A DNA stretch of 64,000 nucleotides from Brachyspira aalborgi (GTDB lineage: Bacteria > Spirochaetota > Brachyspiria > Brachyspirales > Brachyspiraceae): contig NZ_SAXU01000001.1 in NCBI RefSeq assembly GCF_008016455.1, positions 2,128,423 through 2,192,422 on the forward strand, written 5' to 3'. Positions 1-64,000 of this stretch are shown in pieces (positions within the stretch are counted from its first letter, which is position 1; each line of letters starts with the position of its first letter). Under the pieces are notes generated by a model. It did not search any database and was not told the DNA's origin. It was given only the letters and a program-made list of their open reading frames with translations. Position numbers and translations under genes: made by a program.

Positions 1-9483: not shown

Positions 9484-10587
9484 ACTAATTTCATCCGCAT
9501 AATCAAAATAGATTTTTTTTATAGATAAATATTCTTTTGAGATAATAAAATATTTTGTATGTTTATTTATTATTTCAGAATGTTTATCTATAAAATCTTC
9601 TTTAAAAAGTTTTTTATAATTTAAAAAATTTATTCCTTTTGCGGTTCTTAAAGATAAAAATATAAATTCTTTTTTTCTTGTATCGCTATCCAAATATTCT
9701 ATATTTTTTACGGGCAATTTATTTTGAGATAAAACTTCCAAATAATCTTTAATATTTTTTGTATTTTCGTATCTATTATTTTTATAACAACCGAAAGCTC
9801 CCGCTCCGATTCCTAAATAATCTTTCAAATCCCAATAACCGCTATTATGAATCGATTCGTAATTAGAAAAAGCATAATTTGAAATTTCGTATCTCATAAG
9901 CCCAAAACTCTCTATAGTTTCTTTAGCCAAATTATAATAATAAACGCAATCTTCTTCTGCAGGCAAAAAATCTCGCCATTTATTTTTAAGAGAATCGTTA
10001 AGCTCTAAATAATATAAAGAAATATGTTTTATTTTAGGAAGCAAATCAAAAGCTTGCAAAATATCTTTTTTAGATTGCTCTTTATCGTTTAACGGAAGTC
10101 CGCATATAAAATCAACCGAAATATTTTCAATGTTTGATTTATTTATTAATTTCAAAGCTTCGATAATATCGTTTTTGTCGGTTTTTCTGTTAATTATTTT
10201 TAAACTCTCTTCATTGAAAGTTTGAATTCCAATCGACAATCTTATATTTTTTATTTTCGATATAACTTTTAAAGAATCTTTATTTATATCGTTAATATTA
10301 AATTCAATAGTTATTTCTTTTATTTCGTCATTATTATTTTTATTTATAACTTCAAATAATTTTTCAAAAAAATATTCTAACATTTTTGCGCCGATTATAG
10401 AAGGAGTTCCGCCTCCTATATAAATAGTTTCAATATTTTTTTTATAATCTTTTATTCTAATTTCAAGCTCTTTTATTAAAGCGTCCAAATATTTTTTATA
10501 CGAATCGGGAGAGTTCATATTAACAACCGAATAAAAATTACAATAAGCGCATTTATAAACGCAAAAAGGAATGTGTATATATAACAT
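9469..10587 (-). CDS. hemW: Radical SAM HemW-like protein
   Basis: The 372 residues open with HIPFCVYKCAYCNFYS, the CxxxCxxC [4Fe-4S] motif of radical SAM enzymes in the HemN/HemW context. The ETIYIGGGTPS glycine-rich strand and ISVDFICGLP follow. HemW is a haem-binding chaperone-like relative of oxygen-independent coproporphyrinogen oxidase, and the length (about 375) fits HemW rather than the longer HemN. Haem trafficking in this organism is inference. The start codon abuts the stop of the upstream sigma factor gene, so they are probably one operon. Confidence 0.85.
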   Translation of the reverse strand: MLYIHIPFCVYKCAYCNFYSVVNMNSPDSYKKYLDALIKELEIRIKDYKKNIETIYIGGGTPSIIGAKMLEYFFEKLFEVINKNNNDEIKEITIEFNINDINKDSLKVISKIKNIRLSIGIQTFNEESLKIINRKTDKNDIIEALKLINKSNIENISVDFICGLPLNDKEQSKKDILQAFDLLPKIKHISLYYLELNDSLKNKWRDFLPAEEDCVYYYNLAKETIESFGLMRYEISNYAFSNYESIHNSGYWDLKDYLGIGAGAFGCYKNNRYENTKNIKDYLEVLSQNKLPVKNIEYLDSDTRKKEFIFLSLRTAKGINFLNYKKLFKEDFIDKHSEIINKHTKYFIISKEYLSIKKIYFDYADEISLLFL

Positions 10588-11451
10588 TTAATTTAAGAAA
10601 TCTTTTAAAGAGTTGTATCTTTTTGAATACATTTTTCTTAAAGCTTTTTTCTCTATTTGTCTAATTCTCTCTTTTGTGCAAGAATGCGATTTGCTTACTT
10701 CTTTAAGAGTTTTTTTCTCTTCGCCAATTCCGTATCTCGCTTTTATTATTTGTCTTTCCGTATCGTTTAAATCTTCCATAGCAATTTTTAACTCTTCGAC
10801 TAACTCTTTATTTGTAAGGTTTTCTTCTACTCCGACTTCTCTGTCGTCTTCTATAATATTTGCAAGTTTTTCTTTTATTCCGTCAAAATTAAATTCTCTC
10901 TCTAAAGAAACATAATCGCTATTGGCAGCCATTACGCTCATAAGGTCTTTAGGGTCTCTCTTTAATATTTCGGATAATTGATTAACATCGGGAATATCTC
11001 CCGTTTTATAATAACTTTGATGAATAACTCTTTCCAAATCAACCAAATCTGTAGCTTTATTTAAAGGCAATCTTATCAATCTTGATTTTTCGTTTATCGC
11101 TGTTAATATGCTTTGTCTAATCCAATAAACCGCGTAAGAAATAAAATGATAACCTTTATCGGGTTCAAATCTGTCGGCTGCCATTATTAAACCTAAATTG
11201 CCTTCTTCTATTAAATCTTCTAATAAAAGTCCGCTGCTTCTATATTGTTTTGCAATAGTTATTACAAATCTTAAATTGCTTTTTATTAAAGTGGCTCTCG
11301 CTTCCATATCGCCTTCTTTTACTTTTCTCGTTAATTCTTCTTCTTCTTCGCGAGTTAAAAGCCTTTCTCTTTTAGCGTCTTCAAGATATATAGTTATATT
11401 ATCGCTTTCGGCAATACGATGGTTTATATTTTTAATTTTTTTAGACGACAT
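10588..11451 (-). CDS. RNA polymerase sigma-70 family factor, short RpoD/RpoS type
   Basis: The 287-residue factor has region 1.2 (ITIYLEDAKRERLLTREEE), region 2 with GNLGLIMAADRFEPDKGYHF and the -10 recognition helix SYAVYWIRQSI, region 3, and region 4 with an HTH ending CTKERIRQIEKKALRKM. It lacks a long region 1.1, so it is a compact primary-like or group 2 factor. I chose the ATG at 11449-11451 because GTGAGAG serves as its ribosome binding site. A GTG 15 bases earlier overlaps the lpxC stop codon but has no such site. It is cotranscribed with lpxC and probably hemW. Confidence 0.88.
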   Translation of the reverse strand: MSSKKIKNINHRIAESDNITIYLEDAKRERLLTREEEEELTRKVKEGDMEARATLIKSNLRFVITIAKQYRSSGLLLEDLIEEGNLGLIMAADRFEPDKGYHFISYAVYWIRQSILTAINEKSRLIRLPLNKATDLVDLERVIHQSYYKTGDIPDVNQLSEILKRDPKDLMSVMAANSDYVSLEREFNFDGIKEKLANIIEDDREVGVEENLTNKELVEELKIAMEDLNDTERQIIKARYGIGEEKKTLKEVSKSHSCTKERIRQIEKKALRKMYSKRYNSLKDFLN

Positions 11452-11462
11452 ATTATTAACTC

Positions 11463-12770
11463 TCACAAATATTTATTGGCAATATCATGCACAACCGAAT
11501 GATTAAAAGAATGAGACGATTTATTCGCTATTATTTTAGCTTTTATCGGTCTCGCCAATATATATAAATCTCCTATTATATCTAAAATTTTATGCCTTAC
11601 AAATTCATTATCGAAATGTAGCTTCGTATTTATTACCTTTCCTTCGCATAATATTATATGGCTTCCAATCATTCCGCTTCCAGCCATTCCCATTTTTTGA
11701 GCGTAATCTATATTATCCAAAGTATTAAAACTTCTTGCCTTTCCTATATCTTCGGAAAACTGCTCGAAAGATTCAAATTTATAATCGTATTGCTGAACTC
11801 CGATACTTCCCGAAAAATCTATACGCAAATTAACTTCAAGTCCGTCATAAGGCGAAAGTATTATATAAGTTTCATTATCGTCAACTTTTCCGTAAGTTAA
11901 TTCTCTATCTATAACTATAGGCTCTATATAATCTTCCTGTTCGATAAAACCCGCTTCTTTTAATGCATCGCAAAATACTAAAGCCGAACCGTCAACATTT
12001 GGAACTTCGCCATCGCATTTCACTATTAAATTTGTTATTCCCATCATATGCAATGCTGCTAAAAAATGCTCGGTTGTTTTTATATATCTATTTCCGTTTA
12101 TTAAAGCCGTAGAATTAACCGCTCCCGATTTGTCTTTTGATAAAATATTTTCATGCGAAAGTTTTATATGAGTATTCGTATTTATATCTATAAAAACTAT
12201 TCCCGTATTAACTTCTGCAGGAACTAAAGTCAATGCAGTTTTTCGTCCTTCCATTAATGCAAATCCGCTAACGACAACGCTTTTCGCTATCGTCCTTTGA
12301 GGAATTCTATATTTTAATTTTGATTTATTATGATTTCCATGTTCATTCAAATAATTTAAATTTTCTTCGTTTTTATTATTTTCTTTTTTATTTAAAACTT
12401 CTTCGCAACTTGAAAGCAATTTTGAAACGCTTATAGGTTTTTCTAAAAAATCGTAAGCGCCTAATTTTGTCGCTCTCACGGCAGTCTCAACTCCCGCATG
12501 CCCGCTCATCATAATCACAGTAGTTTTTGGATATTTTTCTTTTATATTTGAAAGTATATCTAAACCGTCAGTATTCGGAAGCCAAACATCTAAAAATACT
12601 AAATCAATTTTTTTTGATTCAAATATTTTTAAAGCTTCGTCATAATCTTTTGCAATATCTACATCGTAATCTTCATCTTCCAAAACATTTTTACAGGAGC
12701 TTAAAATATCTTCTTCATCGTCTATAATTAAAACTTTGTTTTTTATTTTTACGGTTTCTAAATTTTCCAT
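11463..12770 (-). CDS. lpxC: Response-regulator receiver fused to LpxC deacetylase
   Basis: Residues 1-130 form a CheY-like receiver: acidic pair Asp17-Asp18, phospho-acceptor Asp61 in FLDVWLPN, Ser in MMSGHAG, and Lys111 in FLEKPIS. After a charged linker, residues 153-435 are LpxC, the zinc enzyme that commits UDP-acyl-GlcNAc to lipid A synthesis. It has TTEHFLAAL (zinc His235), FVRHKILDIIGDL (zinc His and Asp) and HSFNHSV (catalytic His). All metal ligands are present, so both domains look functional. This implies that phosphorylation may tune lipid A output. The kinase is not nearby. The start of the sigma gene overlaps or abuts its stop. Confidence 0.92.
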   Translation of the reverse strand: MENLETVKIKNKVLIIDDEEDILSSCKNVLEDEDYDVDIAKDYDEALKIFESKKIDLVFLDVWLPNTDGLDILSNIKEKYPKTTVIMMSGHAGVETAVRATKLGAYDFLEKPISVSKLLSSCEEVLNKKENNKNEENLNYLNEHGNHNKSKLKYRIPQRTIAKSVVVSGFALMEGRKTALTLVPAEVNTGIVFIDINTNTHIKLSHENILSKDKSGAVNSTALINGNRYIKTTEHFLAALHMMGITNLIVKCDGEVPNVDGSALVFCDALKEAGFIEQEDYIEPIVIDRELTYGKVDDNETYIILSPYDGLEVNLRIDFSGSIGVQQYDYKFESFEQFSEDIGKARSFNTLDNIDYAQKMGMAGSGMIGSHIILCEGKVINTKLHFDNEFVRHKILDIIGDLYILARPIKAKIIANKSSHSFNHSVVHDIANKYL

Positions 12771-12884
12771 ATAATAATTTTAATATATTAACGATATAAA
12801 ATCAATAGATATTTTATAAATTTATTGATTTTTTATATTTTAGTAGTAAAATTAACTGATAAAAACCTAATTGGAGATAATATT

Positions 12885-15107
12885 ATGCGAAAAATAATAA
12901 ATTTTAATACGAATTGGAAATTTTCTAAAGAATGGAACGATAATATAAAAAATGAATTTCTTAAAGGAGAAAATATAACTTTGCCTCATACGGTTCATGA
13001 AATTCCTTTGCATTATTTTGACGAATCTGACACTTGGCTTATTTCGGGCTATCAAAATATTTTTAATTACGACAAAGCAAAATTGAAAGATAAAAGAATA
13101 CTTATAAATTTTGAAGGAGCTATGGCGGCTGCGGAATTATTTATAAACGGAAAAAGTTTTGGCGAACATAAAGGAGGATATTTGCCTTTTATACATGATA
13201 TTACGGAAGCCTTGAAAGACGGAGAAAATATTATAGCGGTAAAATTAGACAGCAGAGAGAGAGAAGATATACCGCCTTTTGGAAATGAAATAGATTATTT
13301 ATGCTATGGCGGAATATATAGAGAAGTTCAAATAATAATAGCGGATAATATTTCGATAGAAAAAACGATGCTCACGGCTTTATCAAATCAAAAGGTAACG
13401 GGAAAAATCAGAATAAGAAATTCAAAAAAACAAATTTCAAAAGAAACTTTATATTTTAATTTGTATAATAGAGAATATAAAATATGCGAAATAAAAAAAG
13501 AGATTCAATTAAAAGACGAATTATTTACCGACATAAATATTGATTGGAATATAGAATCCGACAGAATAGAGTTATGGGATATTGATAATCCTAGACTTTA
13601 TAGACTCGATATAAGTTTAGAAAATAAAGATTCTGTTTCTTTAAATATAGGATTTAGAGATATTAAAATAACAGAAAATGGATTTTTCTTAAATGATAAA
13701 AGAATTAAATTAAGAGGATTAAACAGACATCAAAGTTTTCCTTATGTCGGATACGCTATGCCCGAAAGAATTCAAAAAAGAGATGCCGATATTCTAAAAT
13801 TTGATTTGGGATTAAATATAGTTCGCTCTTCACATTATCCGCCTTCAAAACATTTTTTAGACAGATGCGATGAAATAGGTTTATTAGTTTTTGAAGAAAT
13901 TCCTGGATGGCAGCATATAGGAGATAAAAATTGGCAAAAAATTTCTATAGAAAATGTTAAAGATATGATAGAAAGAGATTTTCATCATACTTCAATAATT
14001 ATGTGGGGCGTGAGAATTAATGAGAGTCAAGATAATCATAGTTTTTATAAAGAAACAAATAGAGTATCTCATAAATTAGATAAAACAAGACCAACGGGCG
14101 GAGTTAGATATGTAATTGGAAGCGAGTTTCTTGAAGATGTTTTTACCGTTAATGATTTTAATTATGACGGAAAAGAGACGCCGATTAAAGCGCAGAAATT
14201 TATAACTAAATTAAATAAAAATGTTCCTTATATGATTACCGAATATAACGGACATATGTTTCCTACTAAAATGCAGGACAACGAAGAAAGATTATCGGAA
14301 CATACAAAAAGACATTACGAGGTTGTCAATGCAATAGCTATCGATAATCATATTGCGGGCGGAACTGGTTGGTGCGCTTTCGATTATCATACGCATTATG
14401 ATTTTGGTTCTGGCGATAGAATATGTTATCATGGCGTTTATGATATGTTTAGAAATCCAAAATTTGCATCAACCGTTTATTCTTCTCAAATGGATACAGA
14501 TAAAAAAATAATATTAGAACCGATAACGATATACGCGAGAGGCGAGCGAGCGATTGGCGGAATTACTCCTTTAATGATTTCCACAAATTGCGATTATGTA
14601 GAAGTTTATTTTAAAGATATTATGATTGTAAAAGAATATCCCGCTACAAATAAATATCCTGGATTAAAACATCCTCCGATTATTATTAATATAGAGCAGA
14701 ATATTCCTGGCGTAAGTTCTATGAATTGGGAAGATTTAAAAGTAATAGGTTATATAAACGGAAAAGCTGAAATTGAAAGAAAATATTTGAAAAATCCTAC
14801 TTTCAAAGAATTAGAAATAACTGCGGACGATAAAGAAATTAATTCTATAAACGAAGGTTCGGCTTGGGATTCTACAAGAATAACGATTAAAGCGGTTGAT
14901 TCTTGGGGAAATAGACTGCCTTATATTAACGAAGCTATTAATATAGAAGTAAAAGGAGCGGGAGAGCTTATAGGAAACGATAATCCCGTTTTAGAAGGCG
15001 GATATTATTCTTTTTGGGTAAAAACGAGCACTAAAAAAGGAATTATAAAAATAACCATTTCAAATAAGAGAGTGGAAAGTAAGAGTATAGAGATAAAGGT
15101 AAAATAG
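12885..15107 (+). CDS. Glycoside hydrolase family 2 (beta-galactosidase-like)
   Basis: The 740-residue protein has an N-terminal sugar-binding jelly roll, an immunoglobulin-like domain, and a TIM barrel beginning near LRGLNRHQSFP. The acid/base Glu380 sits in MWGVRINESQ and the nucleophile Glu453 in YMITEYNGHMFP. The C-terminal beta domains resemble those of GH2 enzymes that trim plant or host glycans. There is no signal peptide, so it should be cytoplasmic. An upstream in-frame ATG exists, but GGAGATAATATT before this ATG marks the start. The substrate could be a galactoside or glucuronide. Confidence 0.88.
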   Translation: MRKIINFNTNWKFSKEWNDNIKNEFLKGENITLPHTVHEIPLHYFDESDTWLISGYQNIFNYDKAKLKDKRILINFEGAMAAAELFINGKSFGEHKGGYLPFIHDITEALKDGENIIAVKLDSREREDIPPFGNEIDYLCYGGIYREVQIIIADNISIEKTMLTALSNQKVTGKIRIRNSKKQISKETLYFNLYNREYKICEIKKEIQLKDELFTDINIDWNIESDRIELWDIDNPRLYRLDISLENKDSVSLNIGFRDIKITENGFFLNDKRIKLRGLNRHQSFPYVGYAMPERIQKRDADILKFDLGLNIVRSSHYPPSKHFLDRCDEIGLLVFEEIPGWQHIGDKNWQKISIENVKDMIERDFHHTSIIMWGVRINESQDNHSFYKETNRVSHKLDKTRPTGGVRYVIGSEFLEDVFTVNDFNYDGKETPIKAQKFITKLNKNVPYMITEYNGHMFPTKMQDNEERLSEHTKRHYEVVNAIAIDNHIAGGTGWCAFDYHTHYDFGSGDRICYHGVYDMFRNPKFASTVYSSQMDTDKKIILEPITIYARGERAIGGITPLMISTNCDYVEVYFKDIMIVKEYPATNKYPGLKHPPIIINIEQNIPGVSSMNWEDLKVIGYINGKAEIERKYLKNPTFKELEITADDKEINSINEGSAWDSTRITIKAVDSWGNRLPYINEAINIEVKGAGELIGNDNPVLEGGYYSFWVKTSTKKGIIKITISNKRVESKSIEIKVK

Positions 15108-15456
15108 AATAAAGTAAAATAAACCTTCAAAAAATAAAGCGTCCTCCCTCCGCAACAAACGAAAGACGCCAAAATTATAGGAAATACAAAGGATTTGAGA
15201 ATAATCCTCTGCATAAGAAAGATGCAATTTAAATTTTTACTTTATTATTTAATCAAAATTCTTATTCTTTTTTTTGTCGCTCTGCGCTACTTCGGTGAAA
15301 AAAGAAACAAAAAAACATTAACAATATGAATTTAAAGCTCAATATCAATGGCTTATACCATTTTTAAAAATTTCTTTATATTTAGTAACGGGAATTTTAT
15401 TCCCTTATCTATAGAATATAGAATTTTATTCATATTCTTCACTTAATAACAATATT
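15108..15456. other. Intergenic region with decayed repeat pieces
   Basis: No gene is supported here. Around 15270-15312 there is a segment reading GTCGCTCTGCGCTAC flanked by T-rich and A-rich runs, likely a repeat remnant. Near 15390-15420 an imperfect inverted pair of GGGAATTTTATTCCC type occurs. A similar GGGAATATAATTCC block appears near 31703. This region, the 95-bp element and 15552-15778 make one gene-free stretch of 671 bases. Confidence 0.5.
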
Positions 15457-15551
15457 GTCATTGTGAGACATTGAAAATTCCGTAACAAAGTCGGGCAGAA
15501 GCCAAGCAATCTAAATATAGCGATTGTTTAAGCATAGTCTCTCACAATGAC
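15457..15551. repeat. 95-bp MITE-like element with 12-bp perfect inverted ends
   Basis: GTCATTGTGAGA at 15457-15468 is the exact reverse complement of TCTCACAATGAC at 15540-15551. The interior has GCAGAAGCCAAGCAATC. Degenerate single ends of the same family (GTCATTGCGAG or CGCAATGAC) occur at several other junctions in the window. Confidence 0.7.
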
Positions 15552-15607
15552 AAATTATAAATTTAATAACAAGGTGTTTTAACCCATGACATAAATTTGC
15601 AATTGCA

Positions 15608-15631
15608 AACAATGGGCTGAAGTCCGTTGTT
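15608..15631. repeat. Hairpin repeat around AACAATGG/CCGTTGTT
   Basis: AACAATGG at 15608-15615 can pair with CCGTTGTT at 15624-15631, with one G-T wobble. A related hairpin, ACAATG-GGC-loop-GCC-CATTGT, occurs near 36216-36239, and a diverged form near 31651. This suggests a small dispersed palindrome family. Confidence 0.5.
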
Positions 15632-15778
15632 ATTTTTAAATTTGAATTACAAAAATCTAATATCAATTTAGTTAAATCTTTTTTAACTTCAATCAAATTT
15701 ACTTTCGATAACTTATCAAGAAAAATTAAAAATCCTTGTTTAGTTAGAAAAAAATTTTATTCAAAAGGAATGTGCAAA

Positions 15779-16297
15779 ATGAAACACACAAAAAACATTC
15801 TTAAATCTTTATTAATAATGGTAATGGCTTTATCGTTATTGTCGGTAAGCTGTAGCAAAGACGAAGGAAGTAAACCTACTGCTCCGTCTACTCCGATTAA
15901 AATCGATGCTGCAATTCTTGATTGAGCAATAAAATTAGCTGCAACTAAATTAGCTACAGATTCATCAACAGATAAAGTTGCATTTGACTTTAATAATTTT
16001 ACTTCCACTAGCGGAACAGGTTCTGCAAGCGCTAAAGTTACTGCAGCAGTAAAAGTGGCTGATTTAAAGACAACATTAGAAAGTGATTTTAAATTAGATA
16101 CTGATGATTATTCTTCTACTGCATACGCTGGAACAATTCAATACTATGATAAAACGGCAACATTAACTATTACTATTAAAGGTAATAACACTTTTGCTTC
16201 AGATGTAACACCTAAATATTCAGAAGTAGAAAAAGGTAAATCAGTTAAAACTGTAATAACTATTACTGCAGATAAAATATGGAATAATCAAAATTAA
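15779..16297 (+). pseudogene. Small secreted lipoprotein interrupted by an in-frame TGA
   Basis: The frame begins MKHTKNILKSLLIMVMALSL and has a lipobox ending LSVSC, so it encodes a signal-peptidase II lipoprotein. Codon 49 (15923-15925) is TGA. The same frame then stays open for 123 more codons to TAA at 16295-16297, with Ala/Thr/Lys-rich sequence of the same composition. A single TGG-to-TGA change would explain this. AAAAGGA precedes the ATG, and a good terminator follows. The downstream part shows no independent start with a ribosome binding site. It may be a recent pseudogene, a base-call error or, less likely, a readthrough gene. No known family was recognised. Confidence 0.75.
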
Positions 16298-16351
16298 AAA
16301 TTCCATTAAAGTATGGTTTTAAGCTAACTACAAAAAATAAAGATTTAAGCC

Positions 16352-16392
16352 AAAGCCTCTATGTTCAAAAGAGCATAGGGGTTTTATTTTTT
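16352..16392 (+). terminator. Rho-independent terminator after the lipoprotein gene
   Basis: CCTCTATG (16356-16363) pairs with CATAGGGG (16374-16381) across a 10-base loop and is followed by TTTTATTTTTT. Confidence 0.85.
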
Positions 16393-16517
16393 AAATGAAG
16401 GTAATAATTTATTTTTATCTGTCAAAATTTAAATTAAATTTATAAAATTATATATGCTAATAAAATAGAGATTTAATCTAACAAATCCTATGTTAATAGT
16501 AGAAATTACAAAATAAA

Positions 16518-19500
16518 TTATCCTAAAAATATTATATCGGTTTTTAATTCTTCCAAATTTTCTATATTAAAAACTTCTCTAATTATTTTTTTATATTTGT
16601 TTAATTGATTTTGATAAAATGCAATTTTTTTTTCGCTTTTCTTTGAAGTTTTATAATCTAAAATAAAATATTTGCCTTCGGAATTTTGAGTAATCAAATC
16701 TATTTTAGCTGGTATTATAAATATAGTTTCATTTTCTAATTTTCTGCTCTGAAATTTATGCTCTCTTGAAATAATTTTTTCGTTTCCGTTTATTATATTT
16801 TTTATATGCTCGTTTTTGATAAAATTATTAAAATATTTATCAAGCTTGTCTTTCAAATCGTTATTGTCATAATATTTATAATATTTTAAGGTATCGATTT
16901 TTAATTTTTCAATATAATTTTCTTTATCTTTCAAATATTTATCGAAATCAAAATTTTCAAATAATTCATGCATTATCGTTCCCATATTCGTTGGAGAGAT
17001 TTTTATTTTCTCTTCATAATCGTTATAATCGTTTTCTTTTTCAAATTCTAAATTCGATAATTTTTTATTTAATAATTCGCCTATATCTTTAAAATTGTCT
17101 TCTTCAAAATTATTTTTTACTCCGATTTTTGAAGGAATAACATATTGAATATTATTTATTTCGTTATTTTTAATTTTATTTTCATTAACAATATTATTTG
17201 GAATATTTTTTAATTTCTCATTTATTTGAGCGATATTTTTTATATTGTTTTTTTCGTTTGATTTTATTCCTCTTCCGTAAGAATAAAAATTAACAAAATC
17301 GTTTTTTATATCTTTTATTTCAATTAATTCTTTTTGGCTTTCGCTTGAAATTTTATTATTTAATTCTTTTAATTCTGCAATATAATCGTTAATATATCCT
17401 CTATAAGTATTTTTTCCTCTGCCTTCTCCCGAAATAGTTAAATTTTCTCCCGCTCTCGTTAATGCTACATATAATAGTCTTCGCTTTTCTGACAAATCCG
17501 CAATTCTATTATATTCTTTATCTTTTTCGGATATTCTTATATTATAATCTTTAATATAATTATGCACGGGAATTTCTATAACGGGAAAATCTTCTATAAA
17601 ATCAAATCTATCATTTGCAGAATTTCTATTATAACCCGCTCCCGCTAAAAATACATTCTTAAACTCCAAACCTTTAGATTTATGAATTGTCATTACCTTT
17701 ACGGCTTCAACCGACAATTTAGGAACGGAAGCGTAAGAAATATCGTTTACTACGGAAGTTAATCCTATAACAAAATCGTAAACATTTTTTCCGCTCTTAT
17801 CTTCAAAATCATAAGCGATTGATTTTAATTTTTCTATATTCGCATAGCATAATTCTCCGTCTTCTTTAGTCATTAAATAATTATAATAATTCGTTTCAAT
17901 GCAAATAGTTTCTATAATATCGTAAGAATTAATAGTCGCGGATTTTCTCTCTAAACTATTTAACAATTCTCTATTTTTTTCAAGCTCTTTATAATATTTT
18001 TTTTCTTTCGCTATTTTGCATGCATTTTGATAATTCTCTGAATATAAAGAACTTAAAGAAAAATAATCTTTTAAATCCAACATTTCAGATAATAAAGAAT
18101 TTGAAAAATCGGATAAATCGCCAATATTGATATCAAAAAATTTTTCTCTCAATAATTTAGGCAAAACGGAATAATCTTTTAATATCAAATATTTTAAAAA
18201 TAAAATTATATTTTCTATTTCCTCTCTCGCATAAAAACCGTTTCCGCCATCCACATAATATGGAATTTTTAAATCCGATAAAGCCTCCAAATAAATATTT
18301 AATCTCGTAAAAGTTTGAAGTAAAATAACGGTTTCTTTATATTCTTCTTTTTTGTAATTTTTATTTATATAATTTGCAATAGAATAGGCTTCTAATTTAG
18401 TTTTTGAATCTATATCTAATTTTTTATCTTCTTCTTCAAAATTATTATTTAATACAAATAAAGAAACGGATTTTTGTTCAGTTTTTTTATTATATAAAAT
18501 ATTATCGCCTTCTTTATATTTTACCAAATCATCGTCAAAAAAAACGACTTCTTTAAAAAAGCGATTAAAAAATTCTATAAGCATTGAATTGCTTCTATAA
18601 TTATTTTTTAAGTCAATCAAATAATCTTTAAATGAATTTTGAATATTAGTAAATATATTTAAGTTGGCGTTTCTAAATCTGTATATCGATTGTTTTCTAT
18701 CGCCTACAATTAATATTTTTTTATTTATTTTATCTAATTCTTTTATATCGTTTTCGTTTATATCTCTTTTTCCAAATACGATTAAATTTATAAAAGAAAA
18801 TTGAAGTTTGCTCGTATCTTGAGCTTCGTCAAGTATCAAAGCTTTTATATTATCTCTTATCTCTTTAGATATTTTTTTATTTTCTAAAGATTCTATAGCT
18901 TTTGACATAATATCTTCATGAGAATAAATGCCGTTTTCTTTTTTTATTTTTTCAAATTTATTAAATGTTTCTTTTATAAATTCTATAATTTCAATATAAT
19001 TATCTTTATTATAAATCGCTTCAATATATTTAATCATTAAACTGCAATAATTATTTAAATTGTATAATATATTTTTTAATTCTTCGGCTTTAGTATTTCC
19101 AAGTTTTGCAGTTGAAACTTCAATTAAAGAATCTCTTATATTTTCAAAATTCGCATAATTCAAATTTTTTACATTATCTTTTTTTTCTATATTATTTATG
19201 CATTCTAATAATTTTGTTATTTTATATTTGCATTTATTTATGGTTGTATTTTCTTTTGTGTTATCGTTCATTACTTCGTTTGAATAATGTATAATATCGT
19301 TATATAATTTTGAATATTCTTTATCGTCTATATCGATGCATTTTAAGGCTACTTTTTCAAAGGCTTCAATATTTTCTAATCTCGGTTTTATTTTTACAAG
19401 AAAATTAAATATGCTTTTTATAAATATTTCTTTATCTTCTTCTGTGTAAACTCTGTAGATTTTTTTTACTTTTTTTCCATTTTCCGAAAAGTCCAATACA

Positions 19501-19934
19501 TTTAAAATTTCTTCTTGCAATATTTCATCGGCTTGATTATCTTCTTCTAAAATATAAATATTCGGAGGCATTCCTAAATGCATAGAATATTCTTTAACTA
19601 TAGAATGAGCGAAAGCGTTTATTGTAGAAATTTTTGAATTTGATAATAATTCTTTATAAATATTCTGCCAATAATTTTTATTAATATTTTCTTCGTTTAT
19701 TTTTTTTCTTATTCTATTTCTTATTTTTAAAAGCATTTCATTTGCGGCGGCTTTTGTAAAAGTTATCACTATAATATTTGAAACTTTTTCTCCGCTTTCA
19801 AGCAATTTTATATAAACTTCGGTAATAGTCGTAGTTTTTCCCGTGCCAGCGGAAGCGTTTACAAAGCAAGCGTTTTTATTTACAAAATTATTTATTATTT
19901 TTTCTTGTTCTTTATTTAATTTAATATTTTCCAT
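16518..19934 (-). CDS. addA: AddA-like UvrD-family helicase with C-terminal nuclease domain
   Basis: This ~1138-residue protein is a superfamily 1A helicase. It has motif I ASAGTGKTTT near the N-terminus, motif II LILDEAQDTS, VGDRKQSIYRFR, the motif IV/V region KVMTIHKSKGLEF, and RRLLYVALTRA. The C-terminal 150 residues hold a RecB-like nuclease signature, IPAKIDLI followed by FILDYKTSK, giving the Asp...Asp-Tyr-Lys triad. It should act in double-strand break processing with a partner such as AddB, which is not in the window. An ATG 51 bases upstream extends the frame with a hydrophobic tail (start 19985), but the family usually begins just before LNKEQEKI. Neither start has a clear Shine-Dalgarno. 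Confidence 0.85.
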   Translation of the reverse strand: MENIKLNKEQEKIINNFVNKNACFVNASAGTGKTTTITEVYIKLLESGEKVSNIIVITFTKAAANEMLLKIRNRIRKKINEENINKNYWQNIYKELLSNSKISTINAFAHSIVKEYSMHLGMPPNIYILEEDNQADEILQEEILNVLDFSENGKKVKKIYRVYTEEDKEIFIKSIFNFLVKIKPRLENIEAFEKVALKCIDIDDKEYSKLYNDIIHYSNEVMNDNTKENTTINKCKYKITKLLECINNIEKKDNVKNLNYANFENIRDSLIEVSTAKLGNTKAEELKNILYNLNNYCSLMIKYIEAIYNKDNYIEIIEFIKETFNKFEKIKKENGIYSHEDIMSKAIESLENKKISKEIRDNIKALILDEAQDTSKLQFSFINLIVFGKRDINENDIKELDKINKKILIVGDRKQSIYRFRNANLNIFTNIQNSFKDYLIDLKNNYRSNSMLIEFFNRFFKEVVFFDDDLVKYKEGDNILYNKKTEQKSVSLFVLNNNFEEEDKKLDIDSKTKLEAYSIANYINKNYKKEEYKETVILLQTFTRLNIYLEALSDLKIPYYVDGGNGFYAREEIENIILFLKYLILKDYSVLPKLLREKFFDINIGDLSDFSNSLLSEMLDLKDYFSLSSLYSENYQNACKIAKEKKYYKELEKNRELLNSLERKSATINSYDIIETICIETNYYNYLMTKEDGELCYANIEKLKSIAYDFEDKSGKNVYDFVIGLTSVVNDISYASVPKLSVEAVKVMTIHKSKGLEFKNVFLAGAGYNRNSANDRFDFIEDFPVIEIPVHNYIKDYNIRISEKDKEYNRIADLSEKRRLLYVALTRAGENLTISGEGRGKNTYRGYINDYIAELKELNNKISSESQKELIEIKDIKNDFVNFYSYGRGIKSNEKNNIKNIAQINEKLKNIPNNIVNENKIKNNEINNIQYVIPSKIGVKNNFEEDNFKDIGELLNKKLSNLEFEKENDYNDYEEKIKISPTNMGTIMHELFENFDFDKYLKDKENYIEKLKIDTLKYYKYYDNNDLKDKLDKYFNNFIKNEHIKNIINGNEKIISREHKFQSRKLENETIFIIPAKIDLITQNSEGKYFILDYKTSKKSEKKIAFYQNQLNKYKKIIREVFNIENLEELKTDIIFLG

Positions 19935-20010
19935 AATGTTTTTAATAATATTTTTTATAATAATTTTCAAAAATAAATATAACATAAAAATAGAATAATT
20001 TAAATTGTTT

Positions 20011-20039
20011 TTGACAATATATTATTTTTAGTATATATT
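20011..20039 (+). promoter_or_regulatory. Consensus-like promoter for the AI-2E family gene
   Basis: TTGACA at 20011-20016 and TATATT at 20034-20039 have a 17-base spacer. The start codon lies 35 bases further on. Confidence 0.75.
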
Positions 20040-20074
20040 ATATTAAAGTTAAAAAATTTTAGGAAAGTTATTGA

Positions 20075-21193
20075 ATGAATAAAAATAATATCGGTTATGC
20101 ATTTTTTATCGCTTTTATATTTTTAGCTATAATTATAATGTATCAGCTTTTAAAACCTTTCGGTATGATAATATTTTTTGCCGTAGTTTTTTATGTTATT
20201 TTAAATCCTCTATTTATAAAAGCTATGGGAAAAAGCTATAAAAAAAATACAAATTTCGCTACGATAAAAAGAAATACTTTAGCTTTATTATTTTCTTTAA
20301 TTTCTTTAATAATATTTTTAGTTCCGACAAGCCTGCTTTTTTATACTATAGTCTCTCAACTTATAGACATATCGAATATTGGAATAAAATATTTTATAAA
20401 TTTAGATATAAATGAAATTATACATAATCCAAAATTAAACGAAATAATTGAAAGATTGCCTTTTGAAACTTCAATAGAAGCTATAATAAAACAGATTCAA
20501 GATTTTTCATTATCGAATTTAACTTTTATAAGCTCTTATTTGACAAAAAATGTTTCAAGTTTATTGAAAAGCACGGGAACTTTTGTAAGCTCTTTTATAT
20601 TTATGATGTTTTCTTTATTCTTTTTCTTCGTTGATGGCGATTATTTAATAGAACAAGTTAGAACTTTGCTTCCGATAGATAAAAAATATATTGACAGATT
20701 ATTTAAACAAGTTTCAGAAGGAATTAAAGGAATAATATTTGGAAATTTATTTACGGGAATATTTCAAGGATTTTGCGCTTTTATAGTTTATTCTATATTT
20801 GGAGTGCAAAATTCTTTTACTTTTGCGTTTCTAACTATAATAGCGTCTTTTATGCCTATAATCGGCACTACAATTATTTGGGTCCCGCTTGGAATTTTAT
20901 TTATTATAAAAGGCGAGATAATTAGAGCGATAATATTTTTAATCGTTTCATGGTTTTTTATAACGATACCCGACAATTTTGTTCGTCCTTTGCTTTTGGG
21001 AAATAGAATAGAATTGCATCCTTTATTTATATTCTTTGCGATACTTGGAGGCGTTTTATTTTTCGGTTTATCGGGAATAATTTTAGGTCCTTTAATGTTT
21101 ATTTTATTCTTTGAAGTAATGAAAATTTATAACGAAGAGAGAGAATTAAGCGAAAGAAAAGAAAAACTAATGAGAAGAAATAGAAAATTATAA
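20075..21193 (+). CDS. AI-2E family transporter (UPF0118)
   Basis: The 372-residue membrane protein has about eight transmembrane helices, with an amphipathic loop near residues 110-160. The family signature is present: SEGIKGIIFGNLFTGIFQG, GTTIIWVPLG, and near the end GGVLFFGLSGIILGPL. Members export small molecules or act as sodium/proton antiporters, so transport of AI-2 itself should not be assumed. AGGAAAG precedes the ATG. The GT9 gene follows after 15 bases and is probably cotranscribed. Confidence 0.88.
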   Translation: MNKNNIGYAFFIAFIFLAIIIMYQLLKPFGMIIFFAVVFYVILNPLFIKAMGKSYKKNTNFATIKRNTLALLFSLISLIIFLVPTSLLFYTIVSQLIDISNIGIKYFINLDINEIIHNPKLNEIIERLPFETSIEAIIKQIQDFSLSNLTFISSYLTKNVSSLLKSTGTFVSSFIFMMFSLFFFFVDGDYLIEQVRTLLPIDKKYIDRLFKQVSEGIKGIIFGNLFTGIFQGFCAFIVYSIFGVQNSFTFAFLTIIASFMPIIGTTIIWVPLGILFIIKGEIIRAIIFLIVSWFFITIPDNFVRPLLLGNRIELHPLFIFFAILGGVLFFGLSGIILGPLMFILFFEVMKIYNEERELSERKEKLMRRNRKL

Positions 21194-21208
21194 TAATTAA
21201 TTTATAAA

Positions 21209-22201
21209 ATGAAAAAAATATTAATCATAGGAATGAATTATATCGGAGATACGATATTTATAACGCCGTTAATAAGAGGTGTAAAAAAGCATTATAAAGA
21301 TTGCATAATTGATATTGTAAACGGAGAGCGAGGAATAGATATTTTAAAAGAAAATCCTTATATAAATAAAATTATAATCAGAAATGAAAATATTTTAGAA
21401 AAAATAAAAAAAGAAAATTACGATATCGGTTTTAGCGCTACAACCGCATTTTATGGAGCTTCGATTTTATATAAGGCAAAAATTCCAATAAGAGCTGGAG
21501 TTAAAAGCGAATTAAGAGGAATACTATTAAATAAAAAAATTTCTTTTAGAAAACATAAAAGGCATATAGTCGATACAATTTTATCTATATTAAAACCTTT
21601 AAATATAGAAATTGACGGAATAAAAACGGAATTATTTTTAAGCGAGGAAGAAAATAATTTTGGAATTGAAAAAATGAAAAATTATAAAAACGCTTTAATA
21701 GTTCATGGCGGAGCTACAAGAATAAGCAAAAGATATAATGCAGAAAATTTTTCTAAATTAATTGAAATGTTTTATAAAAAAATTAAAGTTCCGATTATTC
21801 TTATAGGTTCTAATTCAAAAGAAGATATTGATTTTGCAAATAAAATGAAAGCGAAACTTGGAGATATAATAAAAGAAGATTTCACGGCTAAACTTTCGAT
21901 TAGAGAGCTTATGTCGATTATAAAAAATTCTTACGCTTTAATTGGAGGAGACAGCGCGCCTTTGCATATCGCTAACGCGTTTAATATTTATTCAATCGGA
22001 ATATTCGGAGACACTTTGCCTCTGATTTATGGAGCGCGAGGAGAGAAAGCTTTTAATATTGAAGAGAGAAAAAAATATTGCAATTTTTTAAAAAGTTTTC
22101 ATTGCGAATATATAAAGCGAGGATGCAAAACTATCGATTGTTTGAATAAATTAAAGCCCGAAGAAATTTTGCCTTATTTAATTTCAATTTATAATAATTA
22201 A
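21209..22201 (+). CDS. Glycosyltransferase family 9 (heptosyltransferase-like)
   Basis: The 330-residue protein begins MKKILIIGMNYIGDTIFITP, the GT9 N-terminal signature, and contains the nucleotide-sugar-binding part GGDSAPLHIANAF near residue 250. GT9 enzymes such as WaaC/WaaF add heptose to the lipooligosaccharide core. A heptose kinase gene lies 3 kb away, which fits this. The terminal region has a cysteine cluster (FHCEYIKRGCKTIDC) typical of some family members. The exact donor and acceptor are unknown. Confidence 0.85.
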   Translation: MKKILIIGMNYIGDTIFITPLIRGVKKHYKDCIIDIVNGERGIDILKENPYINKIIIRNENILEKIKKENYDIGFSATTAFYGASILYKAKIPIRAGVKSELRGILLNKKISFRKHKRHIVDTILSILKPLNIEIDGIKTELFLSEEENNFGIEKMKNYKNALIVHGGATRISKRYNAENFSKLIEMFYKKIKVPIILIGSNSKEDIDFANKMKAKLGDIIKEDFTAKLSIRELMSIIKNSYALIGGDSAPLHIANAFNIYSIGIFGDTLPLIYGARGEKAFNIEERKKYCNFLKSFHCEYIKRGCKTIDCLNKLKPEEILPYLISIYNN

Positions 22202-22246
22202 ATTTTAGAATTTTGTTTTATTTATAAATGAATTTTATTAAAAATT

Positions 22247-22274
22247 GATTACTTCAGAAGATACTTCGCAATGA
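22247..22274. repeat. Degenerate end of the dispersed CGCAATGAC repeat
   Basis: GATTACTTCAGAAG followed by ATACTTCGCAATGAC resembles the right end of the MITE-like element at 15457-15551. It lies just beyond the GT9 stop codon. Confidence 0.5.
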
Positions 22275-22301
22275 CAGGAATTTATACATACAATAAAATC
22301 A

Positions 22302-22334
22302 AAGGCGCTCTAACCAACACGAAAAGAGCGCCTT
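22302..22334 (-). terminator. Terminator of the lipoprotein gene to its right
   Basis: AAGGCGCTCT and AGAGCGCCTT form a perfect 10-bp stem around a 13-base loop. Read on the minus strand, a T-rich tract (TTTGATTTTATTG) follows. Confidence 0.85.
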
Positions 22335-22369
22335 CTTCGGATATACAAAATTTTTACAGATTGCTTGAC

Positions 22370-23467
22370 TTAATTCTTATGTCCTGGCATAAACATGAAG
22401 AACCACCAAGGAGTATCCCAACTATCAGAGAATTTTACATATCTCGTAAATTGTGGAACTACAAACTCAGGTCTTTCTCCTAAATATAATTTTTCATCCA
22501 TCATTTTATGAACATTTTGCGGAGTTCTATCTGGATGTCCAAATCCGCCGCCATAATATACATAATAGGAATCAACGCCTGCGCAATTTGCAAGTCCTTC
22601 ATTAGCATAAGGATTCATAACCAAAAACTCTATATAACCTCTTTCAAATTGTCTTTTGAAATATATGTTGTTGTAATGAGCTCCATTCCAGAATTTAGAC
22701 AAAGTTATGTTAGCTTCTATGAATGTGTAAACATTACCATCGCCATATCCATATATGCTTTCGGCTTCTTGTCCGCTTATAGCCATTTTGTAAATTCCCG
22801 CAACGGTATATTCGCCCGTATGTCTATACTCATGCGTTACGCTGTCAGCATATCCATAATTTTTTTTGGTAGTATTAACATAATCTACTATAACCGCTCC
22901 TACAAATTTCTTGATTAATCTGTTGTCTTTTGCGTAGTGAATATCTCCGTTAGCCGCAAAATAGTAATAATCAAGTTGCTTTTGGAAGTTATTTAAATCA
23001 TTTTTATTTCTACCGTTTCTAATAGCCATAACTCTACCGTCATTTAAAGCCTTTCTGTTAATTTGGTCGAGCCATAATTGTTTTAATCTTGCAGTATCTC
23101 TATAATCCACATCAACTTTGTCTTTGCTTGCAAAAGGAACAGAGATTCTATACTTTGCGCCTGGTTTGTCTGGAAGTTGAGCTACCGTCTCATTTGTAAC
23201 ATATTTAATTATGTATTCCTTCTCTCCTTGAACATACTGCGTCACAATCTCTTTTACCGCGCCTACATTTGTATAACCTCTGATGGTTTCTTCCGTAGCC
23301 GTTACCGTATCCGTTTCGATAAAAGCATTAGTCCAAACTTTTCCCGTAGCTTCGTCAATTAAGCCCGTCTCCTCTGTAAATTGGCTCATCGTGTTTGACT
23401 TACAAGCCATTGTATAAACCGATACGATTATAGCTAAAGCCGTTAAAATATAAATGTGTTTTCTCAT
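22370..23467 (-). CDS. Abundant-type lipoprotein of unknown function
   Basis: The 365-residue precursor has a signal peptide MRKHIYILTALAIIVSVY and lipobox VYTMAC, so it is predicted to be lipidated. The mature protein is rich in Tyr, Asn and Gly, with a SVTHEYRHTGEYT segment and an aromatic tail DTPWWFFMFMPGHKN. It has higher GC and more selective codons than its neighbours, as expected for a highly expressed surface protein. A strong AGGAGGAATAG site precedes the ATG. A promoter lies about 330 bases upstream, and the long leader holds a GAGCT array. The HEYRH sequence recalls a zinc-protease HExxH, but the spacing is HEYRH, so protease activity would be a guess. I do not recognise the family. 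Confidence 0.8.
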   Translation of the reverse strand: MRKHIYILTALAIIVSVYTMACKSNTMSQFTEETGLIDEATGKVWTNAFIETDTVTATEETIRGYTNVGAVKEIVTQYVQGEKEYIIKYVTNETVAQLPDKPGAKYRISVPFASKDKVDVDYRDTARLKQLWLDQINRKALNDGRVMAIRNGRNKNDLNNFQKQLDYYYFAANGDIHYAKDNRLIKKFVGAVIVDYVNTTKKNYGYADSVTHEYRHTGEYTVAGIYKMAISGQEAESIYGYGDGNVYTFIEANITLSKFWNGAHYNNIYFKRQFERGYIEFLVMNPYANEGLANCAGVDSYYVYYGGGFGHPDRTPQNVHKMMDEKLYLGERPEFVVPQFTRYVKFSDSWDTPWWFFMFMPGHKN

Positions 23468-23589
23468 TGTCCTATTCCTCCTCTAACAATGAAATTTTGT
23501 TTATTAAATAAGAAGCCGTAATAAATTGATTTTAAATTTTTATTATGACTTATTATTTCAAATTTGGATGCATAATAAAATGCATAGTC

Positions 23590-23625
23590 GTCATTGCGAG
23601 CTTTAGTAAGAAAGCGTGGCAATCC
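23590..23625. repeat. Degenerate end of the dispersed GTCATTGCGAG repeat
   Basis: GTCATTGCGAG at 23590-23600 is followed after 16 bases by GTGGCAATCC, the same order as at 31770-31797. It lies in the leader of the lipoprotein gene. Confidence 0.55.
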
Positions 23626-23677
23626 GCTATTTAATGCATTAAAGAGTAATGCAAAAATTTTAAATAAATTTATATTA

Positions 23678-23743
23678 GAGCTGAGCTGAGCTGAGCTGAG
23701 CTGAGCTGAGCTGAGCTGAGCTGAGCTGAGCTGAGCTGAGCTG
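23678..23743. repeat. Tandem array, 13 copies of the 5-bp unit GAGCT
   Basis: GAGCT repeats without error over 66 bases inside the predicted 5' leader of the minus-strand lipoprotein gene. Because AGCT is self-complementary, the transcribed array can fold on itself. The open frame through it (23464-23790) is a by-product of the repeat, not a gene. Confidence 0.95.
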
Positions 23744-23798
23744 CAGAATGCAACCGTTATATTTTCGTTAAAAATTATTTTATTTCTCATACATACTT

Positions 23799-23826
23799 AA
23801 GATAATAAATTTTTTTAAAAAGTCAA
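23799..23826 (-). promoter_or_regulatory. Promoter of the lipoprotein gene at 22370-23467
   Basis: On the minus strand TTGACT (23826-23821) and TATCTT (23804-23799) are 16 bases apart and followed by AAGTAT. The same TTGACTTTTT...TATCTTAAGTAT layout, with the same spacing, precedes the lipoprotein gene at 53859. Confidence 0.75.
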
Positions 23827-24057
23827 GAACTTTTTTTAAAAAATTGTAAATTTTTTTGAATTTTTTTCGCGGATTAACATAATATTTGAATTTTTTATAT
23901 TTTGAGCGTGATAATTTAATAAAAATTTGATAAATTCATTAATTTATATAATTTGAATATGAAATTATTATAAAATAAATTTCGTATATAGAACGGATAA
24001 TTTCAAAGATTATATAAAAATGTAAAGCAAACTATAAGCGGAAGCGACTTTATTTTT
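23827..24057. other. AT-rich spacer without recognised feature
   Basis: This is the remainder of a 590-base gene-free stretch. Apart from A/T runs I see nothing supported here. Confidence 0.4.
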
Positions 24058-25194
24058 TTAATAATTCTGAAATTTTATTTTATCGTTTTCAATTAAAAAA
24101 CCGTAAATAGAATCGTTAAATATATTTATTCCTCTCAATTTATTTAATCCATCAACGCCCATATATTCTTTGCTATAATTTTGCGACAGAAAAGGATTCG
24201 TTCTAATAAAAAAATACATTCCGTTATTTATTCCCGTGTAAGTGACTCTTCCGCTAGAAGAGATTCCAACAGCTAAAGAATTATCGCGCGAAGGTATTTT
24301 ATAAGATTCTTTCAAATTAAAATTGTTTATTTCGGTTGTATAAATAGTGTCTTCTTTATGTTTTCCGTTTACAATATTCATTGTAAGTATAGCTATTAAT
24401 TGTTTTTCAAAAATATAAACGCAATCTATTATTTCTCTATAAGACATTGTATTTGTATCGGCATATTCTATAGAAGAAAGCAAATATTCGTTTTCTATTT
24501 TTCCCGTATTAATATCGTATATGTTAATAATTGGAATTCTATTTTTATCTCTTTTCAAAACTGCAAATTTATCGTCATTTAACGAAAATAATTTTTCCAA
24601 AGATTCGTATTCGTTTTCTATTATAGAATCTACGCTATATAAAATTTTTCCTTCGGGAGATATTTTATTTAAAGAAACAAAACCTACTTTAGTATAATTC
24701 GTATTAGTCACTATAATAGTATAAGTTCCTCTATGAGAAACTTCATCGCCTTCGGCTGTAGGACTTTCAGAAGGCAAAGACATTGTTATATTTGAAACTA
24801 CGACATTTCCTATATATCTTGTTTCATGTCCCGTTATATATATATTTTGATTATTGTCTATTAAAGATATTTTTGATTTTTCTAAATTCTTATATTCTAA
24901 AGGAATATATTTAATATTATCGCTTTCGGCTATTATTATTCTTGAATTTGATAAATCGAGCGCGTAAACTATATTATTATTTATATAATAAAAGTCTCCA
25001 AAATAATATTGTCCGTTCACATTATAAACTTTCGGGCTATCCAAATCTACTATATCGTTGCTATAAACCGTTATATCTTTATTTAATTCCAATTCAGCTA
25101 TAACTTTTGCGGGAGTTATCGGAGGTTTAGGCAGACAGGATAAAATAAATAAAGATAAAATTGTTAATAAAATAATAAAATAATTAATTCTCAT
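24058..25194 (-). CDS. Lipoprotein with probable beta-propeller-like body
   Basis: The 378-residue precursor has a signal peptide and lipobox (SLFILSC). The mature part shows repeated short strands with patterns such as GQYYFGDFYYINNNIVYALD, NQNIYITG and DKFAVLKRD. These resemble six- or seven-bladed propellers of WD40/YVTN type, though no exact family is recognised. Its start overlaps the stop of the upstream kinase gene by 4 bases (ATGA), so the two are translationally coupled. A role linked to lipooligosaccharide is only positional inference. Confidence 0.7.
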   Translation of the reverse strand: MRINYFIILLTILSLFILSCLPKPPITPAKVIAELELNKDITVYSNDIVDLDSPKVYNVNGQYYFGDFYYINNNIVYALDLSNSRIIIAESDNIKYIPLEYKNLEKSKISLIDNNQNIYITGHETRYIGNVVVSNITMSLPSESPTAEGDEVSHRGTYTIIVTNTNYTKVGFVSLNKISPEGKILYSVDSIIENEYESLEKLFSLNDDKFAVLKRDKNRIPIINIYDINTGKIENEYLLSSIEYADTNTMSYREIIDCVYIFEKQLIAILTMNIVNGKHKEDTIYTTEINNFNLKESYKIPSRDNSLAVGISSSGRVTYTGINNGMYFFIRTNPFLSQNYSKEYMGVDGLNKLRGINIFNDSIYGFLIENDKIKFQNY

Positions 25195-26246
25195 AAAGCC
25201 TCTATTAATTCTTGTAAAGTTAAAGTAGAAGTTCCTCTTTTTCCAACGACTATTCCAGCTGCCGCGTTTGATATTTCAGCCGATTCTTTAAATGAAAAAC
25301 CAACAGAAAGACACATTCCCAAAACCGATATTACCGTATCGCCCGCTCCCGAAACATCGAAAACCGTTTTCGCTCTTGTCGGCGCTATATAGAATTCTCC
25401 TTTTATAGTTTTGTCAAATAATGCCATTCCGTTTGCGCTTAAAGTTATCATTAATTTTGAAAGCCCCAATTTTTTTATTATGCTTTTTCCTAATATATTA
25501 ATATTTTTAGGATTGAATTCGTAAAAATTTATTTTATCGTCAATTCCTTTTAATCCTTCAAGCGCTTCTATTCCTTCTTTAGCTTCTTTTAGATTCGGAG
25601 TCATTAAAGTGGCTTTTTTATAAAATGAAAAATGTTTTATAGCGGGGTCCACAAGAATAGGAATTCGTTTTTTATTGCATATATCTATAATTTTTTTTGC
25701 AGTTTTTTCCGTTATAATTCCTTTTGCATAATCGCTCATTATAACGACATTATAATCGTCAATATTTTTTATAAAAGATTTTTCTATTTCTTTATAAATC
25801 GATTTTGAAAAAGGACTCGTATTCTCTTCGTCTATTCTCACAATTTGTTGATTGCCCGCGACTATTCTCGTTTTTGTTATCGTTTTCCTGCTTTCGTCAG
25901 TTATTATTCCCGCTTTAGAAATATTACAGCGATTCATCTCTTCGATTATAGAATCTGTAGATTTATCTTTTCCAATTACGGCAATAATTCCAACTTTTCC
26001 TTTATAAGAATTTTCAAGTAAAGCGGATATATTTCTTGCGACATTTCCCGCTCCGCCTAAATAACTTTCTTCATGATTGACATGCAAAACGGGAACGGGA
26101 GCTTCGGGCGATATTCTAATAACATCTCCGTAAGTAAATTTATCAAGCATCAAATCGCCAATTACCAAAACTCTCGCTTCTGTTATTTTTTCGACTTTAT
26201 TTTTCAAGTTATTTTTAATATCTATATTTTCAATTTTTGCTTTCAT
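25191..26246 (-). CDS. hldA: Heptose 7-phosphate kinase (RfaE1/HldA-like)
   Basis: This 351-residue ribokinase-family enzyme should phosphorylate D-glycero-beta-D-manno-heptose 7-phosphate at C1 for the lipooligosaccharide core. It carries VIGDLMLDKFTYGDVIRISP, PVLHVNHEESYLGGAGNVA and the catalytic anion-hole motif DVSGAGDTV near the C-terminus. All match the RfaE domain I of HldE. The adenylyltransferase domain is absent, so this is the two-gene type. It is cotranscribed with the lipoprotein gene downstream. Confidence 0.9.
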   Translation of the reverse strand: MKAKIENIDIKNNLKNKVEKITEARVLVIGDLMLDKFTYGDVIRISPEAPVPVLHVNHEESYLGGAGNVARNISALLENSYKGKVGIIAVIGKDKSTDSIIEEMNRCNISKAGIITDESRKTITKTRIVAGNQQIVRIDEENTSPFSKSIYKEIEKSFIKNIDDYNVVIMSDYAKGIITEKTAKKIIDICNKKRIPILVDPAIKHFSFYKKATLMTPNLKEAKEGIEALEGLKGIDDKINFYEFNPKNINILGKSIIKKLGLSKLMITLSANGMALFDKTIKGEFYIAPTRAKTVFDVSGAGDTVISVLGMCLSVGFSFKESAEISNAAAGIVVGKRGTSTLTLQELIEAL

Positions 26247-26340
26247 TATGAAACCTAATTTAATTTAAGAATTATTATAACATAAATTTTTTTAAATTGT
26301 AATCGTAAATTTTATAGCTTCAATATTTGAGTTTAAAATA

Positions 26341-26382
26341 AAAAATCATTATTGAGAGGAAATCTCCCAATAATGATTTTTT
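26341..26382. terminator. Strong bidirectional hairpin between divergent genes
   Basis: AAAAATCATTATTG pairs with CAATAATGATTTTT around an inner GAG/CTC extension, with A and T runs on the outer sides. It lies upstream of both flanking genes, so it terminates neither of them. It may end an unannotated small transcript or be a relic. Confidence 0.6.
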
Positions 26383-26533
26383 ATTTTAAATAAGTTTATT
26401 TTAATAATTAAATTATAGTTTTCAATTAAGAATAAATAAAATATAGTTGATTCTGGGAGAGGGCGAACCGCCTCTATATAGTAAATAATATGTATATAAT
26501 ATAAAAAATTTTATTAAAACAGGAGAAATTAAA

Positions 26534-27229
26534 ATGAAAAACAATTTAACCGAAAAAGACATTAAAACTATAAACAAATGGGCTGAAAAATATGGTATTA
26601 AAGAATTAAAAATTAATGATAAGGAAAAAATTTTTAATCTTAAACAGCTTTGTATATTTAATACAAATATAAAATATATTCCAGCTGCGATTTTTAAACT
26701 TACAAACCTTAAAAGTCTTTCTATTTACTGTAATAATTTAAATCGACTGCCAAAAGAAATATGCAATTTAATTAAACTTAAAGAACTTGATATAATTAGT
26801 CGCTGCTTAATAGAATTACCAAAAGAGATAGGTAATTTGAGTAATATTAAAAAACTTTCTATTTACTGTGAAAATTTAAAACAATTACCAAAAGAAATAG
26901 GCGATTTAATTAATCTTAAAGAACTTTATATTTATTGTGAGAATTTAAAAAGTTTGCCAAATGAGATTGAAAAATTAACTAATCTTGAGTCTATTCACAT
27001 TGAGTGTGGGAATTTAAAACAATTGCCAAAAGAAATACATAATTTAATTAAACTTAAAAGGTTTGATATTGATTGCCCGAATTCAGAAAATTTCCCAGAT
27101 GGAATTTCAAAATTAATTAATTTGGAAACTATTTATATTATAAATTCTAATGGAAAATTAAATTTGCAATATTTAATTGGAGGAATAGTAAAATTAAATA
27201 ATCTAAAATCACTTTATCTTGATATATAA
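26534..27229 (+). CDS. Leucine-rich repeat protein, 23-residue period
   Basis: The 231-residue protein has about seven repeats of the form LPKEIGNLxNLKxLxIYCENLKQ, with no signal peptide. It is a cytoplasmic-type bacterial LRR protein, probably for protein binding. The N-terminal cap (KNNLTEKDIKTINKWAEKYG) is shared with the decayed paralogue at 28763, which begins QNNLTKKEID. AGGAG precedes the ATG. It lies 77 bases before a PDDEXK nuclease gene, and the same LRR-then-nuclease order recurs downstream. Confidence 0.85.
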   Translation: MKNNLTEKDIKTINKWAEKYGIKELKINDKEKIFNLKQLCIFNTNIKYIPAAIFKLTNLKSLSIYCNNLNRLPKEICNLIKLKELDIISRCLIELPKEIGNLSNIKKLSIYCENLKQLPKEIGDLINLKELYIYCENLKSLPNEIEKLTNLESIHIECGNLKQLPKEIHNLIKLKRFDIDCPNSENFPDGISKLINLETIYIINSNGKLNLQYLIGGIVKLNNLKSLYLDI

Positions 27230-27256
27230 TAATTTTTGCATGTTTAATCTAAATAA

Positions 27257-27284
27257 TTGACAATTAAAAAATATATTATAATAT
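27257..27284 (+). promoter_or_regulatory. Promoter for the first PDDEXK nuclease gene
   Basis: TTGACA at 27257-27262 and TAATAT at 27279-27284 have a 16-base spacer and lie just before the start codon at 27307. Confidence 0.6.
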
Positions 27285-27306
27285 AGAATTATAAAAGGTT
27301 AAATAA

Positions 27307-28560
27307 ATGAATTATACTTTAGAAGAATTAGAAAAAACTTGGAATTTCTACGATAATTCCGCAAAAGAAATTATAGACAATGCGGTTGATGTTTCTTTCA
27401 AATTTATTAACGAAGATATGCTTCAAAGGTATGAAGAATATATTGAAAAGAATAATTTTGAGGATAATGAAGATTTCAATATTTTTGAGTTAATGTCGGA
27501 TAAATTCTATAGAGAAAATTTTCATTCGTATATAATCGCTCAATTACTTAAAAGCAAAATTATATTAAAAAATTTTCTAAAGTTTATCAAAGTTAACGAA
27601 ATCGTATATATTAATAACGGTTATGATGTTATTCCCGAATATTCTATAAAACATGAAATAAAAGACGGAAGAATTGATATTCTTATAAAATCGAACGATA
27701 AAGAAAATAACGAAGACGAAGAAAATAAAGAAAAACCTCATTGCATTATAATTGAAAATAAACTTCACGGAGCTAAAGACGAAGAAAGGCAATTATATAG
27801 ATATTTCATTGCATGCAGTGAAAAATTTGAAGTAGATAAAATAGTTTACTTATTGCCTAATTTAGATAAAAAGAATAAACCTGACGAACAAAGTAAAGAA
27901 GGAATTCCAAAAGAATTGATAAAAATTATAGTAGGTTATAATGGAGAAAATAAAGATTTTCATGCCGTTTTAAATTATAGTTTGGAAGAAGTAAAATCAA
28001 ATATAGAATGGCATTTATTATTAAAACATTATTTAAAAATTTTAAGATTAACGGGAGAAACAAAAATGGATGCATTAACTGAAAAATTTTATGACAATAT
28101 TAAAGCCAAACCTGAAGAATACAAGAAAATTCAATTAATAGCGACTATGTATAACGATTTGATAAAAACTCGCATTGATTATTTTGCTAAAGAATTTAAC
28201 GGAGAAAATTATAAAAATGAGTATTTTTGGCGATATTTTTATAGCGAAAAAAGAAAAATGGATTATTGTTTAGAAATTTATATGTATAATAATTATAGTC
28301 GGTTACAATTATTTTCAGGAGAAGAAAGAACGGCTACGGATGATAATCCTAAATCTACAAAGAAATGGGAACAAGACAATAAAGATATAGAAGCTTGGCT
28401 TAAAAAACATAAATTATTTGACGGCTTTTATTTTGAAGATTGGAGATGGTATAAAGGATTTAAATTCCCTGAAGAAGAAAATAAATTATACGAATTCACT
28501 AAAAAATTAATAAAATGCTTGGAAGAAGATGTCGAATCGATTTATAATAGCGGAAAATAA
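27307..28560 (+). CDS. PD-(D/E)XK superfamily nuclease, PDDEXK_4 type
   Basis: The 417-residue protein carries the nuclease core GRIDILIK (Asp124), then CIIIENKLHGAKDEERQL with Glu150, Lys152 and Gln162, and a following tyrosine-rich helix. This is the PDDEXK_4 (PF14281-like) arrangement. The C-terminal half contains an aromatic domain (FYFEDWRWYKGFKFPEE) found in related proteins. Members are often near mobile or defence genes, and their targets are not known. It has its own promoter. An acidic insert (KENNEDEENKEK) separates Asp124 from the ExK motif. Confidence 0.8.
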   Translation: MNYTLEELEKTWNFYDNSAKEIIDNAVDVSFKFINEDMLQRYEEYIEKNNFEDNEDFNIFELMSDKFYRENFHSYIIAQLLKSKIILKNFLKFIKVNEIVYINNGYDVIPEYSIKHEIKDGRIDILIKSNDKENNEDEENKEKPHCIIIENKLHGAKDEERQLYRYFIACSEKFEVDKIVYLLPNLDKKNKPDEQSKEGIPKELIKIIVGYNGENKDFHAVLNYSLEEVKSNIEWHLLLKHYLKILRLTGETKMDALTEKFYDNIKAKPEEYKKIQLIATMYNDLIKTRIDYFAKEFNGENYKNEYFWRYFYSEKRKMDYCLEIYMYNNYSRLQLFSGEERTATDDNPKSTKKWEQDNKDIEAWLKKHKLFDGFYFEDWRWYKGFKFPEEENKLYEFTKKLIKCLEEDVESIYNSGK

Positions 28561-28762
28561 TTTTAAATAAAATTTATAATAAATTGCGTTGTATATAAAT
28601 TATATGACGCAATTTAATTTTAAATTAATTTTTTATATAATTAATATAAATCATAATATTTAATTATAATCTTTTAAATTTAATAAAAAATAAGTATCAC
28701 TGTATGATACTAGTTATATGTTATAATTATTATATAAAAAATTAAAAAATAGGAGAAGTAAA

Positions 28763-29733
28763 ATGCAAAATAATTTAACAAAAAAAGAAATCGACAATTT
28801 ATACAAGTGGGGTAAAAAATATTTTATTAAAAGTTTGTATCTTAAAGAAAAATTAGAAAATATAAAAAACTGAAAATAGAACATGAGAAAATAGATTATT
28901 TGCCAAATGAAATTTTTAAGCTTACAAATCTTGAAAGTCTTTGTATGGGTTATGACAATTTAGAAGAAATTCCAAAAGATATTGGAAAATTAATTAATCT
29001 TAAAAGTCTTGAGATAGCCTCTTACGATGTAAAAACTTTTCCTAAAGAAATGTTTGATTTGGTTAATCTTAAAAAACTTAATATACTTTGCTACGGTTTG
29101 GAAGAATTACCCGATAAAATAAGCAATTTGACTAAACTTGAAGAATTGACTATATGGTGTTGGAATTTGAAAAATCTACCAAAAGAAATTGGAAATTTAT
29201 ATAATCTTAAGAAACTTGAAATAAATAGCGATGATTTAGAAGAATTGCCAAGCGAAATAGGAAATTTAATTAATCTTGAAATATTTAAAATATCGGATAA
29301 TAAAAAATTAAAAGAATTGCCCAAAGAAATTGGGAGTTTAACAAAGCTTAAAGAATTTACTATACGCTGTTGGAATTTAAAAAATCTGCCAAAAGAAATT
29401 GGAAACCTTGAAATCTTAAAGCGCTATATATAGGCTCTGTAAATTTAAATAAACTTCCAAAAGAGATTGGAAATTTAATCAAACTTGAAAAAACTTAAGT
29501 TGTTAATCCATTATTTAAAAAATATTCCCAAAGAAATAGGAAATTTTACTAAACTTAAAGAACTTGATATAAATTGCGTAAGTTTAAAAGAAATTCCTAA
29601 AGAAATCGGCAATTTAAATAATCTTAAAAGTTTTAATTTAATATGGAGAAAAAATATAAATAAATTGCCAAAAGAAATATTAAATTTAAATAAACTTAAA
29701 AATATACAAATAAATCATTATTTTGATAGGTAA
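28763..29733 (+). pseudogene. LRR gene broken by three frameshifts
   Basis: The ATG at 28763 with an AGGAG site starts an N-terminal cap like that of the LRR protein at 26534. The frame shifts near 28860 in an A-run, again near 29415 and again near 29490. LRR repeats (LPKEIGNLxxLKxL) continue in whichever frame is open until TAG-like closure at 29733. Rejoined, it would give about 320 residues with roughly eleven repeats. Three independent frame breaks make this decay rather than sequencing noise. A strong hairpin follows. Confidence 0.85.
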
Positions 29734-29741
29734 AAATAGAG

Positions 29742-29780
29742 TTATAACAAGTATTACTTATGATACTTGTTATAATTTAT
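29742..29780 (+). terminator. Terminator after the LRR pseudogene
   Basis: TTATAACAAGTA (29742-29753) pairs perfectly with TACTTGTTATAA (29764-29775), followed by TTTATAATT. A similar TATGATACT-GTTATA segment precedes the LRR pseudogene near 28704, suggesting duplication of this junction. Confidence 0.7.
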
Positions 29781-29819
29781 AATTAATACATAAATTAATT
29801 TTTTATTAAGGAGTTAAAA

Positions 29820-29933
29820 ATGAAATCAGAAAAAAATTTAAAATTGCAAGAAGAGAAAGAAAACGAATCAAAAGTAGATATAAACGAAGCTCTTATTTCC
29901 GATTGTAAAGAAGGCGATAAAGAATTACTATAA
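29820..29933 (+). pseudogene. 37-codon reading frame, possible ankyrin-protein N-terminus
   Basis: A strong AAGGAG site precedes the ATG. The product begins MKSEKNLKLQEEKENESKVD and ends ALISDCKEGDKELL. The last part resembles the first helix of an ankyrin repeat (ALxxACKEGxxELVKLLL) cut short by TAA. I take it as the start of a lost ankyrin-repeat gene, though a real small protein cannot be excluded. Confidence 0.45.
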
Positions 29934-30102
29934 AAAAATTATTTTTTATAATTGACTTTTAATTATCTTCATATAATTTATTAAAAAATTAAATAAAATA
30001 TATTTTGATATATAAATAATATTATGAATAAAATATTAAGTTTCTTTGATTTTAATTTGTCTTTAATTTATAATTAAATTTATAAAAGGAATTAAAAACT
30101 TT

Positions 30103-31484
30103 ATGGCTAAAAGTTTAACTAAAGAAGAAAATATATTATTAACTTTAATAAACGCTTTTAAAAATGACGAAAAAGAAAAATTAAATCATTTAGGAAATAT
30201 TTCTAAATCTTTAATTGAAGTTAGAAAAAAAGTTAAAGAGGAAATGGAAAAACTTCCGCCTCAATTTAATGTCTTTAATTTTATTAATTTGTTAAATCAT
30301 GAAAATTATAATAGCAATTTATTCGCTAATTTTTTGGATATAAAATTTAAACATAACGGAAATGAAATCGGTTTCGCTAAATTATTTTTGAAATATATTA
30401 CCGAAGAATTCGGATGGGAATTTGATTTAGAAAATATTAAAATCGAAGACATAAAAATAAAACGGGAACTTTCAACCGAAGAGCTAAAAAGAATAGATAT
30501 TTTTATCGGTTATAAAAAAGAATTTGCGATAATTATAGAAAATAAAATTTGGGCTGATGACGGTTATAAACAGCTCAAAAATTATTATAATCATGTAAAA
30601 AGCCAAGAATACGATAAAATATATATAATTTATTTGACGCCTTATGAAAGAGAACCGAGCGAAGAAAGTTTGAGTAAAGAATTGTATAAAAAAGAAGGAA
30701 GCGAACTTTACGGCAAATTTAAAAATATAAAACATGAAGAAATAGGAAAATGGATTAACAAGAAAATATTAAAAAATGAAGAATTTTCTTTTTTGAATAT
30801 TGAAAGCAAAGACAATAAAAATGATTATAAATTATTAAAATCGGCGCTTATACAAATAATAAATAACGAATTAAGTATAAGTCAAGGAGATAAAATGACA
30901 GAAGGAAAAATTAAAAAAATTTTAGAGGAAAATATTTTTAAGGACATTAAAACCGTTGAGGATGTAGACGAATATATTAATATGTTTAAATCTCAAGTGA
31001 TAGGGCTTCTTGAAGAGAAAAGGGTAGAAATTGAAGCTGAAATTGAAAGAGAAAATCGAAAAGTTATTATAGATAAATTTTTTCCCCATTATTTGAAATT
31101 TACAAAAGATGTAATTAAAGAATTAGAAAAGCAAGGTTATAAAAAAGGTAATTTTTATGCTCCAAATAAAGACGAATATATCTTTACTGATAATGAATGT
31201 CCCATTGATAGTAGTTATTTTTTAGGGCTTGGAAGTGTATTCTTACAAAGTGACTGCGAAGATAATTCTATAATATGTCGTTTGGGTATAGCAGAAGAAG
31301 AAGATAAAAAAATCAAATAATTAAGAAAAAACAACTAAAAGTTTCTATTGAAAATATATTTGGATATTTTAAATATGACGAAAATGACGTGTGGATTTTT
31401 GTTTATTATATAAATACAGAAAAAGATAATCCACAAAAAATTGCAAAAGCGATGATTGATTTATACGAATTACTTAAAGAATAG
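30103..31484 (+). pseudogene. PDDEXK_4-type nuclease gene with a C-terminal frameshift
   Basis: The first 405 codons encode a nuclease of the same class as 27307: RIDIFIGYKKE (Asp132), IIIENKIWADDGYKQL (Glu146, Lys148, Gln157) and a matching YYNHVKSQ helix. The frame closes at TAA 31318-31320, just after a seven-A run at 31305-31311. Adding one A there opens another 55 codons to TAG at 31482-31484. Those codons encode a sensible C-terminus (FGYFKYDENDVWIFVYYI), giving about 460 residues. The core nuclease is intact, so a shortened protein may still be made. The run could be a reversible slippage site, a true mutation or a base-call error. Confidence 0.75.
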
Positions 31485-31871
31485 ATTAAATAATTTTATT
31501 AAAAACGATTTAAATAATTAAAATTGAAATATAATTTTTATTTTGTAATTTGAAGCGTTGGAAAATTTAATTTTAAATGTGAATTGTTATGCTTCACTTT
31601 TGGAATGAAGGTTTGCAATGACTAGAAAAATATGATTACAAGAAAAAGCGTTCAAGGTGGTTAAGTCCACTGTTATCAATAAGGTTAATAATTTCTATGG
31701 CAAGGGAATATAATTCCATAAATTCTAAAATGTTAATTTTATTGATATTTTTTATTTAATAAAAAATTTGTCATCGCGAGCGATAGCGTGGCAATCCAAA
31801 TTAAACGAAGTGAAACAAAAGACTCTATTAAACAAATAATTTTTTCTTTTGTTATCAAAAAAGAACTCCTA
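31485..31871. other. Gene-free stretch with dispersed-repeat remnants
   Basis: It contains a CACTTTTGGAATGAAG-GTTTGCAATGAC piece (near 31600-31622), a GGTGGTTAAGTCCAC hairpin near 31653, a GGGAATATAATTCC palindrome near 31703 and a GTCATCGCGAG...GTGGCAATCC repeat end at 31770-31797. No coding region is supported. Confidence 0.5.
31770..31797. repeat. Degenerate end of the dispersed GTCATYGCGAG repeat
   Basis: GTCATCGCGAGCGATAGC followed by GTGGCAATCC, then AAATTAAACGAAGTGAAAC. Similar ends occur at 23590 and 34502. Confidence 0.6.
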
Positions 31872-31952
31872 CTAAACCCTAAACTCCAACTCATAACCAA
31901 TAATAAAATCCATCTCCTCCTCCGTCAAACCATAAAGCGGACAAATCAACCT
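31872..31952 (-). pseudogene. Remnant 1 of a DNA methyltransferase C-terminus
   Basis: On the minus strand, 26 codons end in TAG and read RLICPLYGLTEEEM then DFIIGYELEFRV. This LYGLTEEExxFI pattern is typical of the last residues of Eco57I-class/type IIG DNA methyltransferases. No methyltransferase body precedes it. Four further copies (32536, 33147, 33792, 36266) separate the small modules of this region. The family link is pattern recognition, not a search result. Confidence 0.6.
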
Positions 31953-31972
31953 ATTTATAATTATTTATTTAA

Positions 31973-32248
31973 TTAAAATAAATCGCTATGAGAACCTATA
32001 GCAATGCATACGAGTATTAAAGCGTTATTTTCTTTTTTGTATATCAAAAGTAAATCGGGTTTTATATGGCATTCTCTAAAACCTGCATACTTTCCAATTA
32101 ATTTATGGTCTTTATATTTTGATTCTAATATTTCGTTATTTGCTAATTTTTTAATTATATTTCTTACAAGATTTAAACTATTTTTATCGTTTTTTAATTT
32201 CTTTAATCCTTTCCTAAATTCTTTAGAATATTGAACTTCGTATTTCAT
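31973..32248 (-). CDS. YafQ-family ribosome-dependent mRNA interferase toxin 1
   Basis: The 91-residue RelE-superfamily toxin has the YafQ catalytic set: His48 in KYKDHKL, His61 and Asp65 in ECHIKPDLLLIY, His87 and terminal Phe91 in GSHSDLF. These match His50, His63, Asp67, His87 of E. coli YafQ. It should cleave mRNA in the ribosome A site unless bound by its antitoxin, whose stop overlaps its ATG by 4 bases. The C-terminal 52 residues are identical to toxin 2 at 33249, while the N-terminal part differs. Confidence 0.9.
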   Translation of the reverse strand: MKYEVQYSKEFRKGLKKLKNDKNSLNLVRNIIKKLANNEILESKYKDHKLIGKYAGFRECHIKPDLLLIYKKENNALILVCIAIGSHSDLF

Positions 32249-32451
32249 TTCAAAATATCCTCAAACATTTCGTCAACATTTTTATAAGTTTTATATTTAT
32301 GAGGATTTTTTTCCATATATTTTGCTTCTTTAAGCCAAGCGGGAATTTTTTCTTTCGTTATCTTAATTTCTGCATTTGCAACTTTTACTATACTTTTTAT
32401 AGCTTTTATCAAATCTTCGTTAGCGTTTTCTATAGTTAATTTTACAGTCAT
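32245..32451 (-). CDS. Antitoxin of YafQ module 1
   Basis: The 68-residue product starts MTVKLTIENANEDLIKAIKS, a short strand plus helix as in ribbon-helix-helix or DinJ-like DNA-binding N-termini. It continues into a Lys-rich toxin-binding tail ending NVDEMFEDILK. The order antitoxin then toxin, with ATGA overlap, is typical. Its first 20 residues and upstream 70 bases are identical to those of module 2, but the C-terminal half differs. The leader with AGGGAGAAAAT is likely the autoregulated operator. Confidence 0.85.
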   Translation of the reverse strand: MTVKLTIENANEDLIKAIKSIVKVANAEIKITKEKIPAWLKEAKYMEKNPHKYKTYKNVDEMFEDILK

Positions 32452-32535
32452 TATTTTCTCCCTATAATTTGAATTTTATTTATTAACAAATTATACAATT
32501 TACAAACCAATAAGTCAATTTTTATTTTCCGCTTA

Positions 32536-32616
32536 CTAAACCCTAAACTCCAACTCATAACCAATAATAAACTCCATCTCCTCCTCCGTCAAACCGTAAA
32601 GCGGACAAATCAAATA
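32536..32616 (-). pseudogene. Remnant 2 of a DNA methyltransferase C-terminus
   Basis: This is the best preserved copy: 26 minus-strand codons ending TAG and reading YLICPLYGLTEEEM then EFIIGYELEFRV. It lies between the YafQ-1 antitoxin and the YoeB module. The near identity to remnant 1 at DNA level indicates recent duplication. Confidence 0.6.
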
Positions 32617-32685
32617 TAAAATCTGCGTTAATAAATAGTTGATTTTAAAACTCTAAATTGTATAATTATAAAAAAGGAGAGACTT

Positions 32686-32859
32686 ATGACGATTAAAGAA
32701 GAATTAATTCAAATTATAGACAAAATGCCTGAAGAAAATATTACAAGAGTTATAGAATTGATAAAAGCGAGCGAATATCTTGACGAAGCGCTCGATATGG
32801 AAAATAGCGGAAAATTAATAACGAAAACTATCGAGGAATTAGAAGAATTTGAAAAATGA
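32686..32859 (+). CDS. Antitoxin-like partner of YoeB
   Basis: The 57-residue acidic protein (MTIKEELIQIIDKMPEENIT...) has an AAAGGAGAG site and overlaps the yoeB start by 4 bases. It does not look like YefM, the usual YoeB antitoxin. Instead the N-terminal helix IQIIDKMPEENI resembles DUF2281-like small antitoxins. The antitoxin role follows from position, size and overlap. Confidence 0.75.
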   Translation: MTIKEELIQIIDKMPEENITRVIELIKASEYLDEALDMENSGKLITKTIEELEEFEK

Positions 32860-33116
32860 AAATAGTTTTTAACGAAAGGGCTTGGGAAGAATATATTTAT
32901 TGGGTTAATAAAGATAAACATATCGTAAAAAAGATTAACGAATTAATTAAAGATATAATAAAAAATCCCTATAGCGGAATAGGAAAATCCGAAAAATTAA
33001 AATACGATAAAAAAGATTTCTATTCGAGAAGAATTAATTTGGAACATAGATTGGTTTATCATATAGAAAATGAAAAACTAATTATTACTTCATGCAAATA
33101 TCATTATGATAAATAA
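32856..33116 (+). CDS. yoeB: YoeB-family mRNA interferase toxin
   Basis: The 86-residue toxin matches Txe/YoeB throughout, with WEEYIYW, KKINELIKDI, GIGKSEKLK, FYSRRINLEHRLVY and the tail CKYHYDK. The catalytic Glu46, Arg65, His83 and Tyr84 fall at the same positions as in E. coli YoeB. It cleaves translated mRNA at the start codon region. The module is opposite in direction to the YafQ modules on each side. Confidence 0.93.
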   Translation: MKIVFNERAWEEYIYWVNKDKHIVKKINELIKDIIKNPYSGIGKSEKLKYDKKDFYSRRINLEHRLVYHIENEKLIITSCKYHYDK

Positions 33117-33146
33117 AAAATTATTCAGTAGTTAATTGTATTCTGC

Positions 33147-33228
33147 CTAAACCCTAAACCCAAACTCATAACCAATAATAAACTCCGTCTCATATATAAG
33201 TTAAATCATACAAATGATAAATCAACCT
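33147..33228 (-). pseudogene. Remnant 3 of a DNA methyltransferase C-terminus, frameshifted
   Basis: The copy reads RLIYHLYDLTYI, then a TGA and a frame change, then TEFIIGYEFGFRV and TAG. It is the most decayed copy and sits between yoeB and YafQ toxin 2. Confidence 0.55.
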
Positions 33229-33248
33229 ATCTATAATTATTTATTTAA

Positions 33249-33515
33249 TTAAAATAAATCGCTATGCGAACCTATAGCAATGCATACGAGTATTAAAGCG
33301 TTATTTTCTTTTTTGTATATCAAAAGTAAATCGGGTTTTATATGGCATTCTCTAAAACCTGCATACTTTCCAATTAATTTATGGTCTTTATATTTTGATT
33401 CTAATATTTCGTCATTTAAAAGTTTATTTATAATTTTTTTAGTAATTTCTTTATCTTTTTGATTTAATTTTTTGTATTGTTTTCTAAATTTTGACGATGG
33501 CTTAAATCTATACAT
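33249..33515 (-). CDS. YafQ-family mRNA interferase toxin 2
   Basis: This 88-residue toxin has the same catalytic residues as toxin 1 (His45, His58, Asp62, His84, Phe88). From EILESKYKDHKL to the end the protein is identical to toxin 1, and the DNA differs by very few bases. The first 35 residues (MYRFKPSSKFRKQYKKLNQK...) are unrelated in detail. Its ATG overlaps the antitoxin TAA by one base (TAATG). Confidence 0.9.
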   Translation of the reverse strand: MYRFKPSSKFRKQYKKLNQKDKEITKKIINKLLNDEILESKYKDHKLIGKYAGFRECHIKPDLLLIYKKENNALILVCIAIGSHSDLF

Positions 33516-33706
33516 TATAAATCTTTCTCAAACTCTTCAAAGTTTTTATATGTTTTTAAATTGTCTTTTTCTTTTTTATAAGATTTTATAGCTTTATCTA
33601 TTCCTTTTTCTTCTATTTTTAATTTTGATTTAGATATTTTAGCCATACTTTTTATAGCTTTTATCAAATCTTCGTTAGCATTTTCTATAGTTAATTTTAC
33701 AGTCAT
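33515..33706 (-). CDS. Antitoxin of YafQ module 2
   Basis: The 63-residue product has the identical MTVKLTIENANEDLIKAIKS start of antitoxin 1. Its C-terminus is different (KSKLKIEEKGIDKAIKSYKK...). The divergent half pairs with the divergent N-terminal half of toxin 2, as expected if the interaction surfaces were exchanged as one block. The upstream region is identical to module 1, so both may bind the same operator. Confidence 0.85.
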   Translation of the reverse strand: MTVKLTIENANEDLIKAIKSMAKISKSKLKIEEKGIDKAIKSYKKEKDNLKTYKNFEEFEKDL

Positions 33707-33791
33707 TATTTTCTCCCTATAATTTGAATTTTATTTATTAACAAATTATACAATTTACAAACCAATAAGTCAATTTTTATTTCCCACTTTA

Positions 33792-33862
33792 CTAAACTCC
33801 AACTCATAACCAATGATAAACTCCATCTCCTCCGTCAAACAATAAAGCGGACAAATCAACCG
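33792..33862 (-). pseudogene. Remnant 4 of a DNA methyltransferase C-terminus
   Basis: It reads RLICPLYCLTEEM then EFIIGYELEF, but the final RV-stop has been lost, and one codon is missing in the EEE run. It lies between YafQ module 2 and the DUF4160/DUF2442 pair. Confidence 0.55.
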
Positions 33863-33959
33863 ACATAATAATTTAATATTTATAAACTATTCCATTTTAA
33901 ACTATTTATAATTTTTTTTAATATGTTAAAATATATTTATCAATTTAGAGGATAGCAAA

Positions 33960-34214
33960 ATGCCCGTTATATCAAGATTTTATGGAATTATAATAAAAAT
34001 GTATTTTCAGCAGAAAGAACATAATCCGCCGCATTTTCATGCAATATATGGAGAATATGTCGGCGTAGTGGATATTAACGAATTAAAAATTATAGAAGGC
34101 GATTTACCAAGCAAAGCGTCTTCTATGGTTTTGGAATGGGCGAAAAATAATCAAGCAGAATTATTAAATATATGGCAAACGCAAAATTTTAAACAATTAG
34201 AACCTTTGGAGTAG
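33960..34214 (+). CDS. DUF4160 family protein
   Basis: The 84-residue protein begins MPVISRFYGIIIKMYFQQKEH and has HNPPHFHAIYGEYVGVVDI, the DUF4160 signature with a HxPHFH histidine cluster. It ends with the conserved VLEWAKNNQAELLNIW. Such proteins are nearly always paired with a DUF2442 protein and are regarded as toxin-antitoxin-like. The mechanism is unproven. GAGGATAGC serves as its ribosome binding site. Confidence 0.88.
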   Translation: MPVISRFYGIIIKMYFQQKEHNPPHFHAIYGEYVGVVDINELKIIEGDLPSKASSMVLEWAKNNQAELLNIWQTQNFKQLEPLE

Positions 34215-34216
34215 CT

Positions 34217-34459
34217 ATGTCGTTTCATAAAATAAAAAATGTAGAAGCTTTAGACAATTTTACTTTACAAGTTTTATTTGAAAGCGGAGAAAAACGATTT
34301 TACGATTTAAATAAACTTATAGAAGTAAATAAAGATTTTGAAATATTGAAACGAGATAAAAATTTATTTAAATTGGTAAAAATCGATATTCAAGGTTATG
34401 GCATTTATTGGAACGATTATTTAGATATATCTTGCAATGAAATTTATTATAATAATTGA
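34217..34459 (+). CDS. DUF2442 family protein
   Basis: The 80-residue protein has the DUF2442 pattern: VEALDNFTLQVLFESGEKRFYDL, then GYGIYWNDYLDISCNEIYYN. It starts 2 bases after the DUF4160 stop with GGAG inside that gene, so the two are coupled. It is probably the partner or antitoxin of DUF4160. Confidence 0.88.
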   Translation: MSFHKIKNVEALDNFTLQVLFESGEKRFYDLNKLIEVNKDFEILKRDKNLFKLVKIDIQGYGIYWNDYLDISCNEIYYNN

Positions 34460-34501
34460 AAAATAAAATATTTAATATATCTTTTTTATATAAAAAAATT
34501 A

Positions 34502-34550
34502 GTCATTGCGAACCTTTGTCAACGGCACACAGAGTGAGGCGTAGCAATTC
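34502..34550. repeat. Degenerate end of the dispersed GTCATTGCGA repeat
   Basis: GTCATTGCGAACC followed by GAGGCGTAGCAATTC and AAACTAAACGAAATAAAG. It closes the toxin-antitoxin array on its right side before the next operon. Confidence 0.55.
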
Positions 34551-34602
34551 AAACTAAACGAAATAAAGTAACCTAATTTATATTAATCTATATTATAATT
34601 TA

Positions 34603-35337
34603 TTAATACTTGCTTCTCTTTTTTGTATAAATATAAAATATACATATAAATATAGCTCCAGCCATAGCTATATAGGATATTATAATGCATATATAAGAAA
34701 TTAAATATAACCTTTTTTCATAATATAGAGTAATACCAAGACAAAATATAATAAGAGAATTTGTCATAGCGTAAAAAATATTTAGTAAATAGGAAAAAGA
34801 AGAAATATGCTTTCTTTTTTTAATTTTAAATCCAGCTATCCGTGCTGATACTTGTATTTTATCTAATTTTTCTTTAATCAAATTGCTTTTTGATGTTAAT
34901 TCAAATTGAATTATAAACCTATCATTTTTATTTAAAAGTATTTTATCTAATAAAACTTTATTATCTTTCATTTTTAAATTAACATCTAAATCGTCAGGGT
35001 ATTTTTCTTTAATTATTGCAGATAATATATTTATGCTCTCGTCAAAAACAATAGAAATATTTTTATCGTAATCTTCAGGTTTAATTTCGCTATTACATGC
35101 ATTATCAATTTCAATTATAACTATATATATATTATTTATTTCTTTATCAGAATAAAATATTTTTATATTTTCGCTATTGGTAATTAATAAATTATTATAT
35201 ATAATTCTATATGATAAAATTTTTTTCTTTCTACTTATAAAAATACTTACAATAAGAATTATAATGCTACTAAAAAGACTTCCAACTATTGTTGAAATTA
35301 ACGGATTGTTTGATATTGTAGAAATAATATTATTCAT
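34603..35337 (-). CDS. Membrane protein, second gene of an unrecognised operon
   Basis: The 244-residue protein has one N-terminal transmembrane helix (about residues 14-34) followed by a basic RKKK stop. A soluble beta-rich middle domain spans residues 45-175, and two C-terminal helices (about 188-240) end with a basic tail. The topology suggests a membrane effector or anchor with a cytosolic domain. It starts 10 bases after the helical protein gene at 35348, so they should be cotranscribed. I recognise no family. Confidence 0.65.
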   Translation of the reverse strand: MNNIISTISNNPLISTIVGSLFSSIIILIVSIFISRKKKILSYRIIYNNLLITNSENIKIFYSDKEINNIYIVIIEIDNACNSEIKPEDYDKNISIVFDESINILSAIIKEKYPDDLDVNLKMKDNKVLLDKILLNKNDRFIIQFELTSKSNLIKEKLDKIQVSARIAGFKIKKRKHISSFSYLLNIFYAMTNSLIIFCLGITLYYEKRLYLISYICIIISYIAMAGAIFICIFYIYTKKRSKY

Positions 35338-35347
35338 AATAAATACC

Positions 35348-35947
35348 TTATATTAAAACTTTTGAAACTTCCCCTAAATATGGTAAAATCGCTATTCCTA
35401 CTTCAAAACCTTTATCAATAATATATTTTAAAACTTTAAATACTTTTTCTTTTGCTTTATCTTTATTTTCTTCTTTTAAGGTTTCAATAGAATATAAGAT
35501 TTCTTCCAAATATTCTTTAGCTTCTTTATCTAAAATATTATCTGGTATTTTATTTATATCTTCTATAGTCGATTTAATCGTTATATTTTGATTTATTGAT
35601 GCATTTGAAGTATTATTATTTTGATTATTTATATTTATGTTTTGCTGATTTGTTTGATTTTGCTTTTTTTGTGTATTATATTCGTCTATTAATTCTGCAC
35701 GGTAAACTTCCAATTTTGAAATTAATCCTTCAAGACGATTTAATTGCAAAGGTGAATTGGCTTCTAACATAGAGATAAATCCTGTATCATATTCATCGTA
35801 TTGTTTTGTATTAAAATGTTTAGTCCCTTCATAAGCTTTTTTAATTTTCTTTATTTGACTTTCCGCTTCTTTTGGTTTCTTTTTGTATAAAATATTTCTA
35901 CATTCTTCAATATGTTCTTCTAATTTTTTTATTTTTTCATTTGACAT
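35348..35947 (-). CDS. Helical protein with Asn/Gln linker, first gene of the operon
   Basis: The 199-residue protein has an N-terminal coiled-coil-like domain (1-105). An Asn/Gln-rich linker (about 106-135, TNQQNININNQNNN) follows, then a C-terminal helical domain with PDNILDKEAKEYLEEILYSI and a hydrophobic tail GFEVGIAILPYLGEV. The C-terminal pattern (PxxILDxExKExL...ALLPYL) resembles domains I associate with abortive-infection and other defence-linked proteins, but I cannot name a family. It lies within the accessory island, so a defence role is inference. ATG is preceded by GGGGAATTTTA. Confidence 0.6.
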   Translation of the reverse strand: MSNEKIKKLEEHIEECRNILYKKKPKEAESQIKKIKKAYEGTKHFNTKQYDEYDTGFISMLEANSPLQLNRLEGLISKLEVYRAELIDEYNTQKKQNQTNQQNININNQNNNTSNASINQNITIKSTIEDINKIPDNILDKEAKEYLEEILYSIETLKEENKDKAKEKVFKVLKYIIDKGFEVGIAILPYLGEVSKVLI

Positions 35948-36076
35948 TAAAATTCCCCATTTGTATTATAATTAATTTCACTATTATGCAATTATACTAC
36001 AAATAAAACATTTATCAAATTTAATTGCTATATACAAACATAAAAACAAGTATAATTATAATAACAAATTAAATAA
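35948..36076. other. AT-rich upstream region of the two-gene operon
   Basis: It probably holds the operon promoter on the minus strand. No clear hexamer pair was identified. With 36077-36770 it makes a gene-free stretch of 823 bases holding two methyltransferase remnants, a hairpin and the leader of the next gene. Confidence 0.4.
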
Positions 36077-36208
36077 TCATTCCCCTTCAATTATCTTTAT
36101 TTCCTCCTCACTTAAATCATATAACTTATAAACAATCTCATTTATTTCCTTTTCCTCTTTTTCAGTATCATTCCATTTAGCTTTACTCTTTACAACCGTT
36201 AACTTATC
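36077..36208 (-). pseudogene. C-terminal remnant of a second, distinct DNA methyltransferase
   Basis: A 43-codon minus-strand frame ends with EINEIVYKLYDLSEEEIKII, then EGE and TGA. This is the usual closing sequence of type II/IIG N6-adenine methyltransferases (IxxIVYxLYxLxEEEIxIIE). It has no start and no upstream body. It differs in sequence from remnants 1-5, so a second gene of this class was once here. Confidence 0.65.
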
Positions 36209-36265
36209 TTAATAACAATGTGGCTGTAGCCCATTGTGTGCCAATCTCATTTAGGCATCTATCAA

Positions 36266-36346
36266 CTAAACCCTAAACTCCAACTCATAACCAATAATAA
36301 ACTCCGTTTCCTCTTTACTCAAATCATACGAAGGACAAATCAACCT
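36266..36346 (-). pseudogene. Remnant 5 of the repeated methyltransferase C-terminus
   Basis: It reads RLICPSYDLSKEET then EFIIGYELEFRV and TAG. The frame stays open a little further upstream to about 36380 (ISKAIKNMH), so this copy retains slightly more of the parental gene than copies 1-4. Confidence 0.6.
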
Positions 36347-36466
36347 GTGCATATTTTTTATCGCTTTGCTTATATTTAAATTTAGAATTTATTAACCTCA
36401 TTAATAATAATTACTTAAATATATAAGATACATATCATTATTTTATTATATATCAATACTCTTTTT

Positions 36467-36494
36467 ACAATTAATTTCTTTAGAAATTAATTGT
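36467..36494. other. Perfect 12-bp hairpin in noncoding DNA
   Basis: ACAATTAATTTC and GAAATTAATTGT flank a 4-base TTTA loop. The surrounding 36360-36600 region has no gene. It could end a small RNA or be an operator. Confidence 0.6.
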
Positions 36495-36608
36495 GTATAA
36501 AAAATATTCATACATAAATTTATCAATTATTTTTATAAGATTTCTGTATTAAATGTAGTATTATTAAAAATATTTTTATAAAGTTAACAATTATATCATA
36601 TTTTTATA

Positions 36609-36636
36609 TTGAAAAATTTTTATAAAATGCTACAAT
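36609..36636 (+). promoter_or_regulatory. Promoter-like pair for the winged-helix gene
   Basis: TTGAAA at 36609-36614 and TACAAT at 36631-36636 have a 16-base spacer. They would give a leader of about 130 bases. Confidence 0.5.
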
Positions 36637-36710
36637 GATAATCGTAAATATATAATTGTTTTAATCAATAATATATTTTGTTATAAGAGTTATATTGTAA
36701 TATTTTTAAT

Positions 36711-36745
36711 TATGTGATATTATTAAGAAATAATTATATCACATA
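36711..36745 (+). promoter_or_regulatory. 10-bp inverted repeat just before the ribosome binding site
   Basis: TATGTGATAT (36711-36720) and ATATCACATA (36736-36745) are perfect reverse complements with a 15-base spacer. The AAGGAGG site begins about 13 bases later. It may be an operator bound by the gene's own winged-helix protein, or an RNA stem in the leader. Confidence 0.65.
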
Positions 36746-36770
36746 TTAGTAAAATAAAAAGGAGGATTAC

Positions 36771-37934
36771 ATGGATTTTAAACTACCTAGTTTAGCATAC
36801 GAACAATTAAAAAAAATTATGATGGCTTGTGGGAAAAAAGATATAAATATGATAATAGAAAGGGATGAGTTATCAAGACAAACAGAAATAAATTCTGACA
36901 CTATAAGTAGAAATAATGCTTTTTTATTTTCTATAGGATTTCTTGAAAAGAATGATAATAATAAAAATATCATTACTGATATTGGATTAAAACTGGCTAA
37001 AGCCTATAATTTAGAAGACAATATTAAAATAAAAGAAATATTGATAAAAATGATAAAAAATAATAAAGATTTAAATGAATTAATATTTGCTCAATTAAAT
37101 AAAACGAATTTAACAGTAGAAGCACTTACTAATATAATTATTAATTATTTTGATAAACCAAGTAATCAATACGCTAAAATAGGAGCTAATACGCTATTAG
37201 AAATATTTAAAGAGGCGGAAATTATATCAATGGATAACAATATAATTATTTTTAATAAAAATGAATTTGAAAATTTTAATTTAGATGTTAAACATAAGGA
37301 TTTATATGATTATAATTATACAGCCTCTGAAATTAATAATAAAAATATTTTGAATATACCTATTAGTAATGATAATTTAAATATCAATATTAATATAAAT
37401 ATTGATTATGATACAAAAAGAAATCCAGCTGAAATATTAAACACTATAGAATATATATTAAATAATATAAATATTTATAATGCATATAAAGAAGTTAAAT
37501 CTGATAGCAAGCCTATAAATAAAAATATTGAAAATAAAAAAAATATAAAAAAGAAGAAAAACAAAGTAAAAAATGCTAATAGAAATGAACTAGAATATAT
37601 AGATATAGATAAGGAATTTGGGAAAGAAAAAATAGAAGAATGGATTAATTTTTACAAATCATTAGAAATTAATAGCGCTATAACCAGTGTTGTTATCACA
37701 GTATATTGGATATCAAAAAATATAAATGAATTATCTAATAGGATAAATGATGATTATGTATATTCTTTTTTAATAGCTGCTACTAATAATAATATAAAAT
37801 TTAAAGTATTCGATGCCATAAGTAATGCTAGTAGAAACACGAAAAAATTACTGCAAAGGGATGACGATGGATTAATAATTACAGGTATAGGCAATAGAGA
37901 AGTAGAAAATAATATTTTAATAAAAAAAGAATAA
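36771..37934 (+). CDS. Two-domain putative DNA-binding protein, defence-associated
   Basis: The 387-residue protein has an N-terminal winged-helix-like domain (1-65, with EINSDTISRNNAFLFSIGFLE). A helical middle follows, then a low-complexity Asn/Ile segment (about 195-215), a Lys-rich linker (about 250-275), and a C-terminal domain beginning KEKIEEWINFYKSL. The C-terminal pattern (VVITVYWISKxIxELxNRINDDYVYSFL, then SNASRNTKKLL) matches a helical domain I have seen at the end of uncharacterised phage-defence and regulator proteins. A strong AAGGAGG precedes the ATG. Base composition is more AT-biased than in core genes. No family name is claimed. Confidence 0.6.
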   Translation: MDFKLPSLAYEQLKKIMMACGKKDINMIIERDELSRQTEINSDTISRNNAFLFSIGFLEKNDNNKNIITDIGLKLAKAYNLEDNIKIKEILIKMIKNNKDLNELIFAQLNKTNLTVEALTNIIINYFDKPSNQYAKIGANTLLEIFKEAEIISMDNNIIIFNKNEFENFNLDVKHKDLYDYNYTASEINNKNILNIPISNDNLNINININIDYDTKRNPAEILNTIEYILNNINIYNAYKEVKSDSKPINKNIENKKNIKKKKNKVKNANRNELEYIDIDKEFGKEKIEEWINFYKSLEINSAITSVVITVYWISKNINELSNRINDDYVYSFLIAATNNNIKFKVFDAISNASRNTKKLLQRDDDGLIITGIGNREVENNILIKKE

Positions 37935-37946
37935 CAAATTTACAAG

Positions 37947-38075
37947 AAATATCTTAACAGCTGCAACTGTTAAGATATTTAAATAAAAATTACAAGAAGG
38001 TATGTCTTGTAAATAATCAATATAATAATTAGTTTATACTAATTATGATTAAATTTCAAGATATATCTCCTTGAA
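37947..38075 (+). ncRNA. Structured leader with four successive hairpins
   Basis: Stem 1 (37947-37980) is 14 bp perfect, AAATATCTTAACAG against CTGTTAAGATATTT. Stem 2 (37990-38012) is 8 bp, TTACAAGA against TCTTGTAA. Stem 3 (38025-38046) is 9 bp, ATAATTAGT against ACTAATTAT. Stem 4 pairs TTCAAG (38055-38060) with CTTGAA (38070-38075). Alternatively CTCCTT-AAGGAG folds over the AAGGAGG ribosome binding site. Stem 1 may double as the terminator of the preceding gene. The class of RNA is unknown. Confidence 0.55.
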
Positions 38076-38085
38076 GGAGGTAAAA

Positions 38086-38208
38086 ATGCCTTACATATTT
38101 GTAACAAAAAGGAAAGTCAGAGGTAACTCTGGGAGAATCCTTTATGCCAAAGATTATGGCTACAAAGCATGGCGAATACCTGTAAAGTATAAAAAAACAA
38201 AAAAATAA
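38086..38208 (+). CDS. 40-residue basic protein with a sequestered ribosome binding site
   Basis: The product begins MPYIFVTKRKVRGNSGRIL and ends WRIPVKYKKTKK, with about 13 Lys/Arg in 40 residues, which suggests nucleic-acid or ribosome binding. An excellent GAAGGAGG site is followed by a perfect terminator, so this is a real expression unit despite its size. Its codons are less AT-biased than the neighbouring 387-residue gene. I do not recognise it. Position beside a restriction system allows an anti-restriction, regulator or toxin role, but nothing decides between them. Confidence 0.7.
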   Translation: MPYIFVTKRKVRGNSGRILYAKDYGYKAWRIPVKYKKTKK

Positions 38209-38224
38209 ATGCTTTATTAGGTAA

Positions 38225-38252
38225 AGACAGAGGGCTATTGCCCTCTGTTTTA
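38225..38252 (+). terminator. Terminator of the 40-residue protein gene
   Basis: ACAGAGGGC (38227-38235) and GCCCTCTGT (38240-38248) form a perfect 9-bp stem with a TATT loop and a following T-run. It may also serve the convergent methyltransferase gene. Confidence 0.88.
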
Positions 38253-38274
38253 TATATAACAATAAAATTACAAT

Positions 38275-41200
38275 TTATTTACTTTTTCTCTGTTCTATCA
38301 AATTTATAAATTTATTATTTATAAATTCTTTTTCGTTTTTATTTAAACCTATGCTATCATAAATAACTTTATCAATTTCTTTATGGTGTTCGGTATTTAT
38401 TTCTTTATCGTATGTTAATATATTTAAATTTTTAGTTTTGTTATATATTAATGTAGCTAATTTTAAATCAATATCAAATACGCAAGGTATATTTTGTAAA
38501 TCAAAGGCTTCCGCTTTTAATAAACCTCCGCCTAAATTATTTCTTCCCGTAATTTCTCTTAAAAACCAACCTAAAGTTGAATTATAAAATAACCAAATAC
38601 TTAATAAATTTTTATCTTTTAATTCTTTTATATTATTAGAATTATCGCTTTTTAAAATTTCAACATAACTATCTGAATATGAATGAATTTTATTAAAACA
38701 ACAATAATGAGAATATGCAATACCTCTTGGCATTATAAAAATTGGCGGTGTTCGTTTAGTTTTAAGATTATCTATTTTATTTGATGATTTTGTAAAAGTA
38801 AAACTTGGCTTTTCTTTATGATAAAAATGAATATTGCCTTTTGAACTAACTTTATAGCCATTTAAACCTTGTCCATATTTTAACCCTATTTTATCTATGG
38901 TTAAACCTTTTGATAGTTTTTTTAATATTGATAATAAAATATCTAATTCTTCCGTAAATAATATATTCCATTTATAATTTAGCATTAAATTTTTATCTCC
39001 TATAGAATAAGAATATAATTCATTATATTTTGCAAAATTTTCTCTAAAATATTTTAATGTTAAATTAGTTTTATTATCATAATGGAAAATACTAATTATT
39101 GTATTAATTGCAGCGGTGCTAAAATGTTTAAAATCAGTATCTATTAATGTTATATTTAAATTTTGTTCTATTAAAAATTTTTGAAAATTTATTCCATATT
39201 TTGTAGAAAGCCAAGAATTAGTGCAAACGAAAGTTATAAATCCATTTTCATTTATAAGTTGCAAAGATTTAATATAAAAATATAAAGATAAATCCATGCC
39301 TTTACCTAAAAGTTTTTTATTTTTATGAAAATTAATTAATATATTATTTTGATAGTTTTCTTTCATACTATCAGAAAAAATTTTACTTCTCGCTTCTAAA
39401 TAAGGCGGATTGCCAATAACAATATCAAAAAACTTTGTCCCAAATTGAATCTCGCTATCAAAAAAGTCTGTCGATTTATTTTCAAAAGGATTCCAAGATA
39501 AAAATTTTTTCTTATCTTCCGCTTCCAAATAATCATTATTAACTATAAAGTCTCTCAATTCTTCAAATCTATATTTTATATTATTTTTATTTTCTTCTGA
39601 AGAAGCGTTAAAATAATCTTCCGAAATTGATTTTATTTTTTCTATTATGCCGTCAACATACATTGAATTAAAAGATTGTTGAGTATTATTTTTTACTTCA
39701 AGTGGCATAAGGCTATTTGCTGATATAAAATTAAATTCCAAATTAGGCAAAGGTTTTATTCCCAAATTCTCTTCACTTTCATTTTTCTCTTCTTCCACAA
39801 TTAAAGACAAAAATGCCCTCAATTTGCTAATCTCAATCGCAATCGGTTGAATATCTACTCCATGAATCATATTTTGAAGTATATAAAGTTTATAAGCGTA
39901 ATCAAATTTTTTTGATTCGTAAAGTTTTTCAAATTCAATTTTAGCTTGTCCTTTAATATTTTTAAGTAATAATTCTTTATAAAATTCATGATTTGGGTCT
40001 AATTTATCTATAATCATAAAAGTTCTTTGCAATATTCCGATTGGAAAAGCTCCACTGCCACAAGCTGGGTCTAATATTTTTATTTTATGTAAAACTGATA
40101 ATAATTCATATATTTCTTTTTTACCTAATTTTATATCTTCATTAGAATTAAATATTTTTTCTATTTCTTCTTCACTAATATTTTTTGTATTATTTTGTAT
40201 AGATAGTCTTACACTTTCTTTAACCATGTAATCTACTATTTCTCTTGGTGTATAGAATGTTGAATTGCCTATATTCAAATTTTCATTAGTATCTATTGCT
40301 ACAAGAAGATTTTCAAATATTCTCCCAAGCATTTCAGGGTCAATAGAAATTTCAATATCAAATGGCGTGCTTTCATCTACAGTAAAATTATATTTTTCAA
40401 AAAATTCAAACAATTCTTTTATTATTTCATTATCAATAGTTTTTACTTTATAATCTTCTTCTTTCTTTAAAAATAATCCGCCGTTTAAAAATGGAATTTG
40501 TTTTTCGTATTTATTAATTATTTTACTTTCAATTTTTCTCTCTTCCATTTTTACATTTAATATATTAAAAAATAATTCCTCCAAAACTTCTTTATAATAA
40601 TTATCTTTCGTTTTCATTTCGCCAATATTTATAAAATCAAAAATTTCTTTCGGTATCAAATCTTTCTCTCTCAAAAACCAACAAAAAAGCGCCCTTCCTA
40701 AAAACCTTAAACTAAATTCTTTTGCTGAAAGCAAGCAGTCGCTAGCTAAAGCTTCACCTTCTTTATTTTCACTTGATTTGTTTCCGACAAAATTCTTCAA
40801 AACATCTTTACAAATCTTATCAAACAACTCTTTAATTCCCTTATAGAATTCTTCGTTGACGGGTTCTACGCTAAAAGCTTCTTCAATTTTCTTAACGCTT
40901 GAAAACGCTTCTTTATTTAATCTACTTTGCGCCGTTTTTACTTTCGCTCTTTCTCCAAGTAAATAAGTAAATCTCTTCGGGTCGCTCAAATCTTTTTTCA
41001 CTTCAAGATTTTCATTTACCTTTTTATCATATTTCACATAAGAAATTCTATAAGCTTTTTCATTTTCATTAGAATATAAAATAAAAAATATTCCTTTCCC
41101 GAAAGAATTTCTATTTCCGCTTTTTATAATATCCGTGCATATTTTAGAAATTTTAACTCTGCTTCCCGTTTTAGTATTTTTTATTCTAATCTCATAAACT

Positions 41201-41400
41201 CCGATATCTTCATCGACATTTAAATTGCCAAGCCAAATTATCGCGTCGTTATTTGAATCATCCAAACAATCAATATATTTTTCAATTATGCTATTTTGAT
41301 TAGGAATAGAACCGTATTCATATTTAAAATTATCTCCTAAATATTTAGTCCATTCTTCCCTGCTATATTCTTTATCAAATCTAAAAAAATCTTTACTCAT
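38275..41400 (-). CDS. Eco57I-class N6-adenine DNA methyltransferase
   Basis: The 1041-residue protein has the SAM-binding motif I LDPACGSGAF at 443-452 and catalytic motif IV NPPY at 664-667, typical of gamma-class adenine methyltransferases. The N-terminal 350 residues hold the helical region (LGRALFCWFLREKDLIP). The C-terminal 300 residues should form the target recognition domain, with GNPPY-distal RNNLGGGLLKAEAFDLQNIP. The N-terminus shows no clear PD-(D/E)XK triad, so cleavage probably depends on the adjacent helicase protein. The pair recalls the DrmMI/DrmD part of class 1 DISARM and split type ISP enzymes. A hexanucleotide array lies in its upstream region. Confidence 0.88.
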   Translation of the reverse strand: MSKDFFRFDKEYSREEWTKYLGDNFKYEYGSIPNQNSIIEKYIDCLDDSNNDAIIWLGNLNVDEDIGVYEIRIKNTKTGSRVKISKICTDIIKSGNRNSFGKGIFFILYSNENEKAYRISYVKYDKKVNENLEVKKDLSDPKRFTYLLGERAKVKTAQSRLNKEAFSSVKKIEEAFSVEPVNEEFYKGIKELFDKICKDVLKNFVGNKSSENKEGEALASDCLLSAKEFSLRFLGRALFCWFLREKDLIPKEIFDFINIGEMKTKDNYYKEVLEELFFNILNVKMEERKIESKIINKYEKQIPFLNGGLFLKKEEDYKVKTIDNEIIKELFEFFEKYNFTVDESTPFDIEISIDPEMLGRIFENLLVAIDTNENLNIGNSTFYTPREIVDYMVKESVRLSIQNNTKNISEEEIEKIFNSNEDIKLGKKEIYELLSVLHKIKILDPACGSGAFPIGILQRTFMIIDKLDPNHEFYKELLLKNIKGQAKIEFEKLYESKKFDYAYKLYILQNMIHGVDIQPIAIEISKLRAFLSLIVEEEKNESEENLGIKPLPNLEFNFISANSLMPLEVKNNTQQSFNSMYVDGIIEKIKSISEDYFNASSEENKNNIKYRFEELRDFIVNNDYLEAEDKKKFLSWNPFENKSTDFFDSEIQFGTKFFDIVIGNPPYLEARSKIFSDSMKENYQNNILINFHKNKKLLGKGMDLSLYFYIKSLQLINENGFITFVCTNSWLSTKYGINFQKFLIEQNLNITLIDTDFKHFSTAAINTIISIFHYDNKTNLTLKYFRENFAKYNELYSYSIGDKNLMLNYKWNILFTEELDILLSILKKLSKGLTIDKIGLKYGQGLNGYKVSSKGNIHFYHKEKPSFTFTKSSNKIDNLKTKRTPPIFIMPRGIAYSHYCCFNKIHSYSDSYVEILKSDNSNNIKELKDKNLLSIWLFYNSTLGWFLREITGRNNLGGGLLKAEAFDLQNIPCVFDIDLKLATLIYNKTKNLNILTYDKEINTEHHKEIDKVIYDSIGLNKNEKEFINNKFINLIEQRKSK

Positions 41401-41413
41401 AAATAATCCTTAT

Positions 41414-41466
41414 AAATTAAAAATTAAAATTAAAGTTAAAATTAAAATTAAAATTAAAATTAAAAT
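41414..41466. repeat. Hexanucleotide array AAAATT upstream of the methyltransferase gene
   Basis: About 8.5 units of AAAATT, with one AAAGTT variant, begin 14 bases before the methyltransferase start codon. AAGGATTATTT, the ribosome binding site, lies between. Copy-number change would alter spacing in the promoter or leader. Confidence 0.85.
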
Positions 41467-41565
41467 ACTTTCTACAAATTTATTATTTTACCATATTAAA
41501 CAACTTAAAAGTAAAAATAACAAGCCCTAAAAAATTAATTTATGCGAAAAATTAATTAATAAATT

Positions 41566-44500
41566 TTATTTAAAAAACTCTTCCCTTACTACCAAAATAG
41601 AATCTTTCAAATAATCGCTTTCAATATAATTAATATAATTAAGCGAACTATAATCTATTATCTTTTTAATCTCTTTAAGTATCTCAATTCCATTATTATT
41701 CTTAAAAGCTTTTTCAATATTCTTAATTTGTTTTTCAGTAAAAATATTATATTCAATTCCCTTAATAATTTTTTCAATATATTCTCTATCATTTAAAGAA
41801 ATTTCAAGCCCCATAATTTCTTTATATCTTTCAAGTTTAAGTAAAGCGTCAGGTTTATAATTAATCTTTTTAATATTTTTTCTTCTCTCAAAATCGGCAA
41901 TTAAACTTTCCGCTTTATCGCTCGGCTTAAAAGATTTTTCATTTTCTTGCGCTTTCAAAATCTTAAATATATTTGCCATATTATAATCCATAACAGAATT
42001 TTTTAATAATCCTCCAAATATTCCGTTTTCTCCTTTTCTTATTTCAACAAGTCCGTTAAAATCGTTTTCTCTTCTTATAAAAATATTATCCTTCATATTT
42101 TTAATTTCTTCCAAAAGATTATTATCTTGATTTAATTTATTGTAAATCTCTCTATATTCAATATCCCAACTTATATCGTTTTCTAAATCCGAAATAATTC
42201 CCGCTTCTCTTTTCAAAGAAAACAAAGAATTAATTTCATCGTCTTTTTGAAGTATTTTGGTGTCGTTTCCAAAAATAGAATTAATTAAAGTAAGTTTGAA
42301 ATTAGAAATCTGCCAATTTTTAATATCTTTTTGAGCTTCTAATCTCGGAATAAAATTGTGAATATAAATTTTATCAAAAAGTTTTTTTCCAATTCTATTT
42401 ATTCTTCCAACTCTCTGAATAACTCTCGTTGGATTATAAGGAATATCATAATTTATAATTATTCCCGCTCTATGCAAATTAACTCCTTCCGAAAGCGTAT
42501 CCGTAGATATAAGTAAAAAATATTCGCTCTCTTGTTTTCTCTCTTCAAGCGATGCGTCAAAATTCGCTTTAACAGTTTCTCTATTTTTTGAATCTGCAAC
42601 CGATTTTAAAGGTTTGAGTAAATAATTTAATTCTTCGTCTTGGCAAATCGATTCATATAAATAATCGACAGTATCTTTAAACTCGCTGAATATAATTATT
42701 TTTCTTTTGTCGTTTTCTTTTTTGAATTTTTTTAATTCTTCTTTTAATTTGAAAAACTTTTTATCTTTTTCAATTCCTATATTTTCCCAATCTTTTTTAA
42801 TCTCTTTAAGTATTTTTAAATCGTTTTCAAAATCAATAAAAAATTCCTTGCTTAAAACTTCTTTAACATTTTCTATTATATAAAGTCCTTCGTATTTTTT
42901 AGAATTATCTTTTATCATTATATCGTTATCATCGTCATAATCTTCGTAATTTACATCGCCTCTTTTATAAATAGTATAGCGATTTTTACTAATCCACATT
43001 TTTATGTTTTCGTATTTTGCAATCATATTGTCTACGCTTTTTTTAAATGCAAAAATAGAACTTTCAAATCTCCTAACAAGTAAATGCCTCATAAACTTTG
43101 CAATATTATTTGAAGACAAATCGGCAAAATCAAAATTCGCATCCTCTCCGTAAACCGCTTTAACAATTTCCGCGCTTTTCCTTTTATCTTCTATCGTTTC
43201 TTTTTTCAAATAAATTAAAGGCTTATATCTAACGCCCTTAAAAATATTAGAATTATCTTTATTGTCTTCGTTATCTTCGTTATAAGGACTTATTTTTTCT
43301 AAAGTGTCGTAATATAATTTTGATAAATCTCCAAGCTCATAATTATGAAGTTTCGGCTCTTCCACATCGTTAAATTCCGTTTTCTGTTTTTCTAAATCTT
43401 TTCTATATTCCGAAGATTCAAGCAAATCGTTTCTCGTTCTTCTTATTATAATAGTATGTATTAAACTCATTATTTCTTTTGCTATCTCTTTACTTTTTTT
43501 AATATTCTCTTCTTTTGAGTTTTCAGATTTTTTATATTTCGATTTTAATTCTCTCTCTTCTTTTAATATTTTAATTTTTGCCTCTTCAATATTTTTATTT
43601 TTAGTAAGCTTTCTATCGAAAATATCAATTATTGAAAATATATCGGAAGTCGTATTATGCATAGGAGTCGCCGTAATTGCTATAACTTTATTACCAAAAC
43701 ATATATTAGTTATCATATCATAAGAATAAGTTTTATTATTTACAAATCTATGAGCTTCGTCTATTATAATTAATCTATTTTTTCTATGATTTCTTACATG
43801 TTCTAAAGCTTTATCTAAAAGCCCGATACTAAAAACTTTAGCTTTAATTTGAAATTCGATATTATAATTTTCCCAAGAATCTATTATTTTAGGCGGACAA
43901 ATAATAATTATCTCTTCTACTTTTTCTTTTAATAAAAGATTTTTCGCTATTGCAGAAGCGATTATACTTTTTCCCAAACCTACTACATCGGAAATTAGAA
44001 CTCCGTTATATAACATAATTCCGTTTATTCCGCTTTTTATAGCTTCAATTTGATATTTATAATCTCTATAACCATAATCTGCAGGCGAACATAATAATTC
44101 TTCTCTATTAATAAATTCAAAATATTCGTATATAACTTTAAGAAATATTTTATAAGGCAAACCGAAATCGTCTTTATCTTTTTTATCTTCTTTAGTCGGT
44201 TTAATAATATTTCTAAAGAATTCTTCTTCATTTTTATTATTTAGAATTTCATGAGCTTTATTCCATTCTTCTTCAAAATAATTATAAAGTTCGTTAAAAC
44301 CGTCTTTACAATATATATTAAGTTCTTTTCTGTCTTTAATTCCGCGATGCGTAAAATTACTTGAGCCTATTAAAAAAGCGTTTCTTTCCGCTTCTTCGTT
44401 GTATTTAAATAAATATAATTTAGCATGCATATATTCCGCCGTTTTTCTAATTTCAAGAGTTTTATTTTCGCATTTATATTTAAATAATTCTATTATTGAA

Positions 44501-44823
44501 GAATATTCTTTATTTTCAGTTAAAGTAAATTCTTTAAAATCGCTTATAGCTTTATCGTTATCTTTATTATCATTAAAATATAATCTTCTTGTTTTGTTAT
44601 CTATATTCATTCCGATAAGTATTTTTACTTTCGCATTTAAAAATATATTTCTTGCATTTTCATTTTTAATTATATACGAAAATACTTCATAATAACAATA
44701 AGCGGTTAATATGCAAATTTCTTTTATATTATGAATATCGTTTTCATTATCAATATTATAAAACTGTTTTTCAAAATATTTTAGCAAACTTTTTGATTCT
44801 TCCGAATTATCGACTAATATCAT
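41566..44823 (-). CDS. PLD-SNF2 helicase, probable restriction and translocation subunit
   Basis: Residues 1-200 form a phospholipase D-type nuclease domain with HAKLYLF (His133, Lys135) and GSSNFTHRG (153-161). The remainder is an SNF2/SF2 ATPase: Walker A DVVGLGKSIIA, motif II LIIIDEAHRF, motif III ITATPMHN and motif VI RVIQRVGRINRIGKK. The total of 1085 residues fits helicase-related proteins paired with Eco57I-class methyltransferases. Expected role: translocate along unmodified DNA and cut through the PLD site. Only one HKD half is seen, so it would need to dimerise. The gene lies 165 bases upstream of the methyltransferase gene on the same strand. Confidence 0.87.
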   Translation of the reverse strand: MILVDNSEESKSLLKYFEKQFYNIDNENDIHNIKEICILTAYCYYEVFSYIIKNENARNIFLNAKVKILIGMNIDNKTRRLYFNDNKDNDKAISDFKEFTLTENKEYSSIIELFKYKCENKTLEIRKTAEYMHAKLYLFKYNEEAERNAFLIGSSNFTHRGIKDRKELNIYCKDGFNELYNYFEEEWNKAHEILNNKNEEEFFRNIIKPTKEDKKDKDDFGLPYKIFLKVIYEYFEFINREELLCSPADYGYRDYKYQIEAIKSGINGIMLYNGVLISDVVGLGKSIIASAIAKNLLLKEKVEEIIIICPPKIIDSWENYNIEFQIKAKVFSIGLLDKALEHVRNHRKNRLIIIDEAHRFVNNKTYSYDMITNICFGNKVIAITATPMHNTTSDIFSIIDIFDRKLTKNKNIEEAKIKILKEERELKSKYKKSENSKEENIKKSKEIAKEIMSLIHTIIIRRTRNDLLESSEYRKDLEKQKTEFNDVEEPKLHNYELGDLSKLYYDTLEKISPYNEDNEDNKDNSNIFKGVRYKPLIYLKKETIEDKRKSAEIVKAVYGEDANFDFADLSSNNIAKFMRHLLVRRFESSIFAFKKSVDNMIAKYENIKMWISKNRYTIYKRGDVNYEDYDDDNDIMIKDNSKKYEGLYIIENVKEVLSKEFFIDFENDLKILKEIKKDWENIGIEKDKKFFKLKEELKKFKKENDKRKIIIFSEFKDTVDYLYESICQDEELNYLLKPLKSVADSKNRETVKANFDASLEERKQESEYFLLISTDTLSEGVNLHRAGIIINYDIPYNPTRVIQRVGRINRIGKKLFDKIYIHNFIPRLEAQKDIKNWQISNFKLTLINSIFGNDTKILQKDDEINSLFSLKREAGIISDLENDISWDIEYREIYNKLNQDNNLLEEIKNMKDNIFIRRENDFNGLVEIRKGENGIFGGLLKNSVMDYNMANIFKILKAQENEKSFKPSDKAESLIADFERRKNIKKINYKPDALLKLERYKEIMGLEISLNDREYIEKIIKGIEYNIFTEKQIKNIEKAFKNNNGIEILKEIKKIIDYSSLNYINYIESDYLKDSILVVREEFFK

Positions 44824-45008
44824 AATTAAATTTCCTCTCTAAAAAATATTATATAATTTATAAAGTTATATTTTAATTCTATATTTATTATATATTATGA
44901 AATAAATTAAATATAGTAAAATAATTTATAAAAATATTATGCTTGTATATTATGATAAATTTTATATAATTTTATTTAATACTTAATTTAATATATCTTG
45001 AGGCAATA

Positions 45009-46127
45009 GTGCAAATATTATTTGGTAAAATAAAAAACTTTTCGTATCAAAAATTTTGGAGAGAAGAGTTAAAAACATTCAATTTAAATCATGAAAATAT
45101 AGATATAAACTATTTGCCAAGTAAAAGTTATATTCAAATTAATAATAAAATTATATCGTTAAGTAAATGGGTAAGTCCTAAACGCACTCGCTCATATCCT
45201 TTTGCAAGAGTATATGATAGTTTTGATTCTTTCGGTTGTAAGGTTACGACTATAATACCAATCATTAAAGACGAAGGAATCGATGGAGATATAGATTATT
45301 TGCAATGGGATACAATTTCTTTAATGAGTTTGCTTAATGTATATGTTATATTAGGATTCTACGAAGACGCCGAAAAAAATATTAGAAATACGAATAAACT
45401 AAATAAAATAACAAATCAAAAATTAAAATCAAGCTTTATATATAAACAACTTGAAATATTGAACAATTATCATCAATCGGCATTGCATTGGAATCTTAAT
45501 CAATTAGATAACGAAAATTTATTAAATCTTATAAATAAAGTTAAAAATTCTTACAATTATATTTCGCAAAAACTTAAAATAAAACTTCATGATGTAAAAA
45601 ATATAGATAAATTTAAAATCAATATTACTAAAGACAAAGAAACTTTTATGCAATATTCAAGATATAAAGCAAAGAGCGCGCAAAATAGAGAAGTTTTAAC
45701 ATTGCACAATAAAGAATCTGTCGGAATAGGAGAAAAAACAAAAATAGAAATAGAAAATTATTTAGGCGGATATTATTATTTTACTATTGACGATGTTTTA
45801 GATAAAAATAATATTTTGTATTTAATTGAAAGCAAACATAGTAAAAATTCTATTTTGCCCTCAAATGACGATATTAAAGACGGTTTATTAAAACTTATGC
45901 TTTATAATAATCTATGTGAAATTAGAGATTTAAAAACAAAAAGAGATTTTAAAATAGTTTTGCGATTAACTTCAAACACATTAAAAAGCAATGTAGATTT
46001 GCCAAATAATAATTTAGAATCTTTTATAAAATCGAATAAACTAAATAAAAAACAAATAGAAATTATATATAAATTAAATTCTGAATGCGAAAGAAATAAA
46101 TTTTATATATGGATTCAAAAGGCTTAA
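45009..46127 (+). CDS. Probable type II restriction endonuclease (PD-(D/E)XK)
   Basis: The 372-residue protein precedes a Dam-like methyltransferase gene, the usual place for its cognate endonuclease. A plausible active site is FTIDDVLDKNNILYLIESKHS, giving Asp262, Glu274 and Lys276. The N-terminal SKWVSPKRTRSYPFARVYDS region is also reminiscent of type II enzymes. The start is GTG with GAGG 5 bases before it. No exact family or recognition site is known. The end overlaps the next frame, consistent with an operon. Confidence 0.7.
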   Translation: MQILFGKIKNFSYQKFWREELKTFNLNHENIDINYLPSKSYIQINNKIISLSKWVSPKRTRSYPFARVYDSFDSFGCKVTTIIPIIKDEGIDGDIDYLQWDTISLMSLLNVYVILGFYEDAEKNIRNTNKLNKITNQKLKSSFIYKQLEILNNYHQSALHWNLNQLDNENLLNLINKVKNSYNYISQKLKIKLHDVKNIDKFKINITKDKETFMQYSRYKAKSAQNREVLTLHNKESVGIGEKTKIEIENYLGGYYYFTIDDVLDKNNILYLIESKHSKNSILPSNDDIKDGLLKLMLYNNLCEIRDLKTKRDFKIVLRLTSNTLKSNVDLPNNNLESFIKSNKLNKKQIEIIYKLNSECERNKFYIWIQKA

Positions 46128-46129
46128 GT

Positions 46130-47002
46130 ATGAATTTAGTTAAATCGCCTTTGCGTTATCCAGGCGGAAAAAGTAGAGCGATAAAATTTTTATGCCAATA
46201 TTTTCCGAATGATTTTAAGATATATAAAGAGCCATTTTTTGGAGGCGGTTCTGTCGGTATTTATATAGCTCAAATTATGAATAATATACAAATAGATGTA
46301 AACGATTTAAATTACGAATTATATTGTTTTTGGCAGAGTTTAAAAATTCATCCTAATAAATTAATTGAAGGAATTATAGAATTAAAAAATAGATTTAAAA
46401 ACGGTAAAGATTTGTATAATTTTATTTTATATAGAAGAGAATCTAATCTTTCTATACTTGAGAGAGGAATTGATTTTTTTATTCTTAATAGAATTACTTT
46501 TTCGGGTATTGTAGATAGCGGAGGATTTTCTCAAAAAGCTTACGAATCAAGATTTACAACAAGTTCTATTGATAGATTAAAAAACACTCATAAAATAATT
46601 AAGAATTTTAATTTTTCATGCGATAATTTTTTTAATGCGATAGATAACAATTTTGAAAATCAAAAAGACATTTTTATTTTTTTAGACCCGCCTTATTATA
46701 GTTCTGTAAAATCTAAATTATATGGCAAAAAAGGAATTTTGCATTTAAATTTTAATCATGAAAATTTGAGAGATTATTTATATAAAACAAAATCAAAATT
46801 TTTGCTTACTTATGATAATTGCGAATATATAAAAGAACTTTATAAAGATTTTTATATTCTCGAGTGGGATTTGCAATATGGAATGAATAATTATAAACGA
46901 GGAAAAGCCGATATTGGAAAGGAATTATTGATTAGTAATTATGAATTAAAACTTAATAATTCTATTTATAAACAAAAAATTAAAGAATTGTCCGCTTTAT
47001 AA
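46130..47002 (+). CDS. Dam-family N6-adenine DNA methyltransferase
   Basis: The 290-residue alpha-class methyltransferase has KSPLRYPGGKSRA at the start (SAM binding), FFGGGSVG, and motif IV FLDPPYYS with DPPY. It is related to Dam and DpnM, which methylate GATC, but the target here is not certain. I chose ATG 46130, just after the endonuclease stop, because AAAAGG lies upstream. An in-frame ATG at 46109 inside the endonuclease gene adds seven residues. It completes a type II modification pair. Confidence 0.9.
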   Translation: MNLVKSPLRYPGGKSRAIKFLCQYFPNDFKIYKEPFFGGGSVGIYIAQIMNNIQIDVNDLNYELYCFWQSLKIHPNKLIEGIIELKNRFKNGKDLYNFILYRRESNLSILERGIDFFILNRITFSGIVDSGGFSQKAYESRFTTSSIDRLKNTHKIIKNFNFSCDNFFNAIDNNFENQKDIFIFLDPPYYSSVKSKLYGKKGILHLNFNHENLRDYLYKTKSKFLLTYDNCEYIKELYKDFYILEWDLQYGMNNYKRGKADIGKELLISNYELKLNNSIYKQKIKELSAL

Positions 47003-47013
47003 AATATAAAAAA

Positions 47014-47991
47014 TTATAATTCTTTATCTTTAATCTCAATTAATTCAACCATTTCCGACATTTCTATTATTGAAAATATTGACATTAATCTTAAAGTAAA
47101 ACCGCTCATATCCAAGCCTGCAAGTATAAATAAAGTGAAAACTAAAAATTCTGCGGAATATTTTTTTGAAATAATAGAATCCGTTAAATAACCAAATAGA
47201 ATAATAAGAAACATAAATATTATGCCAACATATAAAATGAAAGGAAAAGAAAGCCCGATTCCAAGAGCGTTGTAAAAAGAAATTATTATTAAATGATAGC
47301 TATATTTCGATTTCAATATAAATACGATTGTAAAAACTAAAATAAAAATAAAATATTTGTATATATTTTTTTTAATCATTCTTTTTGCAAAAATTATAAT
47401 ATAGCCTATCATAATTATTATAAAAGATATTGAAGAAACTTTTCCCTTATATTCTATTAAATATAAAGAAATATAATGCATAATATCGTTATCTATAATT
47501 TTATTTGCAGAAAGAATAATATAATTTAAATTAGAAAAACCAAGAGAGATAAGAATAAATATATATGCTCCTCTTTGAAGTTCATTTATATTTTTTAATA
47601 ATATTAAAGGAAGAAGAGTTTTTATCGTTATTAAAAAAGTAAAAATAAAAAATAATAATTCCGTTATATTATAAATATTTATGTCGCTTATATATAATTT
47701 TAATACTCCAAATATTAAAAAAATTATTCCTAAAATTCCGTCTGATATTTGAGAGTTAAAAAGATAATTATAAAATTTATAAAATAGAAGTAAAAAGAAA
47801 GCTAAAAATATTCCGTATTCTATAATATAATTTATTAAATAAAAAAAAGAATTTTCTTCTATATTTAAAAATAGAGTTCTAAAAAAAAGAAAATTAATAA
47901 TAACGGCTATAATAAGCGCATTTGTCCAAAAATTATACCCTTTTATAAACGAGTTATTATTTGCAATTTTGTTTTTTAAAATATAAAACAT
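47014..47991 (-). CDS. Polytopic membrane protein of unknown function
   Basis: The 325-residue protein has about nine or ten hydrophobic helices with very short loops. The few charged clusters lie on one side (for example KRMIKKNIYK), and there is an acidic C-terminus (EMVELIEIKDKEL). I see no transport or enzyme motif. It is convergent with the methyltransferase gene 12 bases away. Confidence 0.6.
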   Translation of the reverse strand: MFYILKNKIANNNSFIKGYNFWTNALIIAVIINFLFFRTLFLNIEENSFFYLINYIIEYGIFLAFFLLLFYKFYNYLFNSQISDGILGIIFLIFGVLKLYISDINIYNITELLFFIFTFLITIKTLLPLILLKNINELQRGAYIFILISLGFSNLNYIILSANKIIDNDIMHYISLYLIEYKGKVSSISFIIIMIGYIIIFAKRMIKKNIYKYFIFILVFTIVFILKSKYSYHLIIISFYNALGIGLSFPFILYVGIIFMFLIILFGYLTDSIISKKYSAEFLVFTLFILAGLDMSGFTLRLMSIFSIIEMSEMVELIEIKDKEL

Positions 47992-48148
47992 TTATTTATC
48001 CGAATTATTTTCTATAATATTATTTTAGATAAATAAAAATTTCAATAATATTAATTTATAATATATAAAATTAATCAACTTTTTTCCGATTAATTTATTA
48101 TATTTAATTATATTTAACTAATTAAACTGTATTGAGGTTTTTATTAAT

Positions 48149-48634
48149 ATGAATAACGAAACGATTAAAGTTTGCATGAATGAAGAAGAGCTTGTTGACG
48201 CTTTATATTCAAACGAGGATATGATATATATAGAAGCGTCTTTAGGCAGAAAAATAGCAAATATAAAAAACACGGGCAAAATAGCTTGGGGAATTCTTAT
48301 TGGCGGAATTATAGTTTCTGTAACCGCCGTATTATCTTCAAAAAAGTTAAGCAAAAGCAAAACCGTTTTAGTTTCCGCTATATCCGCAGTTCCTTCAGCA
48401 ACCGTAGCTATACTTTATATAGGGCTTCCATCAACTATATCTTTAATTCAAATGATGATAGACGCTTATAAAAATTATGGCGGTATAAATACTGCAAAAG
48501 ATATAATAGTAAAATTAAGAAACGATTATTATATATCAGAAAAAGACAGAGAAAAATTTATTCTTAAAAAATCAGTCGGAGAGAAAGTAAAAGAAGTAAA
48601 AATATCCGAAATCAAAAAATCAAAGAATATATAA
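48149..48634 (+). CDS. Small membrane protein, unknown
   Basis: The 161-residue protein has a soluble N-terminus (1-44), two hydrophobic segments (about 45-62 and 70-100) and a Lys-rich cytosolic tail (KVKEVKISEIKKSK). A GAGG ribosome binding site lies about 10 bases upstream. No family is recognised. Confidence 0.55.
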   Translation: MNNETIKVCMNEEELVDALYSNEDMIYIEASLGRKIANIKNTGKIAWGILIGGIIVSVTAVLSSKKLSKSKTVLVSAISAVPSATVAILYIGLPSTISLIQMMIDAYKNYGGINTAKDIIVKLRNDYYISEKDREKFILKKSVGEKVKEVKISEIKKSKNI

Positions 48635-48798
48635 AAATCATTTATTAATAATTATTTAAATTATATAAATATCAAAATCAAAAATTCCAAAAAATATATT
48701 AAAAAAAATTAAAAATTAGACTTGTTTTAAATTAAATTTAATGTATTATTATGATAACTATTTTATGTTTACACACTTTATTTTTTAAGGAGAATAAA

Positions 48799-48951
48799 AT
48801 GTCAATTTTAATCGAAAACAAAAAAGTAAAAGAAAGCACAGAAAAATTTGAAAATATTATAGTAAAGGATATTTCAAATAATATTTTCGTTGTTTTGTTT
48901 TCCTTAATGGGAATAACAGCCGCTTTGTTATTATTAATATTATTTATGTAA
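48799..48951 (+). CDS. Single-pass small membrane protein
   Basis: The 50-residue product begins MSILIENKKVKESTEKFENI and ends with one transmembrane helix (FSLMGITAALLLLILFM). A perfect AAGGAGAATAAA precedes this ATG, which I prefer to an upstream in-frame ATG. It sits 4 bases before rnhB and is likely cotranscribed with it. The function is unknown. Confidence 0.65.
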   Translation: MSILIENKKVKESTEKFENIIVKDISNNIFVVLFSLMGITAALLLLILFM

Positions 48952-48955
48952 TATA

Positions 48956-49630
48956 ATGATTAAAATCGATAATGACAAATTAGCCTACGAAAGAGAATAT
49001 TTAAAGTTAGGCTATAAATATATTTGCGGTATAGACGAAGTCGGACGAGGATGCTTATTTGGTCCCGTTACAGCCGCTGCGGTAATAATGCCTTTAAGTT
49101 TAAAAGACAATAAAGATATAATAAACGGAATAGAAGATTCAAAAAAACTTACGGCTAAAAAAAGAGAAGAACTTTCTAAAAAAATAATTGAAAAATCTAT
49201 TTCCTATTCAATTTATTCTATTTCAGAAAAAATAATAGACGAAATTAATATTTTAAATGCCACAAAATCGGCTATGATTAACGCTGTAAAAAATTTGAAA
49301 ATAAAGCCCGATATACTTTTTATAGACGCTTTGAAAATCGATATTGATATAAAACAAATTTCAATAATAAAAGGCGATTTAAAATCTTATTCTATTGGTT
49401 GCGCGAGCATATTGGCTAAAGTTTGCAGAGACGAAATAATGAATAATTTGCCCGAAGAATATCAAAAATATAAAATTTCTAAAAATAAAGGTTATGGAAC
49501 AAAAGAACATCTTGAAGCTATTAAAAAATATGGTCCAAGCGATATGCATAGATTCTCTTTCGAGCCTATAAAATCTTATAATCATAAAGATAAAAAAAAC
49601 GATAATAATAAAGATTCTTTTATTTTATAA
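48956..49630 (+). CDS. rnhB: Ribonuclease HII
   Basis: The 224-residue enzyme removes ribonucleotides and RNA primers from DNA hybrids. It has CGIDEVGRGCLFGPV with the first Asp-Glu pair, FIDALKIDID with the third carboxylate, and YSIGCASILAKVCRDE with the fourth. KNKGYGTKEH also matches the family. A lysine/asparagine tail extends beyond the core. It is the first of a run with ylqG- and ylqH-like genes, the order also known in Bacillus. Confidence 0.95.
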   Translation: MIKIDNDKLAYEREYLKLGYKYICGIDEVGRGCLFGPVTAAAVIMPLSLKDNKDIINGIEDSKKLTAKKREELSKKIIEKSISYSIYSISEKIIDEINILNATKSAMINAVKNLKIKPDILFIDALKIDIDIKQISIIKGDLKSYSIGCASILAKVCRDEIMNNLPEEYQKYKISKNKGYGTKEHLEAIKKYGPSDMHRFSFEPIKSYNHKDKKNDNNKDSFIL

Positions 49631-49645
49631 TTTTTTAGATTTTTT

Positions 49646-50707
49646 ATGATAAATATTAATAAATATTTTAATTCTATAATAAATAAAAGCCCAAAATCTA
49701 TAAAAAATGGCGATATAGTTAAATTTTCGCTTGTAAGAAAACTTGATAACGATAAAGCTATTGTAAATATTATGGGAAATAAAATTATAGCTATATTTAA
49801 AGATAAAATAATCGAAAAAGGTTTTGCATTGGTTTCAAAAGAAAATAATAAATTAATATTAACAATCTTAAAAAATGTAAATAGCGTAAAAGAAGCTAAA
49901 GAAAATATAAAAAATGGTATTTCGGTTAACATAAGTTCGGCAGGAAAAGAAAATTCTCAAATAGCAAATTTATTATTGTCGAAAAATATAAAAGTAAATA
50001 ATCAAAATATAATTTACTATGAAACCGTCTTAAAATATTTGCCGAATAACGAAAAAAAAGAATTTTTTATTAACGCTATGAAAAATAATATTTATTTCAC
50101 AGAAGAAGAGATTAAAAATTTTGGAAATATCTTTAATAAAATCGTAAATTTTGACTTATCAATAAAAAACTCTAACAAAAATTATAAATTAGCCGAAATA
50201 TTAAAAAACATGATTTTTAATTTAAAAAGAAACGATAGGGAATTTTTAAAAAATTATATAGAAACCAACGGATATTTTAGCGTTTGGTTTATGCTCTTTG
50301 ACATGCTTCATAACGAATTATATTTTGAAGATAAGGATAATAAATATAATAAAGATATAATAATTATGATTTTAAAAATATTATCGCTTAATAGAAAAGA
50401 TAAAAATAATTCGCTTTTTTATTTTATTCCGATTCCTTTTATAATAGATAATGAATTAAAAGAAATATTATTATATATAAACGGAGATAGAAAAAATAAT
50501 AAATATAGTTTTATAGCTTACGACAATGAAGAAAATAAAGAATTATGCAAAATTATAATTGAAAGATTTGAAAACGAATATTTAATAACTTTAAAATTAT
50601 TTGATAAAAATTTATATAAAAAATGCAGAGATACAAAATATATTATTGACGAAGAGCTTAAAATTTTTGATAATTTAAAATTAAAAATGGAATATACAAA
50701 TGAATAA
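49646..50707 (+). CDS. YlqG-like, possible FliK-type protein
   Basis: This 353-residue, Asn/Lys-rich protein lies between rnhB and an FlhB-C-terminal homologue, the place held in Bacillus by ylqG. It has an N-terminal beta-rich stretch (GDIVKFSLVRKLDNDKAIV) and a C-terminal FENEYLITLKLF segment, which could correspond to the FliK C-terminal domain fold. The assignment rests mainly on gene order. Its stop overlaps the next start. Confidence 0.5.
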   Translation: MININKYFNSIINKSPKSIKNGDIVKFSLVRKLDNDKAIVNIMGNKIIAIFKDKIIEKGFALVSKENNKLILTILKNVNSVKEAKENIKNGISVNISSAGKENSQIANLLLSKNIKVNNQNIIYYETVLKYLPNNEKKEFFINAMKNNIYFTEEEIKNFGNIFNKIVNFDLSIKNSNKNYKLAEILKNMIFNLKRNDREFLKNYIETNGYFSVWFMLFDMLHNELYFEDKDNKYNKDIIIMILKILSLNRKDKNNSLFYFIPIPFIIDNELKEILLYINGDRKNNKYSFIAYDNEENKELCKIIIERFENEYLITLKLFDKNLYKKCRDTKYIIDEELKIFDNLKLKMEYTNE

Positions 50708-50963
50708 AGATATTGAAAACGCTATAGCTTTATTATATGAAAGGGAAATTCATAACGCTCCTATAGTTATATCGAAAGGAGAAAAATTGCTTGCTAAAAA
50801 AATAGTCGAGCTTGCAAAGAAATATAATGTTCCCGTAGTTTCAGACGAAGATACGGCAAAAAGTTTAATGAAATTAGATATAGGAGAAGAAATTCCTTAT
50901 TCGCTTTATGAAGCTGTTAGTATAATATTAAGATATATATACAAATTAAAGGCAGAGTTATAA
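50700..50963 (+). CDS. FlhB C-terminal-domain homologue (YlqH/FlhX-like)
   Basis: The 87-residue protein matches the cytoplasmic tail of FlhB/YscU proteins: ENAIALLYEREIHNAPIVISKG, GEKLLAKKIVELAKKYNVPVV and EIPYSLYEAVSIILRYIY. It lacks the NPTH autocleavage site and membrane part. In other bacteria such proteins can substitute for the FlhB tail in flagellar export. The start lies inside the upstream gene by 8 bases. Confidence 0.85.
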   Translation: MNKDIENAIALLYEREIHNAPIVISKGEKLLAKKIVELAKKYNVPVVSDEDTAKSLMKLDIGEEIPYSLYEAVSIILRYIYKLKAEL

Positions 50964-50965
50964 TA

Positions 50966-52165
50966 ATGGAAAATTTTGCTAAATTAAAAACGCAGGATAT
51001 TAAATCCCAAGCCGAAAGGAAAGACATATATTTGGATAACGATTTTATAGCTATAAGCAAATATATTAAAATAACGGACGAAGATATAAACAGATTAAAA
51101 AAATGGGATATAAACGAAGTTTTTATTAAAGATTTGGAAAACGAAGACGCCACTCATAACTCCGTTCAAGATTTTGAAAAATTTTTAAGAGAATATAAAG
51201 TATTTAAAAATATTTATTTGAATATAATAAAACAAACAAAAAATAATTTGGGAAATTTTAGACATAATAATCTTGTAAATATGAAAGAGCTTAACGAGAT
51301 TATAGACGGACTTTTAGATATAATGAATAGAAATTTAAATAGTTTTATAGAACTTTTAAGCATATTTAATTTTAATAAAGAAGATTTTTATTATGTTCGT
51401 TCTTTAAATGTCTCAATAATATCTTTAATTATAGGCAAGCAAATGAAATTATCCGATGGAATATTAAAGAAACTTGGACTTGGAGCGATTTTATATGATA
51501 TAGGTTTGGTTAAAGTTCCTGAAAAAATATTAAATAAACAATATAAACATAGTCCCGAAGAATATGCCGAAATTAAAAAACACACCGTTTACGGTTATAA
51601 ATTAATGAAAAGCAATTTTAGATTTGAAGAAGAGGTTGCCGTAATTTCTTTGGAACATCATGAATATTTTAACGGCAAAGGTTATCCAAGAGGAATATCG
51701 GGAAATGAAATACATTTATACGCTAAAATTGTAGCGGTTGCTCATGAAGCGGAAAAGGTAATGAAAAATAGAAGAATAGCTATAGACGAAAAAAGTTTAA
51801 ATTTTAATAAAAATAATAATAATGTAGAAAAGAAATTATTATTTGACGCGGTTAGGCATATAATACATGGAGCGAAAATTAAATACGACCCTACAATTTC
51901 TAAAGTTTTTGTAGCTATATTTAGCGTTTATCCTATAGGTTCTGTCGTTATTTTAAATGACAATAGAAAGGGGTTAGTTTTTGCCACGAATACTAATTTT
52001 CCTATAAGACCTATTATAAAAATAGTTTCTGATAATAGCGGAAATATTATAGAAAATGGAGAGGTTGTGAATTTGGTTGAGAATAATCAAATATTTATAA
52101 ACGGAATAGATAGAGACGATAAATTTTTGGAGGAGGTAGACAAAAAAATATTAAATAAAGATTAA
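50966..52165 (+). CDS. HD-GYP-fold protein with lost metal ligands
   Basis: The 399-residue protein has an N-terminal domain of unknown type and a C-terminal HD-GYP-like domain with HHEYFNGKGYPRG (His231-232, GYP at 239-241). However, the canonical HSxNV reads RSLNV (Arg145), and the HD pair in LLHDIGK reads LYDIGLV (Tyr177-Asp178). Two metal ligands are therefore gone, and hydrolysis of cyclic-di-GMP is unlikely. It may bind the nucleotide or act as a scaffold. It starts two bases after the FlhB-like gene. Confidence 0.8.
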   Translation: MENFAKLKTQDIKSQAERKDIYLDNDFIAISKYIKITDEDINRLKKWDINEVFIKDLENEDATHNSVQDFEKFLREYKVFKNIYLNIIKQTKNNLGNFRHNNLVNMKELNEIIDGLLDIMNRNLNSFIELLSIFNFNKEDFYYVRSLNVSIISLIIGKQMKLSDGILKKLGLGAILYDIGLVKVPEKILNKQYKHSPEEYAEIKKHTVYGYKLMKSNFRFEEEVAVISLEHHEYFNGKGYPRGISGNEIHLYAKIVAVAHEAEKVMKNRRIAIDEKSLNFNKNNNNVEKKLLFDAVRHIIHGAKIKYDPTISKVFVAIFSVYPIGSVVILNDNRKGLVFATNTNFPIRPIIKIVSDNSGNIIENGEVVNLVENNQIFINGIDRDDKFLEEVDKKILNKD

Positions 52166-52174
52166 AATATAATA

Positions 52175-52537
52175 ATGAAAAACAATAAAATTATAGGCAA
52201 TGAAGGAGAAGAAATTGCCTTAAAATATCTCGAAAAACTTGGATTTAAATTACTTGAAAGAAATTTTAGAGGAAAGAATCGAGGAGAGATAGATTTAGTA
52301 ATGACAAAAGGAGTTGTTATTGTGTTTATTGAAGTAAAATATCGAAGACAGGGAAGTTTTGGATATTCGGCGGACTCTATATCGGAGCGTAAAAAAAAGA
52401 AATTATACGAAACCGCGGAAGAATACTTAATTAATAGTGGATTAGGTTTAAATCAAAAATGTTCCTTTGGGGCTGTTTTAATAGACGATACCCTTAATGG
52501 CAGAGAAATATCTTTTATAGAAGATATATTTATTTAG
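52175..52537 (+). CDS. yraN: YraN/UPF0102 family nuclease-like protein
   Basis: The 120-residue protein matches UPF0102 throughout, with NKIIGNEGEEIALKYLEKLGF, a GEIDLVM core with Asp and VFIEVKYRR giving a D-ExK nuclease-like site. It is usually beside rnhB, as it nearly is here. The biological role is not settled. It is cotranscribed with its neighbours. Confidence 0.93.
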   Translation: MKNNKIIGNEGEEIALKYLEKLGFKLLERNFRGKNRGEIDLVMTKGVVIVFIEVKYRRQGSFGYSADSISERKKKKLYETAEEYLINSGLGLNQKCSFGAVLIDDTLNGREISFIEDIFI

Positions 52538-52546
52538 GGGTGAGAT

Positions 52547-52714
52547 ATGAAAACGGCTGTAGTAATTAACTATAAAAAAATAGATTTATACAAGAAAAAA
52601 TTAAAAGATAAAAAATATATAGACAAAGCTATTGAAGGATTAGCAGGAGATTTAATAAGCTTTGTAAACTATATAGAAATAGAATCGATTAAAATTAAAA
52701 AGAGAATAAAATGA
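52547..52714 (+). CDS. Small basic protein between yraN and kpsF
   Basis: The 55-residue product (MKTAVVINYKKIDLYKKKLK...) has a GGGGTGAG ribosome binding site, and its stop overlaps the kpsF start (ATGA). The coupling argues that it is real. No domain is recognised. Confidence 0.6.
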   Translation: MKTAVVINYKKIDLYKKKLKDKKYIDKAIEGLAGDLISFVNYIEIESIKIKKRIK

Positions 52715-53682
52715 ATATAATAGAGAGAGGAAAATTTACTCTACTTCTTGAAAGCGAAAATCTTAAAAGTTTATCCGAAAATTTGGATTGCAATTTTGAA
52801 AATGCGGTTAATGAATTATTTAAGATTAAAGGCAGAGTTATAACTTCGGGAGTTGGCAAAAGCGGACATATTGCAAGAAAGGCGGCTGCAACTTTCGCAT
52901 CAACGGGAACGCCAAGTTTTTTTGTCGACCCTAACGAATGTTTGCATGGCGATTTCGGAATGATAACTAAAAATGATTATTTAATATTATATTCAAAAGG
53001 CGGAGAATCGAGAGAGATAATAGAATTAGTAAATTGGTTATGCAGACAAAATATTTCTTATATAGCGATTACCAATGAAAAAGATTCTACTTTATCGAAA
53101 AACGCTAAAATAACTTTGCTTACTCATGTAAAAGAAGAAGCATGTCCTCTTAAATTAGCTCCAACGGTAAGCACTACGGCGTCTTTAGGAATATCGGACG
53201 CTTTGGCTACGGCATTAATGGAATTAAGAGGATTTAAAGCCGAAGACTTTGCAATATTTCATCCTGGCGGAAGTTTGGGCAGACAACTTGCAAGAGTTAA
53301 ATCTATAATGCATAAAGATAATTTGCCTATAATCAATTTATCAACCACTTTATATGACGCTTTATTTAAAATAATAGAATGCAAATTAGGAATAGCTATA
53401 ATAACGGACGATAATAATATTTTAAGCGGAATAATAGTGGATGGAGATTTGAAAAGGCTTTTAATAAAAAATAAATCGGCGGAAAATATTTTATCAAAAA
53501 GCGTAGCCGATATAATGAATAAAAATCCTAAAGTTATATACGAAGACACTTTAATAGGAGAGGCTTTGCATATAATGGAAGGCAAAATAACTAATCTTGT
53601 AGTAGTTGAAGATACGGATAAAGGCAAAATTCCAATCGGAATAGTTCATATACATGATATATTGAAAATAAAAGCTTTTTAA
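52711..53682 (+). CDS. kpsF: Arabinose-5-phosphate isomerase (KpsF/GutQ type)
   Basis: The 323-residue enzyme interconverts ribulose 5-phosphate and arabinose 5-phosphate, the first step to KDO for the lipooligosaccharide core. An SIS domain (residues 30-200) has ITSGVGKSGHIARKAAATFA, FFVDPNECLHGDFGMI and STTASLGISDALATALM. Two CBS domains follow (IMHKDNLPIINL, and IMNKNPKVIYEDTLIGEAL). The GH-GDFGM metal-site signature is intact. The gene ends a long operon. Confidence 0.94.
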   Translation: MNIIERGKFTLLLESENLKSLSENLDCNFENAVNELFKIKGRVITSGVGKSGHIARKAAATFASTGTPSFFVDPNECLHGDFGMITKNDYLILYSKGGESREIIELVNWLCRQNISYIAITNEKDSTLSKNAKITLLTHVKEEACPLKLAPTVSTTASLGISDALATALMELRGFKAEDFAIFHPGGSLGRQLARVKSIMHKDNLPIINLSTTLYDALFKIIECKLGIAIITDDNNILSGIIVDGDLKRLLIKNKSAENILSKSVADIMNKNPKVIYEDTLIGEALHIMEGKITNLVVVEDTDKGKIPIGIVHIHDILKIKAF

Positions 53683-53777
53683 TTTATAAATAATTGCTTT
53701 TAAGTATTATTGTTTTACTTTTATTATTTTATTTAATAAAAATTAAAAATAGATTTAAAAATAAATAAAAAAAATGC

Positions 53778-53805
53778 TTGACTTTTTAAAAATAATTCTT
53801 ATCTT
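53778..53805 (+). promoter_or_regulatory. Promoter of the Pro/Glu-rich lipoprotein gene
   Basis: TTGACT (53778-53783) and TATCTT (53800-53805) with a 16-base spacer, followed by AAGTATAG. It is the same design as the promoter at 23799-23826. Confidence 0.75.
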
Positions 53806-53858
53806 AAGTATAGAAAATAAATAAAAAAATGTTGGTTAATCCAACGAGGAGAGTTATT

Positions 53859-54374
53859 ATGACTAAAACAAAACAAAACAAAGGTATCTTATATCTATTA
53901 GCAGTTGTCATTATGGTGGCATTAATGTCAGTGGCTTGTAAAAAGAAACCTACTCAAGCCGTATCTTTTTCAGAAGCTGAAGATTCAACTGTAGTAGTTG
54001 ACCCTACGCCGACTCCAGAACCAACTCCAGAGCCTACGCCAACTCCAGAACCAGAGCCTGTAGCTCCTGAAAAACCAGCAGTTCCTGAAAAACCAATTTC
54101 TGGATTGACAATTGACCCTAAAGGAAATTTAAGACAATTTGACGGATTCACTTTCATAAATAAAGACGGTGGAATCGCTAAAGTAGGCGGAGTGCCTTAT
54201 TACATGGAAATAGACGGTATAAGATTCTATCAAGGTTTTGGTCCTGCTTGTAAAGGCGGAAGCTATGTATTGCTTGCTGGCGGAGATAGAGCCGATGTTA
54301 AATTATTCGCAAACGGTTATGTAAATATAACTAGAAATGGCAAAACGGTTCAATATATGTTGTTAAGCAAATAA
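53859..54374 (+). CDS. Lipoprotein with a Pro-Glu/Thr linker
   Basis: The 171-residue precursor has a signal peptide ending MSVAC, a lipobox for lipidation. A proline-rich linker follows (about residues 48-80, repeated PTPEPTPEP type). The C-terminal 90-residue domain is Gly and aromatic rich (LRQFDGFTFINKDGGIAKV). GAGGAGAG precedes this ATG. An upstream in-frame ATG at 53829 is not used, by that evidence. High GC and a strong terminator indicate high expression. The domain family is not recognised. Confidence 0.82.
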   Translation: MTKTKQNKGILYLLAVVIMVALMSVACKKKPTQAVSFSEAEDSTVVVDPTPTPEPTPEPTPTPEPEPVAPEKPAVPEKPISGLTIDPKGNLRQFDGFTFINKDGGIAKVGGVPYYMEIDGIRFYQGFGPACKGGSYVLLAGGDRADVKLFANGYVNITRNGKTVQYMLLSK

Positions 54375-54410
54375 ATTAAAAAAGTAAAAAGAGTAGATAA
54401 TAAGATTTGA

Positions 54411-54447
54411 GCCTGTCGTTCTTTTGGACGGCAGGCTTTATTATTTT
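54411..54447 (+). terminator. Terminator of the Pro/Glu lipoprotein gene
   Basis: GCCTGTCGTTC (54411-54421) and GGACGGCAGGC (54426-54436) form an 11-bp stem with a TTTT loop, followed by TTTATTATTTT. Confidence 0.9.
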
Positions 54448-54471
54448 AAAATTATGCATTTAAAATAATCA

Positions 54472-54493
54472 GGGCATGTATTTCTACATGCCC
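54472..54493 (-). terminator. Terminator of the ato operon
   Basis: GGGCATGTA and TACATGCCC pair perfectly around TTTC. It lies just after the atoE stop in the minus direction, with TGATTATTTT beyond. Confidence 0.75.
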
Positions 54494-54534
54494 CAAAAAA
54501 CCAATGTCAATAAAGGAGGTATACCATTATTGCT

Positions 54535-55983
54535 TTATAAGAATAATACCCCAGCCGCTATGACTAATCCGCTAACAATAAGAACTATTAAAGTATAACC
54601 CATAATATCTCTTGCTCCAAGTTTAGCCAAGCCGAGCGCAGGCAAAGCCCAAAACGGCTGAATCATATTTGTCCAACTGTCGCCGTAAGCTATACACATT
54701 GCAGTTTTTGCAGGGTCAACTCCAATCTCTAATCCTGCAGGCATCATTATAGGTCCTTGAACAACCCATTGTCCTCCTCCTGATGGAACGAATAAGTTAA
54801 CTATTCCCGCGCTTAAGAATGTGAATAGTGGGAAAGTTTTAACAGTTGATATATTTACAAAGAAATTACTTATTACGCTTGCCAAAGAAACGCCTTCTGC
54901 AGAAGCTCCCGTCATCATTCCCATAATACCCGCATATAATGGGAATTGTAATATTATTCCAGCGGCTCCTTTAGCGGCTTCACTGAAAGCGTCTATTAAA
55001 CTTCTTGGCGTTCTATGAAATAAAACCCCAAACATTAAGAATATTAAATTTACAATATTTAAATTCAAATCAAATTTGCCTTGTTTAGCCGAATTAACAA
55101 AATAATAAACTATATATGAAAATCCTAATATTGCAAGAATATAGTTTACAAAACAACTATTTTCCAATTTTTCTGCAGGAGTCATTTTTTCAAACTCTTC
55201 TTTTGAAACCGCTGAAAAATAAAGTCCGCTTTTAGGTTGCAATTTATTAGGGTCGTCTTTAGATACATCGTCAACTTTTAAATCTTCTATCAATTTTGGG
55301 TCGATAACAAATACATCTTCCTCATTTTTAGGATGCATCAAAACATTAATAATTGGAAGCAAAATCCACATTCCAACTACTATGAAAATATTATAACTTG
55401 AGAATAGAGTATGACTTACAGGAACGGCTTCAGTCAATGAACCTCCTGTTGCAGATAAATCGCCGCCAGCTATTACCAAAGGAACTGAACCAGAAAATCC
55501 AGCATGCCATAAAACGAATCCAGAATATGCCGAAGCAATTAAAAGTCTATAATCTATTGCCTTAACTTTTTTAGCTATTTCTTTCGCGTAAATTGCGCCA
55601 ATTATTAAACCAAAACCCCAATTCAATATACAAGCCGTATATGAAATTATACTTACCAAAGCTATGCCTTGAGCGGGAGTTTTTGGAATATTTGATAAAT
55701 GGTCTAGAAGTTTTTTGAATGGAGGCGATAATGCAAGAACATGCCCCGTTACCAATACTAAAACCATTTGCATACTGAATGCAAGCAAACTCCATACGCC
55801 TTTTCCCCAATGCCCAACAATAGATATAAAATTTTGTTTTGTAGCAATTAAAGAAGCGATAAATACTATAATTGTTAGAATAACGGCAAAAATGTAAGCG
55901 TCAGGTAGGAATTTTTGCATCACCATTGTAGAGGCATTAGCCAAACTTTCAATAAAGCCTCTTTTCTTTTTCACATTACTCAT
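54535..55983 (-). CDS. atoE: Short-chain fatty acid transporter, AtoE family
   Basis: The 482-residue membrane protein has about twelve helices. It carries MVMQKFLPDAYIFAVILTII, AYSGFVLWHAGFSGSVPL, and FVPSGGGQWVVQGPIMMPAG, the conserved substrate-region signature of the family. It should move butyrate, acetoacetate or similar acids across the membrane. It is the last gene of the atoD-atoA-atoE operon, with GGGAGAT before its ATG. Confidence 0.93.
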   Translation of the reverse strand: MSNVKKKRGFIESLANASTMVMQKFLPDAYIFAVILTIIVFIASLIATKQNFISIVGHWGKGVWSLLAFSMQMVLVLVTGHVLALSPPFKKLLDHLSNIPKTPAQGIALVSIISYTACILNWGFGLIIGAIYAKEIAKKVKAIDYRLLIASAYSGFVLWHAGFSGSVPLVIAGGDLSATGGSLTEAVPVSHTLFSSYNIFIVVGMWILLPIINVLMHPKNEEDVFVIDPKLIEDLKVDDVSKDDPNKLQPKSGLYFSAVSKEEFEKMTPAEKLENSCFVNYILAILGFSYIVYYFVNSAKQGKFDLNLNIVNLIFLMFGVLFHRTPRSLIDAFSEAAKGAAGIILQFPLYAGIMGMMTGASAEGVSLASVISNFFVNISTVKTFPLFTFLSAGIVNLFVPSGGGQWVVQGPIMMPAGLEIGVDPAKTAMCIAYGDSWTNMIQPFWALPALGLAKLGARDIMGYTLIVLIVSGLVIAAGVLFL

Positions 55984-56065
55984 TTTTATCTCCCTTTTTT
56001 GTATTTTAATTTTTTGTTTTTTTATTATTGCGAGGACTTAATAAAGCCCCCGCAACGATTATTTT

Positions 56066-56740
56066 TTATAAAGTATTAACATCTACCTGTTTAGGATTAT
56101 TAATTATTAAATCCGCTTCGGTATTTGCCTTTATATCCTCTATGCTTGAAGTTGAAAATATTTCCGTAAGTTCTAATCCCTTATCGGTTACTTTCATTAC
56201 TCCTTTTTCCGTTACTATCATATTAACTTGATTTTTAGCGGTGAGAGGAAGATTGCATTTTTTCAATATCTTTTTATCGCCTTTAGCGGTATGTTCCATA
56301 GCGACAATAACCAATTTTGCTCCGACAACCAAGTCCATAGCTCCGCCCATTCCTGGAACCAATTTGCCTGGAACCATCCAATTTGCCAAATTTCCCTCTT
56401 GGTCAACTTGCAAAGCTCCCAAAACAGTAGCATCAACATGTCCTCCTCTTATGATTGTAAAAGAAGTGAAACTATCGAAATAAACTCCGCCATCTAATAA
56501 AGTTACAAAAGCTCCGCCAGCATTAGTAATATTAGCGCTTTCTTTTCCTTTTTCGGGAGTAGGTCCCATTCCAACCATGCCGTTCTCGGATTGCAATAAA
56601 ACTTCCACTCCGTCAGGCAAATAGTTTGCAACTTTAGTAGGAATTCCTATTCCAAGATTAACCAAATCGCCGTCTTTTAATTCTTTAGCGACTCTTTTTG
56701 CTATAATCTCAACTATTTGTTCTTTTGATAATTCTGCCAT
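56066..56740 (-). CDS. atoA: CoA-transferase beta subunit (AtoA/ScoB)
   Basis: The 224-residue subunit carries the active-site glutamate in [13 protein letters not shown], which forms the glutamyl-CoA thioester. [15 protein letters not shown] and [17 protein letters not shown] are also typical of type I CoA-transferases. With AtoD it moves CoA between acetyl-, acetoacetyl- or butyryl-CoA and free acids. AGGAGG lies before its ATG, 14 bases after the atoD stop. The exact acid is inferred from the neighbouring transporter. Confidence 0.95.
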
Positions 56741-56754
56741 GATTAATTCCTCCT

Positions 56755-57438
56755 TTAAGCCTTTTTAAGCCCTTTAGCTAGATAGTCGTAATCGCTCTTA
56801 ACTAAATAATCTACAAATACGCGAGGAACGGTTATATTATCAGGGTCTAAAGCTCCGTCCACTATCTCTTTTACTTCGGCTATAACGGTTTTACAAGCCA
56901 TAGGCATTATCATATTCCAGTTTCTCGTAACGCCATGGTGGTATAAATTACCGTATTTATCCGCCTTATCCGCATAAACAAGCGCTATATCTCCGTATAA
57001 AGGCTCTTCAAGAATATATTTCTTGCCTTTAACTTCGATTATTTGCTTGCCCTCTTCAACGAGAGTTCCAATACCCGTAGGAGTTAGTATTCCTCCCAAA
57101 CCAGCTCCAGCCGCTCTTATTCTTTCGGCTAAAGTTCCTTGTGGCACCAATTCGACATCGATTTCTTTGTTAGTATTTTGTTTCTGAGTTTCGGTGTTAG
57201 TTCCGATATGCGAAACTATAACTTTAGAAACTTGACGATTGGTCATTAGCCTACCGTATGATTTGTCGGCAAAAGCTGTGTCGTTTCCAACGAGCGTTAG
57301 ATTTTTAACTTTGTTTTGGTCTGCAAGTAAATCGGTGATTTCCCATGCAGAACCCCATGCTAAAAACCCTCCAAACATCACTACCGAGCCGTCTTTAATC
57401 AAATCGCAGGCTTCTTGTTTTGAAATTATTTTTACCAT
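56755..57438 (-). CDS. atoD: CoA-transferase alpha subunit (AtoD/ScoA)
   Basis: The 227-residue subunit has the CoA-binding signature [19 protein letters not shown] near the start and the [15 protein letters not shown] loop, both standard for the alpha chain. It is the first gene of the operon. AAAGGA precedes the ATG, and a consensus promoter lies about 110 bases upstream. It differs from succinyl-CoA transferases only by context, so the substrate is inferred. Confidence 0.94.
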
Positions 57439-57497
57439 AAGTCCAATCCTTTCTTTGAATTTTTTTTTTATATTAATACGATTTTACTCGTAGAAAT

Positions 57498-57512
57498 ATA
57501 GCATGGCTATAA
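57498..57512. promoter_or_regulatory. Short inverted repeat in the ato leader
   Basis: TATAGC and GCTATA flank ATG between the predicted transcription start and atoD. It is a candidate operator or RNA stem. Confidence 0.4.
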
Positions 57513-57548
57513 ATAAACTACTTTTATAATTTAATTTTGTTTAACATA

Positions 57549-57590
57549 ATTATAATAAAAAATTTTTAAATTGTCAAGCATTACAATGCT
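57549..57590 (-). promoter_or_regulatory. Consensus promoter of the ato operon with palindromic operator
   Basis: On the minus strand TTGACA (57577-57572) and TATAAT (57554-57549) are 17 bases apart, the consensus for a housekeeping sigma factor. AGCATTACAATGCT (57577-57590), a perfect 6+2+6 palindrome, touches the upstream end of the -35 box and is a candidate regulator site. Confidence 0.8.
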
Positions 57591-57679
57591 TTTTTAACAA
57601 AAAAATTTAAAAAATTTAAAAAAATTTGTATAATATAGCCAATTTTTCATAGTTTTTTAAAAAAAAATTTAAATAACGC

Positions 57680-57708
57680 TTGACTTTATTTATATTTTAT
57701 AATATGTT
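57680..57708 (+). promoter_or_regulatory. Promoter-like pair for the helical lipoprotein gene
   Basis: TTGACT (57680-57685) and TATGTT (57703-57708) have a 17-base spacer. The -10 is weak, and an overlapping TATAAT is too close. The divergent ato promoter lies about 100 bases to the left. The remainder of 57591-57793 is A/T-rich and without a gene. Confidence 0.5.
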
Positions 57709-57793
57709 AACAATTATAAATCATTAATTTAATTTTATTTATTGCATAATTTATGGTTTTAATTTAACATAAAAAATAATAGGAGAGCCAATT

Positions 57794-58405
57794 ATGATTT
57801 CTAACAAAAAAACAATTTTTATTATGATATTAGTTTTTATAACAATCTCTTGCGGATTGCCTAAAAAAGAATATCAAAGAGTATCGGCTTTAAGAGACAA
57901 AGTTAATAAATACGAGGAAATTAAAACTTTTGCTCAAAGCGATTTTGATATAGCGGAAAAAGGTTTTGCCGAAGCGGATATTATAATGAAAGAGGAAAAC
58001 AAAGACGAAGCTAAAAAAGCGAAACAATTATTGCTTGAAGCTGAAACAAATTATAATGCCGTTTTGGATAAAGGATTAGAGCCTTATTCTGAAATTATAA
58101 AAAAGCAAATGGACGAATCTTTTACAAACGCTCAAGAGATAAAGGCAGATGTTATGTATGGCGATGAATATAGCAAAGCCGAAACTATGTATAACGAAGC
58201 AAATTCTCTTTATAATGCCGAAAAGAAAGATTATAAAGTTATGGTTGAAAAATTATATAATACCAAAGAAGCTTATTTAACTTTATACAATAAAGTAAAA
58301 GAAGATTTTAATAAAAGCGATGAAGCTTTAAATAAAGTTAAAGAGAGATTGGCTAATTTGGAAAATATGGTTAAAGAAATAGAAACTTTAGAAAAAGAAC
58401 AATAA
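57794..58405 (+). CDS. Helical lipoprotein, partner of a LysM protein
   Basis: The 203-residue precursor has a signal peptide and lipobox (FITISC). The mature part is almost wholly helical, with heptad patterns and repeated AEKxFAEAD/AETMYNEAN units typical of periplasmic coiled-coil lipoproteins. GGAGAG precedes the ATG. The LysM gene follows after 52 bases, and both contain similar AxxxYNxA repeats, so they may form a cell-wall complex. This is inference. Confidence 0.75.
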   Translation: MISNKKTIFIMILVFITISCGLPKKEYQRVSALRDKVNKYEEIKTFAQSDFDIAEKGFAEADIIMKEENKDEAKKAKQLLLEAETNYNAVLDKGLEPYSEIIKKQMDESFTNAQEIKADVMYGDEYSKAETMYNEANSLYNAEKKDYKVMVEKLYNTKEAYLTLYNKVKEDFNKSDEALNKVKERLANLENMVKEIETLEKEQ

Positions 58406-58457
58406 TCATTTTTATAATTAATAAAATTTTTAATAAATTTATTTAAGGAGAAAAATT

Positions 58458-60125
58458 ATGAATATAAAAAAAGTAATATCTTTTATAGCTTTAATATCTT
58501 TTAGTTGGACGATTCTATTCGCTCAAACTTATGAAGATTCTGCAAGAATAACGGACGAAGCGGAAACTTTGCAAAATGACGGAGAATATCAAAAATCTTA
58601 TGATAAATCTCAAGAAGCTTCCGACTCGATAGATAAAACTACCACAGACTTATTTTATAAATTAATGAATTTAAGAATAAATAAGGCAAAAAATGATGCT
58701 GATAAATCGATAAAAGAAATCAATCAATTAGGCGCTTCAAAAGATAATCAATTTAAGGCAAAATATGACGAAGCCGTTAGATATTTTAACGAAGGCAATA
58801 ATTCTATAGATTCTCTGCCTTCTCCTGATGAAACCGCTCAAAGCGAAGAGGAATTTATAATCGCTTCAAACGATTTTAATAAAGTTTTTGAATCTTACAG
58901 TAACGCTTTGGCTTCTGCAAATAGCGTAAAAGAAGGTTATTTAGGAAGAGAGAGAGCGACTGCTACAAAAACTATTGGAGATGCGAAAGCGAAATATAAT
59001 GCAGCGTTAAATTCAAGAACTATAACGGCGGGCGATGCGAATGGCAAAGCAATTGCAAGTTCTTTAAGCAAAGCCGAAGAAGCTTTAAAAAATGATAATT
59101 TCGCAAGCGTTCAGCAGAATGTGGCGGCTGCATTATCGGCGTTAAATAAAGCTCAAGCTGAGGCGAAGGCAAAAGCAGATGCGGAAGCTAAAGCAAAGGC
59201 GGCTGCAGCTGCTAAAGCGAAGGCAGAAGCGGATGCAAAGGCTAAAGCCGAAGCTAAAGCAAAAGCGGATGCGGTAAATAAAGCAAAAAATGATATAGCA
59301 AACGCTCAAAAGAAATATGACACTTTACTCGGAGATAAAACTATAATTAAAGGAGACGCTAACGATAAAAGCATTTCCGCTCTTTTAAATGACGCTAATA
59401 AAGTTGTTCAAAATGACCCGAAAACGGCAAGCGATAAGGCGATAACGGCTTCAAAAAATATGGATAAAATAGTTTCCGATAGAAGTTTGTCTATTGTAAG
59501 AGAAGAAAATGCAAGACATTTGTCTGAATTAAAAGAAAGATATGAAAAAATGCTTAACGATGGATATATAACTAAAGGTAGCGAAGAAGATAAAAATATT
59601 TCAAAACTTATAGCGGACGCGGAAGACGCATTAAATAAAAATAATAACGCTTTGGCAAGAGAGAAGATGGAACAGGCTAATAAATCTTTAAATGCTATAC
59701 AGGAAAGAGGACCTCAAAGAGCGGGAGATGGCGATGTCGTTATAGGAGATACGGGAAGAAATGAAACGGGACAAATAATAGACGGAACAGAAAGACAACC
59801 CGTTAATACCGCGGGAAAAATAACCGTTCTTCCTCAATATTATATAGTAGTGAGAAGAGTTCCTTTAACTGACGCTTTATGGAGAATTGCAGGCTATAGT
59901 TATATATATAATAATCCTATTCAATGGTATAGAATATATGAAGCTAATAGAAATATATTGAGAGACCCTGATAATCCAGATTTGATATTGCCAGGACAGA
60001 GATTAACAATCCCGAGCTTAAACGGAGAAGAGAGAAGCGGACAGTATGACCCGCAATCTAATTACATAACTTATGAAGAAGCTATGCAATTAATGAACGA
60101 GCGACAAACTGCTACTAATCAGTAA
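58458..60125 (+). CDS. Secreted coiled-coil protein with C-terminal LysM-like domain
   Basis: The 555-residue precursor has a signal peptide (cleavage near LFAQT) and long helical regions. It includes an Ala/Lys/Glu repeat (about residues 230-275, KAKAEADAKAKAEAK type) and three related AxxKYxxxL-GDxN blocks. The C-terminal 90 residues contain YYIVVRRVPLTDALWRIAG and IYEANRNILRDPDNPDLILP, then GQRLTIPSL, a LysM variant with tRP-like spacing. It should bind peptidoglycan in the periplasm. A strong terminator follows. Spirochaete homologues of this layout exist, but the role is not established here. Confidence 0.8.
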   Translation: MNIKKVISFIALISFSWTILFAQTYEDSARITDEAETLQNDGEYQKSYDKSQEASDSIDKTTTDLFYKLMNLRINKAKNDADKSIKEINQLGASKDNQFKAKYDEAVRYFNEGNNSIDSLPSPDETAQSEEEFIIASNDFNKVFESYSNALASANSVKEGYLGRERATATKTIGDAKAKYNAALNSRTITAGDANGKAIASSLSKAEEALKNDNFASVQQNVAAALSALNKAQAEAKAKADAEAKAKAAAAAKAKAEADAKAKAEAKAKADAVNKAKNDIANAQKKYDTLLGDKTIIKGDANDKSISALLNDANKVVQNDPKTASDKAITASKNMDKIVSDRSLSIVREENARHLSELKERYEKMLNDGYITKGSEEDKNISKLIADAEDALNKNNNALAREKMEQANKSLNAIQERGPQRAGDGDVVIGDTGRNETGQIIDGTERQPVNTAGKITVLPQYYIVVRRVPLTDALWRIAGYSYIYNNPIQWYRIYEANRNILRDPDNPDLILPGQRLTIPSLNGEERSGQYDPQSNYITYEEAMQLMNERQTATNQ

Positions 60126-60149
60126 TAGTTAAATACTTTTCATAATCAA

Positions 60150-60190
60150 TAGTCATGCATATTTTATATATGCATGACTATTTTAATTTT
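60150..60190 (+). terminator. Terminator after the LysM coiled-coil gene
   Basis: TAGTCATGCATA (60150-60161) and TATGCATGACTA (60169-60180) form a 12-bp stem followed by TTTTAATTTT. Confidence 0.88.
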
Positions 60191-60290
60191 AAATTATCGT
60201 ATTTAAATTAAATATTTTATTTTTCTTTTATTAAAAAGATTTTAATAAAATTTTTTCTAAATTAATATGAATTAAATAATTTATTATTTT

Positions 60291-61226
60291 TTAAATATGT
60301 TTTAATAAATCGGCAACGAAATCATAATTATTCATACTCATTATATGCATTTTCTTACAAACGCTTAACATATCTTTAAATAGATTTGAAGAAAGCTCAA
60401 AAGCGACTTTTTTCTCTTCTTCTGCGGATTTTTCGCTTGCGTCTTTTAATTTATTAAGCCATTCTTCAGGTATATAAGCGCCTGGAAGTTTATAATATAT
60501 AAAATAAGCCGTCTTATAACTTAAAACGGGGAAAAATCCTGGAAATAAAATCGGTTTTTCTTTTAATTTCATTTCTTTTAATGGCATCTCGTTAATCCAA
60601 TTTAAGAATTTTTTTAAAGTTTCAACTTCGTATATAGGTTGAGTAAATATCGCCTTAACTCCGCTAGCGGTTTTTTTTGAAAGCCTAACTTTAAGCATTT
60701 CGTCATTTTTTGAATAACTATTTATTGAGCAGAAAGGATATATTTTTTTAAGAGGCTCTTTAAAAATAAAATTTCCCGCGCTTTTGCCTTCATTTAAATT
60801 TTTAATTATTCTTATTAAAAGTTCCGAATTTCCTTCAAATACGCCTTTAGCCTGTTTTTGATTTCCATTAACCACAGGGTCGCCCGTCAAAGCTAAAACC
60901 ATTCTTATATCAAAATAATTTGCTCCTATTAAATCGTTTTGTAAAGCGATTGAATTTTTATCTCTCATAGTTTGAGTTATTATAAAAGGTTTTTCGGTTT
61001 TTAATCTTTGAGATAATTGCAAAGATGAGAGTATTGGCGAGATTTTTAAATTTGCAAAAGGAGAATCGGGAATAATAAAAGCGTCAATATATTTTTCTAT
61101 ATTTGAAGATTTTATTTTTTCTACTAAATATCCTAAATCGGATTTTGCCTGCGGAGTTACCTCTAAAGTAAAAGTAAATTCTTTTTCGTTTTCTAATTTG
61201 TTAATAAAGTTTTCTACGCTATTCAT
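60291..61226 (-). CDS. metF: Methylenetetrahydrofolate reductase-like (MetF)
   Basis: The 311-residue protein has the MetF barrel pattern: FTLEVTPQAKSDL, a LALTGDPVV loop that contacts the flavin, and GVKAIFTQPIYEVETLKKFL. The family reduces methylene-THF to methyl-THF with FAD. It is slightly longer than E. coli MetF and has an Asn/Met-rich C-terminal end, so it may be a MetF-like anaerobe variant. A TTG 36 bases upstream is in frame, but this TTG is the -35 box of the promoter, so I chose the ATG at 61226. Confidence 0.82.
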   Translation of the reverse strand: MNSVENFINKLENEKEFTFTLEVTPQAKSDLGYLVEKIKSSNIEKYIDAFIIPDSPFANLKISPILSSLQLSQRLKTEKPFIITQTMRDKNSIALQNDLIGANYFDIRMVLALTGDPVVNGNQKQAKGVFEGNSELLIRIIKNLNEGKSAGNFIFKEPLKKIYPFCSINSYSKNDEMLKVRLSKKTASGVKAIFTQPIYEVETLKKFLNWINEMPLKEMKLKEKPILFPGFFPVLSYKTAYFIYYKLPGAYIPEEWLNKLKDASEKSAEEEKKVAFELSSNLFKDMLSVCKKMHIMSMNNYDFVADLLKHI

Positions 61227-61234
61227 AAATATTA

Positions 61235-61262
61235 TATTATGTTTGTATTTTAAAAAAGTCAA
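61235..61262 (-). promoter_or_regulatory. Promoter of the MetF-like gene, close to its ATG
   Basis: TTGACT (61262-61257) and TAATAT (61240-61235) are 16 bases apart on the minus strand. A start about 7 bases after the -10 would fall at the ATG, so the mRNA could be leaderless. Confidence 0.55.
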
Positions 61263-61366
61263 TTATTTAATATTCGTTTATTTGTCAAATTTAAGTATTG
61301 TAATTTTTATTAATATAAATTATTATTAAATTCAATTAAATAATTAAAATAAAACGGCAGAAAATT

Positions 61367-61942
61367 ATGAAGAAAATATTAAGCAAGATAAACGAAAGAA
61401 AAATATATTTTTTAATTTCCATTTTAATATTTATAGCGGATATTGTTTCAAAATATTTTATAGATAAATATTTACAACCAATATATCTTAAAAAAATTAT
61501 AGGAAATTTTTTAATTTTCGCATATACGAGAAATTACGGAGTAGCTTTTGGTTTTTTGAATAATTTGCCAGAAGTTATTAAAAATATTATGCCTACGCTT
61601 TTAAAAATTATAGTGTCTGCGGCTATGATTTTAATATTTTTCATTATGCTTTATATTAATCCAAAAAAACAAAAATTTTCAATGATAGGTTTTACTATGG
61701 TTTTAGGCGGAGCTATCGGAAATTTGCTAGATAGAGTTATAAGAGGGTATGTGACAGATTTTATAAGTATGGGGTTTAATGAAACTATTCGATTTCCATA
61801 TCATTATAATATTGCAGACGCTTCAATTACAATAGGAATTGTCTTTATAGCAATCGGAGTTATTTTATTTAAAGAAGATTTTGAAAGTAAAACTAAACCC
61901 GAAGAAACTATTGAAAATAATGAAGAAAATAAAACTTTATGA
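61367..61942 (+). CDS. lspA: Prolipoprotein signal peptidase (LspA)
   Basis: The 191-residue membrane aspartic protease cuts signal peptides of prolipoproteins, which are plentiful in this genome. It has four transmembrane helices, TRNYGVAFGFLN, GGAIGNLLDRVIRGYVTDFI, and HYNIADASITIG with the catalytic Asp pair (VTDFI and IADAS). A Lys/Glu-rich tail follows. Its stop overlaps the next start by 4 bases. Confidence 0.95.
   Translation: MKKILSKINERKIYFLISILIFIADIVSKYFIDKYLQPIYLKKIIGNFLIFAYTRNYGVAFGFLNNLPEVIKNIMPTLLKIIVSAAMILIFFIMLYINPKKQKFSMIGFTMVLGGAIGNLLDRVIRGYVTDFISMGFNETIRFPYHYNIADASITIGIVFIAIGVILFKEDFESKTKPEETIENNEENKTL

Positions 61943-64000: not shown

Follow-up and report, generated by a model that had tools for sequence, protein, structure and literature searches.

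The region of the gut spirochaete Brachyspira aalborgi studied here, a window of 64,000 nucleotides, carries copies of one short coding sequence alternating with toxin-antitoxin modules, which raises the question of where these copies come from and how such an array was built.

Tail copies and modules in the window

Five copies of one ~80-bp minus-strand sequence (type A tails) were located at 31870-36343; two were strong, one was 84% identical and two were damaged. Copy 1 (31870-31949), which ends in LICPLYGLTEEEMDFIIGYELEFRV before its stop codon, served as the reference. Copy 2 (32534-32613) was 98% identical to it, copy 5 (36264-36343) 84%, and copy 4 (33780-33859) 61% without gaps and 92% with them, the low ungapped value being due to small deletions. 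Copy 3 (33145-33224) was diverged and broken, with a weak tail-profile match and 60% identity over its full length (93% over 45 nt, 33147-33191). The five start positions of a preliminary description made from the sequence agreed within two bases with those measured, its 33792 being where the gapped homology of copy 4 begins. The C-terminal peptide that it took to be common to all copies, including FIIGYELEFRV, was recovered in copies 1, 2 and 5, whose minus-strand translation reads LICPxYxLxxEExxFIIGYELEFRV followed by a stop, but copy 4 was one residue short with a shifted end and the frame of copy 3 was disrupted past LIYHLYDLTYI. An orphan tail of a second type (type B) was found on the same strand at 36077-36208 (tail-profile E 1.8e-11; ending in INEIVYKLYDLSEEEIKIIEGE and a stop).

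Across the genome the type A repeat was detected seven times at E <= 0.001, five times in the window and at positions 1488797 and 1492772, and all seven copies fell at two methyltransferase loci. Neither chance similarity nor a repeat dispersed over the genome would fit this distribution, and the idea of a genome-wide selfish repeat was rejected. No match over the gathering score of any Rfam family was obtained between 20 and 50 kb of the window.

The tail-to-tail units spanned 0.6-2.5 kb. Pfam matches over the curated cut-off were obtained for the YafQ (twice) and YoeB (once) toxin families, and they bore out both the modules previously described between the copies and their order. YafQ module 1 (31973-32451, minus strand) comprises the toxin gene at 31973-32248 (PF15738, E 2.1e-31) and a small ORF at 32245-32451, the YoeB module (32686-33116, plus strand) a small ORF at 32686-32859 and the toxin gene at 32856-33116 (PF06769, E 1.3e-32), and YafQ module 2 (33249-33706, minus strand) the toxin gene at 33249-33515 (PF15738, E 9.7e-30) and a small ORF at 33515-33706. 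The three small partner ORFs gave no match above the Pfam cut-off and are named antitoxins by position only. The fourth module, on the plus strand (33960-34459), consists of DUF4160 (33960-34214, 84 aa) and DUF2442 (34217-34459, 80 aa), a candidate toxin-antitoxin pair judging by domain names only. Module directions were thus mixed, and the two YafQ modules were 91-92% repeats of each other at a spacing of 1.26-1.28 kb. A two-gene operon of unknown function (34603-35947, minus strand; 244 and 199 aa), with no match in Pfam or PADLOC, precedes copy 5, and an ORF of 387 aa (36771-37934, plus strand), also without a match, lies between this copy and the methyltransferase gene described below.

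Source gene of the tails

Upstream of all window tails and on their strand lies an intact gene for a type IIG (Eco57I-class) restriction-methyltransferase of 1041 aa (38275-41400). Its product matched PF07669 (E 7.1e-23) and the PADLOC model REase_MTase_IIG (E 7.9e-72), with no TaqI_C match in the Pfam scan; the methyltransferase at the second locus (L008) matched PF07669 (E 3.4e-34), PF12950 TaqI_C (E 3.6e-16) and REase_MTase_IIG (E 6.2e-141). In Brachyspira catarrhinii a type A tail, ending in IDKIDRLICPLYDLTEEETEFIIGYELEFRV and a stop, closes the frame of a homologous methyltransferase that is open at the contig edge. Together with the matches of homologues to the Eco57I-class family, this agrees with the assignment of the tail to such a methyltransferase in the preliminary description. 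Judged by sequence, the type A copies are 3' ends of a type IIG gene, for which both restriction and methylation activity are predicted. The exact 20-base tail core occurred in four contigs of named genomes, one from B. catarrhinii and three from unrelated bacteria, the latter taken as chance.

The array of tails and modules reported earlier was real, but the intact upstream methyltransferase of the same superfamily, which is key to the pattern, had been left out of that finding, as had the type B tail. A PLD/SNF2 helicase gene (41566-44823, minus strand) adjoins the methyltransferase gene, and relatives of it with 51-61% identity adjoin a methyltransferase at three further loci (L045, L046 and L048).

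Tails in relatives and a unit shared between two loci

A tail-profile scan of 29 genomes of the family gave 81 matches, 44 of them in truncated frames (<640 aa). A methyltransferase frame of at least 640 aa was present within 25 kb of 28 truncated frames, and in every case (28/28; 13 loci, 11 genomes) the truncated 3' end lay downstream of the long frame on the same strand. Given such remnants downstream of this kind of gene in relatives, the restriction gene appears to end in a site at which defence genes are exchanged and accumulate. Counter to the downstream, same-strand rule, one of six testable truncated frames outside the family was on the opposite strand. In another family of the phylum the order was methyltransferase, tail, PIN-like, tail, PIN, DUF3800, tail, and the tails separating these PIN-like and DUF3800 genes were 91-95% identical to the 3' end of the resident gene itself.

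In several species of the family, long C-terminal fragments alternate with defence genes; in these fragments a specificity region that cannot be aligned is flanked by a conserved arm on the 5' side and a conserved tail. This arm-variable-arm arrangement was seen in 93 of 190 pairs of 20 C-terminal sequences (14 of 18 extracted fragments and six of eight intact genes). Relatives carry such specificity fragments, which may be silent; in the window only tails are present. Values of dN/dS were 0.09-0.60 in 11 fragment/intact pairings vs. 0.24-0.61 in four intact/intact controls, ranges that do not separate silent but useful fragments from recently broken ones. As for the cargo, 11 of the 16 DUF4160 copies of the family lay no more than 5 kb from a tail, whether that of an intact methyltransferase gene or an orphan (positions compared by hand), a point in favour of the recombination explanation given below. 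None of the 23 other YoeB relatives of the family was closer than 30 kb to any tail listed, a point against it, though many were on contigs without any tail.

Tail 4 together with the DUF4160/DUF2442 pair (33792-34516) was 99.3% identical over 728 bp to positions 8782-9509 of L008, the two loci being 670 kb apart. One border of the shared stretch falls inside the tail and the other inside another, dispersed repeat (GTCATTGCGAACCTT..., 34502-34560; related copy at 31770), which are borders such as ectopic homologous recombination would leave. Tail 4 and its twin in L008 also have in common one base that differs from six other aligned sequences. Over 2 kb the DNA of the methyltransferase genes of both loci was 83.6% identical, and the two sequences diverged 6 bp past the NPPY codons. 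The second locus carries other cargo, and the view that tail copies flank different modules was thus upheld across loci and species, the genome collections compared holding one genome per species.

Origin of the array

We consider recurrent recombination at the 3' end of the type IIG gene, which swaps specificity and stacks cargo and leaves tails that act as homology arms, to be the best explanation, with a probability of about 0.65. The 3' end would be a recurrent site of exchange for specificity-domain DNA and short defence modules; each exchange would leave behind, on the same strand as the working gene and downstream of it, the 3' end of the old gene, truncated from the 5' side, and repeated events would build an array of alternating tails and modules. 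The tails may then serve as short homology arms through which ordinary homologous recombination copies or duplicates tail-plus-module units between positions and loci. In the window the specificity regions would have been lost, the last ~25 codons remaining five times. The order of these events and RecA-type homologous recombination as their main force are what we infer, as would be any benefit to the cell.

The breakpoints suggest some additional constraint. Five junctions of type A tails with different neighbours on the 5' side clustered within about 20 bp (by eye), seven fragments with different specificity regions from four other species shared one aligned 5' breakpoint, and 16 fragments of other species abutted the end of a hairpin repeat. 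Clustering this tight is more than would be expected of free homologous or illegitimate recombination, and may reflect a preferred site. It would suit site-specific cassettes, with an unlinked recombinase treating the methyltransferase tail (elsewhere, the hairpin-repeat end) as an attachment site, inserting modules and thereby displacing the old 3' end downstream, much as happens with islands that integrate at tRNA genes. We regard this as rather unlikely: the genome scan with PF00589, directed at the tyrosine class only, gave just two matches (1326974 and 2384299), both more than 160 kb from either locus, and both borders of the 99.3% unit lie within repeats, as expected from homologous recombination. 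In addition, 3' edges are sharp and 5' edges vary at locus L114, which differs in this from the family, so that under either explanation a single rule does not cover the two lineages. The hairpin repeat, known from other Brachyspira, had no copies in the window or L008 and no exact-pattern match genome-wide, and was discarded as a cause in this genome. That the array is a genuine integron-like one, equipped with attC sites and an integrase, is hardly credible. Short repeats do alternate with small modules, but the likeness to an integron is one of outline only, and the term integron-like, used in the preliminary description, was not supported as a mechanism. Folding of two of the five copies on both strands was weak (-1.8 to -2.4 kcal/mol, z -1.18 to -2.15) and an attC-like fold was rejected; so was an adjoining tyrosine recombinase, the nearest lying about 215 kb from the array, and no recombinase match was found among the 15 window ORFs scanned between 30.1 and 44.8 kb. 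Moreover, the repeat is coding debris and the modules point both ways, whereas integron cassettes mostly run in one direction.

The spacing and similarity of the two YafQ modules would also be compatible with a few tail-module units having been duplicated in place and mutated, without general mobility. This is quite improbable, given that unrelated modules are bordered by the same tail, that one unit is common to a locus 670 kb away and that arrays with different cargo recur within the genus. Very improbable is the retention of tails for a function, as ribosome site or terminator for the next module. In some arrays the cargo ATG directly follows the tail stop, with a purine-rich stretch within the tail codons, and the repeated unit of L114 contains a terminator-like hairpin (by eye); however, the ATG-after-stop arrangement occurred in 12 of 52 fragments and three of 25 intact genes, with no clear enrichment over the control frames (41 of 264 long frames at these loci), and in none of the window tails. 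The tail as a translation signal was rejected on these counts.

Recurrent recombination at the gene end has partial parallels in known systems. Where integrative islands accrete in tandem at gene 3' ends, the 3' end of the working gene stays intact and displaced fragments accumulate downstream of it in the same orientation, as the tails do here, but those islands carry integrases and large cargo, unlike the units of 0.6-2.5 kb in the window, where no integrase was found. Chromosomal integrons, whose modules are often toxin-antitoxin systems, are likewise arrays of small modules; the Brachyspira array differs in lacking an attC-like fold and a near tyrosine recombinase, in using protein-coding debris as its repeat and in running in both directions. 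Among spirochaetes, chromosomal integrons are reported only in Treponema (PMC3607928). A similar case is the pneumococcal tvr locus (SpnIV, type I RM), where the specificity gene is reshuffled by fragments that share one RM locus with repeats and a toxin-antitoxin pair (PMC6265443). The tvr system is type I, encodes a tyrosine recombinase (TvrR) and has circular forms (PMC6265443), whereas the Brachyspira locus is type IIG, has diverse modules, keeps only tails in the window and has no tyrosine recombinase near, nor any recombinase match among the ORFs scanned around the array. Domain movement (DoMo) in Helicobacter pylori resembles our case in that target recognition domains are exchanged through conserved flanking sequence (PMC3983042), but the accessible part of that account does not mention accumulating 3' remnants or interposed toxin-antitoxin modules. 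No description of such tail/module arrays was found in a literature search of titles and abstract openings.

A wider reading, which we put forward tentatively and think rather doubtful, is that type IIG genes offer spirochaetes, at their 3' ends, a cassette platform that needs no integrase. Units consisting of a specificity region, a tail and defence cargo, either silent or circular, would recombine via the 3' tail and an arm on the 5' side at the NPPY region, and restriction specificity would thereby be replaced along with its companion genes for defence or toxin-antitoxin systems; the window would represent a late stage, in which tails alone may still be landing pads for toxin-antitoxin modules. 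The locus offers a concrete and testable anatomy of defence-island growth, in which restriction-gene remnants would record replacements and supply homology for moving small modules. Should the pattern prove general, orphan tails could serve to put the turnover of defence genes in order, and changes in restriction specificity may go hand in hand with changes in the companion defence genes.

Tail copies and modules of the array

The repeat family and the genome-wide matches recovered all five repeated minus-strand copies of the preliminary description (31870-31949, 32534-32613, 33145-33224, 33780-33859 and 36264-36343). Copies 1, 2 and 5 encode the protein C-terminus LICPxYxLxxEExxFIIGYELEFRV followed by a stop codon; copies 2 and 5 were 98 and 84% alike to copy 1, respectively, copy 4 presented small deletions, and good conservation in copy 3 was confined to 45 nt. 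Among the 29 family genomes, the 80-bp tail sequence appeared only in the window genome (7 places) and in a relative taken as Brachyspira catarrhinii (2 places, one of them a weak match of 37 nt). In this relative it closes a 798-aa frame, open at the contig start, whose product and that of the window gene belong to one methyltransferase family. Because the same sequence terminates that frame, the tail corresponds to a methyltransferase 3' end, which confirms an assignment previously made from family knowledge. The window gene itself (38275-41400, minus strand), upstream of the array, is intact, of the Eco57I class and of the fused type IIG kind, and differs in its C-terminal part.

Pfam matches for the toxins placed a YafQ module (31973-32451, minus strand), a YoeB module (plus strand) and a second YafQ module (33249-33706, minus strand) between tail copies 1 and 4, their presumed antitoxin partners being named from position. 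The DUF4160/DUF2442 pair (Pfam) lies on the plus strand beyond copy 4, followed, before copy 5, by an operon (34603-35947, minus strand) without family match in Pfam or PADLOC. The tail-profile search added a sixth tail, of another type (36077-36208, minus strand).

Both ends of the two YafQ modules were 91-92% alike and the middle ~200 bp were unlike. This middle comprises the toxin N-terminus and the antitoxin C-terminus, possibly the contact region of both proteins; the sequences suggest that the part for partner recognition was exchanged as one block. A third YafQ relative occurs in the window genome (G000:C1:2464430-2464696, 65% identity), with a 1201-aa frame ending in a methyltransferase tail ~13 kb upstream on the same strand. 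Window positions 30103-31320 matched PDDEXK_4 (Pfam) and the PADLOC candidate PDC-S26; positions 27307-28560 resemble them by eye, with leucine-rich-like repeats in between.

Truncated tails in the family and phylum

The tail profile A2, built from 18 intact tails and detecting 3' ends only, gave 81 matches in 25 of the 29 family genomes. Full frames (at least 640 aa) included one with a frameshift (G001) and one cut by the contig (G002); the window's methyltransferase, whose tail was absent from these matches, was added by hand. A full frame was absent from the contig for 14 of 44 truncated frames, and two others had no listed full frame nearby, one of them lying 1.5 kb from an intact gene whose own tail was not in the list. 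The remaining 28 had a full frame within 25 kb and were all located downstream of it on the same strand, these frames falling in 13 loci of 11 genomes and thus not representing 28 separate events. No isolated N-terminal fragment was found in a full-length search (35 places, E ≤ 1e-20), which shorter pieces would escape; the sole N-terminal-only frame, in G022, was rejected as such a fragment, as it continues downstream in another frame.

A phylum sample of 149 genomes yielded 81 tail matches from beyond the family; five of the six testable truncated frames among these were downstream on the same strand and one was on the opposite strand. In L114 (G053:C127:1-12000), a locus from another family of the phylum, an intact type IIG methyltransferase gene heads an array with the order small ORF, PIN-like, tail, PIN-like, tail, PIN, DUF3800, tail, DUF3800, all genes and tails being on one strand. 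Of the three downstream PIN calls, one was above the Pfam cut-off, one exactly at it and one just below; the small ORF had no match. Compared over 113-175 bp with the 3' end and flank of the methyltransferase gene at this locus, the tails were 91-95% identical. L114 thus repeats, in a different lineage, the arrangement seen in the window.

Fragment boundaries in relatives

Arrays of relatives (L090-L095, L050, L052 and L058) begin with an intact gene (frame-broken in L095); cargo then precedes and follows a C-terminal fragment, a pattern that recurs within most of these arrays. Of 20 searched proteins encoded within or next to such arrays, 9 gave Pfam matches above the cut-off (RES, IrrE-type peptidase, NACHT C-terminal, HicA, reverse transcriptase, KAP NTPase, DUF1848, Mrr plus IrrE-type, and AIPR).

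C-terminal regions were compared for 20 sequences, of which 6 came from the 8 intact genes and 14 from the 18 extracted fragments, the latter being those whose start had been mapped. In 93 of the 190 pairs, conserved arms on the 5' and 3' sides (the latter roughly 200 nt) enclosed a middle that could not be aligned; 17 pairs aligned over their full length, 38 had only the 3' arm in common and 22 only the 5' arm, 18 fitted no class and 2 had no match. Seven fragments from four species start at the identical aligned nucleotide despite differing specificity regions. A second start is common to four fragments, to within one base, and a third to two.

The starts of the 16 fragments inspected by eye, out of 18, directly adjoin the point where a dispersed hairpin repeat ends (L090-L097 and L056-L058; e.g., L093:9869-9915). 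The repeat reads GTAATCAGCCGCAC-N30-36-GTGCGG, then a small CTAC..GTAG hairpin. Its exact pattern occurred in 18 of the 29 family genomes and was not found in the window genome; no known element was matched to it.

Shared unit, proposed exchange and probable history of the cargo

The remaining two genomic tail copies lie in L008, a second locus of the window genome 670 kb from the array, downstream of another type IIG gene; a second-type orphan tail comes after each. The locus also carries an RT-Toprim gene, the DUF4160/DUF2442 pair again, and two genes for which Pfam gave no match, one of them with a weak PADLOC candidate match. L008 positions 8782-9509 and window positions 33792-34516 were 99.3% identical over 728 bp, a stretch spanning the tail and DUF4160/DUF2442; therefore, the two loci have tail and module in common as one unit. 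The twin tails have a common base at which the other six aligned sequences differ. One boundary of the stretch falls within the tail and the other within the GTCATTGCGAACCTT repeat, present at both sites in diverging forms; such boundaries would be expected from ectopic homologous recombination between repeats. The methyltransferase genes of both loci shared 83.6% DNA identity over 2012 aligned bases, their divergence beginning 6 bp past the NPPY codons.

The GTCATYGCGA repeat (window 31770 and 34502) occurred at 8 places of the window with at most one mismatch vs. 2.9 expected, one copy being the end point of the shared unit. Two species each have a retron-like (I-C) RT-Toprim gene (L008:9554-11245 and L059:3308-4003) downstream of a type IIG gene, which differs between them; the RT-Toprim gene of L059, cut by the contig, was 94% identical over 230 aa to that of L008.

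We favor, with a probability of about two in three, an exchange recurring at the 3' end of the gene, in which the old methyltransferase end would serve as homology arm for repeated rounds. Site-specific recombination seems unlikely; the clustering of breakpoints, which speaks for a preferred site, leaves it some weight. Of 16 DUF4160 copies, 11 lay at most 5 kb from a methyltransferase tail of either kind (intact or orphan) and the other five were on contigs without a listed tail; the DUF4160/DUF2442 pair appears to have resided in such arrays for a long time. The YoeB module was probably brought into the window array from elsewhere, since none of the 23 other YoeB places lies near a listed tail.
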